A stretch of DNA of 64,000 bases from Methylocystis rosea (GTDB lineage: Bacteria; Pseudomonadota; Alphaproteobacteria; Rhizobiales; Beijerinckiaceae): the NCBI RefSeq assembly GCF_003855495.1, contig NZ_CP034086.1, positions 3,578,721 to 3,642,720 of the forward strand, given 5' to 3'. The first letter of the stretch is position 1. Each line of letters begins with the position of its first letter. Made by a program: the position numbers and the translations under genes. Positions 1 to 64,000 of the stretch are shown one piece after another. A model generated the notes under the pieces. The model saw nothing but the letters and a program-made list of their open reading frames with translations, was not told the origin of the DNA and did no database searches.

Positions 1-776
1 ACCCGGAGGAGATACAGGAGTTCGTGACGCACTCCTGGTATAAATACGGTGACGAAACCAAGGGCCTGCATCCCTGGGACGGCGTCACCGAACCGCATTA
101 CGAACTCGGACCGAACGCCAAAGGCACGAAAACCAATATCATCGAGCTCGACGAAGGCGGCAAATATTCCTGGATCAAGGCGCCGCGCTGGCGCGGTCAC
201 GCAATGGAGGTCGGCCCGCTGGCGCGCTGGGTGGTCGGCTATGCGCAGGGCAAGCCGCAATTCAAGGAGCCGGTCGAGAAAGTGCTGCACGATCTCGGCC
301 TGCCCACTTCCGCGCTCTTCTCGACGCTTGGCCGCACGGCGGCGCGCGCGTTAGAGAGCCAGTGGGCCGGCTATCAGATGCGGCATTTCTTCGACAAGCT
401 GATCGCCAATATCAAGGCCGGCGATCTTGCGACCGCCAATGTCGAGAAGTGGGAGCCGAAGAGCTGGCCAAAGGAGACGAAGGGCGTCGGCTTCACCGAG
501 GCGCCGCGCGGCGCGCTGGCGCATTGGATCAAAATCAAGGACGGGAAGATCGACAATTACCAATGCGTCGTGCCGACCACATGGAACGGCTCGCCGCGCG
601 ATCCCGCCGGCAATATTGGCGCCTTCGAGGCTTCGCTGATGAATACGCCGATGGTCGATCCCGCGCAGCCGCTCGAAATCCTGCGCACGATTCACTCCTT
701 CGATCCCTGTCTCGCCTGTTCGACGCATGTGATGAGCGAGGACGGGCAGGAGATGGCGAAGGTGCAGGTCCGCTGA
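1..776 (+). CDS. hupL: Uptake [NiFe] hydrogenase large subunit, C-terminal part
   Basis: The gene enters from the left edge; the reading frame starts at base 3 and only the last 258 residues are present. The C-terminus carries [10 protein letters not shown], the second pair of nickel-iron-binding cysteines, followed by a short tail that the maturation endopeptidase removes after the His. This is the H2-splitting subunit of a membrane-bound group 1 uptake hydrogenase acting at the periplasmic face of the inner membrane. It is followed 10 bases later by the cytochrome b gene and then by its own protease gene, the usual hupSLCD order. The small-subunit gene must lie to the left. Family identity is certain from the motif; the exact hydrogenase subgroup is not decided here. 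Confidence 0.95.
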
Positions 777-786
777 GGAGGGGTTC

Positions 787-1506
787 ATGACCGACATTTC
801 GCGAATCGATGTCGCCGATTCTCATGGCGAGAGGGTCGTGTCGCAGCCGACCGTCTATGTCTATGAGGCGCCGGTGCGGCTCTGGCATTGGATCAACGCG
901 CTCGCCATCCTCGTCCTGATCGTCACCGGCTATCTGATCGGCTCTCCCTTGCCGACCGTCGCCGGCGAGGCGTCGCAGCATTTCGTCATGGGCTATATCC
1001 GCTTCGCCCATTTCGCTGCCGGCCAGATCATGGCCGTCGGCTTTCTGCTGCGCGGCTATTGGGCTTTCATGGGCAACGAGCATTCGCGACAGATCTATTA
1101 CGTGCCGGTTTGGCGCGCCTCCTTCTGGAAAGAGCTCGCGCATGAAATCCGCTGGTACGCCTTCCTCGAAAAGGCGCCCAAGAAATATGTCGGCCATAAT
1201 CCGTTGGCTCAGACGGCGATGTTCGCCATGTATACGCTAATGTCGGCGTTCATGATCGTCACGGGCTTCGCGCTCTATTCGGAAGGAGAAGGCGCCGACA
1301 GCTGGGAGGCGAAGCTCTTCGGCTGGGTCTTTTACATCTGGCCGAACAGCCAGGAAGTGCATACCTGGCATCACCTCGGCATGTATGTGATCGTCACGTT
1401 TATCATCATCCACATCTACGCGGCCGTGCGCGAAGACATCATGTCGCGCCAGAGCATCATCTCCTCGATGATCTCGGGCGAACGTCACTTCAAGGATGGA
1501 GCCTGA
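787..1506 (+). CDS. hupC: Ni/Fe-hydrogenase b-type cytochrome subunit
   Basis: A 239-residue integral membrane protein with four hydrophobic helices (roughly residues 35-55, 75-95, 140-160 and 198-220). Histidines sit at the helix edges (RLWHWIN, FAHFAAGQ, HTWHHLGMY, IHIYAAVRED), matching haem ligands of the HupC/HyaC family. It anchors the hydrogenase dimer to the membrane and passes electrons from H2 to quinone. The start ATG has GAGGAGGGG just upstream, and the gene sits 10 bases after hupL, so the two are cotranscribed. Length is normal for the family and nothing is missing. Confidence 0.95.
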   Translation: MTDISRIDVADSHGERVVSQPTVYVYEAPVRLWHWINALAILVLIVTGYLIGSPLPTVAGEASQHFVMGYIRFAHFAAGQIMAVGFLLRGYWAFMGNEHSRQIYYVPVWRASFWKELAHEIRWYAFLEKAPKKYVGHNPLAQTAMFAMYTLMSAFMIVTGFALYSEGEGADSWEAKLFGWVFYIWPNSQEVHTWHHLGMYVIVTFIIIHIYAAVREDIMSRQSIISSMISGERHFKDGA

Positions 1507-1509
1507 TCC

Positions 1510-2097
1510 GTGGCGCGAGTGCTTGTCCTTGGCATCGGCAACATACTTTGGGGCGACGAAGGTTTTGGCGTGCGCGCGGTGGAGGCGTTTCACTGTCGCT
1601 ACGTCGTTCCGGAATACGTCACAGTTCTCGACGGCGGAACGCAGGGGCTTTATCTCGTGCAATATGTGCGCGAGGCCGACGATCTTCTTGTCTTCGACGC
1701 CATCGATTACAGCCTTGCGCCCGGAACGCTGAAGATCGTGCGTGACGGCGAAGTGCCGAAATTCACCGGTTCAAAAAAGATGAGCCTGCATCAGACCGGC
1801 TTTCAGGAGGTGCTGAGCGCCGCCGATCTCCTTGGCGATTATCCTTCGCGCCTCGCGCTTGTCGGCTGCCAGCCGCTCGATCTCGAAAACTGGGGCGGTC
1901 CGCTCACCGAGCCGGTGCACGGCGCGATCGACGCCGCTGTCACGGCGGCGCATGACATCCTGCTGGAATGGGGCGTCGATTGCGTCCGGCGCGCCGAACC
2001 GCTGTCGCCGGAACTGGCGCTGTTAAAGCATGACATCGATCATCAGAGCTACGAGAGCCGCAGAGACGCGGGCGCCGTCGGCGAATGGAGGAATTGA
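1510..2097 (+). CDS. hupD: Hydrogenase maturation endopeptidase
   Basis: A 195-residue protein starting at a GTG three bases after hupC. The N-terminal GIGNILWGDEGFGV signature and the residues Glu17, Asp63 and His94 match the nickel-sensing ligands of the HybD/HupD protease family. It removes the C-terminal tail of the large subunit once nickel is inserted, and its substrate is the hupL product encoded two genes upstream. The C-terminal 35 residues (after about 155) extend past the core fold and are variable in the family. The gene is tightly packed in the operon. Confidence 0.93.
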   Translation: MARVLVLGIGNILWGDEGFGVRAVEAFHCRYVVPEYVTVLDGGTQGLYLVQYVREADDLLVFDAIDYSLAPGTLKIVRDGEVPKFTGSKKMSLHQTGFQEVLSAADLLGDYPSRLALVGCQPLDLENWGGPLTEPVHGAIDAAVTAAHDILLEWGVDCVRRAEPLSPELALLKHDIDHQSYESRRDAGAVGEWRN

Positions 2098-2098
2098 A

Positions 2099-2326
2099 AT
2101 GAGCTTGCTGCGAATGATCGTCGTCGCGGCGGCGCTCGCGCCTGTCATGGCGAATGCGCATCCGGGCGCGCATCCGTATGGGCTCGCCGAGAGCCTCACG
2201 CATATCGCCACCCAGTCTGATCACCTTCTCGCGCTTGCCGTCGCTTTCGGCTGGATTTCCATCGTCGCGATGGGCGCTCTTGGCGTCGCCTATGCGAGCC
2301 GCAAGGCTTTGCGCGCGGACGACTGA
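2099..2326 (+). CDS. Small HupE-like membrane protein in hydrogenase operon
   Basis: A 75-residue protein whose ATG lies one base after the hupD stop, with GGAGGAA as ribosome binding site. It has a signal-like N-terminus ending near MANA, then AHPGAHPYG, a SDHLLAL stretch and one further membrane helix (about residues 46-66). The AHPG...H and DHLLAL pieces resemble the start of HupE/UreJ nickel permeases, but a full HupE has about 200 residues and six helices, so this would be a mini or truncated relative. Its place between hupD and hupF suggests a role in nickel supply or maturation; this is inference. Confidence 0.7.
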   Translation: MSLLRMIVVAAALAPVMANAHPGAHPYGLAESLTHIATQSDHLLALAVAFGWISIVAMGALGVAYASRKALRADD

Positions 2327-2348
2327 GGCGGCGAACGGACGGATTCCC

Positions 2349-2714
2349 ATGTGCCTTGGCGTTCCGATGCGCGTGATCGACGGCGACGACATGTCGGCGC
2401 TGTGCGAAGGCGTCGGCCGCGCTGAGCCCATTTCCATGCTGCTTATCGGCGCGCAGCCTCCCGGCGCGCATGTGCTCGTTCATCTCGGTACGGCGATGCG
2501 CGTGCTTGACGAAGAGGAAGCCGCTCTGATAGCGGCCGCGCTCGCGGGCCTTGACGCTGCGCTTGCCGGACGGACCTTTGAAGCGCATTTCGCCGATCTT
2601 ATCGACCGCGAGCCGCAATTGCCCGCCCATCTGGTGCTGTCCGACGAACCCGATCGTGATGTTCCAGCACCGAAACAACCCGCATCAGAATCATCGTCGA
2701 CGCAGGCGAGTTAA
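2349..2714 (+). CDS. hupF: HypC/HupF family hydrogenase assembly chaperone
   Basis: The protein begins MCLGVPM, the invariant start of the HypC/HupC-chaperone family in which Cys2 handles the Fe(CN)2CO precursor. It is 121 residues, longer than HypC (about 80) because of a C-terminal extension, as is usual for HupF. It escorts the hydrogenase large subunit during cofactor insertion in the cytoplasm. The open frame extends further upstream, but the MCLGVPM motif fixes the start at 2349. It is the last hydrogenase gene here; the remaining hyp genes are not in the window. Confidence 0.92.
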   Translation: MCLGVPMRVIDGDDMSALCEGVGRAEPISMLLIGAQPPGAHVLVHLGTAMRVLDEEEAALIAAALAGLDAALAGRTFEAHFADLIDREPQLPAHLVLSDEPDRDVPAPKQPASESSSTQAS

Positions 2715-3018
2715 GCTTGCGCTCACACTTGGCGCCTCCCCTGCGCCCCGACGCGCACGCCGCGTGAAATTCTAACTCTTGGCGCCCAGGCGCTCGATCG
2801 CGCACCACGTATTTTTGCCTTGCCGCTTGCATCCCTTCCGGTTCTTGGACTGGGCGTCCCTCTATTGCGGGAAGGGACTGAGATGCGGTTTCTTTGGGAT
2901 CGCTCCTACCGTGTCGATGCGCGCAAATTTTCATCGCGCTTTTGGTCGGACCCGACGCCGCTGGAGGAGGGAGCGGCGATGACAGCTCGATCTTTTTTCG
3001 ACGGCAGTTGAAGAAGCC
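2715..3018. other. Intergenic spacer after hydrogenase operon
   Basis: About 300 bases between hupF and the flavin reductase gene. I see no convincing gene. Short open frames (for example 2820-3011) have no recognisable features. The sequence presumably holds the end of the hydrogenase transcript and the promoter of the downstream reductase, but no clear terminator stem with a T-run stands out. Confidence 0.5.
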
Positions 3019-3543
3019 ATGCGAATATTGGGGATTTCCGGCAGTTTACGAACTGCATCCTCGAACAGCGCGATCCTAAGGGCGATGGCTTTGCTCGCGC
3101 CTCCTTTCGTCGACTTTGTTCTCTACGATGGGCTTGCAAGCCTGCCGCATTTCAATCCGGATCTCGATCGCGCCGAGGCGTCTCAACGTCCTCCCTGCGA
3201 AGTTTGCGCGCTACGCAAAAATATTGGTCAAAGCGACGGCGTCGTGATCGAAGCGCCAGAATACGCGCACGGCGTTCCGGGCTCTTTAAAGAACGCACTC
3301 GATTGGCTCGTCGGGAGCGTCGAATTTCCCGGCAAGCCTGTTGCGGTGATCAATACGTCGCCGCGCGCAATCCATGCAGACGCACAACTTCGAGAAATCC
3401 TGATCACCATGTCAGCTAAACTCATTGAGATGGGGCCAATAGCCGTCCCTTATGACGCGAAAGAGATCGCGTTCGATCTGACTTTGTCGGACAAGCTTCG
3501 CGCCGCCTTGTCGGATCTCATCGAGGCGATGCAAGACCCCTGA
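3019..3543 (+). CDS. NAD(P)H-dependent FMN reductase family protein
   Basis: A 174-residue protein of the NADPH-dependent FMN reductase (flavodoxin-like) family. GISGSLRTASSN at residues 5-16 is the phosphate-binding loop for FMN, and APEYAHGVPGSLKNALDW (about residues 80-97) is the second flavin-contact motif with the family's P-G-x-x-K-N-A-x-D-W pattern. Such proteins reduce flavins, quinones, chromate or azo dyes with NAD(P)H in the cytoplasm. It stands alone between the hydrogenase operon and a repeat-rich spacer. The physiological substrate cannot be told from sequence. Confidence 0.88.
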   Translation: MRILGISGSLRTASSNSAILRAMALLAPPFVDFVLYDGLASLPHFNPDLDRAEASQRPPCEVCALRKNIGQSDGVVIEAPEYAHGVPGSLKNALDWLVGSVEFPGKPVAVINTSPRAIHADAQLREILITMSAKLIEMGPIAVPYDAKEIAFDLTLSDKLRAALSDLIEAMQDP

Positions 3544-3873
3544 TCACGCATAACCGTCCCCGGATGGACTTGCGGTGAATTCAAGATCTGGGGCCGCTAA
3601 ATCCGTGGGCTCTCGCGCTCGGCCCACGACGTCGCCAAGCGTGAACGTCTGACCGCGATACGTTCCACGAACCGCGATCGCAGATTCGCAACGCCCGCAA
3701 TCAGACAGCCCGCCGCGACAAGGCTTCACCCCACAATCTATTGACGAACCAAACTCGCGAGAGCCTTCGATCTTACGCGAATGCGGTAGCGGCTTCGTAG
3801 TGGTGCGGCGTATCGCGGAGGAGTAGGAAATTGTGATACTGCTTTGATTTAACTTGATAAAATGCCTAAATTG

Positions 3874-3950
3874 GTAGCGGAGGAGCGCTACCGTCTTTCC
3901 CCACAACGCCCAAATATACGATATTGTCTTCGGGCGTGCGCTTGATTTTC
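3874..3950 (+). repeat. 77-bp direct repeat, copy A
   Basis: This 77-bp stretch recurs at 16568-16644 in the same orientation with four substitutions (73/77). It starts with a hairpin, GGTAGCG-GAGGAG-CGCTACC, and ends in CTTGATTTTC; similarity stops sharply at both ends. The two copies enclose the whole efflux island. Confidence 0.9.
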
Positions 3951-4290
3951 CGGGCGAGTAAGATCGAGCTAGGCCATTCGCTGCTTCTGGCTGTTAATGA
4001 GCGAGGGGTCTGCGCCGCCGATGGGCGTGGAGTCACACTTACTATTGCACTGATTTCCTTGCGAGCATTCGAAAGGGGCGGGGTCAAGTTTCGAGTCCGA
4101 ATTACACCAATTTCCGCCTGACGGGGCGAGGAAGGTGCGTAGGGGCGCGCTCTTGTGGCCCCTGCTGCGCACTTGCGTCCTCGTTCCGAACCGCCTTGCG
4201 CGCCATGTGTCGCACACGACGTCTTGCGAATGGCTCCAGGGGCCGCGTCAGCGACCCCGCAGCCGCATGAGCGGCTCACATCTTAAAGCC

Positions 4291-4305
4291 CCCGGCTTTG
4301 CCGGG
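4291..4305 (-). terminator. Probable terminator of the two-component operon
   Basis: A perfect 6-bp GC stem (CCCGGC-TTT-GCCGGG) lies 40 bases past the histidine kinase stop. Read leftward it is followed by GGGGGCTTTAAG, a short T-run. This fits a weak intrinsic terminator on the minus strand. Confidence 0.5.
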
Positions 4306-4344
4306 CGATACTTACTCTGTTGGTTGGAGCACTCAACAAGGTTT

Positions 4345-5601
4345 CTAGCCACGTCCGGACCCTGGCGTTTGGTCGATTGGCAACTTCACAATCTGGAGCA
4401 AACCGCGCAAGGGACCATTTTCTATTGTGATGGCGCCTCCCGCGCGCTGCACAATTTCATGTGCGATCGTTAGACCCAATCCTGCGCCATCGATGTGCTT
4501 CGTGCGCGCCGGGTGAGCGCGGAAGAACGGCTCGAAAACGTGCCCAATCATGTCCGGCGGAATTCCTGGGCCATCATCTTCTATGACGACCTGCGCCACT
4601 GAAGACGTGCTTTCGACAGTGACGCGCGCTCGCTTCCCGTGCGTAGCGGCATTAATGATCAAATTTCGAAACGCGCGATTGAGGCTGGTTCGGTTTGCCC
4701 GCACGATCGCTACCGCGGAGAGAGTGAGTGTGATGTCATATGATAATGTCTGCAACTCGCCCACGAGTTCCGAAACGAGGATATCGAGTCTTAGAGCTTC
4801 TGCAACCGACTTTCCAGAGTCTTCCTGCACCAGGAGGATCGCGCTATCCGCAATCTGCCCTAACTCATCGATGTCTTTGAGCCACATCGCACGATCATCA
4901 TCGTTTTCAACGAACTCCGCCCTCAGACGCATGCGCGTGATGGGTGTCCGCAAGTCATGTCCGGCGGCGGCCACGAGGCGCATTCGGCTCTCCATCGCCA
5001 TCTTGAGACGATAGGACAGAGAGTTGATTGCCTTGGCGGCGACGCGCACCTCCGCTGGTCCTTTGATCGCAAGCTCGGGCAACAGGGCGTCCGACCCAAC
5101 CGACTCAATCGCTCTTTCAAAAAGGACGAGAGGTTTGACCATCCGGTTGGAAAAAAAGAGAGCGATCGCTATCGCGCCAAAAGCAATGAGCGCGAGCCAC
5201 ATCAAAATTAAATTATAGACGCCGCTTGGTGGAGGTAAGTCGGTGATTTGTGCAATAAGCCAGCCCTGATCTACGGGAATGGACAGCAAAGGTGGGTCGC
5301 GTGAGTTTTTCCGCGACACCAAGACATCGCGCGGCGCTTCTCGAGCTTCCAATGTCTCGCGCAGCCAAGAGGTTACGTCAGCCTCGACGTCGCCCCCGGC
5401 TGGCTTCTGCTGAATCGAAACCAACGAAGGCGCAGTTCGCGCTATTTCTACCAGCAATTGGACCTGATCGGCCAAAGGACCGATCGCTTGCCGCGTGTCC
5501 GGCGGCCTCAACACGTAAACAAGCACTGCCGTTAGGACGCCGACCATCGAAATGATCACCCCGGCGATGAGCATGGCGAGTTTCGCCCGCAACGTGTTCA
5601 A
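4345..5601 (-). CDS. Sensor histidine kinase, EnvZ/OmpR-type
   Basis: A 418-residue membrane kinase. Helices at about 10-31 and 129-151 bracket a periplasmic sensor of some 95 residues. A HAMP linker follows, then the H-box AAGHDLRTP with His215, the N-box NLIINAATHG (Asn317), the G1 box DDGPGIP (about 342-348) and GAGLGLTIA. It autophosphorylates and passes phosphate to the regulator encoded just upstream. Its start is a TTG overlapping the regulator's stop by four bases, so the two are translationally coupled. Divergence from the adaptor/RND genes suggests it controls that efflux pump; the signal is unknown. Confidence 0.93.
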   Translation of the reverse strand: MNTLRAKLAMLIAGVIISMVGVLTAVLVYVLRPPDTRQAIGPLADQVQLLVEIARTAPSLVSIQQKPAGGDVEADVTSWLRETLEAREAPRDVLVSRKNSRDPPLLSIPVDQGWLIAQITDLPPPSGVYNLILMWLALIAFGAIAIALFFSNRMVKPLVLFERAIESVGSDALLPELAIKGPAEVRVAAKAINSLSYRLKMAMESRMRLVAAAGHDLRTPITRMRLRAEFVENDDDRAMWLKDIDELGQIADSAILLVQEDSGKSVAEALRLDILVSELVGELQTLSYDITLTLSAVAIVRANRTSLNRAFRNLIINAATHGKRARVTVESTSSVAQVVIEDDGPGIPPDMIGHVFEPFFRAHPARTKHIDGAGLGLTIAHEIVQRAGGAITIENGPLRGLLQIVKLPIDQTPGSGRG

Positions 5602-6326
5602 GTTGGAAATTCCCGGAGCTCGACTTTCACGACCAACTGATAGCCGCCATTGCGGACCGTCTTGAATAGACGTGTAGCCCCTGAGGCATCCAGCTTGCGC
5701 CTCAAGCGGCTGATGAGGACATCGATCGAACGATCGAGCACCTCCCCGTCACGGCCACGCGTGAGATCCAGAAGCTGATCCCGCGAGAGCACGCGTCCGG
5801 GCCGGTCCAGGAACGTCTGCAGCAGATCGAACTCTGCGCCGGTCAATTCGATCGCGTTGCCTTGGGCGTCTATTACGCTACGCAATTGCGGGTCTGCGAT
5901 AAATCCTTCGAACTGATACGCCTTTAAGCTCGGAGCCTGAGGTATCGCCTCGGAACGACGTCGTAATACGGCGCGTATCCGAGCAACCAATTCACGTGGG
6001 TTGAATGGTTTTCCAAGATAGTCGTCGGCCCCCATCTCAAGCCCGATGATACGATCGACGTCCTCCTTGAGCGCAGTCAGAAGAATAATTGGAATCGTGT
6101 TTCGCTTTGCTCTCAGGTCTCGGCACGCGTCAATGCCGGAGCCATCTGGCAGCATTACGTCCAGAACGATAAGATCAATCTGATTGGTCGCGATACGTTC
6201 GCGGAGTTCGCCGCAGCTTGAGGCTAACAGAACGCGAAATGCCTGTCCCTCGATGTACCGCGCGAGCAGCTTTCGAATCTCCGGATCGTCGTCAACTACT
6301 AGGATTTGCGGCGTGTGTGCGCTCAT
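5598..6326 (-). CDS. OmpR/PhoB-family response regulator
   Basis: A 242-residue regulator with a receiver domain (acidic cluster VVDDDPE, phosphoacceptor Asp56 in DLIVLDVMLPDG, conserved Lys106 in GKPF) and a C-terminal winged-helix DNA-binding domain (about 135-237). It is the first gene of the leftward two-component operon and faces the RND operon across about 250 bases that should hold both promoters. A decayed paralogue of its receiver lies at 12316-12704. The likely target is the divergent efflux operon, by analogy with other OmpR-type pump regulators. Confidence 0.94.
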   Translation of the reverse strand: MSAHTPQILVVDDDPEIRKLLARYIEGQAFRVLLASSCGELRERIATNQIDLIVLDVMLPDGSGIDACRDLRAKRNTIPIILLTALKEDVDRIIGLEMGADDYLGKPFNPRELVARIRAVLRRRSEAIPQAPSLKAYQFEGFIADPQLRSVIDAQGNAIELTGAEFDLLQTFLDRPGRVLSRDQLLDLTRGRDGEVLDRSIDVLISRLRRKLDASGATRLFKTVRNGGYQLVVKVELREFPT

Positions 6327-6579
6327 AGGCTATCATTCGTCGATGGCTTGGAGATCCACTTCTATAGCGAACTACGGTCGAACGAAGTCGAGAATTGTAA
6401 CAAATCGTGGCTCCTAGCCAAGCCAGAAACACTTCGACACAAAAGTCCGTCCAGATCACGATAACAGACATAAATTGTCCTACGCGAGCAACGCTCTCGG
6501 TCTATGCGGGTATCTGCACCTTCAGGCGAAGCGGCAACGAAACATCCTAATGTCTCACGAGCGCACAGGGAGTTACAGG

Positions 6580-7665
6580 ATGATTGTCAGACACAAGCGC
6601 ATCGCTGCTGCTGCTATCTTGGTCGTCATGTCTCTCAATTTCGCACTACACGCGCAAGCACAGTCGGCTGCAATGACGGTCATGGCCTCCTCCGTAAAGA
6701 ATGCTCCAGTGACGAGGAGCATCGCCGCGACAGGTAGCGTTGTCGCCTGGCGCGAGATACCGGTTGGCGCGGAAGCCGCCGGTCTCGCCGTAACCGAGAT
6801 CGCGGTAGACGAGGGAGATCGTGTTGTAAAAGGCCAGCTTCTCGCGCGCCTCAACCAGGATCGCATAAGAGCGGAGATGCTGAAGCAAGAGGCAGCGATA
6901 GGCGAACTTGAGGCGAGCCTTGCGAGCGCCAAATCAGACGCCACGCGGGTGCGTTCTGTTGCGTCCGGAGTGATCAGCGCACAGGCGGTCGAGCAGCGCG
7001 AGACGCTCGTCAAGACGACGGCAGCCAAGTTGAAAGCGGCGCAGGCGCAGTTGCTCGAAATCGAAACGCGGTGCCGGCAAACAGAGATTGTCGCCCCCGC
7101 GGCCGGCATGATCGCATCTCGAGCAGTGACAATCGGTCAGGTGGTCCAATCCGGAACAGAAGTGTTTCGGCTCATTCAAGACGCGCGCGTCGAGGTTGAT
7201 GCGCGCGTGCCGGAGTCGGACCTGCTCGCCGCCGCCGTGGGGCAATCTGCGAAGATTTTCGGCCCCAGCGGCCGATCGGAGCAAGGAATCGTGCGAATCA
7301 TCTCGCCGATTGTCGATTCGAAGACTCGCTTGGGCACGGTCCGTATCGCGCTGTCCGGCGATTCACAATTGAAACCCGGCATGTTCGCGCGCGTGGAGAT
7401 CGCGGTCGAGCGCAAGATTGCGTTGACCGTTCCGCTTAAGGCGTTGGTGTGGCACGACGCCAAGGCGCACGTCTTCGAGGTCGGTTCCGGCAATATTGTA
7501 TCGCTCACGGAAATCAAAATCGGCCACGGGACAGCCGACAATGTCGAAGTCCTACAGGGTCTGGATGCGGGAGATCGCATTGTGACTCAAGGCGCGGGCC
7601 TTCTAAGCGACGGTGATGTCGTAGCTGTCGAGACCGCCTCCATGAAAGCTGGCGCCATGCAATGA
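6580..7665 (+). CDS. RND efflux periplasmic adaptor (membrane fusion protein)
   Basis: A 361-residue adaptor. I place the start at 6580, where CAGGGAG precedes the ATG and the protein then begins with a signal peptide (MIVRHKRIAAAAILVV... cleaved near AQA). Upstream in-frame starts would spoil this. It has a first lipoyl half (VDEGDRVVKGQLLARL), an alpha hairpin rich in Ala/Glu, a second lipoyl half (VAPAAGMIASRAV, IGQVVQSG) and a beta-barrel domain. It bridges the inner-membrane pump and the outer-membrane channel. Its stop overlaps the pump start by four bases (ATGA). Confidence 0.92.
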   Translation: MIVRHKRIAAAAILVVMSLNFALHAQAQSAAMTVMASSVKNAPVTRSIAATGSVVAWREIPVGAEAAGLAVTEIAVDEGDRVVKGQLLARLNQDRIRAEMLKQEAAIGELEASLASAKSDATRVRSVASGVISAQAVEQRETLVKTTAAKLKAAQAQLLEIETRCRQTEIVAPAAGMIASRAVTIGQVVQSGTEVFRLIQDARVEVDARVPESDLLAAAVGQSAKIFGPSGRSEQGIVRIISPIVDSKTRLGTVRIALSGDSQLKPGMFARVEIAVERKIALTVPLKALVWHDAKAHVFEVGSGNIVSLTEIKIGHGTADNVEVLQGLDAGDRIVTQGAGLLSDGDVVAVETASMKAGAMQ

Positions 7666-10600
7666 CGAACATCTCCCGATGGGCGATCCGCAATCCCGTA
7701 GCGACCACAGTTCTGTTCTTGTTATTGACACTGGCGGGTCTCGTCGCATTTTCGAAGCTTCGCCTGAATAACATGCCGGACATGGAGATTCCGAAGGTGA
7801 CTGTCGGCGTCGCCTGGGCTGGGGCGGCGCCGACGGAAATAGAATCCCAGATTACGCGTCTCATTGAAGATAGCGTCACCGGACTAGGCAACGTCAATCA
7901 CGTGCGTTCAACCGTGAATGAGGGATTTTCTTCCAGCATGATCGAGTTCGCGATCGGGACAGACATCGACCGAGCGATGAATGACGTTCGTGATGCTGTG
8001 ATGTCCATTCGTTCGAAAATGCCTCGCGCTGCTCTCGATCCCATAATCCAACGTGTCGAAGCGACCGGACAGGCCATCCTGACGTTCATCGTCGACGCGC
8101 CAGCGATGGCTCCAGACGACCTGAGTTGGTTCATCGACAATGATATCGCCAGGGCCGTGCTGACAGCGCCGGGAGTATCCCGAATTTCAAGATCCGGCGG
8201 CGTCGACGCGGAGATTACGGTTAAACTCGATCCCGATCGGCTGATGGCGCTTGGCATAACCGCCTTCGAGATTTCCGACCTGATCAAGAGTCAGAACATC
8301 AATCAGCCAGGCGGCCGCGTAACGTTGGGCGAGGTGGAACAACCGATTCGAACGATCGGTAGTGTCTTGGATGTTGTAAGCCTGAAGGCCATGCGCATCG
8401 CTATCAGCGATGGTCGGAGCATCAGACTCTCCGATTTGGGCGCCGTGGAGCGGTCCTGGGCTGAGCCGCGACAGAGAGCACGTTTCAACGACCGGGAAGT
8501 CATCGGCTTCAGCGTTTACAGAGCGGTTGGAGCCGGCGAGGTCGCCGTGGCGCGGGATGTTCGAAGGCGAATGACGGAATTCGCCGCCGCCCACCCGGGA
8601 GTAAGCATTCTCGAAGTGACTTCGTCGACCGACTCTGTGGTCGAGGGATATGACGCGGCTCTGGAGGCGGCTTTTTTGGGTGCGCTGTTGGCCGTATTGG
8701 TCATCTGGGCGTTTCTGCGCGATATCCGCGCGACGCTGATTTCGAGCGCAGCGCTGCCATTATCCCTGATCCCAACATTCGCTGTCATGTATGCGCTGGA
8801 TCAATCTCTTAACAACCTCTCGCTGTTGGGGATTGCCCTCGTTGTCGGAATTCTCGTCGACGACGCGATCGTGGAAATTGAGAACATCGTTCGACATGTC
8901 CGACAGTCTGGAAAAAGTGTCTATGATGCAGCTATCGATGCAGCCGATGAGATCGGCCTAGCTGTCGTTGCAACGACCTTCGCAATCATCGCGGTATTTT
9001 TGCCCGTCGGTCTGATGCCGGGCATACCCGGCCAGTTCTTCAAGGCGTTCTCGATCGCCGTCTGCAGTTCCGTATTCTTTTCTCTGATTGTAGCGCGTCT
9101 TTTGACGCCTTTGATGGCGGCGTTCTTTTTGAGAGAAAATAATAGCGAGCGCCGCGAGCCCGCGTGGGTGCGGCAATACGGGCGGATGTTGAACTGGACC
9201 TTGCGCCATCGGTGGATCACAATTGTCGGGGGCGTGATATTCTTCGTGGCGTCGCTTTCGCTCGTTCTTTTCCTTCCCACCGAATTCATGCCGGCCGCCG
9301 ACCGCGGCCGCTCCATCCTTGGCGTTGAATTGGCGCCGGGCTCGACGTTGCAGGAAACTGACACCGCGATCCAAAAGGTAGTTTCTGTTCTGAGGGCGAG
9401 GCCGGAAGTCGCATCGGTGTATGCAGCGCTTGGAACGCAGACGTTGACCTCATCAGGACCTGGCGGCTTCTCGACTTTGGTCGGGGAGGTCAGGAAGGCC
9501 ACGGTCACGGCAAACCTTGTCGCGAGAGACCAGAGAGCGCTCTCACAGCAGGCGTTTCAAGCTTTGATCGGGCCAGAGCTAGCGAAGATTCCGGGCGCAC
9601 GGATGCGGTTTGGAGAGGATGGCCCCTCCGGTGCAAAGATCCAGGTGTCGTTGATGAGCGACGATCCTGCAGCGCTCGCAAGCTCGGCCCGACGATTGGC
9701 CCAAGAGATGCGTGCGACGCCGGGATTTCATCGGGCGGGAACGACCACCAGCTTTGCGAGACCCGAGCTGCAGATCGCTCCCAAGAGCGACAAGGCGGCC
9801 GCCCTCGGCGTTTCCACGACAACAATCGCGAGAACCGTCAACATCGCCACGATAGGCGACGTCGAACAGAATCTTGGCAAGTTCAGTTTGAACGGCAGAC
9901 AGATACCTATCCGCGTGTTGCTGAACGATGAGGCGCGTACCGATCTTTCCCGTATATCCATTCTTCAGGTTCCAGCATTTGAGCAGTCGTTGCCGCTGTC
10001 GTCGGTTGCGGACGTCACCTTCGGGTCTGGCCCGAACCAGATTGATCGCATTGATCGCACCCGAACCGAGACGATCGAAGCTGAATTGAGCGGAATCACC
10101 ATTGGTGAAGCCGAACGTTTGGTCTCAAACCTCTCGTCGCTCAGGCGGCTGCCGGCGTCGGTAACACGCAAGCTGGCGGGCGATTCCGAACGTATGCAGG
10201 AGTTGTTTGGTAGCTTCGCGCTTGCGATAAGTTCAGGAATCATTCTGCTTTTTTTTGTTCTTGCTCTCCTGTTTAACGGGTTCGTTCAACCGGCCACCAT
10301 CCTGACTGCGCTTCCCTTGTCGCTGGGCGGAGCGCTTGGTCTTTTACTCATGACGCGAACGTCAATTTCGCTGCCGGTGTTGATCGGCATTTTGATGCTG
10401 ATGGGAATCGCAGCGAAGAATTCAATTCTTCTTGTGGAGTATGCGATTGTCGCCCAGCGCGACAACGGTATGGAGCGTGCGCACGCGCTTTTGAATGCAG
10501 CTCGTAAGCGCGCGCGGCCAATCGTGATGACCACGGTCGCCATGGGCGCCGGGATGCTGCCGATTGCGCTCGGCATTGGAGCAGACGCTGAAACGCGTGC

Positions 10601-10745
10601 GCCCATGGCGATCGCCGTCATCGGAGGTCTCATCAGTTCGACAATTCTCAGCCTTGTTTACGTCCCCGCCTTCTTTACGGTCATGTACGACTTGGAATGC
10701 TGGATTAGAAAACGTTTTCGGGCGACTGAGACACAAAACGCATGA
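7662..10745 (+). CDS. RND-family efflux pump permease
   Basis: A 1027-residue inner-membrane transporter with the duplicated RND layout: one N-terminal helix, a large periplasmic loop, a block of helices, a second loop and a second block. The proton-relay segment GILVDDAIVEIEN keeps the paired Asp of TM4, and the second half carries GIAAKNSILLVEYA. It exports drugs, dyes or other hydrophobic compounds driven by the proton gradient. The adaptor gene precedes it; the outer-membrane factor is probably the NodT-type gene at 14248. The substrate class cannot be read off; it looks more like the HAE/MdtB group than the metal pumps. Confidence 0.94.
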   Translation: MTNISRWAIRNPVATTVLFLLLTLAGLVAFSKLRLNNMPDMEIPKVTVGVAWAGAAPTEIESQITRLIEDSVTGLGNVNHVRSTVNEGFSSSMIEFAIGTDIDRAMNDVRDAVMSIRSKMPRAALDPIIQRVEATGQAILTFIVDAPAMAPDDLSWFIDNDIARAVLTAPGVSRISRSGGVDAEITVKLDPDRLMALGITAFEISDLIKSQNINQPGGRVTLGEVEQPIRTIGSVLDVVSLKAMRIAISDGRSIRLSDLGAVERSWAEPRQRARFNDREVIGFSVYRAVGAGEVAVARDVRRRMTEFAAAHPGVSILEVTSSTDSVVEGYDAALEAAFLGALLAVLVIWAFLRDIRATLISSAALPLSLIPTFAVMYALDQSLNNLSLLGIALVVGILVDDAIVEIENIVRHVRQSGKSVYDAAIDAADEIGLAVVATTFAIIAVFLPVGLMPGIPGQFFKAFSIAVCSSVFFSLIVARLLTPLMAAFFLRENNSERREPAWVRQYGRMLNWTLRHRWITIVGGVIFFVASLSLVLFLPTEFMPAADRGRSILGVELAPGSTLQETDTAIQKVVSVLRARPEVASVYAALGTQTLTSSGPGGFSTLVGEVRKATVTANLVARDQRALSQQAFQALIGPELAKIPGARMRFGEDGPSGAKIQVSLMSDDPAALASSARRLAQEMRATPGFHRAGTTTSFARPELQIAPKSDKAAALGVSTTTIARTVNIATIGDVEQNLGKFSLNGRQIPIRVLLNDEARTDLSRISILQVPAFEQSLPLSSVADVTFGSGPNQIDRIDRTRTETIEAELSGITIGEAERLVSNLSSLRRLPASVTRKLAGDSERMQELFGSFALAISSGIILLFFVLALLFNGFVQPATILTALPLSLGGALGLLLMTRTSISLPVLIGILMLMGIAAKNSILLVEYAIVAQRDNGMERAHALLNAARKRARPIVMTTVAMGAGMLPIALGIGADAETRAPMAIAVIGGLISSTILSLVYVPAFFTVMYDLECWIRKRFRATETQNA

Positions 10746-11031
10746 TCGTTTGAGGTCAAGTCCCATTCCGGTTGCGTTTCACCGTGGTCAGTCCCATTCC
10801 AGCGGCATTCTCATGGCGCTTCCTAACACGCCGGCGACGGCAGAAGAGCTGCCCATATTCCTCGCAGATGGTCAAACGTTCGCGGCAAATCATCGGGTTT
10901 TCGCCAGATTGCGGAAAAGCAATTGGCTTCCGAAGCACCGGCCTTATCGCATCGATCGGGCATAACGGCCGGATGCAAAATCACTCCGCAATCGCCAACG
11001 CGGCAGTCCGCAATTGCAGAAGCACAGCCCC
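10746..11031. other. Spacer between RND pump and patatin gene
   Basis: About 290 bases between two converging genes. Open frames here lack recognisable features. An approximate duplication (GTCCCATTCCGGTTGCG and GTCCCATTCCAGCGGC, 10759-10808) is visible near the left side. No clear terminator. Confidence 0.4.
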
Positions 11032-12315
11032 TCAATTCAACGATGACAACGCCAAGGCCGGAACTTGGGGATGTCGGGGTGCGGGAAGCACGGGCTTCTT
11101 AACTAACCCCGGGGGGGCTTTCATCCAGACGTAACCCTGGAAGCCAGAGCGATACCCTTCGTCGTAGAGCGCTTGCATGTAAGCTTGTTCAAAGGGCTCC
11201 GCCCATCTCAAGCTGAACTTGGAAGGAATTACGGCGAGGTTGAAGTCGGAGCCGTCGGCCTGCGCCGTGGCGTAAATGCGATAGAGATCCCCGATGCTTT
11301 GGTTCTTGATGAGGGTGAACACCGACCGCCGGGAGATCGAGAGGACGCCAGCCTCGACAGACTCCCACTCGGGATTGATCTTTCCGTTGCGGATGATGAA
11401 GAGGCGCCTCGTGGACAGTTTCGTCGCGGGGCCGAGCTCACGAGGAGCCAATGAGGTGGGCGGCACGAAGACCTGCTGAGTTACGCCACCATCGACATGC
11501 AATTCTTCATAAGTACGGCCTTCGGCCCGAACCTTGATGCGTACCGGAGGAAAGGCGCCTGGGATTGACGTAGAGGCCAAAAGAATCTTACGAAAAAGAC
11601 TGAGAGCGTGTGGATGCCCGCTCATTGCGATGCGTCCCATGTCCCAAAGGACGGGCCGTTGAGCATCGAGGTTCGTCGTGCCGATCAACAGGACCCTCCC
11701 TTTTTTGCGTTCGCGGGCGACGTCGCGAAGGAAACGGTCGTCGACATAATTCTCAATCAGATTTTCAAGCGGAGAACTGTCAACTAGGCCGGACCCTACG
11801 AGCAGCGGCATAATGCCGGGATCATAAATGTCGCTGCGCGTGTATTTGGTGAAAATCTCTTTCAACTCAGCATTTCTGCTTGAACCCAGGTAGACGAACG
11901 GTGCAGTGAGCGCACCCGCGCTGACACCGGTGACAAAATCGAAGTCCGGTCGGGTGCCGGCCTCACTCCATCCCACCAGGAGACCGGCTCCGAACGCGCC
12001 ATTGTCTGCTCCGCCCGAGATAGCGAGAATGTTGAGTTCGGGTGATTGCCGTGAACGTCTGCGTGCTTCGGCAAGCGCGCCCAACTTGGGCCTTTCCGCC
12101 CCGACAAGCGCAGTAAGAGATTCCGCCGACGCGTCTCCCCAGACGCGGACATTGGGCATGCCCGTGAGTTCGGCTTCATCTGCGAGCCGCTCCGGCAGAA
12201 CGTCGCGGGCAATCATAGTTGCGCATCCTGTGTTGAATGCTGCAATTAAAAGTAGCGCCATCGCAGAGCATGCCCTTAGCGGCGAGGACGTCGCAGTCAC
12301 GCTTGTCGAGCGCAT
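11032..12315 (-). CDS. Patatin-like phospholipase lipoprotein
   Basis: A 427-residue protein starting at 12315, where a lipoprotein signal begins (hydrophobic stretch then FNTGC, lipid-anchored Cys31). It has the patatin oxyanion loop GGADNGAFGAG (about 101-111), the nucleophile elbow GVSAG with Ser132, and the catalytic Asp275 in HVDGG, so the Ser-Asp dyad is complete. It is likely an exported, membrane-anchored acyl hydrolase. The open frame runs 330 bases further upstream into a decayed response regulator, which explains the apparent fusion; I treat that as accidental read-through. Position within an efflux island suggests an envelope role. Confidence 0.9.
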   Translation of the reverse strand: MRSTSVTATSSPLRACSAMALLLIAAFNTGCATMIARDVLPERLADEAELTGMPNVRVWGDASAESLTALVGAERPKLGALAEARRRSRQSPELNILAISGGADNGAFGAGLLVGWSEAGTRPDFDFVTGVSAGALTAPFVYLGSSRNAELKEIFTKYTRSDIYDPGIMPLLVGSGLVDSSPLENLIENYVDDRFLRDVARERKKGRVLLIGTTNLDAQRPVLWDMGRIAMSGHPHALSLFRKILLASTSIPGAFPPVRIKVRAEGRTYEELHVDGGVTQQVFVPPTSLAPRELGPATKLSTRRLFIIRNGKINPEWESVEAGVLSISRRSVFTLIKNQSIGDLYRIYATAQADGSDFNLAVIPSKFSLRWAEPFEQAYMQALYDEGYRSGFQGYVWMKAPPGLVKKPVLPAPRHPQVPALALSSLN

Positions 12316-12704
12316 GTCCGCATTCGTGGAATGATCATCTTGGCGGCGACGCAGAACCGCCCGAATGCGGGCGACAAGCTCGCGCGGATTGAACGGCTTT
12401 AAGCAATCGTCAGCCCTCATCTCAAGGCCGATGATCCGCTCCACGTCTTTCTTCCGCGCAGTAAGTAGATCAATCGGAATTTTCAATCGCATGGTCCGCA
12501 AATCGCGACAAAGATCGAGCAAGGATCCATCAGGCTCCGGAACATCAAGGACGATGAGATCGATCTTGTCGGAGCAACACGCTCGTGAACCTCTGCGCAC
12601 TTGGCGGCAAGCTGGACGTGCAACCCCTGGCCCGGCATATAGCAAGCCAGAAGCGTCCGGATCTCAAGATATTCATCGACAACGAGAACTTGCGGTGCAT
12701 GCAT
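12316..12704 (-). pseudogene. Decayed OmpR-type response regulator receiver
   Basis: From 12704 leftward the translation starts MHAPQVLVVDEYLEIR, then breaks frame near 12565 and continues KIDLIVLDVPEPDG, LTARKKDVERIIGLEM, KPFNPRELVARIRAVLRRR. This is clearly a relative of the intact regulator at 5598-6326, whose matching segments differ only slightly. The frame is broken, the acidic pocket is altered, two residues before KPF are lost and the whole DNA-binding domain is missing. The second half then runs in frame into the patatin gene. It is a remnant of a duplicated two-component gene. Confidence 0.88.
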
Positions 12705-13156
12705 GGACAGACGGACGTTCCACAGTAATCTCCATGAGTGTCTGATCACATCAGAGCGGCATGGAGAAAATATTTTTGTAACGAAGGCTGTCCTCAGCCC
12801 AGTTAGACATTTTTCGACACAAAAATCGGTCGAGCAGAAACATTCAGTCATGCCTGACCAGATTCAGGGCCACGTAGCCCCCTTATCAATAGCGCAGCGT
12901 CAACACTCAGGGGGTCCGAATGCGCGTTTCTACTCACTTCAGTCGTTCTACGTCAGGCAGGACGGCTCCTTTCCACCCGCGACCACCTCGGGTCAAGCGC
13001 CATAAGGCATGGATCCATCCGGCGCGGGGACGGGGTTGTTCGCGCGCTTATCGCCAGTTGTCGAGCTGGACGAACGTCTTGATCCTGCGCGCGGCTCTAC
13101 TGGTCATCCCCATTGACTGCGAAGCCACAACACAACCGTTTGGTCGATCCTCTCTT

Positions 13157-14017
13157 GTGCAGTTAGGCGGCATACCCCGCTGCGGTTCCTTCGCGATGTG
13201 GGTCGTCGCTAGCTTACTGTCCGGCTGCGCAACTGCGCCGCTTGTCCAAGGTGTTGGTCTGTCGTCATACGAGGGTCTGACTCCCTCTGATGGCCTGGTC
13301 ACGAAGTCGCGCTTTCAAATAAGGAAGGAGCGTGTCATGGCGGCAAAAACGATCAAGATCGCGCCGACAGCTTTCCCGCCTACCGTCGCGCCGACGTTGT
13401 CGAACGAACAGCGGGCGCTCGTAGCGAATGCTGTGGATCGCGCTCTGTGTGTCAGCCTCAGCGATCGCTTCGATGTGGTCTCGTTGGATGCGCCAGCTGA
13501 CTTGACCGTACGCGCCGGCGTTACCCAGGCGACGGAGACCAACGAAGTTGCGGCGGGCCTCTCAGTTGCGACTTCAGTTGGCACAAATTTTATTGATTTT
13601 GGCACGAGTGTTCCGATTCCGGTACCGCGCATTCCGTTTGGGTTGGGAGATCTTTCTATTGAAGCTGAAGCAGTTGACCGTTCTGGCCGACAGCAAGCAG
13701 CCATGCTTTGGGGTCGAGGCGCAACGGTCTTCTTCAGCTCGCCCAGGGTGTCAAAGGCGAGTGATGCTTACGATTTAGCGGACGCGTTTGGCGATGACTT
13801 TGCAAATTTGCTCGTCAAGGGCGAGAGCCCCTTCAACGCCACTGGCATCGATATTCCCTCTTGGCAAAAAATCCACTCGACGATGGGCTTGGCTCCGAAG
13901 TATGCGGCGTGTGAGAACTATGGCCGCTATCCAGGCATTGCGGGTTTTGTCGGCGGCCAACTCGGGTTGCCACCTGAATGGACCGATCAAGGCGCAAACA
14001 GCACTCCAACGCTGTAA
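13157..14017 (+). CDS. DUF3313 family lipoprotein
   Basis: A lipoprotein with the lipobox SLLSGC followed by ATAPLVQG. The open frame begins further upstream, but only a start at GTG 13157 (or ATG 13196) gives a plausible short lipoprotein signal; I chose 13157 because it leaves an Arg before the hydrophobic part. The body (GLSSYEGLTPSDGLVTKS, then a mixed alpha/beta domain) matches DUF3313 proteins, whose function is unknown. It is flanked by a patatin lipoprotein and an outer-membrane efflux factor, so an envelope role is likely. The 5' end remains uncertain. Confidence 0.72.
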   Translation: MQLGGIPRCGSFAMWVVASLLSGCATAPLVQGVGLSSYEGLTPSDGLVTKSRFQIRKERVMAAKTIKIAPTAFPPTVAPTLSNEQRALVANAVDRALCVSLSDRFDVVSLDAPADLTVRAGVTQATETNEVAAGLSVATSVGTNFIDFGTSVPIPVPRIPFGLGDLSIEAEAVDRSGRQQAAMLWGRGATVFFSSPRVSKASDAYDLADAFGDDFANLLVKGESPFNATGIDIPSWQKIHSTMGLAPKYAACENYGRYPGIAGFVGGQLGLPPEWTDQGANSTPTL

Positions 14018-14247
14018 CAAATTGGTCTGTGCAGTGGTGAGACGCCCGCTACCCGTCCTCTTCCTTTCAGCGCGAATTTCGATTCGCGCGTGAACGCGAA
14101 ATGTGCGGTTGCTCCGTCAAGCGATCGCGGAATGAGAACGAGACAGCGGCCCCGGGCACAGCCTCTGTGGGCGTCCATCCATCATGAGGGGGAGCGCCGC
14201 TGGATCTCCGCATTGTCGACCAACAAATGATCTGCGCCGGAGTTCCG

Positions 14248-15759
14248 ATGCCCGTTCATGTTATGCATTACCGTCGCTGCGACCCGCGCCTGACGCTGCT
14301 ATTCGCCGTTCTCTCGAGTTCGATGTTCGCCGGCTGCGCCGTAGGCCCTGACTACGATCAACCTGCTGTGGACCTCCCACGCAGATGGAGCAACGCTGAC
14401 AGCGGCGACGCCCAACGCCCCGCCCAGCTCTCGCAATGGTGGACTCGCCTCAACGACCCTCTCTTGAACACGCTGGTGTCGCAAGCGGTCGATGCCAACT
14501 TCTCTGTTGAGACCGCCAAGGCCCGTGTAAGAGAAGCCCGCGCGCTCGTGAGCCAAGAAGCCGCGAATCTTCTTCCTGTCGGAGACGGCGTCGCTTCCGC
14601 CAACAGACTGCGAACCCCAGCGGTCGACGCCATACCGGCCAAAATATCCTCGGCGTATCGGTCCGGCTTCGACGCGAGCTGGGAGATCGATCTCTTCGGC
14701 GGGCTACGCAGAAGCGTTGAAGGCGCCCAATACGGAGCGGACGCCGCGGAAGAGGATCTGCGCAACACCCTACTCGTGCTGATTGGCGATGTTGCGCTGA
14801 ACTACAGCCTGGCGCGGGCGTATCAGGCGCGCGCCGCGCTGGCGCGGAGAGCCGCGAAGTCACAACGAGAATCGGCGAAGTTGACGCGGTCGAAATACGA
14901 TGCGGGCGTGGCAACGACTGCGGATGTCGCGAATGCCGAGGCGCTGGCCGCGTCGACAGAAGCCGATATCCCTTCGTTTGAAATCGACGCGGCGCGAGCT
15001 GTGCACCGGCTCGGTGTTCTGCTGGGCAAGTCACCTTCAGCATTGATCGGACAAATGAAAAATGGGGGCCTTATCTCACGGCCGAAAATGCCGCTGCCTG
15101 TCGGCGTTCCGGCTGACGTCCTCCTGACGCGCCCGGACGTGCGAAGGGCCGAGCGGCAGCTCGCTCAGGCCACGGCGAGAATCGGCGTCGCGGAAGCCGC
15201 GCGCTATCCCTCCGTCAGCCTGACCGGCAACATCGCGACCGAAGCGCTAGACATCAATGATCTCGCAAGAAAATCGTCGCTCGCTTGGGCGATCGGTCCG
15301 AGGCTCACTGTTCCAATCCTGCGCGCCGGGCAGCTCAAGGCCGTGGCCGATGCTGCGCGGGCGCGCCGCGATGCGTCTTTCGCTAATTTTCAGTCGCTGG
15401 TTCTAATCGCGATGGAGGATGTCGAGAATGCGATCGTGTCTCTCTCACAGCAACGTATCCGCAGCGGCAAATTAGCTTCAGCCGTTGCCTCTTATCGGAC
15501 GGCGGCGGACGCCGCTCGGACGCAGTTCGAGACTGGTTCCACCACCTATCTCGAACTCTTGGACGCGCAGCGCGCTCTCTACGCCGCCGAAGGAAAACTC
15601 ATCGACAGCCGACTCGCAACCGTCGCGGCCTATATTGCCCTTAACAAGTCTCTTGGCGGCGGATGGACAGGGGTGGTTAATACACAGGCGCCTCTGAACA
15701 TCGACCAGCGGAACGGCCCGCGCATTGCTACAACCCGCATATTCGGGAACGAGCGCTGA
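14248..15759 (+). CDS. Outer-membrane efflux lipoprotein, NodT/OprM family
   Basis: A 503-residue TolC-like outer-membrane factor. I start at ATG 14248, six bases after GGAG, giving a lipoprotein signal with lipobox MFAGC and then the family hallmark AVGPDYDQP. Two repeated OEP domains follow with long Ala-rich coiled-coil helices (for example about 190-250 and 400-460). It forms the outer-membrane exit duct for an RND pump; the adaptor and permease at 6580-10745 lack their own, so this is the likely partner despite the 3.5-kb gap. Length is normal. Confidence 0.92.
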   Translation: MPVHVMHYRRCDPRLTLLFAVLSSSMFAGCAVGPDYDQPAVDLPRRWSNADSGDAQRPAQLSQWWTRLNDPLLNTLVSQAVDANFSVETAKARVREARALVSQEAANLLPVGDGVASANRLRTPAVDAIPAKISSAYRSGFDASWEIDLFGGLRRSVEGAQYGADAAEEDLRNTLLVLIGDVALNYSLARAYQARAALARRAAKSQRESAKLTRSKYDAGVATTADVANAEALAASTEADIPSFEIDAARAVHRLGVLLGKSPSALIGQMKNGGLISRPKMPLPVGVPADVLLTRPDVRRAERQLAQATARIGVAEAARYPSVSLTGNIATEALDINDLARKSSLAWAIGPRLTVPILRAGQLKAVADAARARRDASFANFQSLVLIAMEDVENAIVSLSQQRIRSGKLASAVASYRTAADAARTQFETGSTTYLELLDAQRALYAAEGKLIDSRLATVAAYIALNKSLGGGWTGVVNTQAPLNIDQRNGPRIATTRIFGNER

Positions 15760-15949
15760 AGTTGCGAGTTTTGGCTCGTCCGCGCCAAATTGATGCGCCG
15801 CTTCAAAGTGCTGCCGCGAGGACGGCGAGCGGGTTCCGGCATTCCCCGCTGCGCTTAGGTCGTTCGGAACTGACCGTACGACGATCGACAGGCGCGTTCC
15901 GCCCGCTTTCCTTATCTGACCGACTTCGCCCGCATAGACCGGATGCAAA

Positions 15950-16363
15950 TTGAATCGCATCTGGCGAATGACCCTTCCGAAGGCGCGGACTCGAAGTCTC
16001 ACAGATCGCCTGGTCGACGGCTATCGCGCCACGTCTCATTGGGTCACCAAGCCGCTGTTGCCCGTTTTCGGGGCGACGCCGACCGAAGGCCGTTTCGTGC
16101 GTGATCGAAACAGGATCACGGCGGAAGGGGTCACCGCCGGTTTGGACTTCGCGCTCTCCCTCGTCGCGGAGTTACGGGATCGCAAATATGCCGAAGGCGT
16201 TCAGCTCTTGGCGCAATATGCGCCGGTGCCCCCTTTTAACGCCGGCGAGCCTGGAACGGCGCCAGAGCCAGTCACGACAATGATCGACAATATGTTTGTC
16301 GGCCTCAAGGAGGAAATGCGCGGCGCCGCAGCAGCAGCCTATGCAAGATCGAAAGGACTCTGA
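15950..16363 (+). pseudogene. DJ-1/PfpI family protein, C-terminal fragment
   Basis: From about residue 22 the translation (DGYRATSHW, VRDRNRITAEGVTAGLDF, LAQYAPVPPFNAG) matches the C-terminal half of DJ-1/PfpI glutamine-amidotransferase-like proteins of the isonitrile hydratase/transcription factor type. The N-terminal half, with the nucleophile elbow Cys, is missing; residues 1-20 here are unrelated. It is about 115 residues instead of about 230. I read it as the remnant of a truncated gene near the right edge of the efflux island. Confidence 0.75.
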
Positions 16364-16567
16364 GGGAAACAAGCGAACAAAAAACGACCCCTGGCTCCGA
16401 AGCCGTTCATGGGAAACGCGCGTTCCTTCAGACGACATCATTCCCACGAACGAACGCGATCGGTTCTGCGGCGTAGGTCTGGACAAAGCGTCATAGCGGC
16501 ATACGTTTCGCACGATGCTACCGCAAGCTATATCGTACTATAGTGAAAGATATCGCGCTCCAGAGGA

Positions 16568-16644
16568 GTAGCGGAGGAGCGCTACCGCCTTTCCCCACAA
16601 CGCCTAAATATACGCTATTGTCTTCGGTCGTGCGCTTGATTTTC
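16568..16644 (+). repeat. 77-bp direct repeat, copy B
   Basis: Second copy of the repeat at 3874-3950, same orientation, 73 of 77 bases identical. The 6-bp hairpin GTAGCG-GAGGAG-CGCTAC is kept. Similarity ends abruptly on both sides. Confidence 0.9.
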
Positions 16645-16971
16645 TGAGCTCCTCGACGCTTCTCTCCGACTGTTTCCGCGATAGCAAAAAATTCTGGGCG
16701 CTAGCTTCGTTGCTTCGTTGCCGCTCTGTGGCGCGCGCTTTTTGGGGGCGATCCATTGGTCGCCTCTGCGATGGCGTTGGCGTGAAAGCGCCCGGCCAGC
16801 CGCCCCGACTGAATGATGAGCATCACAAGGCGGCTCGTCGCCGTAATCGCGAACGGACCGATGCCGGCGATTCACGGCGTCGTGCGTTGGCGGCTGAGCG
16901 TAGCGAAACATCTTTCGCTGAAATTGTGTGCGACGTTCGGCAACTTTAAAATCGAAAATATTAATGATATT

Positions 16972-17006
16972 AATCACATAATATCCATAGTGTATATTAT
17001 GTGATT
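16972..17006. repeat. 13-bp perfect inverted repeat
   Basis: AATCACATAATAT and ATATTATGTGATT are exact reverse complements separated by nine bases. The element lies 70 bases past the stop of the leftward kinase gene in a very AT-rich patch. It could be a bidirectional transcription stop, an operator or a transposon end; the sequence alone does not decide. Confidence 0.7.
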
Positions 17007-17073
17007 CACCGACTTCAGCGTCTTTGCCGCCGCATTAGCCCCAACCATCCCATAACGTCGCGCCGCGCGACCG

Positions 17074-18147
17074 TCAGTCGATAACGACAATCGGATGGCC
17101 CCTGTGTTGTGGCAGGCCGGGAAAGCGCGAATAGCAGATCTGACGGTTGCTCGACTCGTTTGGCCGACGCGTTCCGTAGACGCTTTCCATACTGAAGAAT
17201 GTTTGTCCGTGGGCATCGGTCGCGAATCCGCTATATCCATTCTGGATGAGCCGGTGGACGCTGCCCTCTGTCCTATCAACGTTGATGTAGCAGAGTTTCG
17301 CGCAATCTGCCACGAGGTCGTCAGCAGAGGGACGAGCGGCAAGGTCGTAATCGAGGCACCGCTCAACAATCACCTGAAGTTTGGATGCAAGAGGCTGGAA
17401 TTGTGAGTTCGCGGTCATGAACGCAGGCCATGGCTTCCGCGTCCGGTTCTTGACATTGACGGCTGCATCGAGAAATACGCCGAACGGAAAATCGCCTGCC
17501 AGAATACGAAACATCAAAGCGCCGAGTGACCAGATGTCTGCTTCCTTGCCGGGGTGATCCCCTTTCCGGCGGAACATCATTTCAGGTGCCATATAAGGCA
17601 ACGCCCCCTTGATGGTACCCGACGTCGAGCGAGTTAAATCCCCGTCATCTTGCGCCGCGAGAGCGAACACTTCCTCGGTCAAGGTGGCTATTCCGAAGTC
17701 CGTGATCTTCAATTCATGGAGATTGACGCCCATTTCGACTATTATGTTGCTGGGCTTCAGATCACGATGGACCACACCGGCGTGATGGGATGCGGCCACG
17801 CCTTTCGCTAGGTGACTAAGGACGCGTGCTCCGAGGTGCGGATCTATAGCCCCGAACCGCACAAGCTTTTCCTCTAAAGTTTGCCCTTCGACGTACTCTT
17901 CGACTAAAAATGGCTGACCGGCCTCTTCGAAATAATCGTATGTCTTGGCGACGTTATGATGATTGACACGCGCCGCGATGACGGCGCTTTGGCTGAATCG
18001 TTTCACTTGCTGACCCGGCTGCGGGGTCTTTACCGCGACATCAATTTCCAACAGTGTATCGCGAGCAAGATAAACATCCTGCATGCCGCCACGGCCGATG
18101 TGTCGGACAACATTATACCGCCCGGAGACTATATCGCCCGACTTCAT
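17074..18147 (-). CDS. Serine/threonine protein kinase (cassette kinase 1)
   Basis: A 357-residue soluble Hanks-type kinase. It has the glycine loop IGRGGMQDVY, the lysine in VAVKTPQ, the catalytic loop HRDLKPSN, the Mg-binding DFGIATL and APEMM, all intact over residues 10-285. A C-terminal tail of about 70 residues has no recognisable domain and no membrane helix. It is the last gene of a three-gene leftward operon and overlaps the upstream kinase by four bases. Together with that kinase and the PP2C phosphatase it should form a reversible phosphorylation switch; the target is unknown. Confidence 0.93.
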   Translation of the reverse strand: MKSGDIVSGRYNVVRHIGRGGMQDVYLARDTLLEIDVAVKTPQPGQQVKRFSQSAVIAARVNHHNVAKTYDYFEEAGQPFLVEEYVEGQTLEEKLVRFGAIDPHLGARVLSHLAKGVAASHHAGVVHRDLKPSNIIVEMGVNLHELKITDFGIATLTEEVFALAAQDDGDLTRSTSGTIKGALPYMAPEMMFRRKGDHPGKEADIWSLGALMFRILAGDFPFGVFLDAAVNVKNRTRKPWPAFMTANSQFQPLASKLQVIVERCLDYDLAARPSADDLVADCAKLCYINVDRTEGSVHRLIQNGYSGFATDAHGQTFFSMESVYGTRRPNESSNRQICYSRFPGLPQHRGHPIVVID

Positions 18148-19196
18148 GGCATCACCTCAGGAGTCGATACATCGAATGTCACGAACCGCCGGGCTTGCCC
18201 AGGGTTGCCAAACGTTATTACGCAACACCCTGGAACAACATCACCGACTCTTGCGGGGGAATTATTGAGAAAGACAGCGCCTGTCACGTTGATAACGACG
18301 AACTCTGTCCCGTTGTACTCGACTCCGATAGAACCCATCGTACTTGCGTTAACGTTTATCTTTCGGCTTTTACGATCCAGATGATGCGTCACACCGCCAA
18401 AGACAACAAGCGCTCGATGCTGATTTTCGACGAGTTGCTGCTGCAGAACGAACTGAACCTCGGCCATGCGCGGCCTTCTGGCTGGGTTGCGGGCAAGACA
18501 TCTATGCACGAGGGAAACCGTTGGCGCTGATAGACCCGGCAAACTCGCGGAGAGCGCTGGTAAGGAGATCGGCTGAGGCGGCTGTTGGGCTAGTTCCGCC
18601 GGTGGCCTCGTGCTCAGCAAGGCCAATGCGGTCGCGCCAAACGCGTAAACATCGATTGACGCGTCGAAACTAATCGTCTTGTCGCTCCAGAGTTCAGGTG
18701 CCATGAACACAGGAGTGCCGATGATACTTCTGGTAATTGCCGCGTCCGACGACCGCGCAAGCCCGAAATCGATGATCTTGATGACGCCTTCCCTGTCTAG
18801 GCGAATATTGTTCGGTTTTATATCTCGATGGATGACGCCGGCTTCGTGAATATCACGCATGCCACATGCGATCTGCCACAACGTATGAATATAGTTGCGG
18901 TTCGGTTTGAAGGAGCCGATTTGGAGGTTTTCGCCGTCAATAAACTCCAGAACGATTGCAGTTTCAGGCTGGCGTCTGTCGGTCAATTGGACTACGTCGT
19001 ACAGCTGAACGACGTGCTTCGAGCGCAGTTTAGCGAGAGCCTTTTGCTCATCCAGTAATCGACGCTCTTCGATTCCTTTTTGAAGGCGCTTGATGATGAC
19101 GGGGCGTTGCAGATGCGTGTCTACGCATTCCATGATTTCGCCCATGCCGCCGGCGGCGGTGGCACCCGTGAGCGTATATCTACCGGCTATCGTCAT
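18144..19196 (-). CDS. Serine/threonine protein kinase (cassette kinase 2)
   Basis: A 350-residue kinase: glycine loop AAGGMGEIM, lysine in PVIIKRL, HRDIKPNN, DFGLARS and APELW over residues 5-255. The C-terminal 85 residues (about 265-350) are beta-rich (ITFGNPG, VVINVTG) and could be a small FHA-like or other binding domain; I cannot assign it. It overlaps the phosphatase gene by 17 bases at its start and the second kinase by four at its end, so all three are translated together. Confidence 0.92.
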   Translation of the reverse strand: MTIAGRYTLTGATAAGGMGEIMECVDTHLQRPVIIKRLQKGIEERRLLDEQKALAKLRSKHVVQLYDVVQLTDRRQPETAIVLEFIDGENLQIGSFKPNRNYIHTLWQIACGMRDIHEAGVIHRDIKPNNIRLDREGVIKIIDFGLARSSDAAITRSIIGTPVFMAPELWSDKTISFDASIDVYAFGATALALLSTRPPAELAQQPPQPISLPALSASLPGLSAPTVSLVHRCLARNPARRPRMAEVQFVLQQQLVENQHRALVVFGGVTHHLDRKSRKINVNASTMGSIGVEYNGTEFVVINVTGAVFLNNSPARVGDVVPGCCVITFGNPGQARRFVTFDVSTPEVMP

Positions 19197-20286
19197 CGCC
19201 GTCCTTTATATCCGGGGATTTTTCAATCTGGATTTCGAGTTGAACATCCTCCTTCCGAGGTCTGGGATCCTGCCCAGTCTTTTTTGAGGGTCGACGCGCT
19301 CCCTTACGTCCCTTCCGATATGCGCCCTGCTTTTCAGCATCCGCTTTGATTGGAGCGACCTCTGGCGCTGCTACAGCCTGAGGCCGGGGCGTTTCACTGA
19401 CATCGCAGACCCAACTGATCGCCATTGTGCCGAACGGGTCCCATATTTGGATGCCCCCGTCTTGGCCTCTAGCAGCCTGCGTCGACAACGCCTGCAAATC
19501 GATCAGGGCTATAGATGCGTTGTCATGGCCGCCGCACCAACGGGCCAAGGCCGATAATCTGTCGGACGCAGCTTTCTGTTCTGGCGCGTGGAAGAGAACG
19601 CTGGCGAGTGTGTCGGCGTCAATATAGTGAATCCCATCGGTGGTAAGGGCCAGCTCCATGGCGCCCGTAGGAACGGACCGAATGTGTGGACGCATGCCTG
19701 CGCCCATCCCAACGAACTGAAGCAGTTCGCGACCGTGACCGCCAACGGCTTCTTCGAGGGAATCGTCTACCGTTAAGCGCTCTACCTTCACGCCCTTGCC
19801 GCACGCGTAAATTCTGCTGTCGCCGAGATTGATGATGACGGGAGACGCTCCTGCGTCGAATAGCAGGGCGGAGAGAGTGGCCCCCCCTCGCCCGCCAGCG
19901 AACGCATAGACTGCATCATTAGCGTGGGCGATGGCGGCGGCTGCACGCTGTTCCAATCCTTGATGCCTGTGACGCACCAAGGCATAGAAAAACGATGAAA
20001 TCGCCAAGGTAGCACATTTCCCGCCATCCCTCATCCCGCCCATGCCATCGGCGACCACGACCGCGATAATAGGCTGGCTGCCTTGCTTTGCGCTTAGGCG
20101 TAGGGCTGCAACTCGGTCCTGATTTTCCTCTCGCTGGAGCCCAATGTCGGTGGCGAGGATGGCAGGAAAATCGAAGCATTGATTTTGAGCTCGGTCCGGG
20201 ACAGATCTCGACAACCAAGTTGCCACTGTTTCCTGAAAGGCGTCGCCGCGACTGGCCGGTGACGTCTCCGAAATGCTTTGCGTCAT
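19180..20286 (-). CDS. PP2C-family protein phosphatase
   Basis: A 368-residue protein with the metal-binding motifs of PP2C phosphatases: ATDIGLQREENQDR, VADGMGGM, NLGDSRIY, TTDGIHY and GGHDNASI, spanning about residues 40-265. The C-terminal 100 residues are Lys/Arg/Glu-rich and probably disordered. It is the first gene of the cassette and removes phosphates from Ser/Thr, presumably those placed by the two kinases. All metal ligands are present. Confidence 0.93.
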   Translation of the reverse strand: MTQSISETSPASRGDAFQETVATWLSRSVPDRAQNQCFDFPAILATDIGLQREENQDRVAALRLSAKQGSQPIIAVVVADGMGGMRDGGKCATLAISSFFYALVRHRHQGLEQRAAAAIAHANDAVYAFAGGRGGATLSALLFDAGASPVIINLGDSRIYACGKGVKVERLTVDDSLEEAVGGHGRELLQFVGMGAGMRPHIRSVPTGAMELALTTDGIHYIDADTLASVLFHAPEQKAASDRLSALARWCGGHDNASIALIDLQALSTQAARGQDGGIQIWDPFGTMAISWVCDVSETPRPQAVAAPEVAPIKADAEKQGAYRKGRKGARRPSKKTGQDPRPRKEDVQLEIQIEKSPDIKDGDDDSR

Positions 20287-20376
20287 CTAGTCAACTCATC
20301 TCTTCGCCCTGGGCTGTTCAAGTCCTCTTAGCAGGCGTACGATGAAGCACACCGATGGACCGCGACAGTCAGCGGC

Positions 20377-20700
20377 CTACGCGAGGACTTTAAGCCCATG
20401 CTTTTGAACCACGGTAAGCAGCTTGAGCGCCATCCCGCTCGGCCTTTTGGCACCGGTCTCCCACTTCTCGACCGTGCTTTCGCTCGTGTTGAGGTAGCGG
20501 GCGAACACGGGCTGGCTGACATTGTTCGCTTCGCGGAGTTGTTTGATCTGCGCGGGCTCGATTTCTGTCGGGACGACTAGGTGGCGCGCATCGAAGTCGC
20601 GCATCGTCGCCTTGTCGAGCGCGCCGATTTTGTGAAGCATGGCCGCAGACGAATGGATCGCCTCGGACACATCGCTCTTGAACCTACTTTTCGTCGCCAT
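20377..20700 (-). CDS. HigA-like antitoxin, XRE family
   Basis: A 107-residue protein whose C-terminal half is a helix-turn-helix (QLREANNVSQPVFARYLNT then STVEKWETG, about residues 52-90), as in HigA/NadS antitoxins. Its start overlaps the toxin stop by 17 bases, the toxin-first order typical of higBA pairs. It would bind and silence the toxin and repress the operon. The operator is probably the palindrome at 21075-21089. Confidence 0.88.
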   Translation of the reverse strand: MATKSRFKSDVSEAIHSSAAMLHKIGALDKATMRDFDARHLVVPTEIEPAQIKQLREANNVSQPVFARYLNTSESTVEKWETGAKRPSGMALKLLTVVQKHGLKVLA

Positions 20701-21043
20701 GACAAATCTCCGTCAGGTCCTTGTCCTTTAAGAGCTGCGCAATCTGCTTATCATCCAGCGTGGCGTAGCTCTTTGCGAGCGTGCGGAAGTCTTCTAATTC
20801 ATCTTCCTCGATATTGGCGCGGTCCTTCTTTGCGAACAAATATTCGTAAATCCAGAATCGACCGCCCTTCGCGAGGATGATGCTTCGGTGCCTATTCTTG
20901 TTCAGGCGTTTCTTGAAGACGCCACCGCCAAGATCGTCGGCCTGGCCCTTCATCACTTCCTGAATCGCTTGGCACAGCTCGTCATCCTTGATGCGTGCCT
21001 TGCGTGCCGCCTTAGAAAACCAAGCGGTCTTGAACGTCCGCAT
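20684..21043 (-). CDS. RelE/HigB-type toxin
   Basis: From MRTFKTAWFSKAARKARI the protein is 119 residues and matches the RelE-like toxin family with motif KKRLNKNRHRSIILAKGG and the aromatic WIYEYLFAKKDR. Such toxins cut mRNA on the ribosome. The open frame extends 31 codons upstream, but those cross the palindromic operator, so I set the start at 21043. It precedes its antitoxin and the two overlap. Confidence 0.87.
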   Translation of the reverse strand: MRTFKTAWFSKAARKARIKDDELCQAIQEVMKGQADDLGGGVFKKRLNKNRHRSIILAKGGRFWIYEYLFAKKDRANIEEDELEDFRTLAKSYATLDDKQIAQLLKDKDLTEICHGDEK

Positions 21044-21074
21044 GGCTTTTTCCGCATCGGGCATATCCGATATG

Positions 21075-21089
21075 TAGCACCGGGTGCTA
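21075..21089. promoter_or_regulatory. Palindromic operator of the toxin-antitoxin operon
   Basis: TAGCACC-G-GGTGCTA is a perfect 7-1-7 palindrome 32 bases upstream of the toxin start, in the expected place for autorepression by the antitoxin. Confidence 0.65.
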
Positions 21090-21302
21090 TCGATATCAAG
21101 ATGCGAAACGGCGAAATAATCTATGCCGCAGCTCATTCGCCCGACATTTGGATGGACGGCCGCTGACGCGGCCTCGTCCTCTGCGCTCGGTCGGCTGAAG
21201 GCCAGGATGTAAGCGAGTTCTCGTATCTTCGATCGTGCGGCAACGACGCCATATCCGCGCGCGTTTGTTCTTTATCGACAAAGTGAGAGTTTGGCCCGTT
21301 TT

Positions 21303-21351
21303 CCGTGACGGGATGGAAGGTCGCGAGAGAGGCTCGCGGCACCCGTCGCGG
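21303..21351 (+). promoter_or_regulatory. Structured leader hairpin before DUF932 gene (copy 1)
   Basis: CCGTGACGGG (21303-21312) pairs with CCCGTCGCGG (21342-21351) with one G-U pair. Inside it, CGCGAG and CTCGCG form a second stem around AGAGG. The element ends 10 bases before the ATG. A homologous structure with compensatory changes precedes the parB-like gene (22678-22728), which suggests a shared RNA or DNA control element. Confidence 0.65.
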
Positions 21352-21361
21352 AGTTTTGGTC

Positions 21362-22576
21362 ATGAACATCGACGTTGCAAGCGCCGCAGCGGCAGGCACG
21401 GGTTCATCCGGGTTTGGCGGCTCTCAAAGTTTCAAAGTGGATCTGTCCCGCGGTCAGCGCATCGGCCGCGTGTCGTCGGAGTGGTTTTCCCGTCCTGACG
21501 ACGAGCGCTTTCTGTCCCTGTCGGAACTGTTCGCCGCCGTTCGCGGGCGGTCTGAGCGCAGCCGCACGCGGACGGTGGAAAGCGTGGCGATCCGTGTGGA
21601 GGCGCGCGCCGACGCCGAGCGCCTGACGTTGGCCTTGCCGCGGTCGGATATTCCAGTCGCGCCGACGCACTGGTCCTTCGGACAGCTTTGCAGTCTGGTC
21701 GGTGCGCCGGCGAGCTATTTGCGCGATCTCCCCGCGCCGCTCGCCGGCGTCAATCTCCAGCATGGCCTGCTGTCGCACCGGGCCGAGTTGATCAAGACTC
21801 TCGAGGCCGAGGACGGCAGGATCGAACTTCGTGCAGTAACGGGGCCGGACTACGGCCGAATCTGGGACCATGAGCTCGTCGCCGCCGTGATGAACATAGC
21901 GGGAAACGGCGTGGGCGACACGCGCTGGAAAATTCCCGGCGTGCTGGACTGGGCCACCATGACCCACAATCCCTTCGTCGACGTTACGAAGGAGACGACC
22001 ACCCTTTATGCCAGCGACCGCAATGTTTTCCTTTTCCTCGTCGACGATGCGCATCCGATCGAGGCGGGGCGCCTGCCGAATGGCGACCCCGATCTCTACT
22101 TCCGCGGCTTTTACTGCTGGAACAGCGAGGTTGGCTCGAAAACGCTCGGCATTGCCTCCTTCTATCTTCGCGCCGTGTGCATGAACCGCAATCTCTGGGG
22201 CGTCGAAGGCTTTGAGGAAATCAGCATCCGGCACAGCAAATTCGCGGCGCAGCGCTTCGCCCATGAGGCGGCGCCGGCTCTCGAGAATTTCGCGCGGTCC
22301 TCGCCGGCGCCTTTCATCGCCGGCGTGAAGGCGGCGCGCGAACGGATCGTCGCCCGCAAGGACGAGGAACGGGAGGCGTTTCTGCGTAAGCGCGGATTCA
22401 GCAAAGCCGAAACGGCCAAAGTGATCGCGGCGGTTCTGAATGAAGAAGGCCACCCGCCGGAGAGCATCTTCGACTTCGTGCAGGGCATCACCGCAATCGC
22501 CCGCGCCAAGCCGCATCAGGATGCGCGCCTCGAGATCGAGGGCAAGGCCAAAGCGTTGTTGGAGCGCGCCGCCTGA
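21362..22576 (+). CDS. DUF932 domain protein of conjugative elements
   Basis: A 404-residue protein starting at ATG 21362 (MNIDVASAAAA), right after the structured leader. The body (WFSRPDDERFLSLSEL, TGPDYGRIWDHELV, ASDRNVFLFLVDD, FYLRAVCMNRNLWG) is the DUF932 phage/plasmid family, found at the head of the accessory cluster of Rhizobiales conjugative elements and in some phages. Its biochemical role is unknown; association with ssDNA handling or recombination has been suggested. It starts the left part of the element's backbone here. Confidence 0.88.
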   Translation: MNIDVASAAAAGTGSSGFGGSQSFKVDLSRGQRIGRVSSEWFSRPDDERFLSLSELFAAVRGRSERSRTRTVESVAIRVEARADAERLTLALPRSDIPVAPTHWSFGQLCSLVGAPASYLRDLPAPLAGVNLQHGLLSHRAELIKTLEAEDGRIELRAVTGPDYGRIWDHELVAAVMNIAGNGVGDTRWKIPGVLDWATMTHNPFVDVTKETTTLYASDRNVFLFLVDDAHPIEAGRLPNGDPDLYFRGFYCWNSEVGSKTLGIASFYLRAVCMNRNLWGVEGFEEISIRHSKFAAQRFAHEAAPALENFARSSPAPFIAGVKAARERIVARKDEEREAFLRKRGFSKAETAKVIAAVLNEEGHPPESIFDFVQGITAIARAKPHQDARLEIEGKAKALLERAA

Positions 22577-22677
22577 TCATCGTGACGCAATGACGCCGAG
22601 ACCACGGTCCTCTGGCGCTGTGCCTTCCTCCTCCTATTTTTTGGCGTCGCCCTCAGAGTAAGAGGGCGGCGCTGCGC

Positions 22678-22728
22678 TTCGTGACGGGTTTCAGGTCGAG
22701 AGAAAGGCTTTCGGCCGCCCGTCGCGGA
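22678..22728 (+). promoter_or_regulatory. Structured leader hairpin before parB-like gene (copy 2)
   Basis: TTCGTGACGGG (22678-22688) pairs with CCCGTCGCGGA (22718-22728) with two G-U pairs; inside, CGAGAG pairs with CTTTCG around AAAGG. Relative to copy 1 the inner stem changes a C-G pair to A-U and a G-C to G-U, keeping the fold. It ends 10 bases before the ATG. Confidence 0.65.
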
Positions 22729-22738
22729 GTAAAACCCC

Positions 22739-24871
22739 ATGGCGAAGACGGCTCAGAAAATTCAGTTGAGCGCCTCGCGCGATATCCCCTTCAACAAACT
22801 CGTGCTGTCGCAATCGAATGTGCGGCGGATCAAAGCCGGCGTGTCGATCGAAGAACTCGCCGAGGACATCGCCCGCCGCACGTTGTTGCAGAGCATCACC
22901 GTGCGGCCTGTTCTCGACGAGCTTGGCGCCGAGACTGGCATATTCGAAATCCCGGCCGGCGGGCGACGATACCGCGCGCTCGAACTGCTGGTGAAGCAGA
23001 AGCGTCTCGCGCGCACCGCGCCGATCCCATGCGTGGTGCGCACCGAGGGAACGCCGGAGGAGGATAGTCTCGCCGAGAATGTCCAGCGGGCCCCTTTGCA
23101 TCCGCTTGATCAATTCCGGGCGTTTCTGGCGCTGCGCGAAAAAGGTCAGAGCGAAGAGGAGATCGCGGCGGCGTTTTTCGTCAGCGTCAATGTGGTAAAA
23201 CAGCGGCTGCGACTCGCAGCTGCTTCCCCGAAGCTGCTCGACATCTACGCCGAAGATGGCATGACGCTCGACCAGCTCATGGGTTTCACCGTCAGTTCGG
23301 ACCATGAGCGACAGGAGCAGGTCTGGGAGGCGATCCAGCGCTCCTACAAAAAGGAAGCCTACCAAATCCGCCGGCTTCTGACCGAGGGCGCCGTGCGCGC
23401 CAGCGACAAGCGGGCGCAATATGTCGGCGAAGATTACATCACCGCCGGCGGCGCCGTCATGCGCGATTTGTTCCAGAACGACGACGGCGGCTGGCTGCAG
23501 GACACCCGCCTGCTGGACCGGCTGGTCGCGGAAAAACTCGAACGCGACGCGCAAGCCATCCGCGCCGAGGGCTGGAAATGGGTCGAGGTCGCGACCGATT
23601 TTCCTTACGGCCATACCTACGGCCTGCGGCCCATCTCGGGAGAGCGCCAACCTCTGACGGACGAAGAAACCGCGACACTCGACGCTTTGCGCGCCGAGGC
23701 CGAGCAGCTTGAAGAAGCCCACGCAGATGCGGACGAGATTCCCGAGGAAGTCGATCAACGCCTCGGCGAGATCGAGACCGCGATCGCCGCGATCGAGGAG
23801 CGGCCGGTCAGCTACGATCCCGTCGAGATCGCCCGGGCGGCCGCGTTCGTCAGCATCGACGGTTCGGGCCGGCTGCGCGTCGAGCGCGGCTACATCCGCC
23901 CCGAGGATGAAGCGTCGCTCACCGAATCGGAAGCTCCCGATCAGGAGAATGAGAACGAGACCAGCGCCTCGCCCTCATCAGCATTAGCCGCTTCCAAGGC
24001 TGTCGCGTCGAACGCCGGCGCGGTTCAATCCGAGCCGGCGGAAGACGAGGACGAAGGTCTGCGGCCTCTGCCCGATAAATTGCTCGCCGAACTTACCGCC
24101 TATCGCACGCTGGCGCTGCGTGAAGCGGTGGGCAATGATCCCGGCGTCGCCTTTCGCGCGGCGCTGCATGTTCTCTGCCTGAAACTGTTCTACCATTACG
24201 GCTCCGACTCCTGTCTGGACATCGAACCGAAATCGGTTGCCTTCGGCGCTCAAGCCCCGGGACTTGGCGATACGCCGCTCGCTACTAAAGTCGACGCGCG
24301 TCATCACGATTGGTCGCAGCAGCTTCCCGCCGATCCCGGCGATCTGTGGGACGCTTTGACGACCTTCGACGCCGGGATGCAGCAACGCCTCTTCGCCCAT
24401 TGCATCTCGCTTACCATCAACGCCGTGCATGAAGCGTGGAACCGCCGGCCAAGGGCCATCGCCCACGCGGATCGTCTCGCACATGTCCTGTCGCTCGACA
24501 TCGCCGCGACCGGCTGGACGCCGACCGTCGATAATTTCTTCGGCCGCGTGACCAAAGCGCGAATCATTGAAGCCGTGCGCGAGGCAAAGGGCGCCGAACA
24601 GGCGAAGCGCATCGAGCAGTTGAAGAAAGGAGACCTGGCGCGGGAGGCCGAACAGATGCTCGCCGGTTCTGGTTGGCTGCCCGAACCGCTGCGCACGCCT
24701 GATCGCGCGGCGCATCAATCGGAGCCGTCGACCGCAGTGACCGCCACTGTCGATACGGGGGTCGAAGAAACGGCGGCGATAGAGCGCGAAACGGCTATCG
24801 ACGAAATCGTCGATGAAAGCGACGCTGGCGACGCGTCGGTGGACGAACCCCAGGACGTTGCCGCCGAATGA
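22739..24871 (+). CDS. ParB/RepB/Spo0J-family nuclease-like protein
   Basis: A 710-residue protein with an N-terminal ParB domain (residues about 15-120: FNKLVLSQSNVRR, EIPAGGRRYRALELL, and SLAENVQRAPLHPLDQ) followed by the HTH-containing central region. The C-terminal 400 residues are acidic and Glu/Ala-rich with a conserved block near 455-640. This long form is standard in Rhizobiales ICEs and differs from chromosomal ParB (about 300). There is no ParA next to it, so a DNA-binding or nuclease role in element upkeep is more likely than partition; this is inference. Confidence 0.9.
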   Translation: MAKTAQKIQLSASRDIPFNKLVLSQSNVRRIKAGVSIEELAEDIARRTLLQSITVRPVLDELGAETGIFEIPAGGRRYRALELLVKQKRLARTAPIPCVVRTEGTPEEDSLAENVQRAPLHPLDQFRAFLALREKGQSEEEIAAAFFVSVNVVKQRLRLAAASPKLLDIYAEDGMTLDQLMGFTVSSDHERQEQVWEAIQRSYKKEAYQIRRLLTEGAVRASDKRAQYVGEDYITAGGAVMRDLFQNDDGGWLQDTRLLDRLVAEKLERDAQAIRAEGWKWVEVATDFPYGHTYGLRPISGERQPLTDEETATLDALRAEAEQLEEAHADADEIPEEVDQRLGEIETAIAAIEERPVSYDPVEIARAAAFVSIDGSGRLRVERGYIRPEDEASLTESEAPDQENENETSASPSSALAASKAVASNAGAVQSEPAEDEDEGLRPLPDKLLAELTAYRTLALREAVGNDPGVAFRAALHVLCLKLFYHYGSDSCLDIEPKSVAFGAQAPGLGDTPLATKVDARHHDWSQQLPADPGDLWDALTTFDAGMQQRLFAHCISLTINAVHEAWNRRPRAIAHADRLAHVLSLDIAATGWTPTVDNFFGRVTKARIIEAVREAKGAEQAKRIEQLKKGDLAREAEQMLAGSGWLPEPLRTPDRAAHQSEPSTAVTATVDTGVEETAAIERETAIDEIVDESDAGDASVDEPQDVAAE

Positions 24872-24892
24872 CCTCCCCGAGGCCGACCACGA

Positions 24893-24918
24893 GGGACTCG
24901 CCAGCAATGGCGGGTCCC
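24893..24918 (+). terminator. Hairpin between parB-like and Toprim genes
   Basis: GGGACTCGCC-AGCAAT-GGCGGGTCCC makes a 10-bp stem with one G-U pair, followed by TTTCGCTTT. It lies 21 bases after the parB-like stop and before the Shine-Dalgarno of the next gene. It fits a terminator or attenuator. Confidence 0.6.
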
Positions 24919-24940
24919 TTTCGCTTTGGAGGACGTAGAT

Positions 24941-25981
24941 TTGTCCAGCCCAGCATCAGAACTGGCGCAGCGTCTCGCGCGCGAGGCCGAGGCGGTCTGC
25001 CGCCACTATCTCTCCAACGGCCGCCGCCAGGGCAATTATTGGCTTGTCGGCGATGCGCGAAACACGCCCGGCCGTAGCCTGTTCGTTCGCTTGAGCGGAC
25101 CTGAAAGCTGCAAGGGCGCCGCTGGAAATTGGGTTGACGCCGCCTTGGGCGAACATGGCGATCTGCTCGATATTATTCGCGAGGCGTGTCGCCTCGACGA
25201 CTTCCGGGATGTGGTCATTGAGGCGCGGCGCTTTCTCAGCCTGCCGCAAACGACGCCGGGTTCGGTCCACTCCCGAATTCAGGCAATCACGCCCATCGGT
25301 TCGCCTGAATCGGCGCGACGCTTGTTTGCTATGTCGCGCTCAATCGAGGCCACAATCGTCGAGAGGTATTTTCGCCATCGTGGAATTACGGCGTTGCACG
25401 AAACCGCAAATCTGCGCTTCCACCCACGCTGCTACTGTCGGCCCGACAATCGTTCGACGCTTCAGATCTGGCCCGCAATGATCGCCGCAGTCACCGATCT
25501 CAACGGAAAGCTCACCGGAGCGCATCGCACCTGGCTCGACCCGTCGGGCCACGACAAGGCGCCGATCGAGACGCCGAGGCGAGCGATGGGCTCTCTTCTT
25601 GGCCACGGCGTCAGATTCGGCGTGGCGCGCGACGTCATTGCGGCTGGCGAAGGCATCGAAACCGTGCTGTCGCTTCGCTGCGTCATGCCCGACATGCCGA
25701 TGATGGCGGCGCTGTCGTCCGCGCATCTCGCCGCCATCCTGTTTCCTGCGTCGCTGCATCGCCTCTACATTCTTCGCGACAACGATACGGCGGGTGATAA
25801 TGCGTCGGCGATCCTGGTCGAGCGTGCAACCGCCGCCGGGATCGAGGCGATTATCCTGTCGCCGGCTTTTGACGACTTCAACGACGATCTTCGCCGCCTC
25901 GGCGTCGACGATCTGCAAGCGGCGATAAGGGGTCAAATTGCGCCGGAAGACGTCGCCCGCTTCATGAGATTTTCGGCGTGA
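24941..25981 (+). CDS. Toprim-domain protein (DUF7146-type, primase-like)
   Basis: A 346-residue protein. I place the start at TTG 24941, six bases after TTGGAGGAC, which gives an N-terminus (SSPASELAQRLAREAEAV) like that of relatives. The N-terminal part (CRHYLSNGRRQGNYW, NTPGRSLFVRL) resembles the zinc-free primase-like domain seen in these elements, and the C-terminal Toprim domain has the Glu motif AAGEGIETVLS and the Asp motif ILRDNDTAGDNA. It probably primes DNA synthesis during transfer or replication of the element. An upstream TTG (24926) would overlap the ribosome binding site. Confidence 0.87.
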   Translation: MSSPASELAQRLAREAEAVCRHYLSNGRRQGNYWLVGDARNTPGRSLFVRLSGPESCKGAAGNWVDAALGEHGDLLDIIREACRLDDFRDVVIEARRFLSLPQTTPGSVHSRIQAITPIGSPESARRLFAMSRSIEATIVERYFRHRGITALHETANLRFHPRCYCRPDNRSTLQIWPAMIAAVTDLNGKLTGAHRTWLDPSGHDKAPIETPRRAMGSLLGHGVRFGVARDVIAAGEGIETVLSLRCVMPDMPMMAALSSAHLAAILFPASLHRLYILRDNDTAGDNASAILVERATAAGIEAIILSPAFDDFNDDLRRLGVDDLQAAIRGQIAPEDVARFMRFSA

Positions 25982-26313
25982 GCCGATACGGGGAAGGTAG
26001 CGCGCGAACTCATGTCGGACTTGTCGCGTTCGCTCGGCGCGCTTTCCAAAAGCTTCGGAGAGGACCGCGGCACAGGCCTTCATAGTGGGCGACCTTGCGG
26101 CAAGCGGTCCGGCCCGCAATGGCTGCGGGCCGACTATTTTCCGTCGCGCCCTACGGGCGCTTTACAGCGCGAAACAAAATAGCCGGCCCTTCGCCATCCT
26201 CCACTTCGCTTCGGCCCTTCGCGGCGCTTCGGGTGCAAGCCCGGCCCGCCCGCCGCCTTTCGTCGCCATGAAGGCCGCCAGGCTCGCGGTCGATCCGACG
26301 AAGGAAAGCGCAA
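25982..26313 (+). promoter_or_regulatory. Structured spacer upstream of DUF2493 gene
   Basis: A 330-base spacer holding an 8-bp hairpin GGCCCGCA-ATGGC-TGCGGGCC (26111-26131) followed by GACTATTTT, probably the terminator of the Toprim gene, and a GCGCCC-TAC-GGGCGC hairpin (26146-26160). The rest (about 26160-26300) resembles the spacer before the DUF736 gene (about 28700-28860) in blocks such as CATCCTCCACTTCGCTTCGG versus CGTCCTCCGCTCTGCTTCGG. No gene seen. Confidence 0.5.
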
Positions 26314-27252
26314 ATGACGCCCGAACGCGACAATCCAAGCTTTGAGCCGGCGCGTTGTTCATCCCCGACCGATCGCGTTCTCACCGAACTCCAGCTCTAT
26401 GGCTGCCGCCCCTTCCAGGACGAACCCGACCCGAGGCCGCTTCCGCAAGCCCAAACGATCGTGAGCGCCGTCGCCGACATTTTCGACGCCCTCGTCGCCA
26501 CATTGGGCGACACCCGCCTCGAACCCGACCTCGAAGAGCTGCTGTGGTCGACCGTCAGTCTCTTTCACCGCGCCATTGCTCGCATCGAACGCGAACTCGA
26601 CGAGAATGAGCAGGCGCAGCGGCGCAGTCAGAAGGAACAGGACGGCTCGGAAATCCGCTCGGTCGAATTGGAGCGCCTCATCGCCGAAGGACAGACGCTC
26701 ATCGAGCGGCGCGACAGCATGGAGCTTTTCCGCGACCACGCGGCCGACCATTTCGAGCGCCATACGGGCTCAGCCTGGCGTCCGCGCTCAGGCTCCAAGG
26801 TCAACCATCGCGCGCTGACCTCTGCGATGATCGACAGTCGGGATTTTCTCGCCGCCAAACGAAAAGCCGAAAATGACGTCTTACTCCCTATCGGACCAAA
26901 GGTCGCCTTCACCGGCGGCCCCGACTTCAACGATCATTGCGCAATCTGGGATTTACTCGACAAAGCGCTGGCCAAGCACCCCGACATGGTGCTGCTGCAT
27001 GGCGGCAGCCCCCGGGGCGCCGAGCGCATCGCCGCCTGCTGGGCCGACAATCGCAAGATCGCTCAGATTGCCTTCAAACCGGACTGGGCGCGTCACGCCA
27101 AGGCGGCGCCGTTCAAGCGCAATGACCAGATGCTCGAAACCTTGCCGATCGGCGTCATCGTCTTCCCCGGCTCGGGCATCTCCGCAAACCTCGCCGACAA
27201 GGCGAGGAAGCTCGGAATTCCCGTATGGAAATTCGACGAAGGCGGCGCGTGA
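26314..27252 (+). CDS. DUF2493 (SLOG-like) protein of conjugative elements
   Basis: A 312-residue protein. The N-terminal 170 residues are helical and acidic; the C-terminal part (VAFTGGPDFNDH, LLHGGSPRGAERIAACW, IGVIVFPGSG) is the DUF2493/YspA Rossmann-like SLOG domain that binds nucleotide ligands. It is a regular member of the accessory cluster between Toprim and DUF736 genes in Rhizobiales ICEs. Function is unknown; ligand sensing is an inference from the fold. Confidence 0.87.
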   Translation: MTPERDNPSFEPARCSSPTDRVLTELQLYGCRPFQDEPDPRPLPQAQTIVSAVADIFDALVATLGDTRLEPDLEELLWSTVSLFHRAIARIERELDENEQAQRRSQKEQDGSEIRSVELERLIAEGQTLIERRDSMELFRDHAADHFERHTGSAWRPRSGSKVNHRALTSAMIDSRDFLAAKRKAENDVLLPIGPKVAFTGGPDFNDHCAIWDLLDKALAKHPDMVLLHGGSPRGAERIAACWADNRKIAQIAFKPDWARHAKAAPFKRNDQMLETLPIGVIVFPGSGISANLADKARKLGIPVWKFDEGGA

Positions 27253-27363
27253 GCGCCATCATGAAAGCGGCCGATTTGCTCGCGCCCGAGCTGGATTTCG
27301 GGCGCTTTCCACCTATGTTGAACTCTTCAACTTGCTCGCTCAGACCGACGCAAGGACGCCAAA

Positions 27364-27669
27364 ATGTCGAGCTTGAAGATCATCTCCACCGCCACCGCTC
27401 TTCTGGTGGCGGCGAACGGCGCGTTTGCCGATCCTTTCATTCGAGGCGCCAAGGCGAGGAGGACGCATACATCGTCGCCAGCGGCTCAGCCCGCCGACAA
27501 CGGCTATTACGTCCCGTATGTGGTCGGCGTCGACGGCAAGAAATATCCGATCATGGAAATTCCCGGAAGCGTCACGGTCGTTCCCCGGCAACTCATGGAC
27601 GATCAGCAAGCGACGACGCTCGGCGACGCCTTGAGAAATGTTTCAGGCGTCACAATCCGCGGCCGCTGA
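27364..27669 (+). pseudogene. TonB-dependent receptor, N-terminal fragment
   Basis: A 101-residue product with a signal peptide (cleavage near GAFA) and the start of a plug domain: IPGSVTVVPRQLMDDQQA, TLGDALRNVSGVTI, then GR and a stop. Siderophore-type receptors have about 700 residues, so over 80 percent is missing. No barrel sequence follows. It looks like gene debris captured in the element; barrel pieces of other receptors lie at 56399-57588. Confidence 0.8.
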
Positions 27670-27842
27670 TACGAAGCCATCCCAAGGCCTGCGCCTCTTT
27701 CCTTATCCAGTGCGCTACGCACGACTTGCGGCGTTACCAGGTCGCTGGGATTCCGCTCGCCACCACAATTGGGTATTCTGTTTGTCGCGCTATGGCGGTG
27801 GTGGGAGGCGCGACCGTTCGACTTTTGTCACGGAGACCCGCC

Positions 27843-28319
27843 ATGCTTATCTTCGGGATCGTGTTCAACCTTATCGGCCTCGGCTACTTTTGTTGGCTGC
27901 TGTTCGCGCTTGCAACCCGTGCGCTGCCGGTCTTCGTCGCCGTCACGATTGGTCTTGCCGCATTTCACGGTGGCGCGGGTCCGGCGGGCACGATTATGGT
28001 CGCCCTGGTCTGTGGCGTCGTCACTCTCTCTATTGGTCGGATTGCGTTCGCGACGGCGCGCTCGCCGCTGATCCGCGCAGTAATCGCGACGCTTTTCGCC
28101 GCGCCGGCTGTCGTCGCGGGCTATCACGTGGCTCTTGGTCTCGCCGACATCGGCGCATCATCCGCCATTTGGCGCGAAGCCTTTGCGCTGATCGGCGCCA
28201 TTATTGTGGGTGGAACAGCTTGGGCGCGCATCAGTCACTACGCCATGACCAACTTCGAACAGCGGCTTGCGGCGGGCCTGGATCATGTCCCCCGCATGCC
28301 GGCGATCAGGAATCGGTGA
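27843..28319 (+). CDS. Hypothetical integral membrane protein
   Basis: A 158-residue very hydrophobic protein with four predicted helices (about 2-20, 26-50, 52-68, 80-98) and one more near 113-131. I start at ATG 27843, preceded by GGAGACC; the longer open frame upstream crosses unrelated fragments. Small membrane proteins of this sort occur in the same slot in related elements, but I do not recognise a named family. It lies between the TonB fragment and the DUF736 gene. Confidence 0.65.
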   Translation: MLIFGIVFNLIGLGYFCWLLFALATRALPVFVAVTIGLAAFHGGAGPAGTIMVALVCGVVTLSIGRIAFATARSPLIRAVIATLFAAPAVVAGYHVALGLADIGASSAIWREAFALIGAIIVGGTAWARISHYAMTNFEQRLAAGLDHVPRMPAIRNR

Positions 28320-28874
28320 GTTCGCCGCAACTCTTGTCCTGAACGGAGATGCCGGCGAAATCCCAACCTCGAATTCGACTGAAGATTTGCGACGCCCGGC
28401 GACGTTTTCACCGGGCGGACCCCTTCGGAGACTCACGAAGAGCGCCATGACAGGCGTTCGAGTCATTGTCCGTCAGGAACCCGGCGATTCGCCGCCCTGC
28501 CATTTGCTTCCGATTGCTTCTTTTCCTTCGCCTCGAGCGCCTGACTTCTTGCGCGGATGCTTGCGCCAGCGCCACTTCTCCTTGTTGACGATGCTGTCCG
28601 AACCGATGCGACCATTGCAGCCTCTCTTTTGGCTTGATCTGGCCGAAGGACGGCTGCGCCTCGATCGCCTGAGACGCAACGGCGGAGATGCGACTTTCTT
28701 CCCCTGACGCCTGCGGCGTCATTCCGCGCGGTACAAGAAACTCGCTTTTCCGCCGTCCTCCGCTCTGCTTCGGCCCGCGCGCGGGTGCGTCGCCAATCGC
28801 CTTCGTCCTGTTGATCGCCATCGAGGCCGCGATGGGCGCGGGCTCGAAGACATTAAAGCTTGAGGAGAACTATC
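28320..28874 (+). other. Spacer upstream of DUF736 gene
   Basis: About 555 bases. Open frames on both strands lack domains. The last 170 bases resemble the leader before the DUF2493 gene (shared blocks around CGTCCTCCGCTCTGCTTCGG and GATCGCCATCGAGGCCGC) and probably carry the promoter and ribosome binding site (GAGGAGAACT) of the DUF736 gene. Nothing else recognised. Confidence 0.5.
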
Positions 28875-29198
28875 ATGGCGAACATCGGCTCATTCAAAAA
28901 GTCCGGCAACGAGTTCCAGGGCGAGATCGTGACGCTCAGCGTCCAGGCCAGAGGCGTCCGCATCATTCCCGAGGCCACCCGGACCAACGACAACGCACCG
29001 AGCCACCGCGTCTATATCGGTCGAGTCGAGGTGGGCGCCGCGTGGTCGAAGCGTTCGACCGAAGGCCGCGATTATCTCTCGGTCAAACTCGACGATCCGA
29101 GCTTCAATGCCCCGATCTACGCCAACCTCTTCGACGACGAAGACGGCGAAGGCTACTCCCTCATCTGGTCGCGCGGGCGCAAGGCCAACGGCGACTGA
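28875..29198 (+). CDS. DUF736 family protein
   Basis: A 107-residue protein beginning MANIGSFKKSGNEFQGEI and ending in GYSLIWSRGRKANGD, the ends typical of DUF736. This small family is nearly restricted to alphaproteobacterial conjugative elements; function unknown. The start at 28875 follows GAGGAGAACTATC. A strong terminator follows 13 bases after the stop, so the gene is transcribed alone. Confidence 0.92.
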   Translation: MANIGSFKKSGNEFQGEIVTLSVQARGVRIIPEATRTNDNAPSHRVYIGRVEVGAAWSKRSTEGRDYLSVKLDDPSFNAPIYANLFDDEDGEGYSLIWSRGRKANGD

Positions 29199-29211
29199 GC
29201 GAACCGCCGCC

Positions 29212-29243
29212 AAAGCCCCGTCCGAGACATCGGGCGGGGCTTT
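29212..29243 (+). terminator. Intrinsic terminator of the DUF736 gene
   Basis: AAAGCCCCGTCCGA and TCGGGCGGGGCTTT form a 14-bp stem (one G-U pair) around GACA, ending in TTTCGTTT. This is a textbook rho-independent terminator. Confidence 0.9.
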
Positions 29244-29345
29244 CGTTTGCGCGCTGCCTGGGCACGCGTGTCGCGCGCGCTTCGGCTTGCGTGATGATTT
29301 CGAGCCACAGATGTTCCGAAAAAACCTGTTCTGTGCGCTCGACGT

Positions 29346-29687
29346 TTACTCGGCGCGTATTTTCCGTGTTCGGGACTTCGTCGACGTTTTCGCGCCATCC
29401 TTGTTCGACCTGACCATTCGCCTCCCGGTCCCTTCATCCGTTGCAGATGGCGTAGCGACAACCGCTCTTGCGGTTCGAGCAGGTTTGCGAAGCAGATCGG
29501 CCGCTTCGAGACCGAGCTCCCGAGCCAGCCGATCGACGACGTCGATACTCGCCGCATAAACACGTCGTTCTATCGAACTGATATAGGTGCGATCGATTTC
29601 CGCTCGATGGGCGAGTTCCTCCTGTGACAGGCGTTGCGCCTGCCGACATTTCCGCAGGTTGAGCGCCAGAACCTCCCGAATGTCCAT
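29346..29687 (-). CDS. XRE-family regulator, QseC-like
   Basis: A 113-residue protein with an N-terminal helix-turn-helix (RLSQEELAHRAEIDRTYISS, about residues 18-37, and SIERRVYAAS) and a basic tail. It is transcribed away from a small DUF2285-type gene, as qseC is from qseM in the ICEMlSym(R7A) family, where QseC sets the level of the antiactivator QseM. The direct repeats at 29711-29734 lie just upstream and are candidate binding sites. The family call is firm; the QseC role is by context. Confidence 0.82.
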   Translation of the reverse strand: MDIREVLALNLRKCRQAQRLSQEELAHRAEIDRTYISSIERRVYAASIDVVDRLARELGLEAADLLRKPARTARAVVATPSATDEGTGRRMVRSNKDGAKTSTKSRTRKIRAE

Positions 29688-29710
29688 AAACGCGAGAGGA
29701 ACGACTTGTC

Positions 29711-29734
29711 GAGTATTCTACCACGGAGTATTCT
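29711..29734. promoter_or_regulatory. Paired GAGTATTCT direct repeats
   Basis: GAGTATTCT occurs at 29711-29719 and 29726-29734, a 15-bp pitch, 24 bases upstream of the XRE gene start. Tandem sites of this kind suit a XRE dimer pair and could control both divergent genes. Confidence 0.6.
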
Positions 29735-29969
29735 CTACAAACCATCGGCGAGAGGACTGCATTTTGCGTGCTCTCGGCGGCGAGTCTCTCCGACTTACAT
29801 CCCCATCAGCATCAAAAACGCTGCGGGGCGCCGGGCGAGCAGCTGGACGGACTTCGGTTGCCGATTTCGGCGGTGCGTCGACGCATTCAGGCCGCATTTG
29901 TTAACTTGCGGCAAACTTTCTGCATAGAATGTCAATGCGCCGGCGAGTCGTTTGAGGAATGCTAAATCC

Positions 29970-30239
29970 GTGGACCCTGCAAATTCCCATCCGATCGCCG
30001 ACGTCGCTCCTTCCGACGAGCATGTCACCGACTACGACCGCGTTCATTTCAAGGTTTACTTGAGGATGCTGGACGCAGCCAAGGAAGGAGCGGCATGGGA
30101 GGAAGTTTCAAGCATTCTGCTCGGCATCGACCCGCTTCGCGAACCCGTCCGAGCCAAGCGCGCGTATGAGACACATCTTGCTCGGGCGCGATGGCTGGCG
30201 AAGGAAGGGTATAAGGATTTACTGGCAGGTCCCGCCTGA
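29970..30239 (+). CDS. Small DUF2285-type protein, QseM-like antiactivator
   Basis: An 89-residue protein from GTG 29970 (an in-frame TTG at 29952 is also possible; AGGAA lies between them). The segment DYDRVHFKVYLRMLDAAKEG, then WEEVSSILLGIDP and RAKRAYETHLARARWL, resembles the DUF2285 helix-turn-helix variant. In ICEMlSym(R7A) the 86-residue QseM has this fold and blocks both TraR and the activator FseA. The gene stands between a XRE gene and the FseA-like gene, the same arrangement. Function is inferred from that synteny. Confidence 0.72.
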   Translation: MDPANSHPIADVAPSDEHVTDYDRVHFKVYLRMLDAAKEGAAWEEVSSILLGIDPLREPVRAKRAYETHLARARWLAKEGYKDLLAGPA

Positions 30240-30251
30240 CAGGTTTCAGAC

Positions 30252-30281
30252 GAAGCGCTCCTTTGGGGCCAGGAGCGCTTC
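30252..30281 (+). terminator. 11-bp perfect hairpin after qseM-like gene
   Basis: GAAGCGCTCCT and AGGAGCGCTTC pair exactly around TTGGGGCC, 12 bases past the stop. There is no T-run, so it may be a 3' stabiliser or a rho-independent stop of reduced strength. Confidence 0.6.
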
Positions 30282-30485
30282 AAGGCACGCACCGTTGCTT
30301 GTCCCCACTCTCAGCGCCACGGCGTGACCGATGGCAATCTTCGAAATTTCTCTCTGCGTCAAATGTGCGGCAATCGGACGCCTGATCCCGGCATGACGTT
30401 ATGCCTGCCAAAAAATCCAGCGCCGCGGGTTATCGACAAGATTTTCTCGATACTGAAGCTCGGCCACTCCTTCGCGAGAAAATCC

Positions 30486-31227
30486 ATGATTGATGCGGAT
30501 TGGCGCTTTCCGGGCGCGTATGACTATTTGGATAATTTGAACTGGCCCTCCATCGCTTGGGAATGTTTGCGGCGCGACAAAGAATATCACGCCGACTTCG
30601 CCAACTCTCGATTTCGAGCCGCAGTGGACTCCGGCGTTGCCGGCGCGCAGCGGCGCTGGGGGTTGCGATTTCGCCGTAGATCCCACGCTCGGCGCGAATG
30701 AAGCCGATATTTTCTGGCTTCCCGAAGCGCGAGCGAGCGCCGTCATTCTTGTGCCAAGTCCAACAAACGCCAGCGAGTTGAGATTCTCGCCGTCGGATTG
30801 GCCAGACCTGCATACGCGGTTGCGCTTGAATGACGGCGAACACCTCATCGTTGGAACAGGCCGCAACCAGTATCAGCTGTGGCTTCCCGACCCGCCGCGC
30901 GAAGGAGAACCGCTCGCCGCCGTCATTCCGCACGACCGGATGACGCCACATCGCGCTGAGGCGGCGATGCATTTCTGGCGCTTCACGAGGGGCCACGCGA
31001 AGCCGGCCACACCGTTACGCGCCGTCCGCCTCGTCAACACGCTTCGAGCGCTCGACGGCCATTTGAGCGGTGCGTCCTACCGCGTCATCGCCGAATCCCT
31101 GTTCGGATCGGCGCGAGTCGACGCCGAGCCGTGGAAATCGTCCTCCGTTCGCGACGCGACAATTCGACTCGTGCGCAATGGCGTGGCGCTGATGCGCGGC
31201 GGCTATCGCAAGTTTCTGCGCAAATAA
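30486..31227 (+). CDS. fseA: FseA-like excision activator joined by +1 frameshift (DUF6499-DUF2285)
   Basis: Two overlapping frames make one protein. Frame 1 from ATG 30486 encodes a DUF6499 domain (MIDADWRFPGAYDYLDNLNW, then AAQRRWGLRF-like GAQRRWGLRF). Frame 2 resumes with AVDPTLGANEADIFWLPEA and runs to 31227 with a DUF2285 domain (ATPLRAVRLVNTLRALDGH, SGASYRVIAESLFG). The join is CGA-UUU-C-GCC at 30666-30675: the Phe tRNA can slip from UUU to UUC and give a 246-residue product. In ICEMlSym(R7A), FseA is made this way from msi172/msi171 and activates the excisionase gene. Without a shift, frame 1 stops at 30701. A plain mutation is the alternative. Confidence 0.8.
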
Positions 31228-31385
31228 CCATCGGATTCGACTACGGCGCCGCTTCGCGCATTCAAGGGGTGGTGAAACTCGCCTCCCCAATCTTCGCCAT
31301 CCCTCCTGCCGGATTTTCTCCGCCAAAGTGATCGATGACAGCCGCCGATCTTCGGCGGCGCGCCTCGACTCGCCAAGGTTCGCCG

Positions 31386-31667
31386 ATGTCCGCCGCCATG
31401 ACCGATTTGCCGCCACGCTTTCTGCGCACGCCCGAAGCCGCGCGTTTCCTGGGGCTCTCGGGCCGAACTCTGGAAAAACACCGCACCTACGGCACGGGGC
31501 CGCTCTACTCGAAACTCGGCGGCCGCGTCGTCTATCGACTTGAGGATTTGCAGGCCTGGGCGGCGCGCGGCGCCAAAGCCTCGACCTCCGATCCTGGCGT
31601 CGGAACGGTGCTGCCGGCGAGACGCCAGAAGCCGAACGGCGCCACCACGCTTCCCGATCGCCGCTGA
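31386..31667 (+). CDS. AlpA/excisionase-type helix-turn-helix protein, RdfS-like
   Basis: A 93-residue protein from ATG 31386 with a MerR/AlpA-type winged helix (FLRTPEAARFLGLSGRTLEK then GRVVYRLEDLQAWAARG). Such proteins act as excisionases (recombination directionality factors). It follows the FseA-like gene and precedes the replication initiator, TraF and relaxase genes, as rdfS does in ICEMlSym-type elements. A role in excision is inferred from this context; the matching integrase is not in the window. Confidence 0.83.
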   Translation: MSAAMTDLPPRFLRTPEAARFLGLSGRTLEKHRTYGTGPLYSKLGGRVVYRLEDLQAWAARGAKASTSDPGVGTVLPARRQKPNGATTLPDRR

Positions 31668-31680
31668 ACGGACATCGATC

Positions 31681-32604
31681 ATGTCCACGACACGGCGCCC
31701 CAGCGGTGAACTCGTCAAGCTCAGCCCGTTTCGCTGTGTTCCGGCCGATATCGCGCCGCGCGATGTGCAGGATCTCATGGCCTATCCGTTCTTCAGCCTC
31801 GCCAAATCGCCGCGCGTCGCGCCGATCGACTTCCGAATGGGAGAGCTGACAATTCGTGTCGATGCGACGCCCGAATATGGCATGGCGACGATCTGGGACG
31901 CCGATATTTTGATCTGGGCCGCCTCGCAGATCATCTCGGCGCGCAACGGCGGCCGTGACACCTCGCGCCTGATGCTGGCGACCCCGCGCGAAATCCTCAC
32001 CTTCATCGAACGCGGAACATCGGCCCGGGATTACGATCGCTTTCGTGCGGCCCTGGATCGCCTGCAGTCCACGACGATCGAGACCTCGATCCGCCAGCCG
32101 GCGGAACGATGGACGCGCCGCTTCTCCTGGATCAACGAGTGGAAAGAGCGGACCGACGCGAGCGGTCGCCCGCTTGGCGTCGAACTCGTTCTGACCGACT
32201 GGTTCTATCGCGCGGTGCTCGACAACGACCTCGTGCTGTCGATCGACCGGGCGTATTTCGCGCTGACCGGCGGCCTCGAACGCTGGCTCTATCGCATCGT
32301 GCGCAAGCACGGCGGGCGTCAGAAGGGCGGCTGGTCCTTCGAGCTCGACCATCTTCACCTCAAATCCGCAAGTCTGTCGCCGTTCAAACGCTTTGCTTTC
32401 GAATTGCGCGACATCGTTCGACGCCAGCCCTTGCCCGGCTATGCGTTGACGATCGAGCGCAATTCTCGAGGACACGAGTGTCTGATGTTCAAGCCGGCGG
32501 AGAGCGGCGCGCAGACAGAAATGCGCATCGAGCCCGCCACGAAATCACGCAGCCCAAAATCCACGGGCCGGAAGCCTGTGGATAACTCTGTGGATAAGCT
32601 GTGA
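31681..32604 (+). CDS. Replication initiator protein A (RPA family)
   Basis: A 307-residue protein from ATG 31681. The body (FRCVPADIAPRDVQDLMAYP, FFSLAKSPR, IWDADILIWAASQI, FELRDIVRRQPLPGYAL) is the RPA plasmid replication initiator family. Its last codons contain two perfect DnaA boxes, and three iteron-like repeats follow the stop, so gene and origin form a compact replicon. It should bind the iterons and open the origin. Presence in an ICE-like backbone suggests replication after excision, or that this is a plasmid. Confidence 0.9.
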   Translation: MSTTRRPSGELVKLSPFRCVPADIAPRDVQDLMAYPFFSLAKSPRVAPIDFRMGELTIRVDATPEYGMATIWDADILIWAASQIISARNGGRDTSRLMLATPREILTFIERGTSARDYDRFRAALDRLQSTTIETSIRQPAERWTRRFSWINEWKERTDASGRPLGVELVLTDWFYRAVLDNDLVLSIDRAYFALTGGLERWLYRIVRKHGGRQKGGWSFELDHLHLKSASLSPFKRFAFELRDIVRRQPLPGYALTIERNSRGHECLMFKPAESGAQTEMRIEPATKSRSPKSTGRKPVDNSVDKL

Positions 32605-32672
32605 AAACGCACGTGCTATCAGGAACTCCCGCCACGTGCCATCAGGAACCCTTGGCGCGTGCTATCGGCAAC
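32577..32672 (+). other. oriV: Iteron-type replication origin
   Basis: Two exact DnaA boxes (TGTGGATAA at 32577-32585 and 32589-32597) overlap the 3' end of the initiator gene. They are followed by three repeats at an exact 23-bp pitch: ACGTGCTATCAGGAAC (32611), ACGTGCCATCAGGAAC (32634) and GCGTGCTATCGGCAAC (32657). This is the layout of an iteron-regulated plasmid origin. Confidence 0.8.
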
Positions 32673-33025
32673 CAAAATCACTCACAACTCTTTCTATTCG
32701 AGCGCAAAACGGCGCGCCTAACTTGTACTAACAGTGAATCTAACTTTATTGCGCGCCCATCCGGCGAATTCCGGTGTCTTGGACAGCGATTTGAGCTTTT
32801 CAAACTGACGCTGAATCTCCTGACACGACACTCGGCTTCGCAAAAAGAATGCGCCAGCGTGATTGGCGTCAGCTTCCGCATTCGCGCCATCACCCTCAAG
32901 GCAAAATCGTTCAAGCGGATCGATAGCGCCGCATCCGAAGGCTGTCGGATTGTCGCTGACATGCAGCGCGCATTGTTCGATCGGCAACACCCGCGGGTCC
33001 AAACTCCCGTTAAGGGAGGCGCGTC
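32673..33025. other. Spacer right of the origin
   Basis: About 350 bases between the iterons and the DUF2840 gene. An AT-richer patch (about 32690-32755) could be the unwinding element of the origin. No gene with recognisable features; a GGGAGG ribosome binding site for the next gene is at 33014-33019. Confidence 0.5.
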
Positions 33026-33490
33026 ATGAGCGCGCTAACGGAGGTCGAACTCTATTTCCTGAAAGGCAAGATCGAGCGCTGGATTCGTTTCGGAACGCCG
33101 ATCAGTGAACGCACGCTCGACCGCCGCCGACGCATCTCGACCTTCGCGCCGGATTCGATTTTCGCCTTCATGCGCTGGGCGTCGAACGGCCATGGGACGC
33201 TGGTTTCCCGCATCGACATCTTACGCGCCTGCCATGTCGGCGAACCCTGTTCGACCGTTCCCGGCGTCAGGCCCGGCGCTGAAATTCTGCTGCGATCGGT
33301 CGGCTGGGATAAAGTCCAGCGCGTCTTGAGAGCGATCGACGCCGTCGAGGCGCTCGGCTTCGCGCCGCAGGAAATCTGTCCCGATCACTGGCGTCACGTT
33401 CACAACCGATTGGCCGCCGGCCTGTCGCCTCGCCCCTATTCGCGCGAGCGCCATCGCGCCTGGCTACTTCGCTCAAAGATTGAAGTCTAA
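33026..33490 (+). CDS. DUF2840 family protein
   Basis: A 154-residue protein with the phrases LTEVELYFLKGKIERWIRFG, RRRRISTFAPDSIFAFMRW and PDHWRHVHNRLAAG, matching DUF2840. This family is found almost only just before traF in Rhizobiales-type conjugative elements; function unknown. Start ATG has GGGAGG six bases upstream. TraF follows two bases after the stop, so they are cotranscribed. Confidence 0.9.
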   Translation: MSALTEVELYFLKGKIERWIRFGTPISERTLDRRRRISTFAPDSIFAFMRWASNGHGTLVSRIDILRACHVGEPCSTVPGVRPGAEILLRSVGWDKVQRVLRAIDAVEALGFAPQEICPDHWRHVHNRLAAGLSPRPYSRERHRAWLLRSKIEV

Positions 33491-33492
33491 CC

Positions 33493-33996
33493 ATGAAAAT
33501 CTTCCCCCTCATGTTCCTTTCCTGCGGCGCGCTCGCGTCGACTTCCTTCGTTCACCGCGAGCCGCTCGTCGTCTGGAACGCGTCGGCCAGCGTGCCGATC
33601 GGCCTCTATGCCGTGCAGCCGATCGGCGATTTGGCCGTCACCGACCTTGTCGTCGCCCGGCCGCCAGCGCCGCTCGCCGACTGGCTCACCGAACGCCATT
33701 ATCTCCCCAAAGGCGCGCCGCTGATCAAACGGGTGGCGGCATTGCCCGGTCAAAAAATATGCCGCGACGGGCTCGCGGTTAGCGTCGATGGAATCGTCAT
33801 GACGCAGGCGCGCGAACAGGATCACGCCGACCGACCGCTGCCCGTTTGGAGTGGGTGCTTTGTTCTCCTTCCCGGCGAGGCCTTTCTCCTCAACTGGAAC
33901 GAAGCGGCGTCTCTCGACGGACGGTATTTTGGCGCGTTTCCGATCGAAGGCGTCGTGGGGCGCGCCGCGCCTCTCTGGACGAGGGAGGACGATTGA
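33493..33996 (+). CDS. traF: S26-family conjugative signal peptidase TraF
   Basis: A 167-residue exported peptidase of the TraF/LepB (S26) family. The nucleophile Ser33 lies in SASVPIGLY and the general base Lys79 in APLIKRVAA, both present. TraF proteins process and cyclise the TrbC pilin; trbC is in the trb operon downstream (46815). An N-terminal hydrophobic segment is its membrane anchor. It follows DUF2840 by two bases and overlaps the transglycosylase start by one. Confidence 0.92.
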   Translation: MKIFPLMFLSCGALASTSFVHREPLVVWNASASVPIGLYAVQPIGDLAVTDLVVARPPAPLADWLTERHYLPKGAPLIKRVAALPGQKICRDGLAVSVDGIVMTQAREQDHADRPLPVWSGCFVLLPGEAFLLNWNEAASLDGRYFGAFPIEGVVGRAAPLWTREDD

Positions 33997-34844
33997 TGAT
34001 CGTTTTCTCGATCGCTTTCCTGCGGCTCGATGCCCATGGCGTGGGTCGTAAACGCGCGACCCGGGCAGCAGTGAGCGCCGCTCTGTTTTACACCACGGCC
34101 GTGTTGCCGGCGCATTCCGAGATGCTCGGGCTTCGCGCAGCGACAACCGCTCGATCGCCAAGAAGCGTCGTCGCAAACGCCATCCAGGAGGCGTCTCGAC
34201 GATTTCATGTTCCGCCCGATTGGATACGCGCCGTCATGCGCGCCGAAAGCAATGGCGACGCCAAATCCGTCTCCGAAAAAGGCGCGATTGGCCTTATGCA
34301 GGTTATGCCGAAGACATATGCTGAGCTGCAGGCCAAACTCAGTCTTGGTCCCGATCCATTCGATCCGCACGACAATATCGTGGCGGGCGCCGCCTATCTT
34401 GCCGAGATGTTCGACCGCTACGGTGAGATAGGAGTTCTCGCAGCCTATAACGCCGGTCCACGGCGCTACGAGGATCATCTTCTTCGCGGCCGACCGCTGC
34501 CCACCGAGACCACGGACTATGTCGCGCGACTGGCGCCTGAGCTCGGCTTCGCCTACATTCCGGCTGCGGCAATTTCGGCGCCGCCTTATGCGCTTCGTGC
34601 GCCGATGTTCGTCACGCTGGCGGCGCCGAAAATGGCGCGAGAGGCGACCGCGGACGGAGGCGCCAACCGCGTTCGGAGGAGTCAAAAAGCTGCCCTTCAT
34701 CCTCTCTTTCCGGCGCCGCGCGACGACAAAAAATTTGCACGCGAACCGCATTCGGACAGCGGTTCGCGAACTCTATCGCCTGCGGATTCTCTGCAGACCG
34801 CCGGCGTTTTTGTTGCCCGCACGAGGATGCAATTGCCCGAATGA
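33996..34844 (+). CDS. Lytic transglycosylase, VirB1-like
   Basis: A 282-residue exported protein. After a signal-like segment (about 25-40) comes the soluble lytic transglycosylase core: RAESNGDAKSVSEKGAIGLM with catalytic Glu84, QVMPKTY, and AAYNAGPRRYED. It cuts peptidoglycan locally so the type IV secretion channel can be built. The C-terminal 110 residues are low-complexity. The start overlaps the TraF stop by one base. Confidence 0.9.
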   Translation: MIVFSIAFLRLDAHGVGRKRATRAAVSAALFYTTAVLPAHSEMLGLRAATTARSPRSVVANAIQEASRRFHVPPDWIRAVMRAESNGDAKSVSEKGAIGLMQVMPKTYAELQAKLSLGPDPFDPHDNIVAGAAYLAEMFDRYGEIGVLAAYNAGPRRYEDHLLRGRPLPTETTDYVARLAPELGFAYIPAAAISAPPYALRAPMFVTLAAPKMAREATADGGANRVRRSQKAALHPLFPAPRDDKKFAREPHSDSGSRTLSPADSLQTAGVFVARTRMQLPE

Positions 34845-35087
34845 CCAGTTTCGTATTCTATCGCATGGTAGCGCAGTCTCTCGCGCCTTTGCGCGAGGGG
34901 ACCGCTAAGGGCGCGACAGCAACCGAAGGATTGCAGGATAAAAGAGACAGCCTGCGGCTTTCTCGGGCGGTCGTTTTGGTGTTGCTCGTCAACCTGTTCG
35001 CACAGGCTGCGCATTCGAGCCACAGCCTGTCGATTTCGACAAGCCGTTGCATTGACTCATCAAATTTCACCTCGTCGGACTGCTGCC
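34845..35087. other. Spacer before the relaxase gene, candidate oriT
   Basis: About 240 bases with no clear gene. It holds a 7-bp hairpin CTCGCGC-CTTT-GCGCGAG (34880-34897) about 190 bases before the relaxase start. In related elements oriT lies close to the relaxase gene, so this is where I would expect the nick site, but no nic consensus can be verified by eye. Confidence 0.4.
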
Positions 35088-36827
35088 ATGTCTCGTGAAG
35101 ACGAAATCAACATTCGTCCTGGCCGTATCCGATCGAAGGCGCCGGTAAAGGGGAAGAGCTTCGTTGCGCGCGTTCTCGCGGCGACGCAGAAGGCCGGCGG
35201 GCTGCATCGCTCTGGCGCGCACGGAAGTGGTCGTGGCGCCTTCGGGCGCGGCCGCGCCGCGAGCCTCGGCGCGCTGCGCGGTTTGAGTTCAGGGTCGCGT
35301 GGCGTGGTGGTCAAGGCGCGTGTGGTACGACACAGTCCGAAAGCCGCGCCGCTCTCCGCTCACCTTTCCTACCTTCGCCGCGACGGCGTCACTCGCGATG
35401 GCGCGCCGGGCAGAATGTTCGACGCTGCGAGCAACGAGGCAGACGCGCGCGCTTTCGCCGAACGCTGCCAGGAGGACCGACACCATTTTCGATTCATTGT
35501 CTCCCCAGATGACGCCCCCGAGCTCTCCGACCTTCGCGCCTTCACGCGCGATCTCATGGCGGAAATGTCGCGCGATCTCCGCACGACGATCGATTGGGTG
35601 GCGGTCGATCATTGGAACACCGAGCATCCACACATCCATGTTCTGGTTCGCGGACGAGCCGACGACGGCGGGGATCTGGTGATCAATCGCGACTATATCA
35701 GCCGGGGCTTCCGCGCCCGCGCCGAGCAGCTCGTCAATCTGGAGCTTGGTCCTCGCAGCGAGCAGGAAATCTGCCGCGCTCTGGAGAGGCAGGTCGACGC
35801 CGATCGCTGGACGCCGCTCGATCAAACCCTCGCACGCGAGGGCGCCCGCCATGACGGGATGATCGACCTACGACCTGTCGGCAACCGGGCTCAGGATGCC
35901 GAGCGAACCATGCTCGTCGCCCGCGCCCGCAAGTTGGAGAGACTCGGTCTCGCGGCATCGGCTGGCCTCGGACAATGGATCATGGCCGGGAACACGGAAA
36001 CGACGTTGCGCGCCCTCGGCGAGCGTGGCGACATCATCAAGCGCATCCATCGCGGCTTGAGCGAGCGCGGTCTTGATCGCGCCACAGCTGAATTCGTGCT
36101 CGACGCCGAGACGCGCGGCGATCCGATCATCGGCCGTCTTCTGTCTCGCGGCCTCGACGACGAGCTGAAGGGTTCCGCCTTCGCGATCATCGACGGCGTG
36201 GACGGCCGCACCCACCATGTCCGGCTCAAAGATCTCGACGCGACCAGCGACGCCGCTCCAGGCGCCATCGTCGAGGCAAGGCGCATTCCGTCACGCGACG
36301 GTGAATCGTCGCGGCTCGTCCTCGCCGTGCGCTCCGATCTCGCGCTTGCTGATCAAGTTCACGCGCCCGGCGCGACATGGCTCGATCGGCGCCTGGTCGC
36401 CAAGGGGGCGATGCTACTCTCCGAGAACGGTTTTGGTCGCGACGCACGGGACGCGCTGGAGGCTCGCACAGAGCATCTCGTCTCGGAAGGACTCGCGCGC
36501 CGACAAGGCCAGCGCGTCGTCTTCGCCCGCGACTTGCTCGATACGTTGCGGAACCGGGAACTCGACTCAGTCGGCGGGCGCATCGCCGCCGAAACCGGCC
36601 TCCCGCGCAACGCCGTCGCCGAGGGAGAAATCGTCGCCGGCGTCTACCGTAATCGCCTCACGCTCGCGTCCGGTCGCTTCGCCATGATCGACGACGGCCT
36701 CGGCTTCCAGCTCGTGCCCTGGTCGCCGTCGTTGGAGAAGGAAATCGGCAAGCAGGTTTCGGGCGTCATGTCGCCGGGCGGCAGCGTGGATTGGGGTTTT
36801 GGGCGCAAGCGTGGGATCGCAATGTAA
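35088..36827 (+). CDS. Relaxase, VirD2-like with DUF3363
   Basis: A 579-residue relaxase from ATG 35088. Residues about 75-230 form the relaxase domain: HLSYLRRDGVTRDG holds the likely nucleophile Tyr, and DHWNTEHPHIHVLVRG holds the HxH metal site. The rest is DUF3363 (VKARRI-like VEARRIPSRDGE, ARDALEARTEHLVSEGL). It nicks at oriT, stays on the 5' end and pilots the strand through the T4SS. RlxS-type relaxases of the ICEMlSym family have this length. Cargo genes are inserted just after it. Confidence 0.92.
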   Translation: MSREDEINIRPGRIRSKAPVKGKSFVARVLAATQKAGGLHRSGAHGSGRGAFGRGRAASLGALRGLSSGSRGVVVKARVVRHSPKAAPLSAHLSYLRRDGVTRDGAPGRMFDAASNEADARAFAERCQEDRHHFRFIVSPDDAPELSDLRAFTRDLMAEMSRDLRTTIDWVAVDHWNTEHPHIHVLVRGRADDGGDLVINRDYISRGFRARAEQLVNLELGPRSEQEICRALERQVDADRWTPLDQTLAREGARHDGMIDLRPVGNRAQDAERTMLVARARKLERLGLAASAGLGQWIMAGNTETTLRALGERGDIIKRIHRGLSERGLDRATAEFVLDAETRGDPIIGRLLSRGLDDELKGSAFAIIDGVDGRTHHVRLKDLDATSDAAPGAIVEARRIPSRDGESSRLVLAVRSDLALADQVHAPGATWLDRRLVAKGAMLLSENGFGRDARDALEARTEHLVSEGLARRQGQRVVFARDLLDTLRNRELDSVGGRIAAETGLPRNAVAEGEIVAGVYRNRLTLASGRFAMIDDGLGFQLVPWSPSLEKEIGKQVSGVMSPGGSVDWGFGRKRGIAM

Positions 36828-36852
36828 CGTTAGCCTCCAAATGCTTTTCTGC

Positions 36853-37779
36853 TCACTCTGCGGCGGGCAAAATGATTCTGGTGACGGTCAACGTTTTTAC
36901 CGCATGGATAAGGATGAAAACCTGATGTCCGGTAGAGAAAGATTCGGCGACGCATTCATGTCGGTCACCATTGCGATCAGTTAGTGCGATGGAGCGTTGA
37001 CCCGACGACCTTCGGCGTCCGAGCGGGATAAATGCACCTAGATCGTCGTCGGGTGTGTAGGCATCTTTCCACCCATACTGGCCAAATAACTCTGTGAATC
37101 TATTTGACTGGATTGGACGTCGGAGCGTGGCGCGAAATCCATCCCCCTCGATGAGCTCAGGCATATTCAGGACAACCACGGCGCAGGCGCGATGGCTTTT
37201 CGAGACGTATTGGCGAATCGCGGCATAGTTTGACGCATGAAAGCGCTTGGCTAAATTGACGGGCGTCCAAATCTCAAAGGCCTCGCCCTCGGCCATGTCG
37301 CAGAAGGTATCGAGTTGGAACAGCACTTCCGAGGCAAAAACATTGGCCTCGCGATCGAAAAGTTCGGCAGTCGCGGCATCAAGCGCTTTCTCGCAATCCT
37401 CGACAACCGCATACATAGGTCTTTGCCAGGGCAAAAACCCGTGACCGGCTTCATGCAAGCCCACAAACCGCTTCTTTACCGCCATTAAAGATTGACTCAA
37501 AAAGACCAAACCCTCAGAGGCGTGAAAGAGACCCAAGACCTTGCTGAGAGCTCGTTTGACAGCTTGGCCAGTCAGGCCTGCCTTCGCTCGAAGCTTCGCA
37601 ATAAAACTAGGATTGAGGACGTCTTCCTTGACTTCCCGAACACGGGCGACCGCCATGATTTTGTCGATCGGGGTTGGGAAGACACCGAGCGCGCCCGCTT
37701 CGCGCAGCGCACGCTCGGCCTCTTTGCGGACCCGGGCCAACTGGCCAGGCGTCAAACTCGAATCGTCTGGCCGTCGCAT
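36853..37779 (-). CDS. ImmA/IrrE-family metallopeptidase
   Basis: A 308-residue protein with the zinc site HEAGH (His109-Glu-Ala-Gly-His113) and third ligand Glu144 in DREANVFASEVL, as in ImmA and IrrE. The C-terminal half has no clear domain. Such proteases cleave a partner XRE repressor on a signal. The XRE gene lies three bases upstream in the same transcript. Both are divergent from the ubiquitin-like operon, so they probably form its derepression switch, as ImmR/ImmA does in ICEBs1; this role is inferred. Confidence 0.9.
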   Translation of the reverse strand: MRRPDDSSLTPGQLARVRKEAERALREAGALGVFPTPIDKIMAVARVREVKEDVLNPSFIAKLRAKAGLTGQAVKRALSKVLGLFHASEGLVFLSQSLMAVKKRFVGLHEAGHGFLPWQRPMYAVVEDCEKALDAATAELFDREANVFASEVLFQLDTFCDMAEGEAFEIWTPVNLAKRFHASNYAAIRQYVSKSHRACAVVVLNMPELIEGDGFRATLRRPIQSNRFTELFGQYGWKDAYTPDDDLGAFIPLGRRRSSGQRSIALTDRNGDRHECVAESFSTGHQVFILIHAVKTLTVTRIILPAAE

Positions 37780-37782
37780 CGA

Positions 37783-38163
37783 TCACCTGCGTTTGGAGCG
37801 AATGTAGTTGAGGTAATCGAGCAGCTCATTTTCTTCGCCGGCAGTGAGGTTATCGATAGAGAAGGTTGCGGCTCGGCCGTGTTTTATTCCTTCTGCACGA
37901 TTGGCGACGGGAACGATGTACCCCGCACGCTCCATCAGCGATTCATAAGCAACACCAAGAGCGGTCGATAGCGCATAGAGAATATGCGGCGACGGTTTTG
38001 TGATTTTTCCAGTCTCAAGTTGACTGAGATACGCATTGGACACTTCCTTTCCTGTCGCTTCTTCTACATCACGAAGCGACAATTGAGCGTCTTGCCGAGC
38101 CTTTCTTATAAATTGGCCAAGGTTGATTGCCTGTGGAGTTTCCATTGCTTCGTCATCTGGCAT
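37783..38163 (-). CDS. XRE-family repressor paired with ImmA/IrrE protease
   Basis: A 126-residue protein with an N-terminal helix-turn-helix (FIRKARQDAQLSLRDVEEAT, EVSNAYLSQLETG, about residues 13-50) and a short C-terminal domain. I start at ATG 38163, five bases after GGAG; earlier in-frame starts at 38193 and TTG 38208 are possible. It lies just right of the protease gene and is read away from the ubiquitin-like operon. It most likely binds the large inverted repeat 38228-38270 between the two transcripts. Confidence 0.87.
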   Translation of the reverse strand: MPDDEAMETPQAINLGQFIRKARQDAQLSLRDVEEATGKEVSNAYLSQLETGKITKPSPHILYALSTALGVAYESLMERAGYIVPVANRAEGIKHGRAATFSIDNLTAGEENELLDYLNYIRSKRR

Positions 38164-38227
38164 CGATGCTCCATTTTTGTGGTTTCCAGACATGGAGTCC
38201 GGCAGCAAAGAGCGTAATGCACCATCG

Positions 38228-38285
38228 CTAAGTCTGTCAAGCGCGCTAAATTAATGCTTGACAAACTTAGCGCGCGCGGTAAGAT
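38228..38285. promoter_or_regulatory. Divergent promoter and 15-bp inverted-repeat operator
   Basis: CTAAGTCTGTCAAGC (38228-38242) and GCTTGACAAACTTAG (38256-38270) are inverted copies, 14 of 15 matching, 13 bases apart. Each arm contains a TTGACA (-35) pointing outward. Rightward: TTGACA 38258-38263, 16-base gap, TAAGAT 38280-38285. Leftward: TTGACA at 38240-38235 with a weaker -10. A repressor bound here would cover both -35 boxes. Confidence 0.8.
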
Positions 38286-38326
38286 TAGCGAACGCTGGCG
38301 CTGTGCCGGCGACGCAGGAGATGACC

Positions 38327-39442
38327 ATGGAAAATGTCCCGGAGGCCGCGCTTGATCGCGGCGAGGCCCGTCACAAGATCGAAGTGGCGGATGAAACGCT
38401 GGCGTTCCGCGCAGTATGGATCGAGGACCTTACGCCCACGGGCTTTCAGCTCTCCGCAGCTGCGGGCTTTAAGCCAGCGCAGCAGGCGACAGTTCTTCAC
38501 ATCCTTCACGACGGTGAGCTGGAGGACGTCCGACCCAGCGAAGCGGTAGACCTACGCAATAGCGAGGGGCGCTTCGTGATCGTCGAGAGCGATCGCAGCT
38601 ATCGTCTGACGATCGACGGCGAGCGCTTCGATTGGCCATGTCGAATCGTATCGGGCGGACTGCTTCGGAAGCTTGGACGGGTGAGGCCCGACGAGAAAGC
38701 GATTTATCTTGAACGCTCCGACGAACCCGACCGCTTGATCGGCAATCACGATCTCGTGGACCTCGACGCGCGGGGAATTGAGTCCTTTGTCAGCCGCAAG
38801 CTCGCTTGGAAGCTGAATGTCCAGGGCGTGATCCTCGACGTGGCAACACCAACGATTGTGGTCGGGGACGCACTCACGCGGGCCGGCTTTGACCCCAATC
38901 AGGGCTGGCACATCTTTCTGAAGATCGAGGGCGAACCCAAGCGCGCGGTTGGTCTGACGGATACAATCGACTTGCGCACCCGGGGCATCGAGAAGCTTCG
39001 GCTGACGCCCAAGGAAGTCAACAATGGCGAAGCGCCTTCGGCGCCACGCCGTGACTTTGCGCTCCTTGAGATTGACGAAACACATCTCGACGACCTCGGC
39101 TTTCGCTGGGAGACAGTGATGGATGCAGGCCGCCGATGGCTCCTCATTCACCAATTCCCTGTTCCCGTCGGCTTCACGACGACGTGGACGCAGCTTGCGC
39201 TAGAGATCCCGCCTACTTATCCCGGGGCGCAGATCGATATGTTCTATACCTATCCGCCGCTAACGCTCGCGTCGGGTCGTGTTATCGAGTGCACCCATGT
39301 CTCGGCGACAATTGTCGGCGTGCCGTTCAACGGCTGGTCGCGTCATCGCGGCCCAGAATCGCCGTGGAACCCCTCAACTGATAATGTCGTGACGCATCTC
39401 GCGCTCGTCGAATCAGCCCTGGCAAAAGAGGTTGGCGAGTGA
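38327..39442 (+). CDS. Tandem ubiquitin-like (3x) - E2-like fusion protein
   Basis: A 371-residue protein. I start at ATG 38327, six bases after AGGAG; an earlier in-frame TTG at 38258 is the promoter -35 box. Residues about 14-90, 91-159 and 160-230 are three ubiquitin-like repeats, the last two ending alike (LVDLDARGIESF, TIDLRTRGIEKL), matching the Multiubiquitin family. Residues 243-371 match the prokaryotic E2 family E: LEIDETHLDDLGFRWE, IPPTYPGAQIDMFY, WSRHRGPESPWNPS, THLALVE. Only two cysteines exist, Cys105 in Ubl2 and Cys322 in the E2-like part. The repeats are internal, so none has a free Gly-Gly tail. First gene of the operon; it overlaps the JAB-E1 gene by four bases. Confidence 0.9.
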   Translation: MENVPEAALDRGEARHKIEVADETLAFRAVWIEDLTPTGFQLSAAAGFKPAQQATVLHILHDGELEDVRPSEAVDLRNSEGRFVIVESDRSYRLTIDGERFDWPCRIVSGGLLRKLGRVRPDEKAIYLERSDEPDRLIGNHDLVDLDARGIESFVSRKLAWKLNVQGVILDVATPTIVVGDALTRAGFDPNQGWHIFLKIEGEPKRAVGLTDTIDLRTRGIEKLRLTPKEVNNGEAPSAPRRDFALLEIDETHLDDLGFRWETVMDAGRRWLLIHQFPVPVGFTTTWTQLALEIPPTYPGAQIDMFYTYPPLTLASGRVIECTHVSATIVGVPFNGWSRHRGPESPWNPSTDNVVTHLALVESALAKEVGE

Positions 39443-40842
39443 TCCCGGAGACGACGCTAGCCCTCAGCGGCGTCCTGCACGAACGCATCCAGGCCCATCT
39501 CTTCCCCGGAGATGGGCTCGAAGCAGCTGCGATCCTGCTGTGCGCAAGAACGCCGGGACCGAGGCTGCGCTTGCTCGTGCAGGATGTCGTTCTCATTCCG
39601 CATGAAGCCAGCCAGCGCAGGGAACGAGACGCGATCACCTGGCCGGGCGCGTATATGGAAGAAGCGATAGATCATGGCGAGTCAGAGCGCCTCGCATTGG
39701 TTCTGATCCATTCACACCCGGGCGGGCTATTCGCCTTTTCGGAATTGGATGACGAAAGCGATCAGCACGTGTTGCCCTGCGTGTTCAACGCATTTGGCGA
39801 TCTGCACGGCTCGGCGATCATGATTCCGAGCGGGGCGATCATGGCCCGCATTTACGAGGCTGATCTCATTGCGAAACCAGTGGATCTCGTGACGGTCGCC
39901 AATCACGATTTGAGCTACTGGTGGGAGGCCGATGCCGGATCGACCCGCTCATTACGCCGACCGGTCGCATTAACCAGCGGCATGGTTGACGAACTCGGTC
40001 GCTTGTCCGCAGCGGTAATCGGTGTATCGGGCACGGGCTCCATTGTCGCCGAGCAACTCGCCCGTCTAGGATTCGGGCACATCAAGCTGATCGACTTCGA
40101 TCGCATCGAGCATCGCAATCTCAATCGCATCTTGAATTCCAAGCTCAGCGATGTCGACGCACACCGACTCAAGGTGGAGATGTGTACGGACGCAGTCGCC
40201 AGCTACAGGGGTGGTGGAGTCGCCGAGGCTGTGCCGGCCTCGGTGCTGACGCGCGAGGCGGTGCTCGCGGCGAGTCAATGCGACGTGCTTTTCTGCTGCG
40301 TCGACACCCTCGAAGCTCGACAGATTGCGGACCTTCTTGCCGCGGCGTTCCTCATTCCACTTCTCGATGTCGGCGTCGTAATTCCCACCCGTAAAGGAGA
40401 CGAGGGCGCCACCATCGCCGACGTGTGCGGCCGTATCGACTATGTGCAGCCGGGGCGGTCCTCGCTTCGAGATCGAGGAGTTTATTCGCCAGAAAGCCTT
40501 CGAGCAGCGTATCTCCAGCGGGCGGCGCCGGAAGCGCATCGGCAGGAGCGCGAAGCTGGGTATATTAAAGGGCTGATCGAAGAAGCGCCGGCAGTCATTA
40601 CATTGAACATGCGTGCGGCCGCAGCTTGTGTGAATGAGTTCATCGCCCGCGCCTACCCATTTCGGCTAGAGTCGAATGATCTTTATGCCCGCACCGAATT
40701 CAGCCTCGCAGCGTGCGAGGAGGAATACGTAGCGGAGGAGGCCTTCGTTCCGTCGGCGAATCCGATTCTGGGACGCGGCGCGCTTGAACCACTCCTTGGA
40801 CTACCTGTTCTCAGGCCGGCACGAGTTGGAGCTTCACGATGA
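39439..40842 (+). CDS. JAB isopeptidase - E1 (ThiF) fusion
   Basis: A 467-residue fusion. Residues 1-150 form a JAB/JAMM domain with Glu28, His91, His93, Ser101 and Asp104 (HSHPGGLFAFSELDD), a complete zinc site. Residues 170-410 form a ThiF/E1 adenylation domain: nucleotide loop AAVIGVSGTGSIVAEQL, LIDFDRIEHRNLNR and DVLFCCVDTLEARQ. Where relatives often have a PG-x-x-CLxC cysteine pair, this one reads QPGRSSLRDRG; the nearest cysteine is Cys330 (ADVCGRID). The E1 part should activate the ubiquitin-like tail and the JAB part cleave or process it. ATGA coupling with both neighbours. Confidence 0.91.
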   Translation: MIPETTLALSGVLHERIQAHLFPGDGLEAAAILLCARTPGPRLRLLVQDVVLIPHEASQRRERDAITWPGAYMEEAIDHGESERLALVLIHSHPGGLFAFSELDDESDQHVLPCVFNAFGDLHGSAIMIPSGAIMARIYEADLIAKPVDLVTVANHDLSYWWEADAGSTRSLRRPVALTSGMVDELGRLSAAVIGVSGTGSIVAEQLARLGFGHIKLIDFDRIEHRNLNRILNSKLSDVDAHRLKVEMCTDAVASYRGGGVAEAVPASVLTREAVLAASQCDVLFCCVDTLEARQIADLLAAAFLIPLLDVGVVIPTRKGDEGATIADVCGRIDYVQPGRSSLRDRGVYSPESLRAAYLQRAAPEAHRQEREAGYIKGLIEEAPAVITLNMRAAAACVNEFIARAYPFRLESNDLYARTEFSLAACEEEYVAEEAFVPSANPILGRGALEPLLGLPVLRPARVGASR

Positions 40843-41170
40843 GCATTGCAATTTGGTGGCGAAATATTTGGGTGCGCATTGCGCCGCCTCGACATGTGCG
40901 AGTCGTGGAGGGCGACAGCTTGCCATAAAGTTGCCACGACGCGATCTGGTGCTCGCACGCGACGGCGATGAGGATTGGTGCATCGGGATGCGTTGCCCTT
41001 GTGGCTGTGGCCGAACCATCGAGCTGTTGGTAATCCCCGAAGCGACGCCGCGCTGGGATTTTAGCGTCGACAACAAGGGCCGGCCGAGCCTCTCACCGTC
41101 GGTGTGGCTTCAAAAAGGCTGCCACTCGCATTTTTGGTTGAGGAATGGCCGTGTCGAATGGTGCGACTGA
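40839..41170 (+). pseudogene. DUF6527 family protein with a frameshift
   Basis: ATG 40839 overlaps the JAB-E1 stop (ATGA) and has GGAG eight bases upstream. It reads MSIAIWWRNIWVRIAPPRHV, VVEGDSLP and then TAA (40926). One frame over, the protein goes on KLPRRDLVLARDGDEDWC, MRCPCGCGRTIELLVI, PSLSPSVWLQKGCHSHFW to 41170, the DUF6527 family that accompanies polyubiquitin-like operons. One base appears lost near 40925-40928 (2 bases where 3 are expected). The likely zinc-binding residues CPCGC and the final GC-x-SHFWLR-x-GRVEWC are intact. Alternatives are a sequencing error or translation from an internal TTG (40784, 40853) inside the E1 gene. Confidence 0.75.
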
Positions 41171-41191
41171 GGCTTGCGCGTCGAAACAGTT

Positions 41192-42130
41192 TCAGTCGTC
41201 ACGTTTCCCCAACGTCAGTAACGTATAGCTCTCTCGAACAACGGCGCCGTTACGAAGTATCCGCTTTACGTGCACGCGCGCGTCCGCATCCACATTTACC
41301 CAGTCCCGATTGAATTGCGTGAGTTGATCAGTTGTTAGAGCCCGATCAACTTTGCCGCGTATCGTTCCGCGATCAGGGCCGGCTCGGAATTCGAACTGAT
41401 GCGCGTCGGGAAGCACGCCTGCGAGCTGACCTTGTAAGGTCTCATCCGTATCCTCGACCGTCGTCGACGTGGCGCGTTCGGCGGCGCGCGCGACCGCTTC
41501 GGCTCCGAAGCTTCGATCAGTTTCGCCCGCGACGAGGCGAAGCGTCGCGCCGCTCTGGCGCATGAGGTCAAAGAACTCGCGCGCTGTCCCCAGCACTCTT
41601 TGATCGATGGTCTCGACGGCCGAGCGGAACTGCTCTTCGTCGGGCTCTCCAAACGCGTCAAGAAGTTTGGTCGCTTCGTCGACGGCAACCTTGAGAGGGG
41701 TTTCCATCAATTGCTGCTGCGGTCGAACCTCCTCCATCAGGAAGCCGAACGAGCCGCGCACGATGTTCGTGATGTGCAGCGTCGATGCGCCCTTGTTGGG
41801 AACGATCCCGCGTTGACCAAGGCCGCCGGTCTCGTGCGCTAGAACCTTTGCGACAATGTCTTGAAACTTGGTGACAGCTGCGCCCGCGAATTCGCTTTCT
41901 ATTCCACGCGCGCCGATGACGGGGCGACCACCAAAGAATAGGGCGGCCGAGGCAGTCGGCCCATCTTTGGCTGGGTCCAGTTGGGCAATCGTCTGCTGAA
42001 GTTCCTCAAGGCGCGCTTCCAGCCCTAGGCGCGCCATCACATCCTCATCGCCCAGTTGCTCTAACAGAGCCGATACGGCGGCTATATCCGCGTGGACGAA
42101 GTCGCGCTCGAGCTTACGCAGGGTGCTCAT
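41192..42130 (-). CDS. Hypothetical protein, partner of DUF6932 protein
   Basis: A 312-residue soluble protein I do not recognise. It begins with a helical region (about 1-55, LEQLGDEDVMARLGLEARLE), then a central domain with SGATLRLVAG-type strands, and a C-terminal domain (residues 245-312) that reads like a small beta barrel (TIRGKVDRALTTDQLTQF, ARVHVKRILRNGAVVRESY). No signal peptide or membrane helix. It overlaps the upstream DUF6932 gene by four bases, so the two form one operon. The end converges on the DUF6527 gene. Confidence 0.7.
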   Translation of the reverse strand: MSTLRKLERDFVHADIAAVSALLEQLGDEDVMARLGLEARLEELQQTIAQLDPAKDGPTASAALFFGGRPVIGARGIESEFAGAAVTKFQDIVAKVLAHETGGLGQRGIVPNKGASTLHITNIVRGSFGFLMEEVRPQQQLMETPLKVAVDEATKLLDAFGEPDEEQFRSAVETIDQRVLGTAREFFDLMRQSGATLRLVAGETDRSFGAEAVARAAERATSTTVEDTDETLQGQLAGVLPDAHQFEFRAGPDRGTIRGKVDRALTTDQLTQFNRDWVNVDADARVHVKRILRNGAVVRESYTLLTLGKRDD

Positions 42131-42723
42131 GGGTTGGCTCCTCCAGCGGCGCTTGTCAGGATCGGGCTAGGACCCAGCGCAGCAAGCGCGGCCATATCAT
42201 CTGAGGTGTCCTCAAGTCTGACCTGGAGCATTCCCTTCCAGAGATCGTCGCCGCGCCGATGCGAGAACAGTCCGAGCCAGTAACGCGTTACATTCACAAG
42301 GGTCTCACTTGTCCCATCTAGATCGGCAGCGAAAAAGTCGAGATGAAATGTCGCTCTGACGTGATGCCGAGCAAAAAGGTTCAGGTTGGCTCGCATCAGC
42401 CCCGCCAACTCGTTCCGGTCATTTATACCCGCCGGCCTGTAAAGGAATGTCACGACATCGAGATCTTGGGGATCTTTGTTCTCGACAAAACTCCCGTCGA
42501 GCCATTGAAATCCTCGATCGAAACCAATGCCGCGCAAGGCGGCGCGATGACTGAGCCATCCGCGAAGGATCGCCCTTCGCTGGTCTGTTAATGCGAAAGA
42601 AGCCACAACCTCAAGCGCAGAGACAGTGTAGGGCGACATGTCTTCGGCCGCGCCGCCAGGACCATCTGGTCCGACATAGGGCGGCAGAACGCCGTCGATC
42701 GTGAATGTCGGAATGGGCATCAA
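42127..42723 (-). CDS. DUF6932 family nucleotidyltransferase-like protein
   Basis: A 198-residue protein. GSFVENKDPQDLDVVTF (about residues 76-92) fits the Gly-Ser...Asp-x-Asp signature of the nucleotidyltransferase fold, and the N-terminus (FTIDGVLPPYVGPDGPGG) suits DUF6932. A third acid may lie in FHLDFFAAD. Such minimal nucleotidyltransferases often work with a second protein in toxin-antitoxin or defence units; here the partner would be the 312-residue protein encoded next. Function is inferred from fold and context only. Confidence 0.75.
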   Translation of the reverse strand: MMPIPTFTIDGVLPPYVGPDGPGGAAEDMSPYTVSALEVVASFALTDQRRAILRGWLSHRAALRGIGFDRGFQWLDGSFVENKDPQDLDVVTFLYRPAGINDRNELAGLMRANLNLFARHHVRATFHLDFFAADLDGTSETLVNVTRYWLGLFSHRRGDDLWKGMLQVRLEDTSDDMAALAALGPSPILTSAAGGANP

Positions 42724-42971
42724 TATGGCCTATTGGCGCAGCGAACTCGATTCTGCCCACGATCTGCGAGCAATTCGCATAATATCTACCAAAACGAGGA
42801 TAATCGAGTGTTACGGGAGGGTCGCGCGCAATTTGACACCGACCAGGAACGCAGCGCTCCGAAACCCACAACACGGTCATGTCTGGTTTTTCTACGCCAC
42901 GGCACGATATATTTCGACGGGTGGCGTACCCCCCTTGCGGGCTTTGCCGCAAGCCTCAAAAGCTGGCGCCC
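42724..42971 (+). other. Spacer before traG with hairpin
   Basis: About 250 bases between the leftward DUF6932 gene and traG. It contains a hairpin CTTGCGG-GCTTTG-CCGCAAG (42934-42953) shortly before the traG start, plus presumably two divergent promoters. No gene recognised. Confidence 0.45.
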
Positions 42972-44996
42972 ATGTCCGCCAGCCGCATCCTGTGGGGTCA
43001 GATCCTCGTCGTCTTCACGATCGTGCTCGCGACCACATGGGGCGCGACACAATGGACGGCGTGGCGGCTGGCGTTCCAGCCCGAGTTGGGTCCGACCTGG
43101 TTTTCCCTCGCCTCGTGGCCGATGTATCCCCCGCCTGCATTCTTCTGGTGGTGGTATCATTTCGACGCCTATGCGCCGAGCATTTTCGTCGAAGGCGCCG
43201 TCATCGCCGCGTCGGGTGGATTCGCATCAATCGCCGTCGCCATCGGCATGTCGGTTCATAGGGCGCGCGAAGCCAAGAATGTCGTCACTTATGGTTCGGC
43301 GCGCTGGGCGACGGCAAGCGAGGTGCGCAACGCCAACCTGCTCGATCCAAATGGCGTCGTGCTGGGACGATTCGACGACGACTATCTTCGCCACGATGGA
43401 CCGGAGCATGTCTTATGTTTCGCGCCTACCCGATCGGGCAAGGGCGTCGGCCTTGTCGTGCCGACGCTGCTCACCTGGCCGGGCTCGGCGATCGTTCATG
43501 ACATCAAGGGCGAGAACTGGGGTCTGACCGCCGGCTGGCGGGCGCGATTTGGACGCGTCATGCTGTTCGATCCGACGAACTCAAATTCATGCCCCTACAA
43601 TCCGTTGCTGGAAGTGCGACGTGGGGCGGCAGAGGTACGCGATGTTCAAAACGTCGCCGATATTCTCGTCGATCCCGAAGGCGCGCTCGAACGGCGAAAT
43701 CACTGGGAGAAAACCAGCCACTCGCTGCTTGTCGGCGCGATCCTGCATGTCCTCTATGCGGAAGCCGACAAGACGCTTGCCGGCGTCGCCAATTTCCTGT
43801 CGGACCCCAAACGCCCAATCGAGACGACGCTGCGCGCCATGATGACGACGGCGCATCTTGGCGACGCCGGACCGCATCCCGTCGTGGCATCAACCGCGCG
43901 CGAACTCCTGAACAAATCCGAGAACGAGCGTTCCGGCGTCCTGTCGACCGCCATGTCGTTCCTGGGACTTTATCGCGATCCTGTCGTAGCGCAGGTGACG
44001 CGCCGCTGCGACTGGCGGATCGACGATGTCGTGTCGGCGAGGCGGCCGGCGACACTCTACCTCGTCGTCCCACCCTCGGACATTTCTCGCACCAAACCGC
44101 TGGTGCGCTTGGTGCTCAACCAGATCGGTCGCCGCCTGACAGAGGAGCTGGATGCAAAGACGCGACGCCATCGCCTGCTGTTGATGCTCGACGAATTCCC
44201 TGCGCTCGGGCGGCTCGACTTCTTCGAGTCCGCGCTCGCCTTCATGGCCGGCTATGGTCTCAAAAGCTTTCTCATCGCGCAATCACTCAATCAGATCGAA
44301 AAGGCCTATGGGCCGAACAATGCGATCCTCGATAATTGTCATGTACGCGTTTCCTTCGCCACCAATGACGAACGCACAGCCAAGCGCGTGTCCGACGCGC
44401 TGGGAACCGCGACAGAAATCCGCGACGCGCGCAACTATGCCGGCCACCGTCTGTCGCCGTGGCTCGGCCATCTCATGGTGTCGCGCCAAGAGACAGCGCG
44501 ACCGCTGCTCACGCCAGGCGAAGTGATGCAACTTCCGCCTTCGGACGAGCTAGTGCTCGTCTCCGGGCTTGCGCCGATTCGAGCGAAGAAGGCGCGCTAT
44601 TTCGAGGACCGACGACTGGCCGGCCGAATCCTGCCGCCACCCGATCTCTATCGAGCCGAACCAAACATCGTGGTGGGCGAAAAGTCACCGCGCGATCTAC
44701 AGGACGATTGGAGCAATCTGGTCTTACCCGCCAACGCAACGGCAGTTCAGAAGCAATCCGTCACGAAACGATCGGATGATAAGAATTCGGCCAATGGCGG
44801 AATTCGTCGCGAACCCGAGATTCCGGAGTACGAGGCCATCGCCCCCGAGACGCCGCCCTCCGCTCAGTCGCTGGACGATGCGCCGCCCGAAGAACCCGAC
44901 GACGAGGAGGCCATCCGCGCCCGCGCGCTCCGCAGTCGCATCCGCGCCGTCGTGCGCCAAGCTTCGATGGATCCCGACGACGGAATAGCCCTGTGA
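42972..44996 (+). CDS. traG: Type IV coupling protein TraG/VirD4
   Basis: A 674-residue ATPase from ATG 42972. Two N-terminal membrane helices (about 8-28 and 70-95) precede the Walker A APTRSGKGVGLVV and Walker B LLLMLDEFPALGRL, with the TraG phrase AIVHDIKGENW. It hands the relaxase-DNA complex to the T4SS. The open frame begins upstream of 42972, but the first membrane helix suits this start. The C-terminal 80 residues are acidic. CopG gene follows after 7 bases. Confidence 0.94.
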   Translation: MSASRILWGQILVVFTIVLATTWGATQWTAWRLAFQPELGPTWFSLASWPMYPPPAFFWWWYHFDAYAPSIFVEGAVIAASGGFASIAVAIGMSVHRAREAKNVVTYGSARWATASEVRNANLLDPNGVVLGRFDDDYLRHDGPEHVLCFAPTRSGKGVGLVVPTLLTWPGSAIVHDIKGENWGLTAGWRARFGRVMLFDPTNSNSCPYNPLLEVRRGAAEVRDVQNVADILVDPEGALERRNHWEKTSHSLLVGAILHVLYAEADKTLAGVANFLSDPKRPIETTLRAMMTTAHLGDAGPHPVVASTARELLNKSENERSGVLSTAMSFLGLYRDPVVAQVTRRCDWRIDDVVSARRPATLYLVVPPSDISRTKPLVRLVLNQIGRRLTEELDAKTRRHRLLLMLDEFPALGRLDFFESALAFMAGYGLKSFLIAQSLNQIEKAYGPNNAILDNCHVRVSFATNDERTAKRVSDALGTATEIRDARNYAGHRLSPWLGHLMVSRQETARPLLTPGEVMQLPPSDELVLVSGLAPIRAKKARYFEDRRLAGRILPPPDLYRAEPNIVVGEKSPRDLQDDWSNLVLPANATAVQKQSVTKRSDDKNSANGGIRREPEIPEYEAIAPETPPSAQSLDDAPPEEPDDEEAIRARALRSRIRAVVRQASMDPDDGIAL

Positions 44997-45003
44997 GCTG
45001 CCC

Positions 45004-45444
45004 ATGCCGCTAAAGCAACGCCTCTCCGTCTATCTCGACGCCGAGATGATGGCGCGGCTCGAAAAGCTCGCCGCCAAGGAGCACACCGCCAAATCGGCGA
45101 TAGGGGAAGCGGCGATCATTTCATTCTTGACTGCCGACGACGCCGAACGCTGGGAGGCTGCGGTCACACGCCGGATCGATCGGCTAACGCGTTCGGTCGA
45201 CCGCATGGAACGCGACCTCGAATTCTCGGTCGAGGCGCTGGCGCTCTATATCCGCGCCTGGCTAACCGCGACGCCGCCGCTGCCCGACAACGCGCAAGCC
45301 GCCGCCCAGGCGAAAGGACGCGAGCGCTATGAAAGTTTCATCGAGGCGTTGGGGAGAAGACTTGCGAAAGGCCAGCGCCTCGCACGAGAGGTCGCCGAGG
45401 AAATCACGCCACCTGCCGGATCGGGCTCTGACGAGGCTCCTTGA
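45004..45444 (+). CDS. CopG-like ribbon-helix-helix protein
   Basis: A 146-residue protein with an N-terminal ribbon-helix-helix (LKQRLSVYLDAEMMARLEKL) and a helical C-terminus. In this element family it always sits between traG and trbB. It may be a transcriptional regulator of the trb operon or an accessory of the coupling protein. It follows traG by seven bases. Confidence 0.87.
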   Translation: MPLKQRLSVYLDAEMMARLEKLAAKEHTAKSAIGEAAIISFLTADDAERWEAAVTRRIDRLTRSVDRMERDLEFSVEALALYIRAWLTATPPLPDNAQAAAQAKGRERYESFIEALGRRLAKGQRLAREVAEEITPPAGSGSDEAP

Positions 45445-45835
45445 GGTAACACTTTCAAATTTCATTTGGACGGAACCTGAAATTTCAAACAGACGAAACA
45501 TTCCCCGGTCGCATCCACGAGATGGAGTCGCGGCACCGTTCGCCAACCACGGTTTTCCCGATCAGCGCAGCTCGAAGAAGCGACCGACGACCCCATCAAT
45601 GTGTGCGGCGATGGCGCAAAGCGGCTCGCCTATTGCTCGCACCGCGTAATTCTTTCGCTATATTCGACCATGTTGGTCGATCCACGTTTCGCGCTCGCTT
45701 TCGCTTTCCCCTGTCTTTGCACGCCACTCCCCTACGCCACCGACTGACTTGTTGCATTTGTTCAACCTCGGCCTTTCTTAATCGACCCCGGTTGCGAGCC
45801 GCCCATGGGCGATTCGAACAAAACCAGGGGCGAAT
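45445..45835 (+). promoter_or_regulatory. Spacer upstream of the trb operon
   Basis: About 390 bases with no gene seen. At its left end AAATTTCA (45457-45464) and TGAAATTT (45478-45485) form an 8-bp inverted repeat 13 bases apart in an AT-rich patch, a candidate operator or promoter element. No TraR-type tra box is obvious. The trbB ribosome binding site AGGGG lies just before its GTG. Confidence 0.45.
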
Positions 45836-46822
45836 GTGGCAGTTCACTCTCACAATCCAGAAGCGATTTCGCGCGGTGCGCGCATGCTGCGCACGGCCTT
45901 GGGGCCGCAGATCGCCCGATGGCTCGACGACGACAGCGTCGTCGAAATCATGCTCAATCCCGACGGGAGACTCTGGCTCGATCGGCTGACGAGCGGATTG
46001 GAAGAGGCGGGCGCGCGCCTCTCGCCGGAAGACGGCGAACGCATCATTCGGCTCGTTGCGCACCATGTCGGCGCCGAGGTTCATCCCGGCGCGCCGCGCG
46101 TCTCGGCGGAGCTGCCGCTAACAGGCGAGCGCTTCGAGGGATTGCTGCCGCCCGTCGTCGCGGCGCCGGTCTTCGCCATTCGCAAACCGGCGGTCGCTGT
46201 CTTCACGCTTGATGACTATGTCGCCGCCGGAATCATGAGGCCGCGGCAGGCGGCGATCCTGCGCGCCGCTGTCGTCGAGCGAAGCAATATTCTCGTCGCG
46301 GGCGGCACCTCGACTGGCAAGACGACGCTCGTCAACGCGTTGCTCGCGGAAGTCGCCAAGACGAATGATCGCGTTGTTCTGATCGAAGACACGCGCGAGC
46401 TGCAATGCGTCTCGCGGAACCTCCTGGCGCTGCGCACGAAAGAAGGCGTCGCATCGCTCTCCGAGCTCGTCCGCTCATCGCTGCGCCTACGGCCCGACCG
46501 CATTCCGATTGGTGAAGTGCGCGGCAGCGAAGCCCTCGATTTGTTGAAAGCATGGGGAACCGGACATCCGGGCGGCGTCGGCACGATCCACGCCGGTTCG
46601 GCGCTCGGCGCGCTCCGCCGCCTCGAACAACTCATCCAGGAAGCCGTCATCACCGTTCCGCGCGCGATGATCGCCGAGACGATCCAGATTATCGCCGTGC
46701 TGGCGGGTCGCGGCGACAACCGCCGGCTCATCGAACTCGCCGCCGTTCAGGGCCTGACCGAATACGGCGACTACGCGCTCGCCGATCTCACCCATCTCAA
46801 CCTCGGAGAAGAGCATGAATAG
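45836..46822 (+). CDS. trbB: T4SS ATPase TrbB (VirB11-like)
   Basis: A 328-residue secretion ATPase. Walker A is [14 protein letters not shown], the Asp box [10 protein letters not shown], the Walker B-like [12 protein letters not shown] and the His box [15 protein letters not shown], all present. It powers pilus assembly and DNA transfer at the inner membrane. The start is GTG 45836 after AGGGGCGAAT. The trbC ATG overlaps its last eight bases. First gene of a ten-gene transfer operon. Confidence 0.95.
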
Positions 46823-47138
46823 GATTTTGGCTCGCAAACGCTCTGCCGTTGGCGCTCTCATTATCGGCGTCGCGGTACTTTCGACTCCGGTCTTCGCCGC
46901 CGGCTCCAACATGCCCTGGGAGCAGCCGCTCCAGCAGATCCTGCAATCAATCGAAGGACCGGTCGCCAAGATCGTCGCGGTAATCATCATCATCACCACG
47001 GGCCTGACGCTCGCCTTCGGTGACACATCGGGCGGCTTTCGGCGGCTGGTGCAAATCGTCTTTGGTCTCTCCATCGCCTTCGCCGCGTCGAGCTTCTTCC
47101 TCTCCTTCTTCTCGTTCGGCGGCGGAGCGCTGATCTGA
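46815..47138 (+). CDS. trbC: Conjugative pilin TrbC
   Basis: A 107-residue prepilin with a long signal peptide (cleavage near VFAA, about residue 30) and two membrane helices (about 55-73 and 80-103). TrbC/VirB2 subunits are trimmed by TraF (gene at 33493) and polymerise into the pilus. It overlaps trbB by eight bases and trbD by one. Confidence 0.93.
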   Translation: MNRILARKRSAVGALIIGVAVLSTPVFAAGSNMPWEQPLQQILQSIEGPVAKIVAVIIIITTGLTLAFGDTSGGFRRLVQIVFGLSIAFAASSFFLSFFSFGGGALI

Positions 47139-47422
47139 TGGAGAACTTGCCTCTTCAAAATGGCGGCTCGGTCGTGGGCTTTCGCGTTCCCGTCCATCGC
47201 GCCCTGACCGAGCCGATCCTGCTCGGCGGCGCGCCCCGGGCCATCGCCATCCTCAACGGTACGCTCGCTGCGGCGCTCGGTCTTGGTCTGCGGCTCTGGA
47301 TCGCCGGGCTCGCCTTCTGGGTCGTGGCGCAATTTGCCGCCGTCTGGGCGGCGAAGCGCGATCCCGACTTCGCCGAAGTCGTGCGCCGGCATCTGCGCTA
47401 CCCCGCACATCTTGGCGCTTGA
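47138..47422 (+). CDS. trbD: TrbD (VirB3-like) T4SS protein
   Basis: A 94-residue inner-membrane protein with a typical start (VVGFRVPVHRALTEPILLGG, RAIAILNGTLAAALGLGL) and a hydrophobic hairpin (about 40-80). TrbD/VirB3 links the pilin pathway to the TrbE ATPase. Spacing in the operon is one base overlap before and 12 bases after. Confidence 0.92.
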   Translation: MENLPLQNGGSVVGFRVPVHRALTEPILLGGAPRAIAILNGTLAAALGLGLRLWIAGLAFWVVAQFAAVWAAKRDPDFAEVVRRHLRYPAHLGA

Positions 47423-47434
47423 GGAGAGGCGTTG

Positions 47435-49870
47435 ATGCTGAACCTCGCCGAATATCGCAAGAAGCCGCAAAGCCTCGCCGACTTCCTGCCATGGGCGGCG
47501 CTGGTCGCGCCCGGCGTCGTGTTGAACAAGGACGGCTCTTTCCAGCGGACCGCGCGGCTTCGCGGGCCGGACTTGGACAGCGCAACGCCGGCCGAACTTG
47601 TCGGCGCGACGGCCCGCTTGAACAATGCGCTGCGGCGTCTTGGCTCCGGATGGGCGATCTTTGTCGAGGCGCAGCGCAATCCAGCGCAGCATTATCCCGT
47701 AAGCCGCTTTCCAGATCCCGTCTCGGCGCTGGTCGACGAAGAGCGCAGGGCGCAGTTCGAAGAGGAAGGCGCGCATTTCGAGAGCTGCTATTTTCTGACC
47801 CTCGTCTATTTGCCGCCGGAAGACGACGCGGCCGGCGCCGAGAGCTGGCTCTATGAGGGACGCGCCTCTGGCGACTCGCCACGCGCGATGCTTGCCGGCT
47901 TTATCGATCGTACCGATCGCCAGATGCAGCTGATCGAAGGCTTCGCGCCAGAAGCCGAATGGCTCTCCGACGCCGAGACTCTGACCTATCTCCATTCCTG
48001 CGTCTCGACCAAGCGCCACAATGTGCACGTTCCCGAGACGCCGATGCATCTCGACGCGATCCTCGTCGACGAACCGTTGACCGGCGGCCTCGAGCCGCGT
48101 TTGGGGAGCGCGCATCTGCGCACCCTCACCATCATGGGCTTTCCCTCCGCGACCTATCCGGGCGTCCTCGACGAACTCAATCGGCTCGCCTTTCCCTATC
48201 GCTGGTCGACGCGGGCGCTCACTCTCGACAAGAGCGACGCCACGAAAGTCCTCACCCGCATCCGCCGACAATGGTTCGCCAAGCGCAAATCGATCTTCGC
48301 CATCCTCAAGGAGGTGATGACCAATGAAGCCTCGGCGCTGGTCGACACCGACGCCCATAACAAGGCGTTAGACGCCGACGCCGCGCTGCAGGATCTCGGC
48401 TCCGATCTCATCGGCGAAGCCTATGTGACGGCGACGCTGACCGTCTGGGACCATGACCCGCGCCTCGCCGACGAAAAGCTGCGCCTCGCCGAGAAGGTGA
48501 TTCAGGGCCGAGATTTCACCTGCATGGCCGAGACGGTGAACGCCATCGAGGCCTGGCTTGGCTCGCTTCCCGGACATGTCTACGCCAATGTCCGTCAACC
48601 GCCGGTCTCGACGCTGAACCTCGCCCATATGATCCCGCTCTCGGCGGTCTGGGCCGGGCCGCTGCAGGATGCGCATCTTCACGCGCCGCCGCTGTTCTTC
48701 GCGCGAACGGAAGGATCGACGCCGTTTCGCTTCTCGCTGCATGTCGGCGATGTCGGCCATACGCTGATCGTCGGACCGACCGGCGCCGGCAAGAGCGTGC
48801 TGCTGTCGCTAATGGCGCTGCAGTTTCGGCGCTACCAAGATTCTCAGATTTTCATCTTCGATTTCGGGGGATCGGCGCGGGCCGCGACGCTCGCCATGGG
48901 CGGCGACTGGAACGATCTCGGCGGCTCGCTCAATGACGACGCCATCGATCCGGTCTCCCTGCAGCCGCTGGCGCGCATAGATGAAGTCGCCGAGCGCGCC
49001 TGGGCGGCCGACTGGATCGCCGCCATTCTCGCCCGCGAAAATGTCAGCGTCACGCCCGAGGTCAAGGAACATCTTTGGACGGCGCTTGGCTCCCTCGCGT
49101 CAGCGCCAGTTATTGAGCGCACCCTCACCGGCCTTTCGGTCCTTCTGCAATCGAATGCGCTTAAGCGGGCGCTGCAACCTTTTTGTCTTGGCGGGCCGCA
49201 TGGACGGCTTCTCGATGCGGAGGCCGAAGTTCTGGGCGCTGGCGACATCCAAACCTTCGAGACCGAAGGCCTGATTGGCTCATCGGCCGCGCCCGCCGTT
49301 CTCGCCTATCTCTTTCATCGTATCGAAGGCCAACTCGACGGGTCGCCAAGCCTCATCATTATCGACGAAGGCTGGCTCGCCCTCGACGACAAGGGCTTTG
49401 CCAGCCAGTTGCGCGAATGGCTGAAAACCCTACGCAAGAAGAACGCTTCCGTCGTCTTCGCCACACAGTCGCTCGCCGATATCGAAACGAGCCCCATTGC
49501 GCCGGCGATCGTCGAGAGCTGCCCGACGCGCTTGTTCCTGCCGAATGAACGCGCCTTCGAGCCGCAGATCGCCGCCATCTATCGCCGCTTCGGCTTGAAC
49601 GACCGCCAGATCGAGATCATCGCGCGGGCGACGCCAAAGCGCGACTACTACTGCCAATCGCGGCGGGGCAATCGATTGTTCGAACTGGGTCTCGGTCCCC
49701 TGGCGCTGGCGCTCTGCGCGGCGTCCTCAAAGACAGATCAAAAACTCATCTCCGGGCTCCTTGCCGAATATGGCCGTGACGGTTTTGCGCGCGCCTGGTT
49801 CGTCGCCCGCGGCCTCGTCTGGGCGGCCGATCTTCTCACCCAACAAAACGAACTGGAGGCCGCGTCATGA
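47435..49870 (+). CDS. trbE: T4SS ATPase TrbE (VirB4-like)
   Basis: An 811-residue ATPase from ATG 47435 (GAGGAG nine bases before; a TTG one codon earlier is less likely). Walker A is GPTGAGKSVLLSLM and Walker B LIIIDEGWLAL; the C-terminal domain has VVFATQSLADIE. It drives pilin dislocation and substrate transfer. Length is normal. trbJ overlaps its stop by four bases. Confidence 0.95.
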   Translation: MLNLAEYRKKPQSLADFLPWAALVAPGVVLNKDGSFQRTARLRGPDLDSATPAELVGATARLNNALRRLGSGWAIFVEAQRNPAQHYPVSRFPDPVSALVDEERRAQFEEEGAHFESCYFLTLVYLPPEDDAAGAESWLYEGRASGDSPRAMLAGFIDRTDRQMQLIEGFAPEAEWLSDAETLTYLHSCVSTKRHNVHVPETPMHLDAILVDEPLTGGLEPRLGSAHLRTLTIMGFPSATYPGVLDELNRLAFPYRWSTRALTLDKSDATKVLTRIRRQWFAKRKSIFAILKEVMTNEASALVDTDAHNKALDADAALQDLGSDLIGEAYVTATLTVWDHDPRLADEKLRLAEKVIQGRDFTCMAETVNAIEAWLGSLPGHVYANVRQPPVSTLNLAHMIPLSAVWAGPLQDAHLHAPPLFFARTEGSTPFRFSLHVGDVGHTLIVGPTGAGKSVLLSLMALQFRRYQDSQIFIFDFGGSARAATLAMGGDWNDLGGSLNDDAIDPVSLQPLARIDEVAERAWAADWIAAILARENVSVTPEVKEHLWTALGSLASAPVIERTLTGLSVLLQSNALKRALQPFCLGGPHGRLLDAEAEVLGAGDIQTFETEGLIGSSAAPAVLAYLFHRIEGQLDGSPSLIIIDEGWLALDDKGFASQLREWLKTLRKKNASVVFATQSLADIETSPIAPAIVESCPTRLFLPNERAFEPQIAAIYRRFGLNDRQIEIIARATPKRDYYCQSRRGNRLFELGLGPLALALCAASSKTDQKLISGLLAEYGRDGFARAWFVARGLVWAADLLTQQNELEAAS

Positions 49871-50610
49871 ATCGCAGTCGTTTACCTATCTCCGCAAGCC
49901 GCCTCGTGCTCGCTCTAGCGCTGTCCCTCGCGCCGCTTGGGGCGACGCGCGCGCAGTTCATGGTGTTCGACCCGAGCAATTACGCCCAGAACGTGATGAC
50001 GGCGGCGAATACGCTGCAGCAGATCAACAATCAGATCACCAGCCTCCAGAACGAGGCGACGATGATCATGAATCAGGCGCGCAACCTCGCCAATCTTCCC
50101 TATTCGTCGCTGCAGACGATCCAGCAATCGATCGCGCAGACGCAACAGCTTCTGCATCAGGCCCAGCGCATCGCCTATGACGTCCAACAGATCGATCAGG
50201 CGTTCTCGACGCATTATGGCGCGGCGAATGCATCGATGAGCTCGGCGTCGCTGATCGATGGCGCTCGGCAGCGCTGGCAGAACTCTCTCGCGGGATTCCA
50301 GGACGCGCTGCGCGTTCAGGCCGGCATCGTGCAGGGCGTCGAGACCGCCCGCTCGGAAGCAAGCGCGCTGATCTCATCCAGCCAATCGGCCGTCGGCACC
50401 CTGCAGGCCTCCCAAGCCGGCAACCAGCTGCTCGCCCTGCAAAGCAAGCAACTCGCCGATGTGACGGCGCTGCTCGCCTCGCACGGCCGCGCCCAGTCGC
50501 TGGAGATGGCGCGCAGCGCGCAAGCGCAGGAACAGGCGCGCGAGCAAATGCGCCGCTTCATTGCCCCCGGCCAGGCCTATCAGCCCGGCAATGTGTCCAT
50601 GTTCCATTGA
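49867..50610 (+). CDS. trbJ: TrbJ (VirB5-like) T4SS protein
   Basis: A 247-residue exported protein with a signal peptide (cleavage near TRAQ, about residue 32) and long Gln/Asn-rich helices (ANTLQQINNQITSLQNEAT). TrbJ is the minor pilus component and may act in cell contact and entry exclusion. It overlaps trbE by four bases. Confidence 0.93.
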   Translation: MNRSRLPISASRLVLALALSLAPLGATRAQFMVFDPSNYAQNVMTAANTLQQINNQITSLQNEATMIMNQARNLANLPYSSLQTIQQSIAQTQQLLHQAQRIAYDVQQIDQAFSTHYGAANASMSSASLIDGARQRWQNSLAGFQDALRVQAGIVQGVETARSEASALISSSQSAVGTLQASQAGNQLLALQSKQLADVTALLASHGRAQSLEMARSAQAQEQAREQMRRFIAPGQAYQPGNVSMFH

Positions 50611-50625
50611 TTGAGGCGCGCCGAG

Positions 50626-51024
50626 ATGAAAATCGAAGATTGGATCGCTCCCGAAAATATTGGCCTCATCGCGCTCGGTGTCGTGATCGGCGCCATCGCT
50701 CTTGTCGGCGTCGAGGCGGCCTGCGACGCCGACGTGGCGGCGAGAGCGCAATCGTCGTCGAATTTGCTCACGGGCGCGCCAGTCGGAGCGCCTCGGATCG
50801 ACGAAGAGATGCTACGCTGCGCGACGCTCCCGATTGAACAGGCGGACGATCCCAAATGCCGCGCTCTTTGGGCCGAGCAGCGGCGGAAATTCGTCGCGCC
50901 GCCGCCCGAGCCCGCCGACGACGCGGCAAAGCCGCTCGACATGTTCCCCTCGGCGCCGCGCGCGCTCGAAAAGCCCGCGCCGACGACTGCGCCCAAATCT
51001 TCGCTATCACCCAGGAGCGAATGA
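50626..51024 (+). CDS. trbK: Entry exclusion protein TrbK-alt
   Basis: A 132-residue protein from ATG 50626 with one N-terminal membrane helix (about 14-32) and the block LRCATLPIEQADDPKCRALW then AEQRRKF, the paired-Cys signature of the TrbK-alt family. It lies between trbJ and trbL as expected. It likely blocks transfer into cells that already hold the element. Confidence 0.87.
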   Translation: MKIEDWIAPENIGLIALGVVIGAIALVGVEAACDADVAARAQSSSNLLTGAPVGAPRIDEEMLRCATLPIEQADDPKCRALWAEQRRKFVAPPPEPADDAAKPLDMFPSAPRALEKPAPTTAPKSSLSPRSE

Positions 51025-51028
51025 CGTC

Positions 51029-52282
51029 ATGGGCGGGACCAGCGTCATCGATCGCTTTCTGGAGGTCTTCACCTCCTATATCGACTCCGGCTTCGGCCTC
51101 CTCGGGGGCGAAGCCGGCTTTCTGGCGTCGACGGTGGTCGTCATCGACATCGTGCTCGCCGCGCTGTTCTGGAGCCTGGCGCCGGACGAGGACATCATCG
51201 CCCGTCTCGTCAAGAAGACGCTGTTCGTCGGCGTCTTCGCCTATCTCATCGGCAATTGGAACAATCTCGCCCGCATCGTCTTCGAGAGCTTTTCCGGCCT
51301 TGGCCTCAAAGCCGCCGGAAGCGGCCTTGCCGCGGCGGATTTTCTGCGTCCCGGCCGCGTCGCACAGGTCGGGATCGACGCCGGCCGGCCGATCCTCGAA
51401 GTGATCTCCGGTCTGATGGGCTATGTCTCGTTTTTTGAGAACTTCATCCAGATCGCCGTCCTGCTCTTCGCCTGGCTGATCGTTCTGCTCAGCTTCTTCA
51501 TCCTCGCCATCCAGCTCTTCGTCACGCTGATCGAGTTCAAGCTGACGACGCTCGCCGGCTTCGTGCTCATCCCCTTTGGTCTCTTCGGCAAGACGGCCTT
51601 CCTTGCCGAACGCGTCCTCGGCAATGTCGTCTCCTCGGGCGTCAAAGTGCTGGTGCTCGCCGTCATCATCGGCATCGGCTCGACGCTGTTCGCGCAATTC
51701 ACGCAAGCGGGCGGCGGCGCCCAGCCGACGATCGACGACGCCATGACATTGGTGCTCGCGGCGCTGACGCTTCTCGGCCTCGGCGTCTTCGGTCCCGGCG
51801 TCGCCAATGGCATCGTCTCGGGCGGTCCGCAGCTTGGCGCCGGCGCTGTCGTTGGAACCGGCCTAATTGTCGCCGGCGGAGCCGCCGCCGGCTTTGGCGC
51901 GGCGCGATACGCAGGCGGCGCCATCGCTTCTCTTGGCGGCAATCGTGACACCGCCGCCGCGACGACGATTCCGCCCGGAAGCGGACCGGGATCGCCAAGC
52001 GCGCCGCCTTCCGGACCCGCTGGCGGGCCGGGAGGAGGAGCAGGCGCGGCGCGCGGGCAGTCCGCTGCTTCAACAATCGGCGCGGCGTCAGCTGCAAGCG
52101 GCAGCGTCGATCCTTCGGTAACGCCAAACGCCTCGCCGCTAACCAGCGGCGAGCCTGCCTGGGCCAAGCGCTTGAAGCGCGCGCAATCCGTCAGTCACGG
52201 CCTCTCTCTCGCTGCTCATTCCGTCCGCGCTGGCGACTCCCATGGCGCCGGCGCTTCCATCAACCTCTCAGAGGCGCGCTGA
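51029..52282 (+). CDS. trbL: T4SS inner-membrane channel TrbL (VirB6-like)
   Basis: A 417-residue protein from ATG 51029 with six or more membrane helices over residues 25-300 (FLASTVVVIDIVLAALFW, AVLLFAWLIVLLSFFILA, VLVLAVIIGIGSTLF) and a Gly/Ser/Pro-rich tail. TrbL/VirB6 forms part of the inner-membrane pore. The longer open frame to 50702 overlaps trbK and is not used. trbF begins within the stop codon. Confidence 0.93.
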   Translation: MGGTSVIDRFLEVFTSYIDSGFGLLGGEAGFLASTVVVIDIVLAALFWSLAPDEDIIARLVKKTLFVGVFAYLIGNWNNLARIVFESFSGLGLKAAGSGLAAADFLRPGRVAQVGIDAGRPILEVISGLMGYVSFFENFIQIAVLLFAWLIVLLSFFILAIQLFVTLIEFKLTTLAGFVLIPFGLFGKTAFLAERVLGNVVSSGVKVLVLAVIIGIGSTLFAQFTQAGGGAQPTIDDAMTLVLAALTLLGLGVFGPGVANGIVSGGPQLGAGAVVGTGLIVAGGAAAGFGAARYAGGAIASLGGNRDTAAATTIPPGSGPGSPSAPPSGPAGGPGGGAGAARGQSAASTIGAASAASGSVDPSVTPNASPLTSGEPAWAKRLKRAQSVSHGLSLAAHSVRAGDSHGAGASINLSEAR

Positions 52283-52965
52283 TGTTTAAACGCTCTTCCA
52301 TTCGCTACGGGCGAACGCCCGAACCCGAAACGCCTTACCAAAAAGCAGCGCAAGTCTGGGACGAGCGCATCGGCTCGGCGCGCGTCCAGGCGAAGAACTG
52401 GCGGCTGATCGCGCTCTGTAATCTCTTTCTCGCCGGCGGCCTCGCCATCGCGCTCGTCTGGCAGGGCGCGCGTGGCTCGATCGTTCCCTGGGTGGTGCAG
52501 GTCGATAAGATCGGCGAAGCGCAGGCGATCGCGCCAGCCGTCGCCGACTACAAGCCGACCGATCCGCAGATCGCCTGGCATCTCGCGCGCTTCGTCGAAA
52601 ATGTGCGCGCCATCCCTTCCGACCCCATCATCGTTCGCCAGAACTGGCTGAAGGCCTATGATTTCGCCACCGACAAGGGCGCGCTGGCCCTAAACGATTA
52701 CGCCCGCGCCAACGATCCCTTCGCCAGGATCGGACAAATCCAGATCGCCATTGAGGTCGCCAGCGTCATTCGCGCCTCGAACGATTCCTTTCGCGTCGCC
52801 TGGACCGAGCGCCGCTACGAGAACGCCAGCCTTGCCGCGACCGAACGCTGGACCGCCATCCTCACCATCGTCGTTCAGCCGCCGCGTGACGCCGAGCGCC
52901 TCCGCAAAAATCCGCTGGGCGTTTTCATCCACGCCGTCAACTGGTCGAAGGAACTCGGACAATGA
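52282..52965 (+). CDS. trbF: TrbF (VirB8-like) T4SS protein
   Basis: A 227-residue protein with one N-terminal helix (about 37-55) and a periplasmic NTF2-like domain (VVQVDKIGEAQAIAPAV, VAWTERRYENASLAATERW, NPLGVFIHAVNWSKEL). It scaffolds the channel. One-base overlap with trbL and four-base overlap with trbG. Confidence 0.94.
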   Translation: MFKRSSIRYGRTPEPETPYQKAAQVWDERIGSARVQAKNWRLIALCNLFLAGGLAIALVWQGARGSIVPWVVQVDKIGEAQAIAPAVADYKPTDPQIAWHLARFVENVRAIPSDPIIVRQNWLKAYDFATDKGALALNDYARANDPFARIGQIQIAIEVASVIRASNDSFRVAWTERRYENASLAATERWTAILTIVVQPPRDAERLRKNPLGVFIHAVNWSKELGQ

Positions 52966-53957
52966 CGCTGCTTTCTCTTCGTGCTTCGATCGTTCTGCTT
53001 CTCGGATCCACGGCGCTTGCCGGTTGCTCGACCTTTAAGCCGCCGGAGATCGCCTATGACGATCTTCCCGCTCCCGCCACGTTGCAGAGCGAGCCGCCGA
53101 ACCTGGTCAAAATCGTCGAAGTCCCCAAACTCCTGCCGCTGCCCGGCCAGCTCAAAATCTTGCCGCGCGGCAAGGACGAACCTGATGAGCCGAGCGATCC
53201 GAAGATACGAGTCGAACAGGCCAACGCCGCCGCGCGGATACAACCGCGTCGCGCCGGTTATATCAACGCGGTCCAAGTCTATCCGTTTTCGGACGGCGCG
53301 CTCTATCAGGTCTACGCTGCCCCCGGGGAGATCACCGACATCGCCCTGCAGGATGGCGAGCAGCTTGTCGGCTCTGGTCCCGTCGCCGCTGGCGACACGG
53401 TGCGCTGGATCATCGGCGATACGGAAAGCGGCGCGGGGAATACGCGAAAAACCCACATCATGGTCAAGCCGACGCGCGCCGATCTGATGACCAATCTCGT
53501 CATCAATACCGACCGGCGCACCTATCATCTCGAACTGCGCTCGACCGAGAAAACCTATATGGCCTCCGTATCCTGGCAGTATCCGCAGGACGAACTCATC
53601 GCGCTGCGCCGTCAGAATGTCGCCGCGGAAGCCGCCGCGCCGGTTGACGTCGGTCTCGATCTTTCAAAACTCAATTTCCGCTACGCGATCGAGGGCGACG
53701 CCGCGCCGTGGCGACCGCTGCGCGCATTCGATGATGGTCGTAAAGTCTATATCGAATTTCCACGCGGGATCTCCCAAGGCGAGATGCCGCCGCTCTTTAT
53801 CATCGGCGCCGCCGGCGACAGCCAGCTCGTCAATTATCGCGTGCGCGGCAATCACATGATCATTGACCGTCTCTTCGCCGCCGCCGAGCTGCGCTTTGGC
53901 GCCGACTCGCAGAAAGTCGTCCGCGTCGTGCGCAGCGATGGGAGGCCGGCGATATGA
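52962..53957 (+). CDS. trbG: TrbG (VirB9-like) T4SS protein
   Basis: A 331-residue lipoprotein-like exported protein (signal with LAGC, about residue 22). The C-terminal part (KTHIMVKPTRADLMTNLVI, TYMASVSWQYP, LNFRYAIEGD) is the VirB9/TrbG domain that pairs with the outer-membrane ring. It overlaps trbF and trbI by four bases each. Confidence 0.94.
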   Translation: MTLLSLRASIVLLLGSTALAGCSTFKPPEIAYDDLPAPATLQSEPPNLVKIVEVPKLLPLPGQLKILPRGKDEPDEPSDPKIRVEQANAAARIQPRRAGYINAVQVYPFSDGALYQVYAAPGEITDIALQDGEQLVGSGPVAAGDTVRWIIGDTESGAGNTRKTHIMVKPTRADLMTNLVINTDRRTYHLELRSTEKTYMASVSWQYPQDELIALRRQNVAAEAAAPVDVGLDLSKLNFRYAIEGDAAPWRPLRAFDDGRKVYIEFPRGISQGEMPPLFIIGAAGDSQLVNYRVRGNHMIIDRLFAAAELRFGADSQKVVRVVRSDGRPAI

Positions 53958-55174
53958 GCAGGCCGGAGAACGAGAAGAGGCTCGCTGAGGAACTGCGGCT
54001 TCGTCCCGAACGCCCGCCCGTAACGCGTCTCTCCCGACGCGTGCTGATCGCGCTCTCGGGCGTCTCCGCCGCCGCCATTCTGGGGCTGACCGTCTTCGCC
54101 CTGCAGCAGCGCGGCCGTTCCGGTTCCGCGCAGGAACTTTACAACACCGAGGTGAATACGACGGCCGATGGTCTCGCGAACTTGCCACGCGATTATTCGG
54201 CTTTACCAAAGGACGTTCCAAAGCTTGGACCGCCGCTCCCGGGCGATCTTGGCCGGCCGATCCTCGCCGCGCAGGGGCAATTGCCTTCATCAAATGGCGT
54301 TGACCCCGAACAACAACGCATCGGCCAGGAACGCGAGGCGGCGCGCACCGCGAAGCTCTTCGCGTCGACGAATGTGCATGAGCATCCGGCTGCGGCCCCT
54401 CTAGCGCCAGCATCGGCAGTATTGGGGAATTCCTCCACGTCGCCGAACATCGGCTTCGGCGAGGCGCTGCCGATCGATCCGAACGCGATCCAGAACATGC
54501 AGGATCGCAAACTCGCCTTCGTCAATGCGGCCGTCGTTCGCCGCACGGTGAGTTCCGACCGTCTGGCGCAGCCCGCTTCTCGTTACGTGTTGCAGGCCGG
54601 CGCCGTCATTCCAGCGGCGCTCGTCACCGGCATCCGTTCCGATCTTCCTGGCCAGATCACCGCGCAAGTCACCGAGAACGTCTATGACAGCCCGACCGGG
54701 CGCTATCTCCTCATCCCACAGGGCGCGAAGCTGATCGGCGTCTATGACTCGCAAATCTCCTTCGGCCAGTCCCGTGTGTTGCTGGTTTGGAATCGCCTCA
54801 TTCTCCCCGACGGCCAATCCATCGTCCTCGAGCGACAGCCCGGCGCTGACGCCGCTGGCTATTCGGGCCTCGAAGACGAAGTCGATCATCATTGGTTGCG
54901 ACTGGCGGGGGCCGCCGCGCTGTCGACCATTCTCGGCGTCGGAACCCAGCTCGGAACAACCGGCGAGGAAAACGCGCTCATCCAGGCGCTGCGCCGCGGC
55001 GGCGCGCAAAGCCTCAATCAGACCGGCCAGCAGATTGTCGGCCGCAATCTCAATATTCAGCCGACGCTGACCATTCAGCCCGGCTTTCCGGTGCGCGTCA
55101 TCATCACGCGCGACCTTGTCCTTGCGCCCTATGGCGGCCGGCCGGCAATCCAGACGACCGGGTTTGATCCATGA
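53954..55174 (+). CDS. trbI: TrbI (VirB10-like) T4SS protein
   Basis: A 406-residue protein with a single N-terminal helix (about 26-47), a Pro-rich spacer and a C-terminal VirB10 domain (QAGAVIPAALVTGIRSDLPG, TSPTGRYLLIPQG-like DSPTGRYLLIPQGAKLIGVY, IVLERQPGADAAGYSG). It spans the envelope and transmits energy. Overlaps trbG and the DUF2274 gene by four bases each. Confidence 0.95.
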   Translation: MSRPENEKRLAEELRLRPERPPVTRLSRRVLIALSGVSAAAILGLTVFALQQRGRSGSAQELYNTEVNTTADGLANLPRDYSALPKDVPKLGPPLPGDLGRPILAAQGQLPSSNGVDPEQQRIGQEREAARTAKLFASTNVHEHPAAAPLAPASAVLGNSSTSPNIGFGEALPIDPNAIQNMQDRKLAFVNAAVVRRTVSSDRLAQPASRYVLQAGAVIPAALVTGIRSDLPGQITAQVTENVYDSPTGRYLLIPQGAKLIGVYDSQISFGQSRVLLVWNRLILPDGQSIVLERQPGADAAGYSGLEDEVDHHWLRLAGAAALSTILGVGTQLGTTGEENALIQALRRGGAQSLNQTGQQIVGRNLNIQPTLTIQPGFPVRVIITRDLVLAPYGGRPAIQTTGFDP

Positions 55175-55455
55175 CGAAACTAAAGCTTTCCGCCGTCCAA
55201 GACGAGAAGCCCGTGAAACTCTTCGTCACCCTACCGGCGGCGCTGCATCGCGACCTTGTCGCCTATGCGGAAATCCTCGCGCATGAGTCAGGACAAAAGG
55301 TCGAACCGGCCCAACTCATCGCGCCCATGCTGGAGCGATTTATCGCCAGCGATCGAGGGTTCCGCAAGGCGCGTGGGGTGGATCGCAATCCAAACCCGAA
55401 ACCTTCTACAACTTCGGTGAAGAGCGTTCCTGCAACATTGAGCGCGCAAGACTGA
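55171..55455 (+). CDS. DUF2274 family protein
   Basis: A 94-residue protein with the phrase VKLFVTLPAALHRDLVAYAE, then LAHESGQKVEPAQLIAPMLE, RFIASDRGFRKAR, matching DUF2274, the usual last gene of this trb operon. The pattern resembles a ribbon-helix-helix fold. It overlaps trbI by four bases and its 3' end overlaps the converging LysR gene by 50 bases. Confidence 0.9.
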   Translation: MTKLKLSAVQDEKPVKLFVTLPAALHRDLVAYAEILAHESGQKVEPAQLIAPMLERFIASDRGFRKARGVDRNPNPKPSTTSVKSVPATLSAQD

Positions 55456-56389
55456 GAAAGCGCCGCATCGCCGGATTGTCGTTGCCCGGCAGCCAGACGG
55501 CGCAAAAGGAGAGATGGCCATCGTCGCGCGGGAGCCGTCGAAAAGCGACGCCTGGATAGCAAATCGAAACATTTGAATCGTTCACAAGGCCGAGGCCAAA
55601 TCCCAGCACTACGAGTTTCATCACGGCGTCTTGTGAAATGTCATGGGTTTCGAGCGACATTCGGCCACCGAACCCCGCAATGTGATCGGCTGCAATTCTG
55701 TCGAGCCCCGCGTCAATCGCCTCGCGGCCCAGAATGAAATGCTCGTCCTTCAGCAAGTCCCAATCGACGATGTCGCAACCGGTGAGTGGATGTTGGTCAG
55801 ACAAGGCGACGCAGACGCCGGCAGTCCAATATCTTTCGATATCGCAGCCGGGCGCTGGAGTTCCATCGACCAGAAAAGCGACGTCGAGAAGACGCTCCAT
55901 AATTCGCGCGATCTGATCCGGAGCCGGACCTTCGTAGAATTCCATTGCGACGGCGGGATGCGCCGCCCGATAATTGTACAGCAGCGCGCTCAGGCAACCA
56001 TTGATAGTGGAAGGGAGAACTCCGATGCGGATCATGCCCTCCGCGCCGCGTCCTGCCGCCAAAGCGTTCGCCACCGCATGATCGATTTCGGCGAACGCGG
56101 CTCGCGTCCGATCGAAGAAATGTTTGCCAGCGACCGTCAGTCGGACGCCGCTTAATTGTCGTTCGAACAGAGATACGCCCAGCTCATTTTCGAGCGCCTG
56201 AACGCGGCGGCTAACGGCGGATTGACGCACCCCAAGCGCCCGGGCGGCGTGACTGACGCTTGCATGGTCGGCGACGAGAAGCGCCTGCGAAATCGAGACG
56301 AAATCAATCGCTTTGTTCTTTCGTGTCGATCGTCCCGATGTTTCACTCGGTTGGCGGATCCGCCGTGGGGGATTCGAATGTCGAGCCAT
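55406..56389 (-). CDS. LysR-family transcriptional regulator
   Basis: A 327-residue regulator with an N-terminal winged helix (SVSHAARALGVRQSAVSRRV, QALENELGVSLFERQLSG, about residues 44-82) and a LysR substrate-binding domain (RIGVLPSTINGCLSALL onwards). A basic stretch of about 25 residues precedes the helix-turn-helix. It is the common marker at the end of trb modules in Rhizobiales elements and may control transfer genes; the ligand is unknown. Its 3' end overlaps the DUF2274 gene. Confidence 0.92.
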   Translation of the reverse strand: MARHSNPPRRIRQPSETSGRSTRKNKAIDFVSISQALLVADHASVSHAARALGVRQSAVSRRVQALENELGVSLFERQLSGVRLTVAGKHFFDRTRAAFAEIDHAVANALAAGRGAEGMIRIGVLPSTINGCLSALLYNYRAAHPAVAMEFYEGPAPDQIARIMERLLDVAFLVDGTPAPGCDIERYWTAGVCVALSDQHPLTGCDIVDWDLLKDEHFILGREAIDAGLDRIAADHIAGFGGRMSLETHDISQDAVMKLVVLGFGLGLVNDSNVSICYPGVAFRRLPRDDGHLSFCAVWLPGNDNPAMRRFLSLARSMLQERSSPKL

Positions 56390-56398
56390 GGCGTGGCG

Positions 56399-57588
56399 TC
56401 AATATTTGTAAATGAGGCTGGCGGACACGGACCTTGGCTCGTCGCAGAACATCGAACCGTCGGACGTCCAATTGGGACGATTGGTCAGATTGGTCGCATT
56501 GATTTCGAGCTTGAGATTGTCGGTGAAATTATAGGCAAGCGAGTCGCCGAGCATTTGCTGGGGGACGATGGTGAACCCGTAAGTGTTGGGCAGCGTCGCC
56601 TCGGTGCGGCTGGCGTAGAAGTAGCTTACGCCCAGTTCGAGCCCTTTCAGCTCGCCCGAGACGAAGGCGTAGTGAGCATTGAAGTTATAGACCCGGCGCG
56701 GCGCGCCGAGGAGATCGCCGCACTTCTGCGAAGGGGTGTTCAAATCCTTCGACACGAGCGCATGCAGGAAAGTGGCAAAGATTGGGCAGGATTTCCCAGC
56801 CGACATTGAACTCGATCCCGTGGCTGTGCTGCCGGCCGGTGACGACGGAATAAAAGGCTGTTCGTAGTCGAAAAACAGCTGCGTGGTTTTCGCGTAGAAG
56901 CCGTTCAAGTTCCAGTAGACGCTCGACCGGGCCAAGATGAAGAGCATCATCCAGAGCCATAAGCCGTCGGCGCGATGCAGATCGAAATTAATGCGATAGA
57001 AGGAGGCCGAAAGCTTCACGAGCCACGCCGGCTTCCAGCGCGAAAGATAGCTCTTGCCGGCGGCGAGCCGATCGCCGTGAACGGCGCGCCGGGATAGATG
57101 GCTAAGATTGGGTTGCCGTTGGCGAGTGGATCGGCCGATTCAAAATATCTCGCGTTGGTTAGATTTCGGATGTTGAGTTGCGCCGTCGTCTTCGTGCCCC
57201 ACCATGAGTTCCAGCTATAGCCCGCCATGGCGTCGAAGCGCACATAGCCCGAAAGCTGAAACGTCCCCTGATTGTTTCCCTGCCGGTTTCCGACGACATA
57301 GGCTCCGAAGCCGAGACTCAGGCCATCGAACTCCACGCCCTTGCTTCGTTGTGGGCCGATCGCTCTCGTCGCCAAGGTGATCGGGACTGCGTCGATTTCA
57401 GACAATCTTGCTTTCGTCCATTCGGTCGCCTCGTGGGCACCCGCTGGGTTAGATACTGCCTGCGCGACCAAATTCGTGAAGCCCGGATGGGGCCTGGACG
57501 TCAAGGTCGCGGTCGGCGATAGCGCCAACGCTGTTGAAGGGAAAATAAGTAAACTTACCCCAGCGATACCGGTCAGTTTTAAAGACAT
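56399..57588 (-). pseudogene. TonB-dependent receptor remnants, mosaic
   Basis: Read leftward from 57588 there is a signal peptide (MSLKLTGIAGVSLLIFPS) then, without plug or most of the barrel, late barrel strands (GVEFDGLSLGFGAYVVG, GYSWNSWWGTKTTAQLNIRN). The frame breaks near 57060. A second, separate barrel end follows to 56399 (VYNFNAHYAFVSGELKGLEL, NFTDNLKLEINATNLTNRP, final SASLIYKY). Two receptor ends in a row with internal loss can only be debris of one or two decayed genes. Receptors of this family are normally 650-800 residues. Confidence 0.85.
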
Positions 57589-57681
57589 TTTCGCCTCCTT
57601 TCAGGCAAAACAAACTCTGAATTAGCGCCGAGCAACTCGCGCCCGTCGCTAATAAATTTCAGGCGACATTCATTCGTCGCG

Positions 57682-58281
57682 CTATCCAATCTTAGCTACA
57701 GCCTCAGAGATCTTCTTCCATGCGCGCTCATAGACGGAAATGGCCTCGTCCAGGCCCCCCTTGATGGCCTTCCAAGATTCATCCCCGGCCGTCGAGACTT
57801 TCCCTATCTTGGCCTCGACTTTCTCGGTTTCGGCGGCAACGTGGCGAAACGCGGCGTCGGCCTCTCCCAGCGCGTGATCAATCGAGGCCGACGCGGCGTC
57901 CCGGATGGATTGCAGGGAGGACTGCCAGGACCGGCGCTGAGCTTCGGCTCGAGCCGCGAGCGCCTTCTTTACGACGTTGGCCTGACCCTCGGCAGCGGTA
58001 AGAAAGTCCCGGAATGCTAATTCGAACTCAGTCAAATCCGCCTCGATGGCGACGTAGGCATCGTCGGCGATTGCCTTGGCAGCCGCCACTTCGGATTGGA
58101 CGGCGTCGACTTTGGCCTTGAAGGCATCCCGCGCGGTCCGAATCCGAGCGATAGCATCGGTGCGAGCGTCGCTCTTCCATGCCTCTATGGAACCATCGAC
58201 CGCCGCCAGCGTTGCATCGATTTCATCGAGCTTTTGTTTCGCCCACGTGAGATACTCATGAGCGAGATGTTGTTTTGTCAT
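57682..58281 (-). CDS. Coiled-coil protein of unknown function
   Basis: A 199-residue protein from ATG 58281 (MTKQHLAHEYLTWAKQKLDE), nearly all helix, rich in Ala, Glu, Lys, with heptad patterns through residues 10-190. Such sequences resemble the sll1863-type stress proteins, but I cannot confirm it. An upstream in-frame start (58350) would overlap the TetR gene. It is read in the same direction as the TetR gene just upstream and probably cotranscribed. Confidence 0.75.
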   Translation of the reverse strand: MTKQHLAHEYLTWAKQKLDEIDATLAAVDGSIEAWKSDARTDAIARIRTARDAFKAKVDAVQSEVAAAKAIADDAYVAIEADLTEFELAFRDFLTAAEGQANVVKKALAARAEAQRRSWQSSLQSIRDAASASIDHALGEADAAFRHVAAETEKVEAKIGKVSTAGDESWKAIKGGLDEAISVYERAWKKISEAVAKIG

Positions 58282-58346
58282 TGTTTCGGTCCTTTCGGTT
58301 ATTGCCTCGGATTGATTTCCGGCGGCGTCGAACGGGCTCTGCTGCC

Positions 58347-59024
58347 TCACCCGGGTTTGGACAGCAATTCGCGAAGAGCGAATTGCCTGATAGTCCTATT
58401 GAGGCGCTCAAGCCGGTCTGGATTGAACTGATCCCAGCCCAGAGTGCCCAATGTCATATTGCGAAGGGTTCGAAAGTTCACGATTGAAGCGAGCACGACG
58501 GCGACCCGGATTCGCAGCGCTTCATCGTCTGCATCACGCCCGATTGCCTCGGCCACCGCTTCGGTCAGCGCACGCCCAAAGCGGACGACAGCCTCTTCGT
58601 AAATCATTCGAAAAGCATCATCCGCCTCGTGTTCGCATCGAACGAAAAAAGAGGTCCATGCTTCTGGTTCAGAAGCGCCGATGACGAGGTCGATGTAGCT
58701 GCTGAGCGCTTCGTCGATCCGGGTGGTTTGATCCGCCCGATGCGAATCACGGAGACGTGCAACGACACCAGTTATTCGTTCGCGTGCGTAATCGGCGATT
58801 GTGCGCGCCGCAGCAAGATAGAGCCCGTGCTTTCCGCCGAAATGATAAGGGATGCTTGCCAAGTTGACGCCGGCTTTTTCTGCTAAGGCTCGCGTGCTGG
58901 CGCCTTCATAGCCGTGCGCGCCAAAAACCTCGATGGCCACCTGGATCATTTTGGCTTGTGTGTCTCTGCTCAAGATGGAGTGACCATCCACCTTTTTTTC
59001 CGCTCTTAAGTCAGCTTGCCTCAT
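58347..59024 (-). CDS. TetR-family regulator with CerR-type C-terminus
   Basis: A 225-residue regulator from ATG 59024 (an ATG at 59057 is also possible). The N-terminal helix-turn-helix is GASTRALAEKAGVNLASIPY then HFGGKHGLY; the C-terminal part (LVIGASEPEAWTSFFVRCEH) matches the CerR/CecR group. E. coli CecR represses the ybhGFSR ABC exporter. Here the gene is divergent from an HlyD-RbbA-YhhJ-like operon, so it is likely its repressor. Confidence 0.9.
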   Translation of the reverse strand: MRQADLRAEKKVDGHSILSRDTQAKMIQVAIEVFGAHGYEGASTRALAEKAGVNLASIPYHFGGKHGLYLAAARTIADYARERITGVVARLRDSHRADQTTRIDEALSSYIDLVIGASEPEAWTSFFVRCEHEADDAFRMIYEEAVVRFGRALTEAVAEAIGRDADDEALRIRVAVVLASIVNFRTLRNMTLGTLGWDQFNPDRLERLNRTIRQFALRELLSKPG

Positions 59025-59057
59025 CAGCTCGAAACCTCCATTTCCAATATTAATCAT

Positions 59058-59500
59058 TCGAATGATCTTTACAAGCGTCCGCCGGGAGTTTACAAGGGTC
59101 CACTCGGAACAAGAGATCCAAGTGAGAGCGTCAGCGTGTCCGATCTGCGTCCGATGCGACCGTGGGAATCCGACCCTCTCGCGCCCTTGATCGCGCCGGC
59201 GCCCGAAAGCCGGAGATCGATCCGTGCGACACCTTCCGCCAAGTTGCGGCTTCCGCTCGCTGCCGCAGTTCTGTTAGCTGACCTGCCGGCCCAAGCTGCG
59301 CCAAAATCTACGATCGTATTCGGCTTGGCGGGACGAAGCGCTCGCAAGACGTTCTGTGACCTGACCCTTCAGCAATTGGCCGGAAAACCGCCCGAGCTGG
59401 CCCGGCGACCGCCAACGTAATATCCTTCAAAAAGAACCCATCCCAGGTCGCCGCTCACCCTCGCGCGCTCATTGCCTGAGACGAATCGCTAAAGGCCACC
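59058..59500. other. Divergent spacer between TetR gene and exporter operon
   Basis: About 440 bases. The rightward open frame to 59420 has no domain. The segment should contain both promoters and the TetR operator, but no clean palindrome stands out by eye. Confidence 0.4.
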
Positions 59501-59835
59501 ATGAACCGGAGATTTGAATGGGCGGAGATGCTCGTCGTTGCGATCGGCGTGGCTGGGGGGCTCATCTGGTGGCGGTACAGCCGTGTCGACGCGCTCCCGG
59601 CCTATCTGGCGCGAGGCAACGGACGGCGGAGATGACGCGTATCGACATCGCCGTAAAATACCCCGGACGCATCATCGATCTACCGATCCACGAAGGCGAC
59701 TCTGTGCGGGCGGGCATGATCCTCGCCCGGCAGGATACAGCCGAGGTTCAAACTCAAATCCTTGGCGCCGAAGCCCAGCGTCAGCGCGCGTTGAGCGCCA
59801 TCGCGCGGGCGGAAGCCGAACTGGACGTTCGCTGA
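59501..59835 (+). pseudogene. HlyD-family adaptor, truncated and frameshifted
   Basis: From ATG 59501 the protein starts with a membrane segment (MLVVAIGVAGGLIWWRYS) and PAYLARGNGR, then runs into a stop. One frame over, TRIDIAVKYPGRIIDLPIHE and GDSVRAGMILARQDT continue an HlyD lipoyl half, ending at a stop at 59835 after about 110 residues in all. A complete adaptor has about 330. It sits immediately before a full-length homologue, so the pair looks like a tandem duplicate of which the first copy has decayed. Confidence 0.8.
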
Positions 59836-59892
59836 TCGCCAATGTGGGTTCGATCGTGACGCGGCGACGAAATTAATTGGGGCACAGGACCT

Positions 59893-60936
59893 ATGCGAGC
59901 CACCTCCGCGCTTCTATCGATGGCCGTCTTAATCGCCACATTGCCGAGCGGCTCCATTTTCCAAACCTACTTTGGCGCGCCTGCCTCGAGCGCTATGGCG
60001 AATGAAGCCTTCGACGCCTTCGTCCGCAAATTGCGCGGGGATAAAACGCCCGATGGCTTTGCGCTCGCCAACGGCAGGCTGGAAGCCCAGCAAATAGACA
60101 TAGCGACCAAACTCCCAGGGCGCATCTCGCAGGTTCTTGCCGAAGAAGGACAGATGGTCGATGCAGGCGAGATCGTCGCGAAAATGGACGTGATCGATCT
60201 TGAGGCGCAATTGCGAGGCGCCAAGGCGCTGGTTAGACGCGCAGAGCAAGCGAGAATTTCCGCAGAGGCGCTCATCGCCCAGCGACAGAGCGAAGTCAAA
60301 CTCGCCAAGCAGCAGCTCGATCGCGTGGTGACCCTGCGAAGCAAGGGCTTTGCAACGGCCGAGCTGCTTGATCAACGGCGCTCAATTATGACGAGCGCCC
60401 AAGCGGCTCTCGACGCCGCCAAGGCGAATCTCGACGACGCCGTCGCGGCCATCGACGCCGCCAAGGCGGATGTGGCCAAAATTAATGCGACGCTCGACGA
60501 CATGGTATTAAAAGCGCCTCGTCGCGGGCGAGTTCAATATAAATTGGCGCAGGCGGGCGAAGTGCTCGGCGCCGGTTCGCGCGCTCTGACTCTCGTCGAT
60601 CTGGCCGACGTCTATATGACCGTGTTCTTTCCTGCCTCGGTTGCCGGGCATTTGAAATTGAATGACGACGCCAGGCTCATACTCGATCCAATCCCGCAAT
60701 ATGTCGTTCCGGCCAAGGTTTCCTTCGTCGCTAGCGAGGCGCAGTTCACGCCCAAGACGGTTGAAACTGCGGAAGAACGAGAAAAACTAATGTTTCGCGT
60801 GAAGTTGAGCATTGCGCCGAACCTGTTGCGGAAATACGAAGAGCAAGTCAAAGCGGGCGTGCGCGGGATCGCCTATGTGCGCGTCGACGCCAAGCGTCCA
60901 TGGCCAACCAATCTCGCAGCGAAACTGCCGCAATGA
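59893..60936 (+). CDS. HlyD-family adaptor of ABC exporter (YbhG/YhiI-like)
   Basis: A 347-residue adaptor: N-terminal signal/anchor, first lipoyl half (LEAQQIDIATKLPGRISQVL, EGQMVDAGEIVAKMDVIDLE), a long alpha hairpin (about 100-210) and the second half (LKAPRRGRVQYKLAQAGEVL). It links the inner-membrane ABC exporter to the periplasm. The RbbA-like gene starts inside its stop (ATGA). The intact copy follows a decayed one. Confidence 0.9.
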   Translation: MRATSALLSMAVLIATLPSGSIFQTYFGAPASSAMANEAFDAFVRKLRGDKTPDGFALANGRLEAQQIDIATKLPGRISQVLAEEGQMVDAGEIVAKMDVIDLEAQLRGAKALVRRAEQARISAEALIAQRQSEVKLAKQQLDRVVTLRSKGFATAELLDQRRSIMTSAQAALDAAKANLDDAVAAIDAAKADVAKINATLDDMVLKAPRRGRVQYKLAQAGEVLGAGSRALTLVDLADVYMTVFFPASVAGHLKLNDDARLILDPIPQYVVPAKVSFVASEAQFTPKTVETAEEREKLMFRVKLSIAPNLLRKYEEQVKAGVRGIAYVRVDAKRPWPTNLAAKLPQ

Positions 60937-63665
60937 CGGACACGGCGGCTGAAATTCGCGCTGTAACGCACCGCTACGGGAAATTATTTGCGCTCGACAA
61001 TGTGACGCTGATCGTTCCTGGCGGTTGCATGGCGGGGTTGATCGGGCCCGACGGCGTCGGCAAGTCCACGCTTCTCGCGCTCATTTCCGGCGTGCGCCGA
61101 ATGCAGGAGGGCGAAATTCATGCGCTCGGCGGCGACATGCGCGCGCCGTCGCATCGAGCGGCGAGTTACGCCCGCATCGCTTACATGCCGCAGGGCCTGG
61201 GCCGAAATCTCTATCCGACATTATCCGTGCACGAAAACCTGGACTTCTTCGGTCGCTTGTTCGGCCAAAGCAAAGAGGAGCGCGCCCGTCGCATCGCCGA
61301 ATTATTGGCCGCGACCGGACTGGCCCCTTTTCCCGATCGGCCAGCAGGAAATCTCTCTGGCGGGATGAAGCAAAAGCTCTCCTTATGCTGCGCGCTCATC
61401 CATGACCCGGATCTTCTGATCCTCGACGAGCCCACTACCGGCGTCGATCCTTTGTCGCGGCGACAATTTTGGGAGCTGATTGATCGGCTTCGCGCGCGGC
61501 GTCCCAATATGAGCGTGATCGTCGCCACCGCCTATATGGAGGAAGCCGAGCGGTTCGACTGGCTCGCGGCGATGGACGATGGCAAAATTCTCACGAGGGG
61601 CGCGCCCGGACAGATCATGGCCAGCGCCAGAAAAGACACTTTGGACGCAGCCTTCATTGCGCTTCTCCCTCCCGAGAAGCGCGCGGCGCATAAAACCGTC
61701 ACCGTGCCGCCGCTTCAAACTGCCAATCGCGAGTTCTCGATCGAGGCCGATAATTTGACCAAGGCGTTCGGCGATTTCATCGCCGTCGATCGCGTCAGCT
61801 TTCGCATTGCACGAGGTGAAATATTCGGCTTTCTCGGGTCGAACGGCTGCGGCAAATCGACGACGATGAAAATGCTAACGGGGCTGCTACCGGCTACCGC
61901 CGGGTCTGCACGGCTGTTCGGCAAGAAACTCGATGCAGGCGACATGGAGACCCGTCGTCGCGTTGGTTATATGTCGCAATCCTTCTCGCTTTATGGCGAA
62001 CTAACCGTGCGGCAAAACCTCGAGTTGCACGCCCGGCTCTTTTCGCTACCGAAGGAGCGCGGCGCCGAGCGAGTTGCAGAGATGTTGAAACGTTTCGAAT
62101 TAGTCGAGGTCGCCGATAGCGCCCCGGAAGATCTTTCGCTCGGCATGCGGCAGAGACTGCAACTCGCTGTCGCAATCATTCACGAACCAGAAGTGCTGAT
62201 CCTCGACGAGCCGACCTCCGGCGTCGATCCTGTCGCGCGTGATAGCTTCTGGCTCTCCCTCATCGAATTGTCGCGCAATGACGGCGTGACAATTTTCATC
62301 TCGACTCATTTCATGAATGAAGCGGAACGTTGCGACCGCATTTCCTTGATGCATGCCGGGAAGGTCCTCGCCATTGGCGCACCTGCTCGTCTTGTTGCGG
62401 AGAAGGGAAAAACCGCGCTGGAAGACGCCTTCGTCGCATATCTCGAAGATGCGGGCGGCGAAGCTGCTGTGGCGCCTCTCACGGATGCTCTCGCGTCGTC
62501 GTCGAACACAAGGGAGGCGCATCGAGCGCGCTTTTTCGGATTCGACCTCGGCCGCCTGTGGGCCAATACATATCGTGAATCGCTGGAGATTCTACGCGAT
62601 CCTCTACGTCTCGCCTTCGCTTTGTTCAGCCCGCTGATCTTGATGATCACATTCGGATATGGAATTTCCTTCGACGTCGAGAATCTGCCCTATGCCGTCC
62701 TTGATCAAGACCGCACGCTGGAAAGCCGGGCGTTTCTCGAGAGCTTTTCCGGGTCGCGCTATTTTGTGCAAGAGAGCGATATCAATTCGACAGCGGAATT
62801 GGAACGACGACTCGTGAGCGGCGAGATCAAGCTCGCCGTTGAAATCCCTCCCAATTTTGGTAGGGATCTGATCAACGGCAAGACGCCGGAGGTGGCCGTA
62901 TGGATCGATGGCGCGATGCCGTTTCGCGCCGAGACAATTCGCGGATATGTCGAGGGAATTACGCACAAATATCTGGCCGACCAGAGCACGCGACACGACG
63001 GCGCGGCGCCTCCCCCAGTGCTCGTTAATATGGAGACGAGATTCCGCTATAATCAATCGTTCAAGAGCGTCTACGCTATTATTCCCGGCGTGATCATGCT
63101 GATGCTCGCGCTCGTCCCGGCCATGATGACGGCGGTTAGCGTCGTGCGGGAAAAGGAAACTGGATCGATCGCCAATTTCCGTTCGACGCCGGTCCGACGA
63201 TTGGAGTTCTTGCTCGGCAAACAGTTGCCATATGTCGCGATTTCTTTGTTGAGTTTCGGGATGCTCGTGCTTTCGGCGATTACGATTTTTGGCGTTCCGG
63301 TCAGAGGTTCGGCGGCGACTCTCGCCATAGGCACTTTTCTTTACGTGTTTGCCACAACGGGGTTTGGTTTGCTCGTCTCGTCCTTTATCCGAACGCAAGT
63401 CGCCGCGATTTTCATAACCGCCGTGATCTCGATCATTCCAGCCGTCAATTTCTCCGGTCTTCTGGTGCCGGTGTCATCGCTGTCCGGATCGGGGCGCGTG
63501 TTGGGCCTCACCTTCCCGGCTGCATGGTACCATCAGATCAGCATCGGGACTTTTACGAAAGGATTGGGCTTCACGCTGCTATGGCCGGATCTGATTGCGC
63601 TGGGGGTCTTTACGCTCGTCTTTCTCGCCGCGGCGACCGTGGGCCTTCATAAGCAGGAGAGCTGA
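60933..63665 (+). CDS. rbbA: Double-ATPase ABC exporter, RbbA-like
   Basis: A 910-residue fusion from ATG 60933. Two ATP-binding domains (Walker A GPDGVGKSTLLAL near 43 and GSNGCGKSTTMKM near 308; signatures LSGGMKQKLSL and LSLGMRQRLQL) are followed by an ABC-2 permease with six helices (from about 560). Order and length match RbbA/YhiH. In the second signature the usual Ser-Gly-Gly is Ser-Leu-Gly. It probably exports a drug or envelope component with the HlyD and downstream permease. Confidence 0.92.
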   Translation: MTDTAAEIRAVTHRYGKLFALDNVTLIVPGGCMAGLIGPDGVGKSTLLALISGVRRMQEGEIHALGGDMRAPSHRAASYARIAYMPQGLGRNLYPTLSVHENLDFFGRLFGQSKEERARRIAELLAATGLAPFPDRPAGNLSGGMKQKLSLCCALIHDPDLLILDEPTTGVDPLSRRQFWELIDRLRARRPNMSVIVATAYMEEAERFDWLAAMDDGKILTRGAPGQIMASARKDTLDAAFIALLPPEKRAAHKTVTVPPLQTANREFSIEADNLTKAFGDFIAVDRVSFRIARGEIFGFLGSNGCGKSTTMKMLTGLLPATAGSARLFGKKLDAGDMETRRRVGYMSQSFSLYGELTVRQNLELHARLFSLPKERGAERVAEMLKRFELVEVADSAPEDLSLGMRQRLQLAVAIIHEPEVLILDEPTSGVDPVARDSFWLSLIELSRNDGVTIFISTHFMNEAERCDRISLMHAGKVLAIGAPARLVAEKGKTALEDAFVAYLEDAGGEAAVAPLTDALASSSNTREAHRARFFGFDLGRLWANTYRESLEILRDPLRLAFALFSPLILMITFGYGISFDVENLPYAVLDQDRTLESRAFLESFSGSRYFVQESDINSTAELERRLVSGEIKLAVEIPPNFGRDLINGKTPEVAVWIDGAMPFRAETIRGYVEGITHKYLADQSTRHDGAAPPPVLVNMETRFRYNQSFKSVYAIIPGVIMLMLALVPAMMTAVSVVREKETGSIANFRSTPVRRLEFLLGKQLPYVAISLLSFGMLVLSAITIFGVPVRGSAATLAIGTFLYVFATTGFGLLVSSFIRTQVAAIFITAVISIIPAVNFSGLLVPVSSLSGSGRVLGLTFPAAWYHQISIGTFTKGLGFTLLWPDLIALGVFTLVFLAAATVGLHKQES

Positions 63666-63666
63666 G

Positions 63667-64000
63667 ATGCGATTTGCCCTGCCAAAGGCATGGTATCTCG
63701 TCATTAAGGAGTTCCACAGTCTATCGGCCGATCCTGTCCTTTTGGCTTTGATCGTGTATGTGTTCACCTTCGCCATTTATTCCATTTCGACCGGGATAAG
63801 TTTCGAGGTCGAGCACGCGAGCGTAGCGATCGTCGATGACGATCATTCGGAACTTTCGAGGCGTATCGCCGGCGCTTTGCTGGAGCCGTATTTTAGGCCT
63901 GCCGTCGTGATCGACGCTCGGGAGGTCGATGGAGCGATGGATTCCGGCCGCTTCGTTTTCGTCATTGAATTTCCGCCGAATTTCGAAGCTGACGTGCTCG
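63667..64000 (+). CDS. ABC-2 permease (YhhJ-like), N-terminal part
   Basis: The gene starts at ATG 63667, one base after the RbbA-like stop, and runs off the right edge after about 111 residues. The start (PKAWYLVIKEFHSLSADPVL) and first helix are typical of YhhJ/YbhS-type ABC-2 permeases. It completes the exporter; the C-terminus is not in the window. Confidence 0.88.
   Translation, partial: MRFALPKAWYLVIKEFHSLSADPVLLALIVYVFTFAIYSISTGISFEVEHASVAIVDDDHSELSRRIAGALLEPYFRPAVVIDAREVDGAMDSGRFVFVIEFPPNFEADVL

Follow-up and report, generated by a model that had tools for sequence, protein, structure and literature searches.

An operon in this 64,000-nucleotide stretch of Methylocystis rosea DNA (the window) raises three questions: which ubiquitin-like (Ubl) system it encodes, when that system is switched on, and whether this copy is complete. 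It is a Bub (bacterial ubiquitination-like) operon, a known kind on record since 2006 as the type 6e polyUbl architecture (PMC1779556, row 6e), and is most likely a damage-induced protein-conjugation module. Its components are:

38327..39442, + strand: BubAB, a (Ubl)3-E2 fusion (Pfam; phmmer against PDB; fold of the homologue P0001)
39023..39031, + strand: Asn233-Gly234-Glu235, the predicted cut between the mature Ubl tail and the E2 domain (alignments; PDB construct limits)
39439..40842, + strand: BubCD, a JAB peptidase (aa 13-116) fused to an E1 ThiF domain (183-314) (Pfam; PDB; motifs)
40839..41170, + strand: DUF6527 gene, interrupted, with a first frame at 40839-40928 and the domain in another frame up to 41170 (translations and homologues)

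Pfam profile search bears out the domain families named in the original prediction (Multi_ubiq Ubls, E2_E, JAB, E1 ThiF and DUF6527), with three Multi_ubiq stretches in BubAB, and the proposed order of (Ubl)3-E2, JAB-E1 and DUF6527 recurs in 69 of 71 related loci. Pfam and the P0001 fold place Ubl1 at about residues 14-90, Ubl2 at 92-158, Ubl3 at 160-234 and the E2-like domain at 246-368. The operon is assigned as a Bub locus on nearly full-length matches of its two proteins to Citrobacter Bub structures: BubAB matches 9d59 (BubA, E 2.7e-80) and 9eav_D (E 5.5e-32) by phmmer, and BubCD matches Citrobacter BubCD (PDB 9ea4, E 3.4e-150). P0001, 99% identical to BubAB, has a fold that supports this assignment of the first protein; its E2 domain matches BubB, and the structure match lists show mostly Ubl folds. 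Likening the operon to other bacterial Ubl systems was right, and calling such polyUbl operons far less characterised is out of date, given the 2006 catalogue, the structures of BubA, BubB and BubCD from the Citrobacter Bub pathway (9ea4, 9ea5, 9ea8, 9eae, 9eav, 9d59 and 9d5a) and a survey of 544 Bub operons (PMC13373217).

Comparison with known systems places the locus more exactly. Three Ubls, the E2-like domain, the JAB-E1 fusion and the NG|E junction are common to Citrobacter Bub. On a Citrobacter freundii plasmid the Ubl-E2 gene is fused in the same way and DUF6527 lies downstream; in the window this third gene is broken. Two Citrobacter plasmid operons have an upstream pair taken by position as CapK+CapS, in contrast to CapH+CapP in the window; these pairs are annotated, by annotation and not by profiles, as hypothetical/ATP-binding plus winged-helix/DNA-binding proteins. 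The type 6e entry describes sporadic, mobile operons with polyUbl, a cysteine-less E2/RWD-like domain (sometimes fused), JAB-E1 and a small metal-binding protein Y (PMC1779556). The window likewise has a JAB-E1 fusion with intact motifs, a Prok-E2_E domain that lacks the catalytic cysteine and is fused to Ubl, and a small metal-binding/DUF6527 gene after the E1 gene, though with an interrupted frame. From its operon position and C-x3-C-x37-C-x2-H pattern, DUF6527 probably corresponds to protein Y, for which the same source gives C-x(3)-C-x(35-38)-H-x(2)-C. The Synechocystis pSYSX locus keeps the gene order without the fusion, and HTH and ImmA/IrrE genes diverge from it. Anti-phage BilABCD shares the logic of Ubl, E1, E2 and JAB-family DUB, but is described as four genes with a two-Ubl protein (PMC11354881), whereas the window has fused genes, three Ubls and no conserved E2 cysteine; membership of BilABCD was rejected on the fused genes and three Ubls.

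The third gene determines how complete this copy is. The ATGA overlaps that had been described hold for the third frame, which is ATGA-coupled, and fail for the first overlap, which is GTGA. The toolkit had also been called complete-looking; the third frame ends after 29 codons and the DUF6527 domain lies in a different frame, so a complete, working Bub operon, which requires all three open frames, was rejected. Unbroken copies exist, including the one in sister element L009, and DUF6527 directly follows BubAB-BubCD in 69 of the 71 related loci that leave 400 nt or more for it. The rows used for DUF6527 conservation came from 71 loci plus P0121. In the five split operons examined the gene after E1 is again DUF6527, so it is not tied to the fused junction. 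The DUF6527 model gave no usable PDB fold match. DUF6791-E1 operons showed no JAB, and the eight Ubl frames read there all end in Thr-x-x-Ser. DUF6527 might be a shared, usually obligatory part of both E2_E/JAB-E1 operons, with Gly-tailed Ubls, and DUF6791-E1 operons, and may be a zinc-dependent enzyme of unrecognised fold that processes Ubls or selects targets; we regard this proposal as unlikely.

The interruption of so regular a third gene favours an alternative in which the operon is decaying cargo, already disabled in this genome by the lost DUF6527 frame. This is a serious minority reading. Against it, neither BubAB nor BubCD is broken, their dN/dS relative to L009 being 0.19 and 0.16, and the downstream DUF6527 frame differs by 15 synonymous and 6 replacement codons in 78; these mostly synonymous differences imply that any loss is recent, and the frame break could be a sequencing error. 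The window copy may nevertheless be impaired, because its third gene is interrupted.

The setting of the operon was examined through its neighbours:

35052..36827, + strand: RlxS-type relaxase, bounding the cargo interval on the left (Pfam DUF3363/Relaxase; NCBIfam relax_RlxS, E 4.9e-172)
36853..37779, - strand: CapP-like metallopeptidase of Peptidase_M78/IrrE type, reading HEAGH (Pfam PF06114, E 2.7e-6; PADLOC capP, E 1.9e-13; translation)
37783..38208, - strand: CapH-like XRE repressor (Pfam HTH_3, E 6.8e-11; PADLOC capH, E 2e-7, ranked below HTH_VI, E 2.6e-8)
38226..38272, no strand: predicted operator between the divergent genes, an inverted repeat with 17-bp arms, one mismatch and a 13-bp spacer (shuffle test)
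38258..38285, + strand: promoter-like TTGACA-N16-TAAGAT for the Bub operon (sequence)
41192..42130, - strand: uncharacterised 312-aa protein, convergent with the operon, found near Bub together with DUF6932 in 5/65 related loci
42127..42723, - strand: DUF6932 protein (Pfam PF22014, E 2.1e-27; PADLOC PDC-M63A, E 2.1e-11)
42972..44996, + strand: TraG coupling protein, bounding the cargo interval on the right (Pfam; NCBIfam IncP-type TraG, 1217.9 bits)
45836..55174, + strand: trb-type conjugation cluster with T2SSE ATPase, TrbE, TrbL, VirB8, CagX and TrbI (Pfam, NCBIfam)

Pfam and NCBIfam confirm the predicted position between relaxase and traG. The conjugative element, which we take to be of the Tn4371 kind, has the RlxS relaxase, IncP-type TraG and trb cluster of Tn4371-like ICEs, the relax_RlxS match (574 bits) falling under the curated cut-off of 850. 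No tyrosine integrase was found near the window, the nearest PF00589 match on contig C1 being over 300 kb away, and PF07508 recombinases at C1:9518 and C1:17007 would be near the window only if C1 is circular. The 312-aa protein had no Pfam, PADLOC or NCBIfam match. Of 19 sister elements, 11 have nothing in the relaxase-TraG cargo site, and 47 of the 85 plasmid records with a BubCD relative were typed as conjugative. The order sample was a subset, 397 genomes, of a larger group. For the six intact cargo genes dN/dS lies at 0.10-0.32, the value of the CapP-like gene resting on six differences.

What the module does for the element could be read differently, as a stress response or addiction function in place of phage defence, with damage leading to modification and demodification of host proteins and so stabilising the element. 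The 2006 paper itself proposed addiction or protection against invasive replicons (PMC1779556). Some of the neighbours in relatives are defence-like, which speaks against this reading: L111, a sister element, has a SIR2-like protein and an LmuB-like ATPase in the same interval, and the split Bub of a Methylocystis rosea plasmid is surrounded by AbiV, AbiJ-NTD4 and AbiE genes and a methyltransferase. We consider it doubtful, slightly more so than decay. Anti-phage action of the Bub operon is plausible; the survey states that protection by Bub against phage is not demonstrated and open (PMC13373217). Phage records searched with BubCD gave no match, which says nothing about defence.

The original prediction made no mention of the divergent CapH+CapP-like regulator. 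The two genes form an adjacent pair with capH and capP profile matches, and no PDB chain matched the CapP-like protein by sequence. As in CapH+CapP systems, an XRE repressor and an M78 peptidase diverge from an immune-type operon, here linked to Bub and not to CBASS. This linkage has already been reported, with 219 of 544 surveyed Bub operons carrying CapW or CapH+CapP (PMC13373217). The operator palindrome scores 14, where 20 shuffles reached 9 at most, and a mirrored TTGACA starts at 38240 on the - strand. The core GTCAAGC-N8-16-GCTTGAC occurs in 13 of the 22 CapH-linked loci and in none of 53 others, its exact form being absent from 9 of the 22. No regulator of those looked for was found in 35 of 68 loci, a count in which the CapK, CapS and WYL labels came from queries chosen by position or WYL domain, not from Cap profiles. 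In other members, ssDNA activates CapP and CapH is cleaved (PMC13373217; PMC10904395). We infer the CapH identity, the operator and ssDNA control of the window operon. The pair gives the strongest hint of the conditions that turn the operon on, and is likely a DNA-damage switch.

The chemistry is constrained by the junction and by the missing cysteines. Asn-Gly is present in 76/76 BubAB rows, followed by Glu in 74 and Asp in 2, and in 120/120 close homologues; it coincides with the end of PDB BubA constructs and the start of BubB constructs. Entry 9eae numbers BubB 234-361 and 9ea8 numbers BubA 155-228, as if one longer protein were cut. Among split operons, the Ubl gene of L085 and L086 (from the window's genus) ends ...EG-stop, and the frame taken as Ubl, by position only, continues past a Gly in L087 and L088. 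The best cysteine columns of the E2 domain reach 23, 17 and 11 of 76 rows, none conserved, whereas W337-S338-R339 is kept in all 76; a canonical E1-E2 thioester cascade was therefore rejected. The 2006 paper likewise reports no E2 cysteine (PMC1779556). These rows come from 75 of 76 loci, kept at half length or more, plus the window. Genome contigs were scanned for loci with two Ubl3 peptide patterns, GIEK[LI]RLTP and WKLNVQGV. The scan itself therefore selects in part for conservation of these two stretches; the NG|E/D junction and the E2 domain lie outside them. BubCD conserves HSHP, S101, D104 and GSGTGS. Its E1 segment 308-352 has no invariant cysteine (best C330, 49/71), and C287, nearly invariant at 70/71, is taken as structural (70 of 76 loci, kept at 85% length or more, plus the window). 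An oxyester intermediate may form in Bub and is not used as evidence here.

That the E2-like domain merely binds Ubl, RWD-like, and that Ubl acts by polymerising with no covalent conjugation, would fit the missing cysteine, the 2006 description of an inactive E2/RWD-like domain (PMC1779556), and PDB titles naming Citrobacter and Methylobacterium multi-ubiquitin filaments. It leaves the invariant Gly tail, intact E1 and intact JAB motif without a clear role, the title of a 2026 Bub paper in a reference list says protein conjugation, and we judge it improbable. A sulphur-transfer or cofactor system of the ThiS/ThiF kind is scarcely credible and was already disfavoured: the E1 domain has weak matches to ThiF/MoeB models, none of which reaches its cut-off, Pfam finds no metabolic partner among the nine block proteins scanned, and the combination of JAB-E1, multi-Ubl and E2 fits Bub.

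We thus consider it probable that the Bub module and its CapH+CapP-like regulator are cargo of a Tn4371-like conjugative element and carry out damage-triggered Ubl conjugation from a cut BubAB precursor, with no cysteine thioester. CapH on the palindrome would repress both divergent promoters until ssDNA from damage, phage or conjugation activates CapP and CapH is cut. Cleavage after Gly234 would separate the E2-like domain from a three-Ubl protein ending in ...Asn-Gly, and the E1 half of BubCD would adenylate the tail Gly. The E2-like domain, with its invariant Trp-Ser-Arg, may then help Ubl onto a target by a route other than the usual cysteine thioester, and the JAB half, given its intact motif, would remove or trim it. 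DUF6527, probably a zinc-binding accessory, would act on the Ubl/E1 machinery, a step probably missing in this genome, given its broken DUF6527 frame. Protein modification triggered by damage or an invader is the likely benefit, and may include phage defence.

The analysis places a regulated Bub module in the cargo site of a conjugative element, and the conserved palindrome and invariant Asn-Gly|Glu/Asp junction yield specific, readily testable predictions. The broken DUF6527 gene makes the question of DUF6527's role concrete; should DUF6527 prove common to both E1 architectures, it would point to bacterial ubiquitin-like tagging with non-glycine tails.

Our reading of the locus is a Bub conjugation module, inducible by damage and carried by a conjugative element. 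Pfam matches, all above the curated cut-offs, confirmed the families named in the original prediction, with three Multi_ubiq domains and Prok-E2_E in BubAB (38327-39442), Prok-JAB and ThiF in BubCD (39439-40842), and DUF6527 in the third gene. The predicted ATGA coupling of the genes holds at the second overlap (40839-40842), while the first reads GTGA (39439-39442). The three-gene toolkit, described there as complete-looking, is broken in its third gene: the ATGA-coupled frame runs for 29 codons to a TAA stop at 40926-40928, and the DUF6527 domain is encoded in a separate frame. The interrupted stretch reads through in all 12 DUF6527 homologues printed and in L009, a sister element with an intact operon, from which the downstream DUF6527 frame differs by 15 synonymous and 6 replacement codons over 78 codons; since the frame is open in these relatives and replacement differences downstream are few, the interruption is a recent event or an assembly error.

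Scanning of genome contigs yielded 76 loci, which to judge by their record titles come mostly from Alpha-, Beta- and Gammaproteobacteria, plus one record each titled Phycisphaeraceae and Nitrospira. The operon order recurs in relatives, DUF6527 lying immediately 3' of BubCD in 69 of the 71 loci that extend 400 nt or more beyond BubCD (all but L060 and L084). Prok-E2_E occurs in 6/39 genomes of the genus, two with a fused-size frame, and in 15/397 of the order; by coordinate comparison, DUF6527 is matched no more than about 3 kb from it in 14 of these 15 and 20 kb away in genome G176. DUF6527 itself was found in 46 of the 397. Plasmid records carrying BubCD relatives number 85, of which 47 are typed as conjugative; a BubCD search of phage records returned none. 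In one split Bub operon (Ubl and E2 unfused), a gene for a ClpP-like SDH-type serine protease follows DUF6527 (L087:5741-6664).

Eleven regions, mostly high-scoring, were fetched in which a DUF6527 match does not adjoin E2_E. An E1-like gene lies directly upstream of DUF6527 in nine, and none does in L107 and L108; the JAB model matched none of the eleven. Four of the nine E1s were scanned, carrying DUF6791 and ThiF without JAB. The Ubl-like frames printed for eight of these operons (L098-L104 and L106; the ninth, L097, gave none) all have a T-x-x-S end instead of Gly, five being recognised by Ubl models, one by Pfam Multi_ubiq alone, and L100 and L106 by position. A literature search, with the main Bub papers outside its reach, found no paper naming DUF6527 or DUF6791.

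Residues, numbered by the window proteins, were compared in alignments that join the window to 75 of the 76 loci for BubAB (76 rows) and to 70 of the 76 for BubCD (71 rows). Asn233-Gly234 is invariant in all 76 BubAB rows, followed by E in 74 and D in 2, and NG stands at the junction in all 120 closest BubAB proteins. The Ubl gene of the split operons L085 and L086, from the window's genus, terminates in EG-stop; the frame taken for Ubl by position in L087 and L088 continues beyond a Gly, and no Ubl match was seen in L089. A Citrobacter freundii plasmid carries the same BubAB-type fusion as the window, and PDB residue numbers run on from BubA (155-228) to BubB (234-361). The conserved NG junction, EG-stop ends, Citrobacter fusion and PDB numbering together suggest that BubAB is a precursor cut after Gly234. 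Shorter BubAB forms with fewer Ubls may also exist, since nine of the 76 loci have an open frame of 230-295 aa, although a contig end truncates one or more of these.

The E2 domain holds no conserved Cys, the best columns reaching 23, 17 and 11 of 76 rows, while W337, S338, R339, W347 and D352 are kept in all 76. E1 segment 308-352 likewise lacks an invariant Cys (best C330, 49/71 rows). Cys287, kept in 70/71 rows, precedes conserved Asp289, in a context like that of the structural D-C-x-D in ThiF/MoeB. Ubl transfer would then follow a non-cysteine route. The JAB motif H91-S-H93...S101..D104 is intact; residue 58 in the JAB half is Ser in the window and Cys in 68/71 rows.

The genes divergent from the operon are, at profile level, capH (PADLOC, E 2e-7) and capP (E 1.9e-13). 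The intergenic palindrome has two 17-bp arms that mismatch at one position and are separated by a 13-bp spacer, and it spans both TTGACA boxes. Its core, GTCAAGC-N8-16-GCTTGAC, lies upstream of 13/22 operons linked to CapH (counted as such with an HTH match at E < 1e-20 and 150 nt or more of upstream sequence) versus 0/53 others, and occurs 14 times in all 1,315,630 bases of loci. Of the 68 loci for which 2 kb or more of upstream sequence was available, 23 carry a CapH and/or CapP relative, eight have relatives of a pair taken for CapK+CapS, two encode a WYL protein, and the remaining 35 show none of them. A Synechocystis pSYSX locus and a Bradyrhizobium plasmid locus (L094) likewise have HTH and ImmA/IrrE genes in divergent orientation. 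PMC13373217 gives CapW or CapH+CapP in 219/544 Bub operons and activation of CapP by ssDNA; PMC10904395 reports CapH cleavage by ssDNA-activated CapP. CapH and CapP would be expected to control the window operon.

The predicted conjugative setting was upheld, with RlxS, TraG and trb genes flanking the Bub block. Another 20 TraG relatives with high scores were drawn from the genus, and on their 5' side a relaxase was seen in 19, L120 ending too early. The relaxase-TraG gap measures 48-163 nt in 11 and 1,506-6,645 nt, with other cargo, in eight; Bub queries matched none of these 19 stretches and matched L090 (the same element as L009), whose interval is 6,141 nt. The proteins scanned in seven of the eight filled sites include a SIR2-like protein and LmuB-like ATPase (L111:5618-10448), a GNAT acetyltransferase (L112), and a hydrolase-like protein, regulators, a transposase and a DUF1254/DUF1214 protein (L113, L121, L123, L125, L129). 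Occupancy of the site thus varies. The window ends where its contig C1 ends; no tyrosine integrase was found near it, and large serine recombinases (C1:9518 and C1:17007) would be close by only on a circular C1.

The alignment with L009 covers 28229-32751 (91% identity) and 33012-49427 (90%). Identity is 98-99% across 36.75-39.75 kb, against 78-96% in 500-base blocks elsewhere, and dS is 0.014-0.030 for CapP, CapH and BubAB versus 0.32-0.54 for RlxS and TraG; the left half of the cargo (36750-39750) was therefore probably exchanged recently.

Other genes of the window are:
41192-42723, minus strand: unknown 312-aa protein and DUF6932/PDC-M63A pair, at the cargo end, convergent with the operon
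17074-20286, minus strand: two Ser/Thr protein kinases adjoining a PP2C phosphatase
6475-10745: adjacent genes for an HlyD-type adaptor and AcrB-type pump
14227-15759: outer-membrane efflux protein

Relatives of both the 312-aa and DUF6932 proteins lie near Bub in 5/65 loci (L009, L016, L026, L032, L033), the former occurring in 2/397 genomes of the order. The DUF6932 protein reads GS...DxD, which we take to be a nucleotidyltransferase-like motif. A scan of one of the kinases gave matches to PADLOC PD-T4-6 models (E 1.2e-54), which may reflect no more than general kinase similarity.

The architecture has been known since 2006 and structures are already solved. According to PMC13373217, Bub protection against phage is not demonstrated. 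The module would be expected to benefit its carrier. On a Methylocystis rosea plasmid (L135), split Bub sits among AbiV, AbiJ-NTD4, AbiEi/AbiEii and DNA methyltransferase genes, and this Abi-rich neighbourhood favours, without proving, a role in defence.
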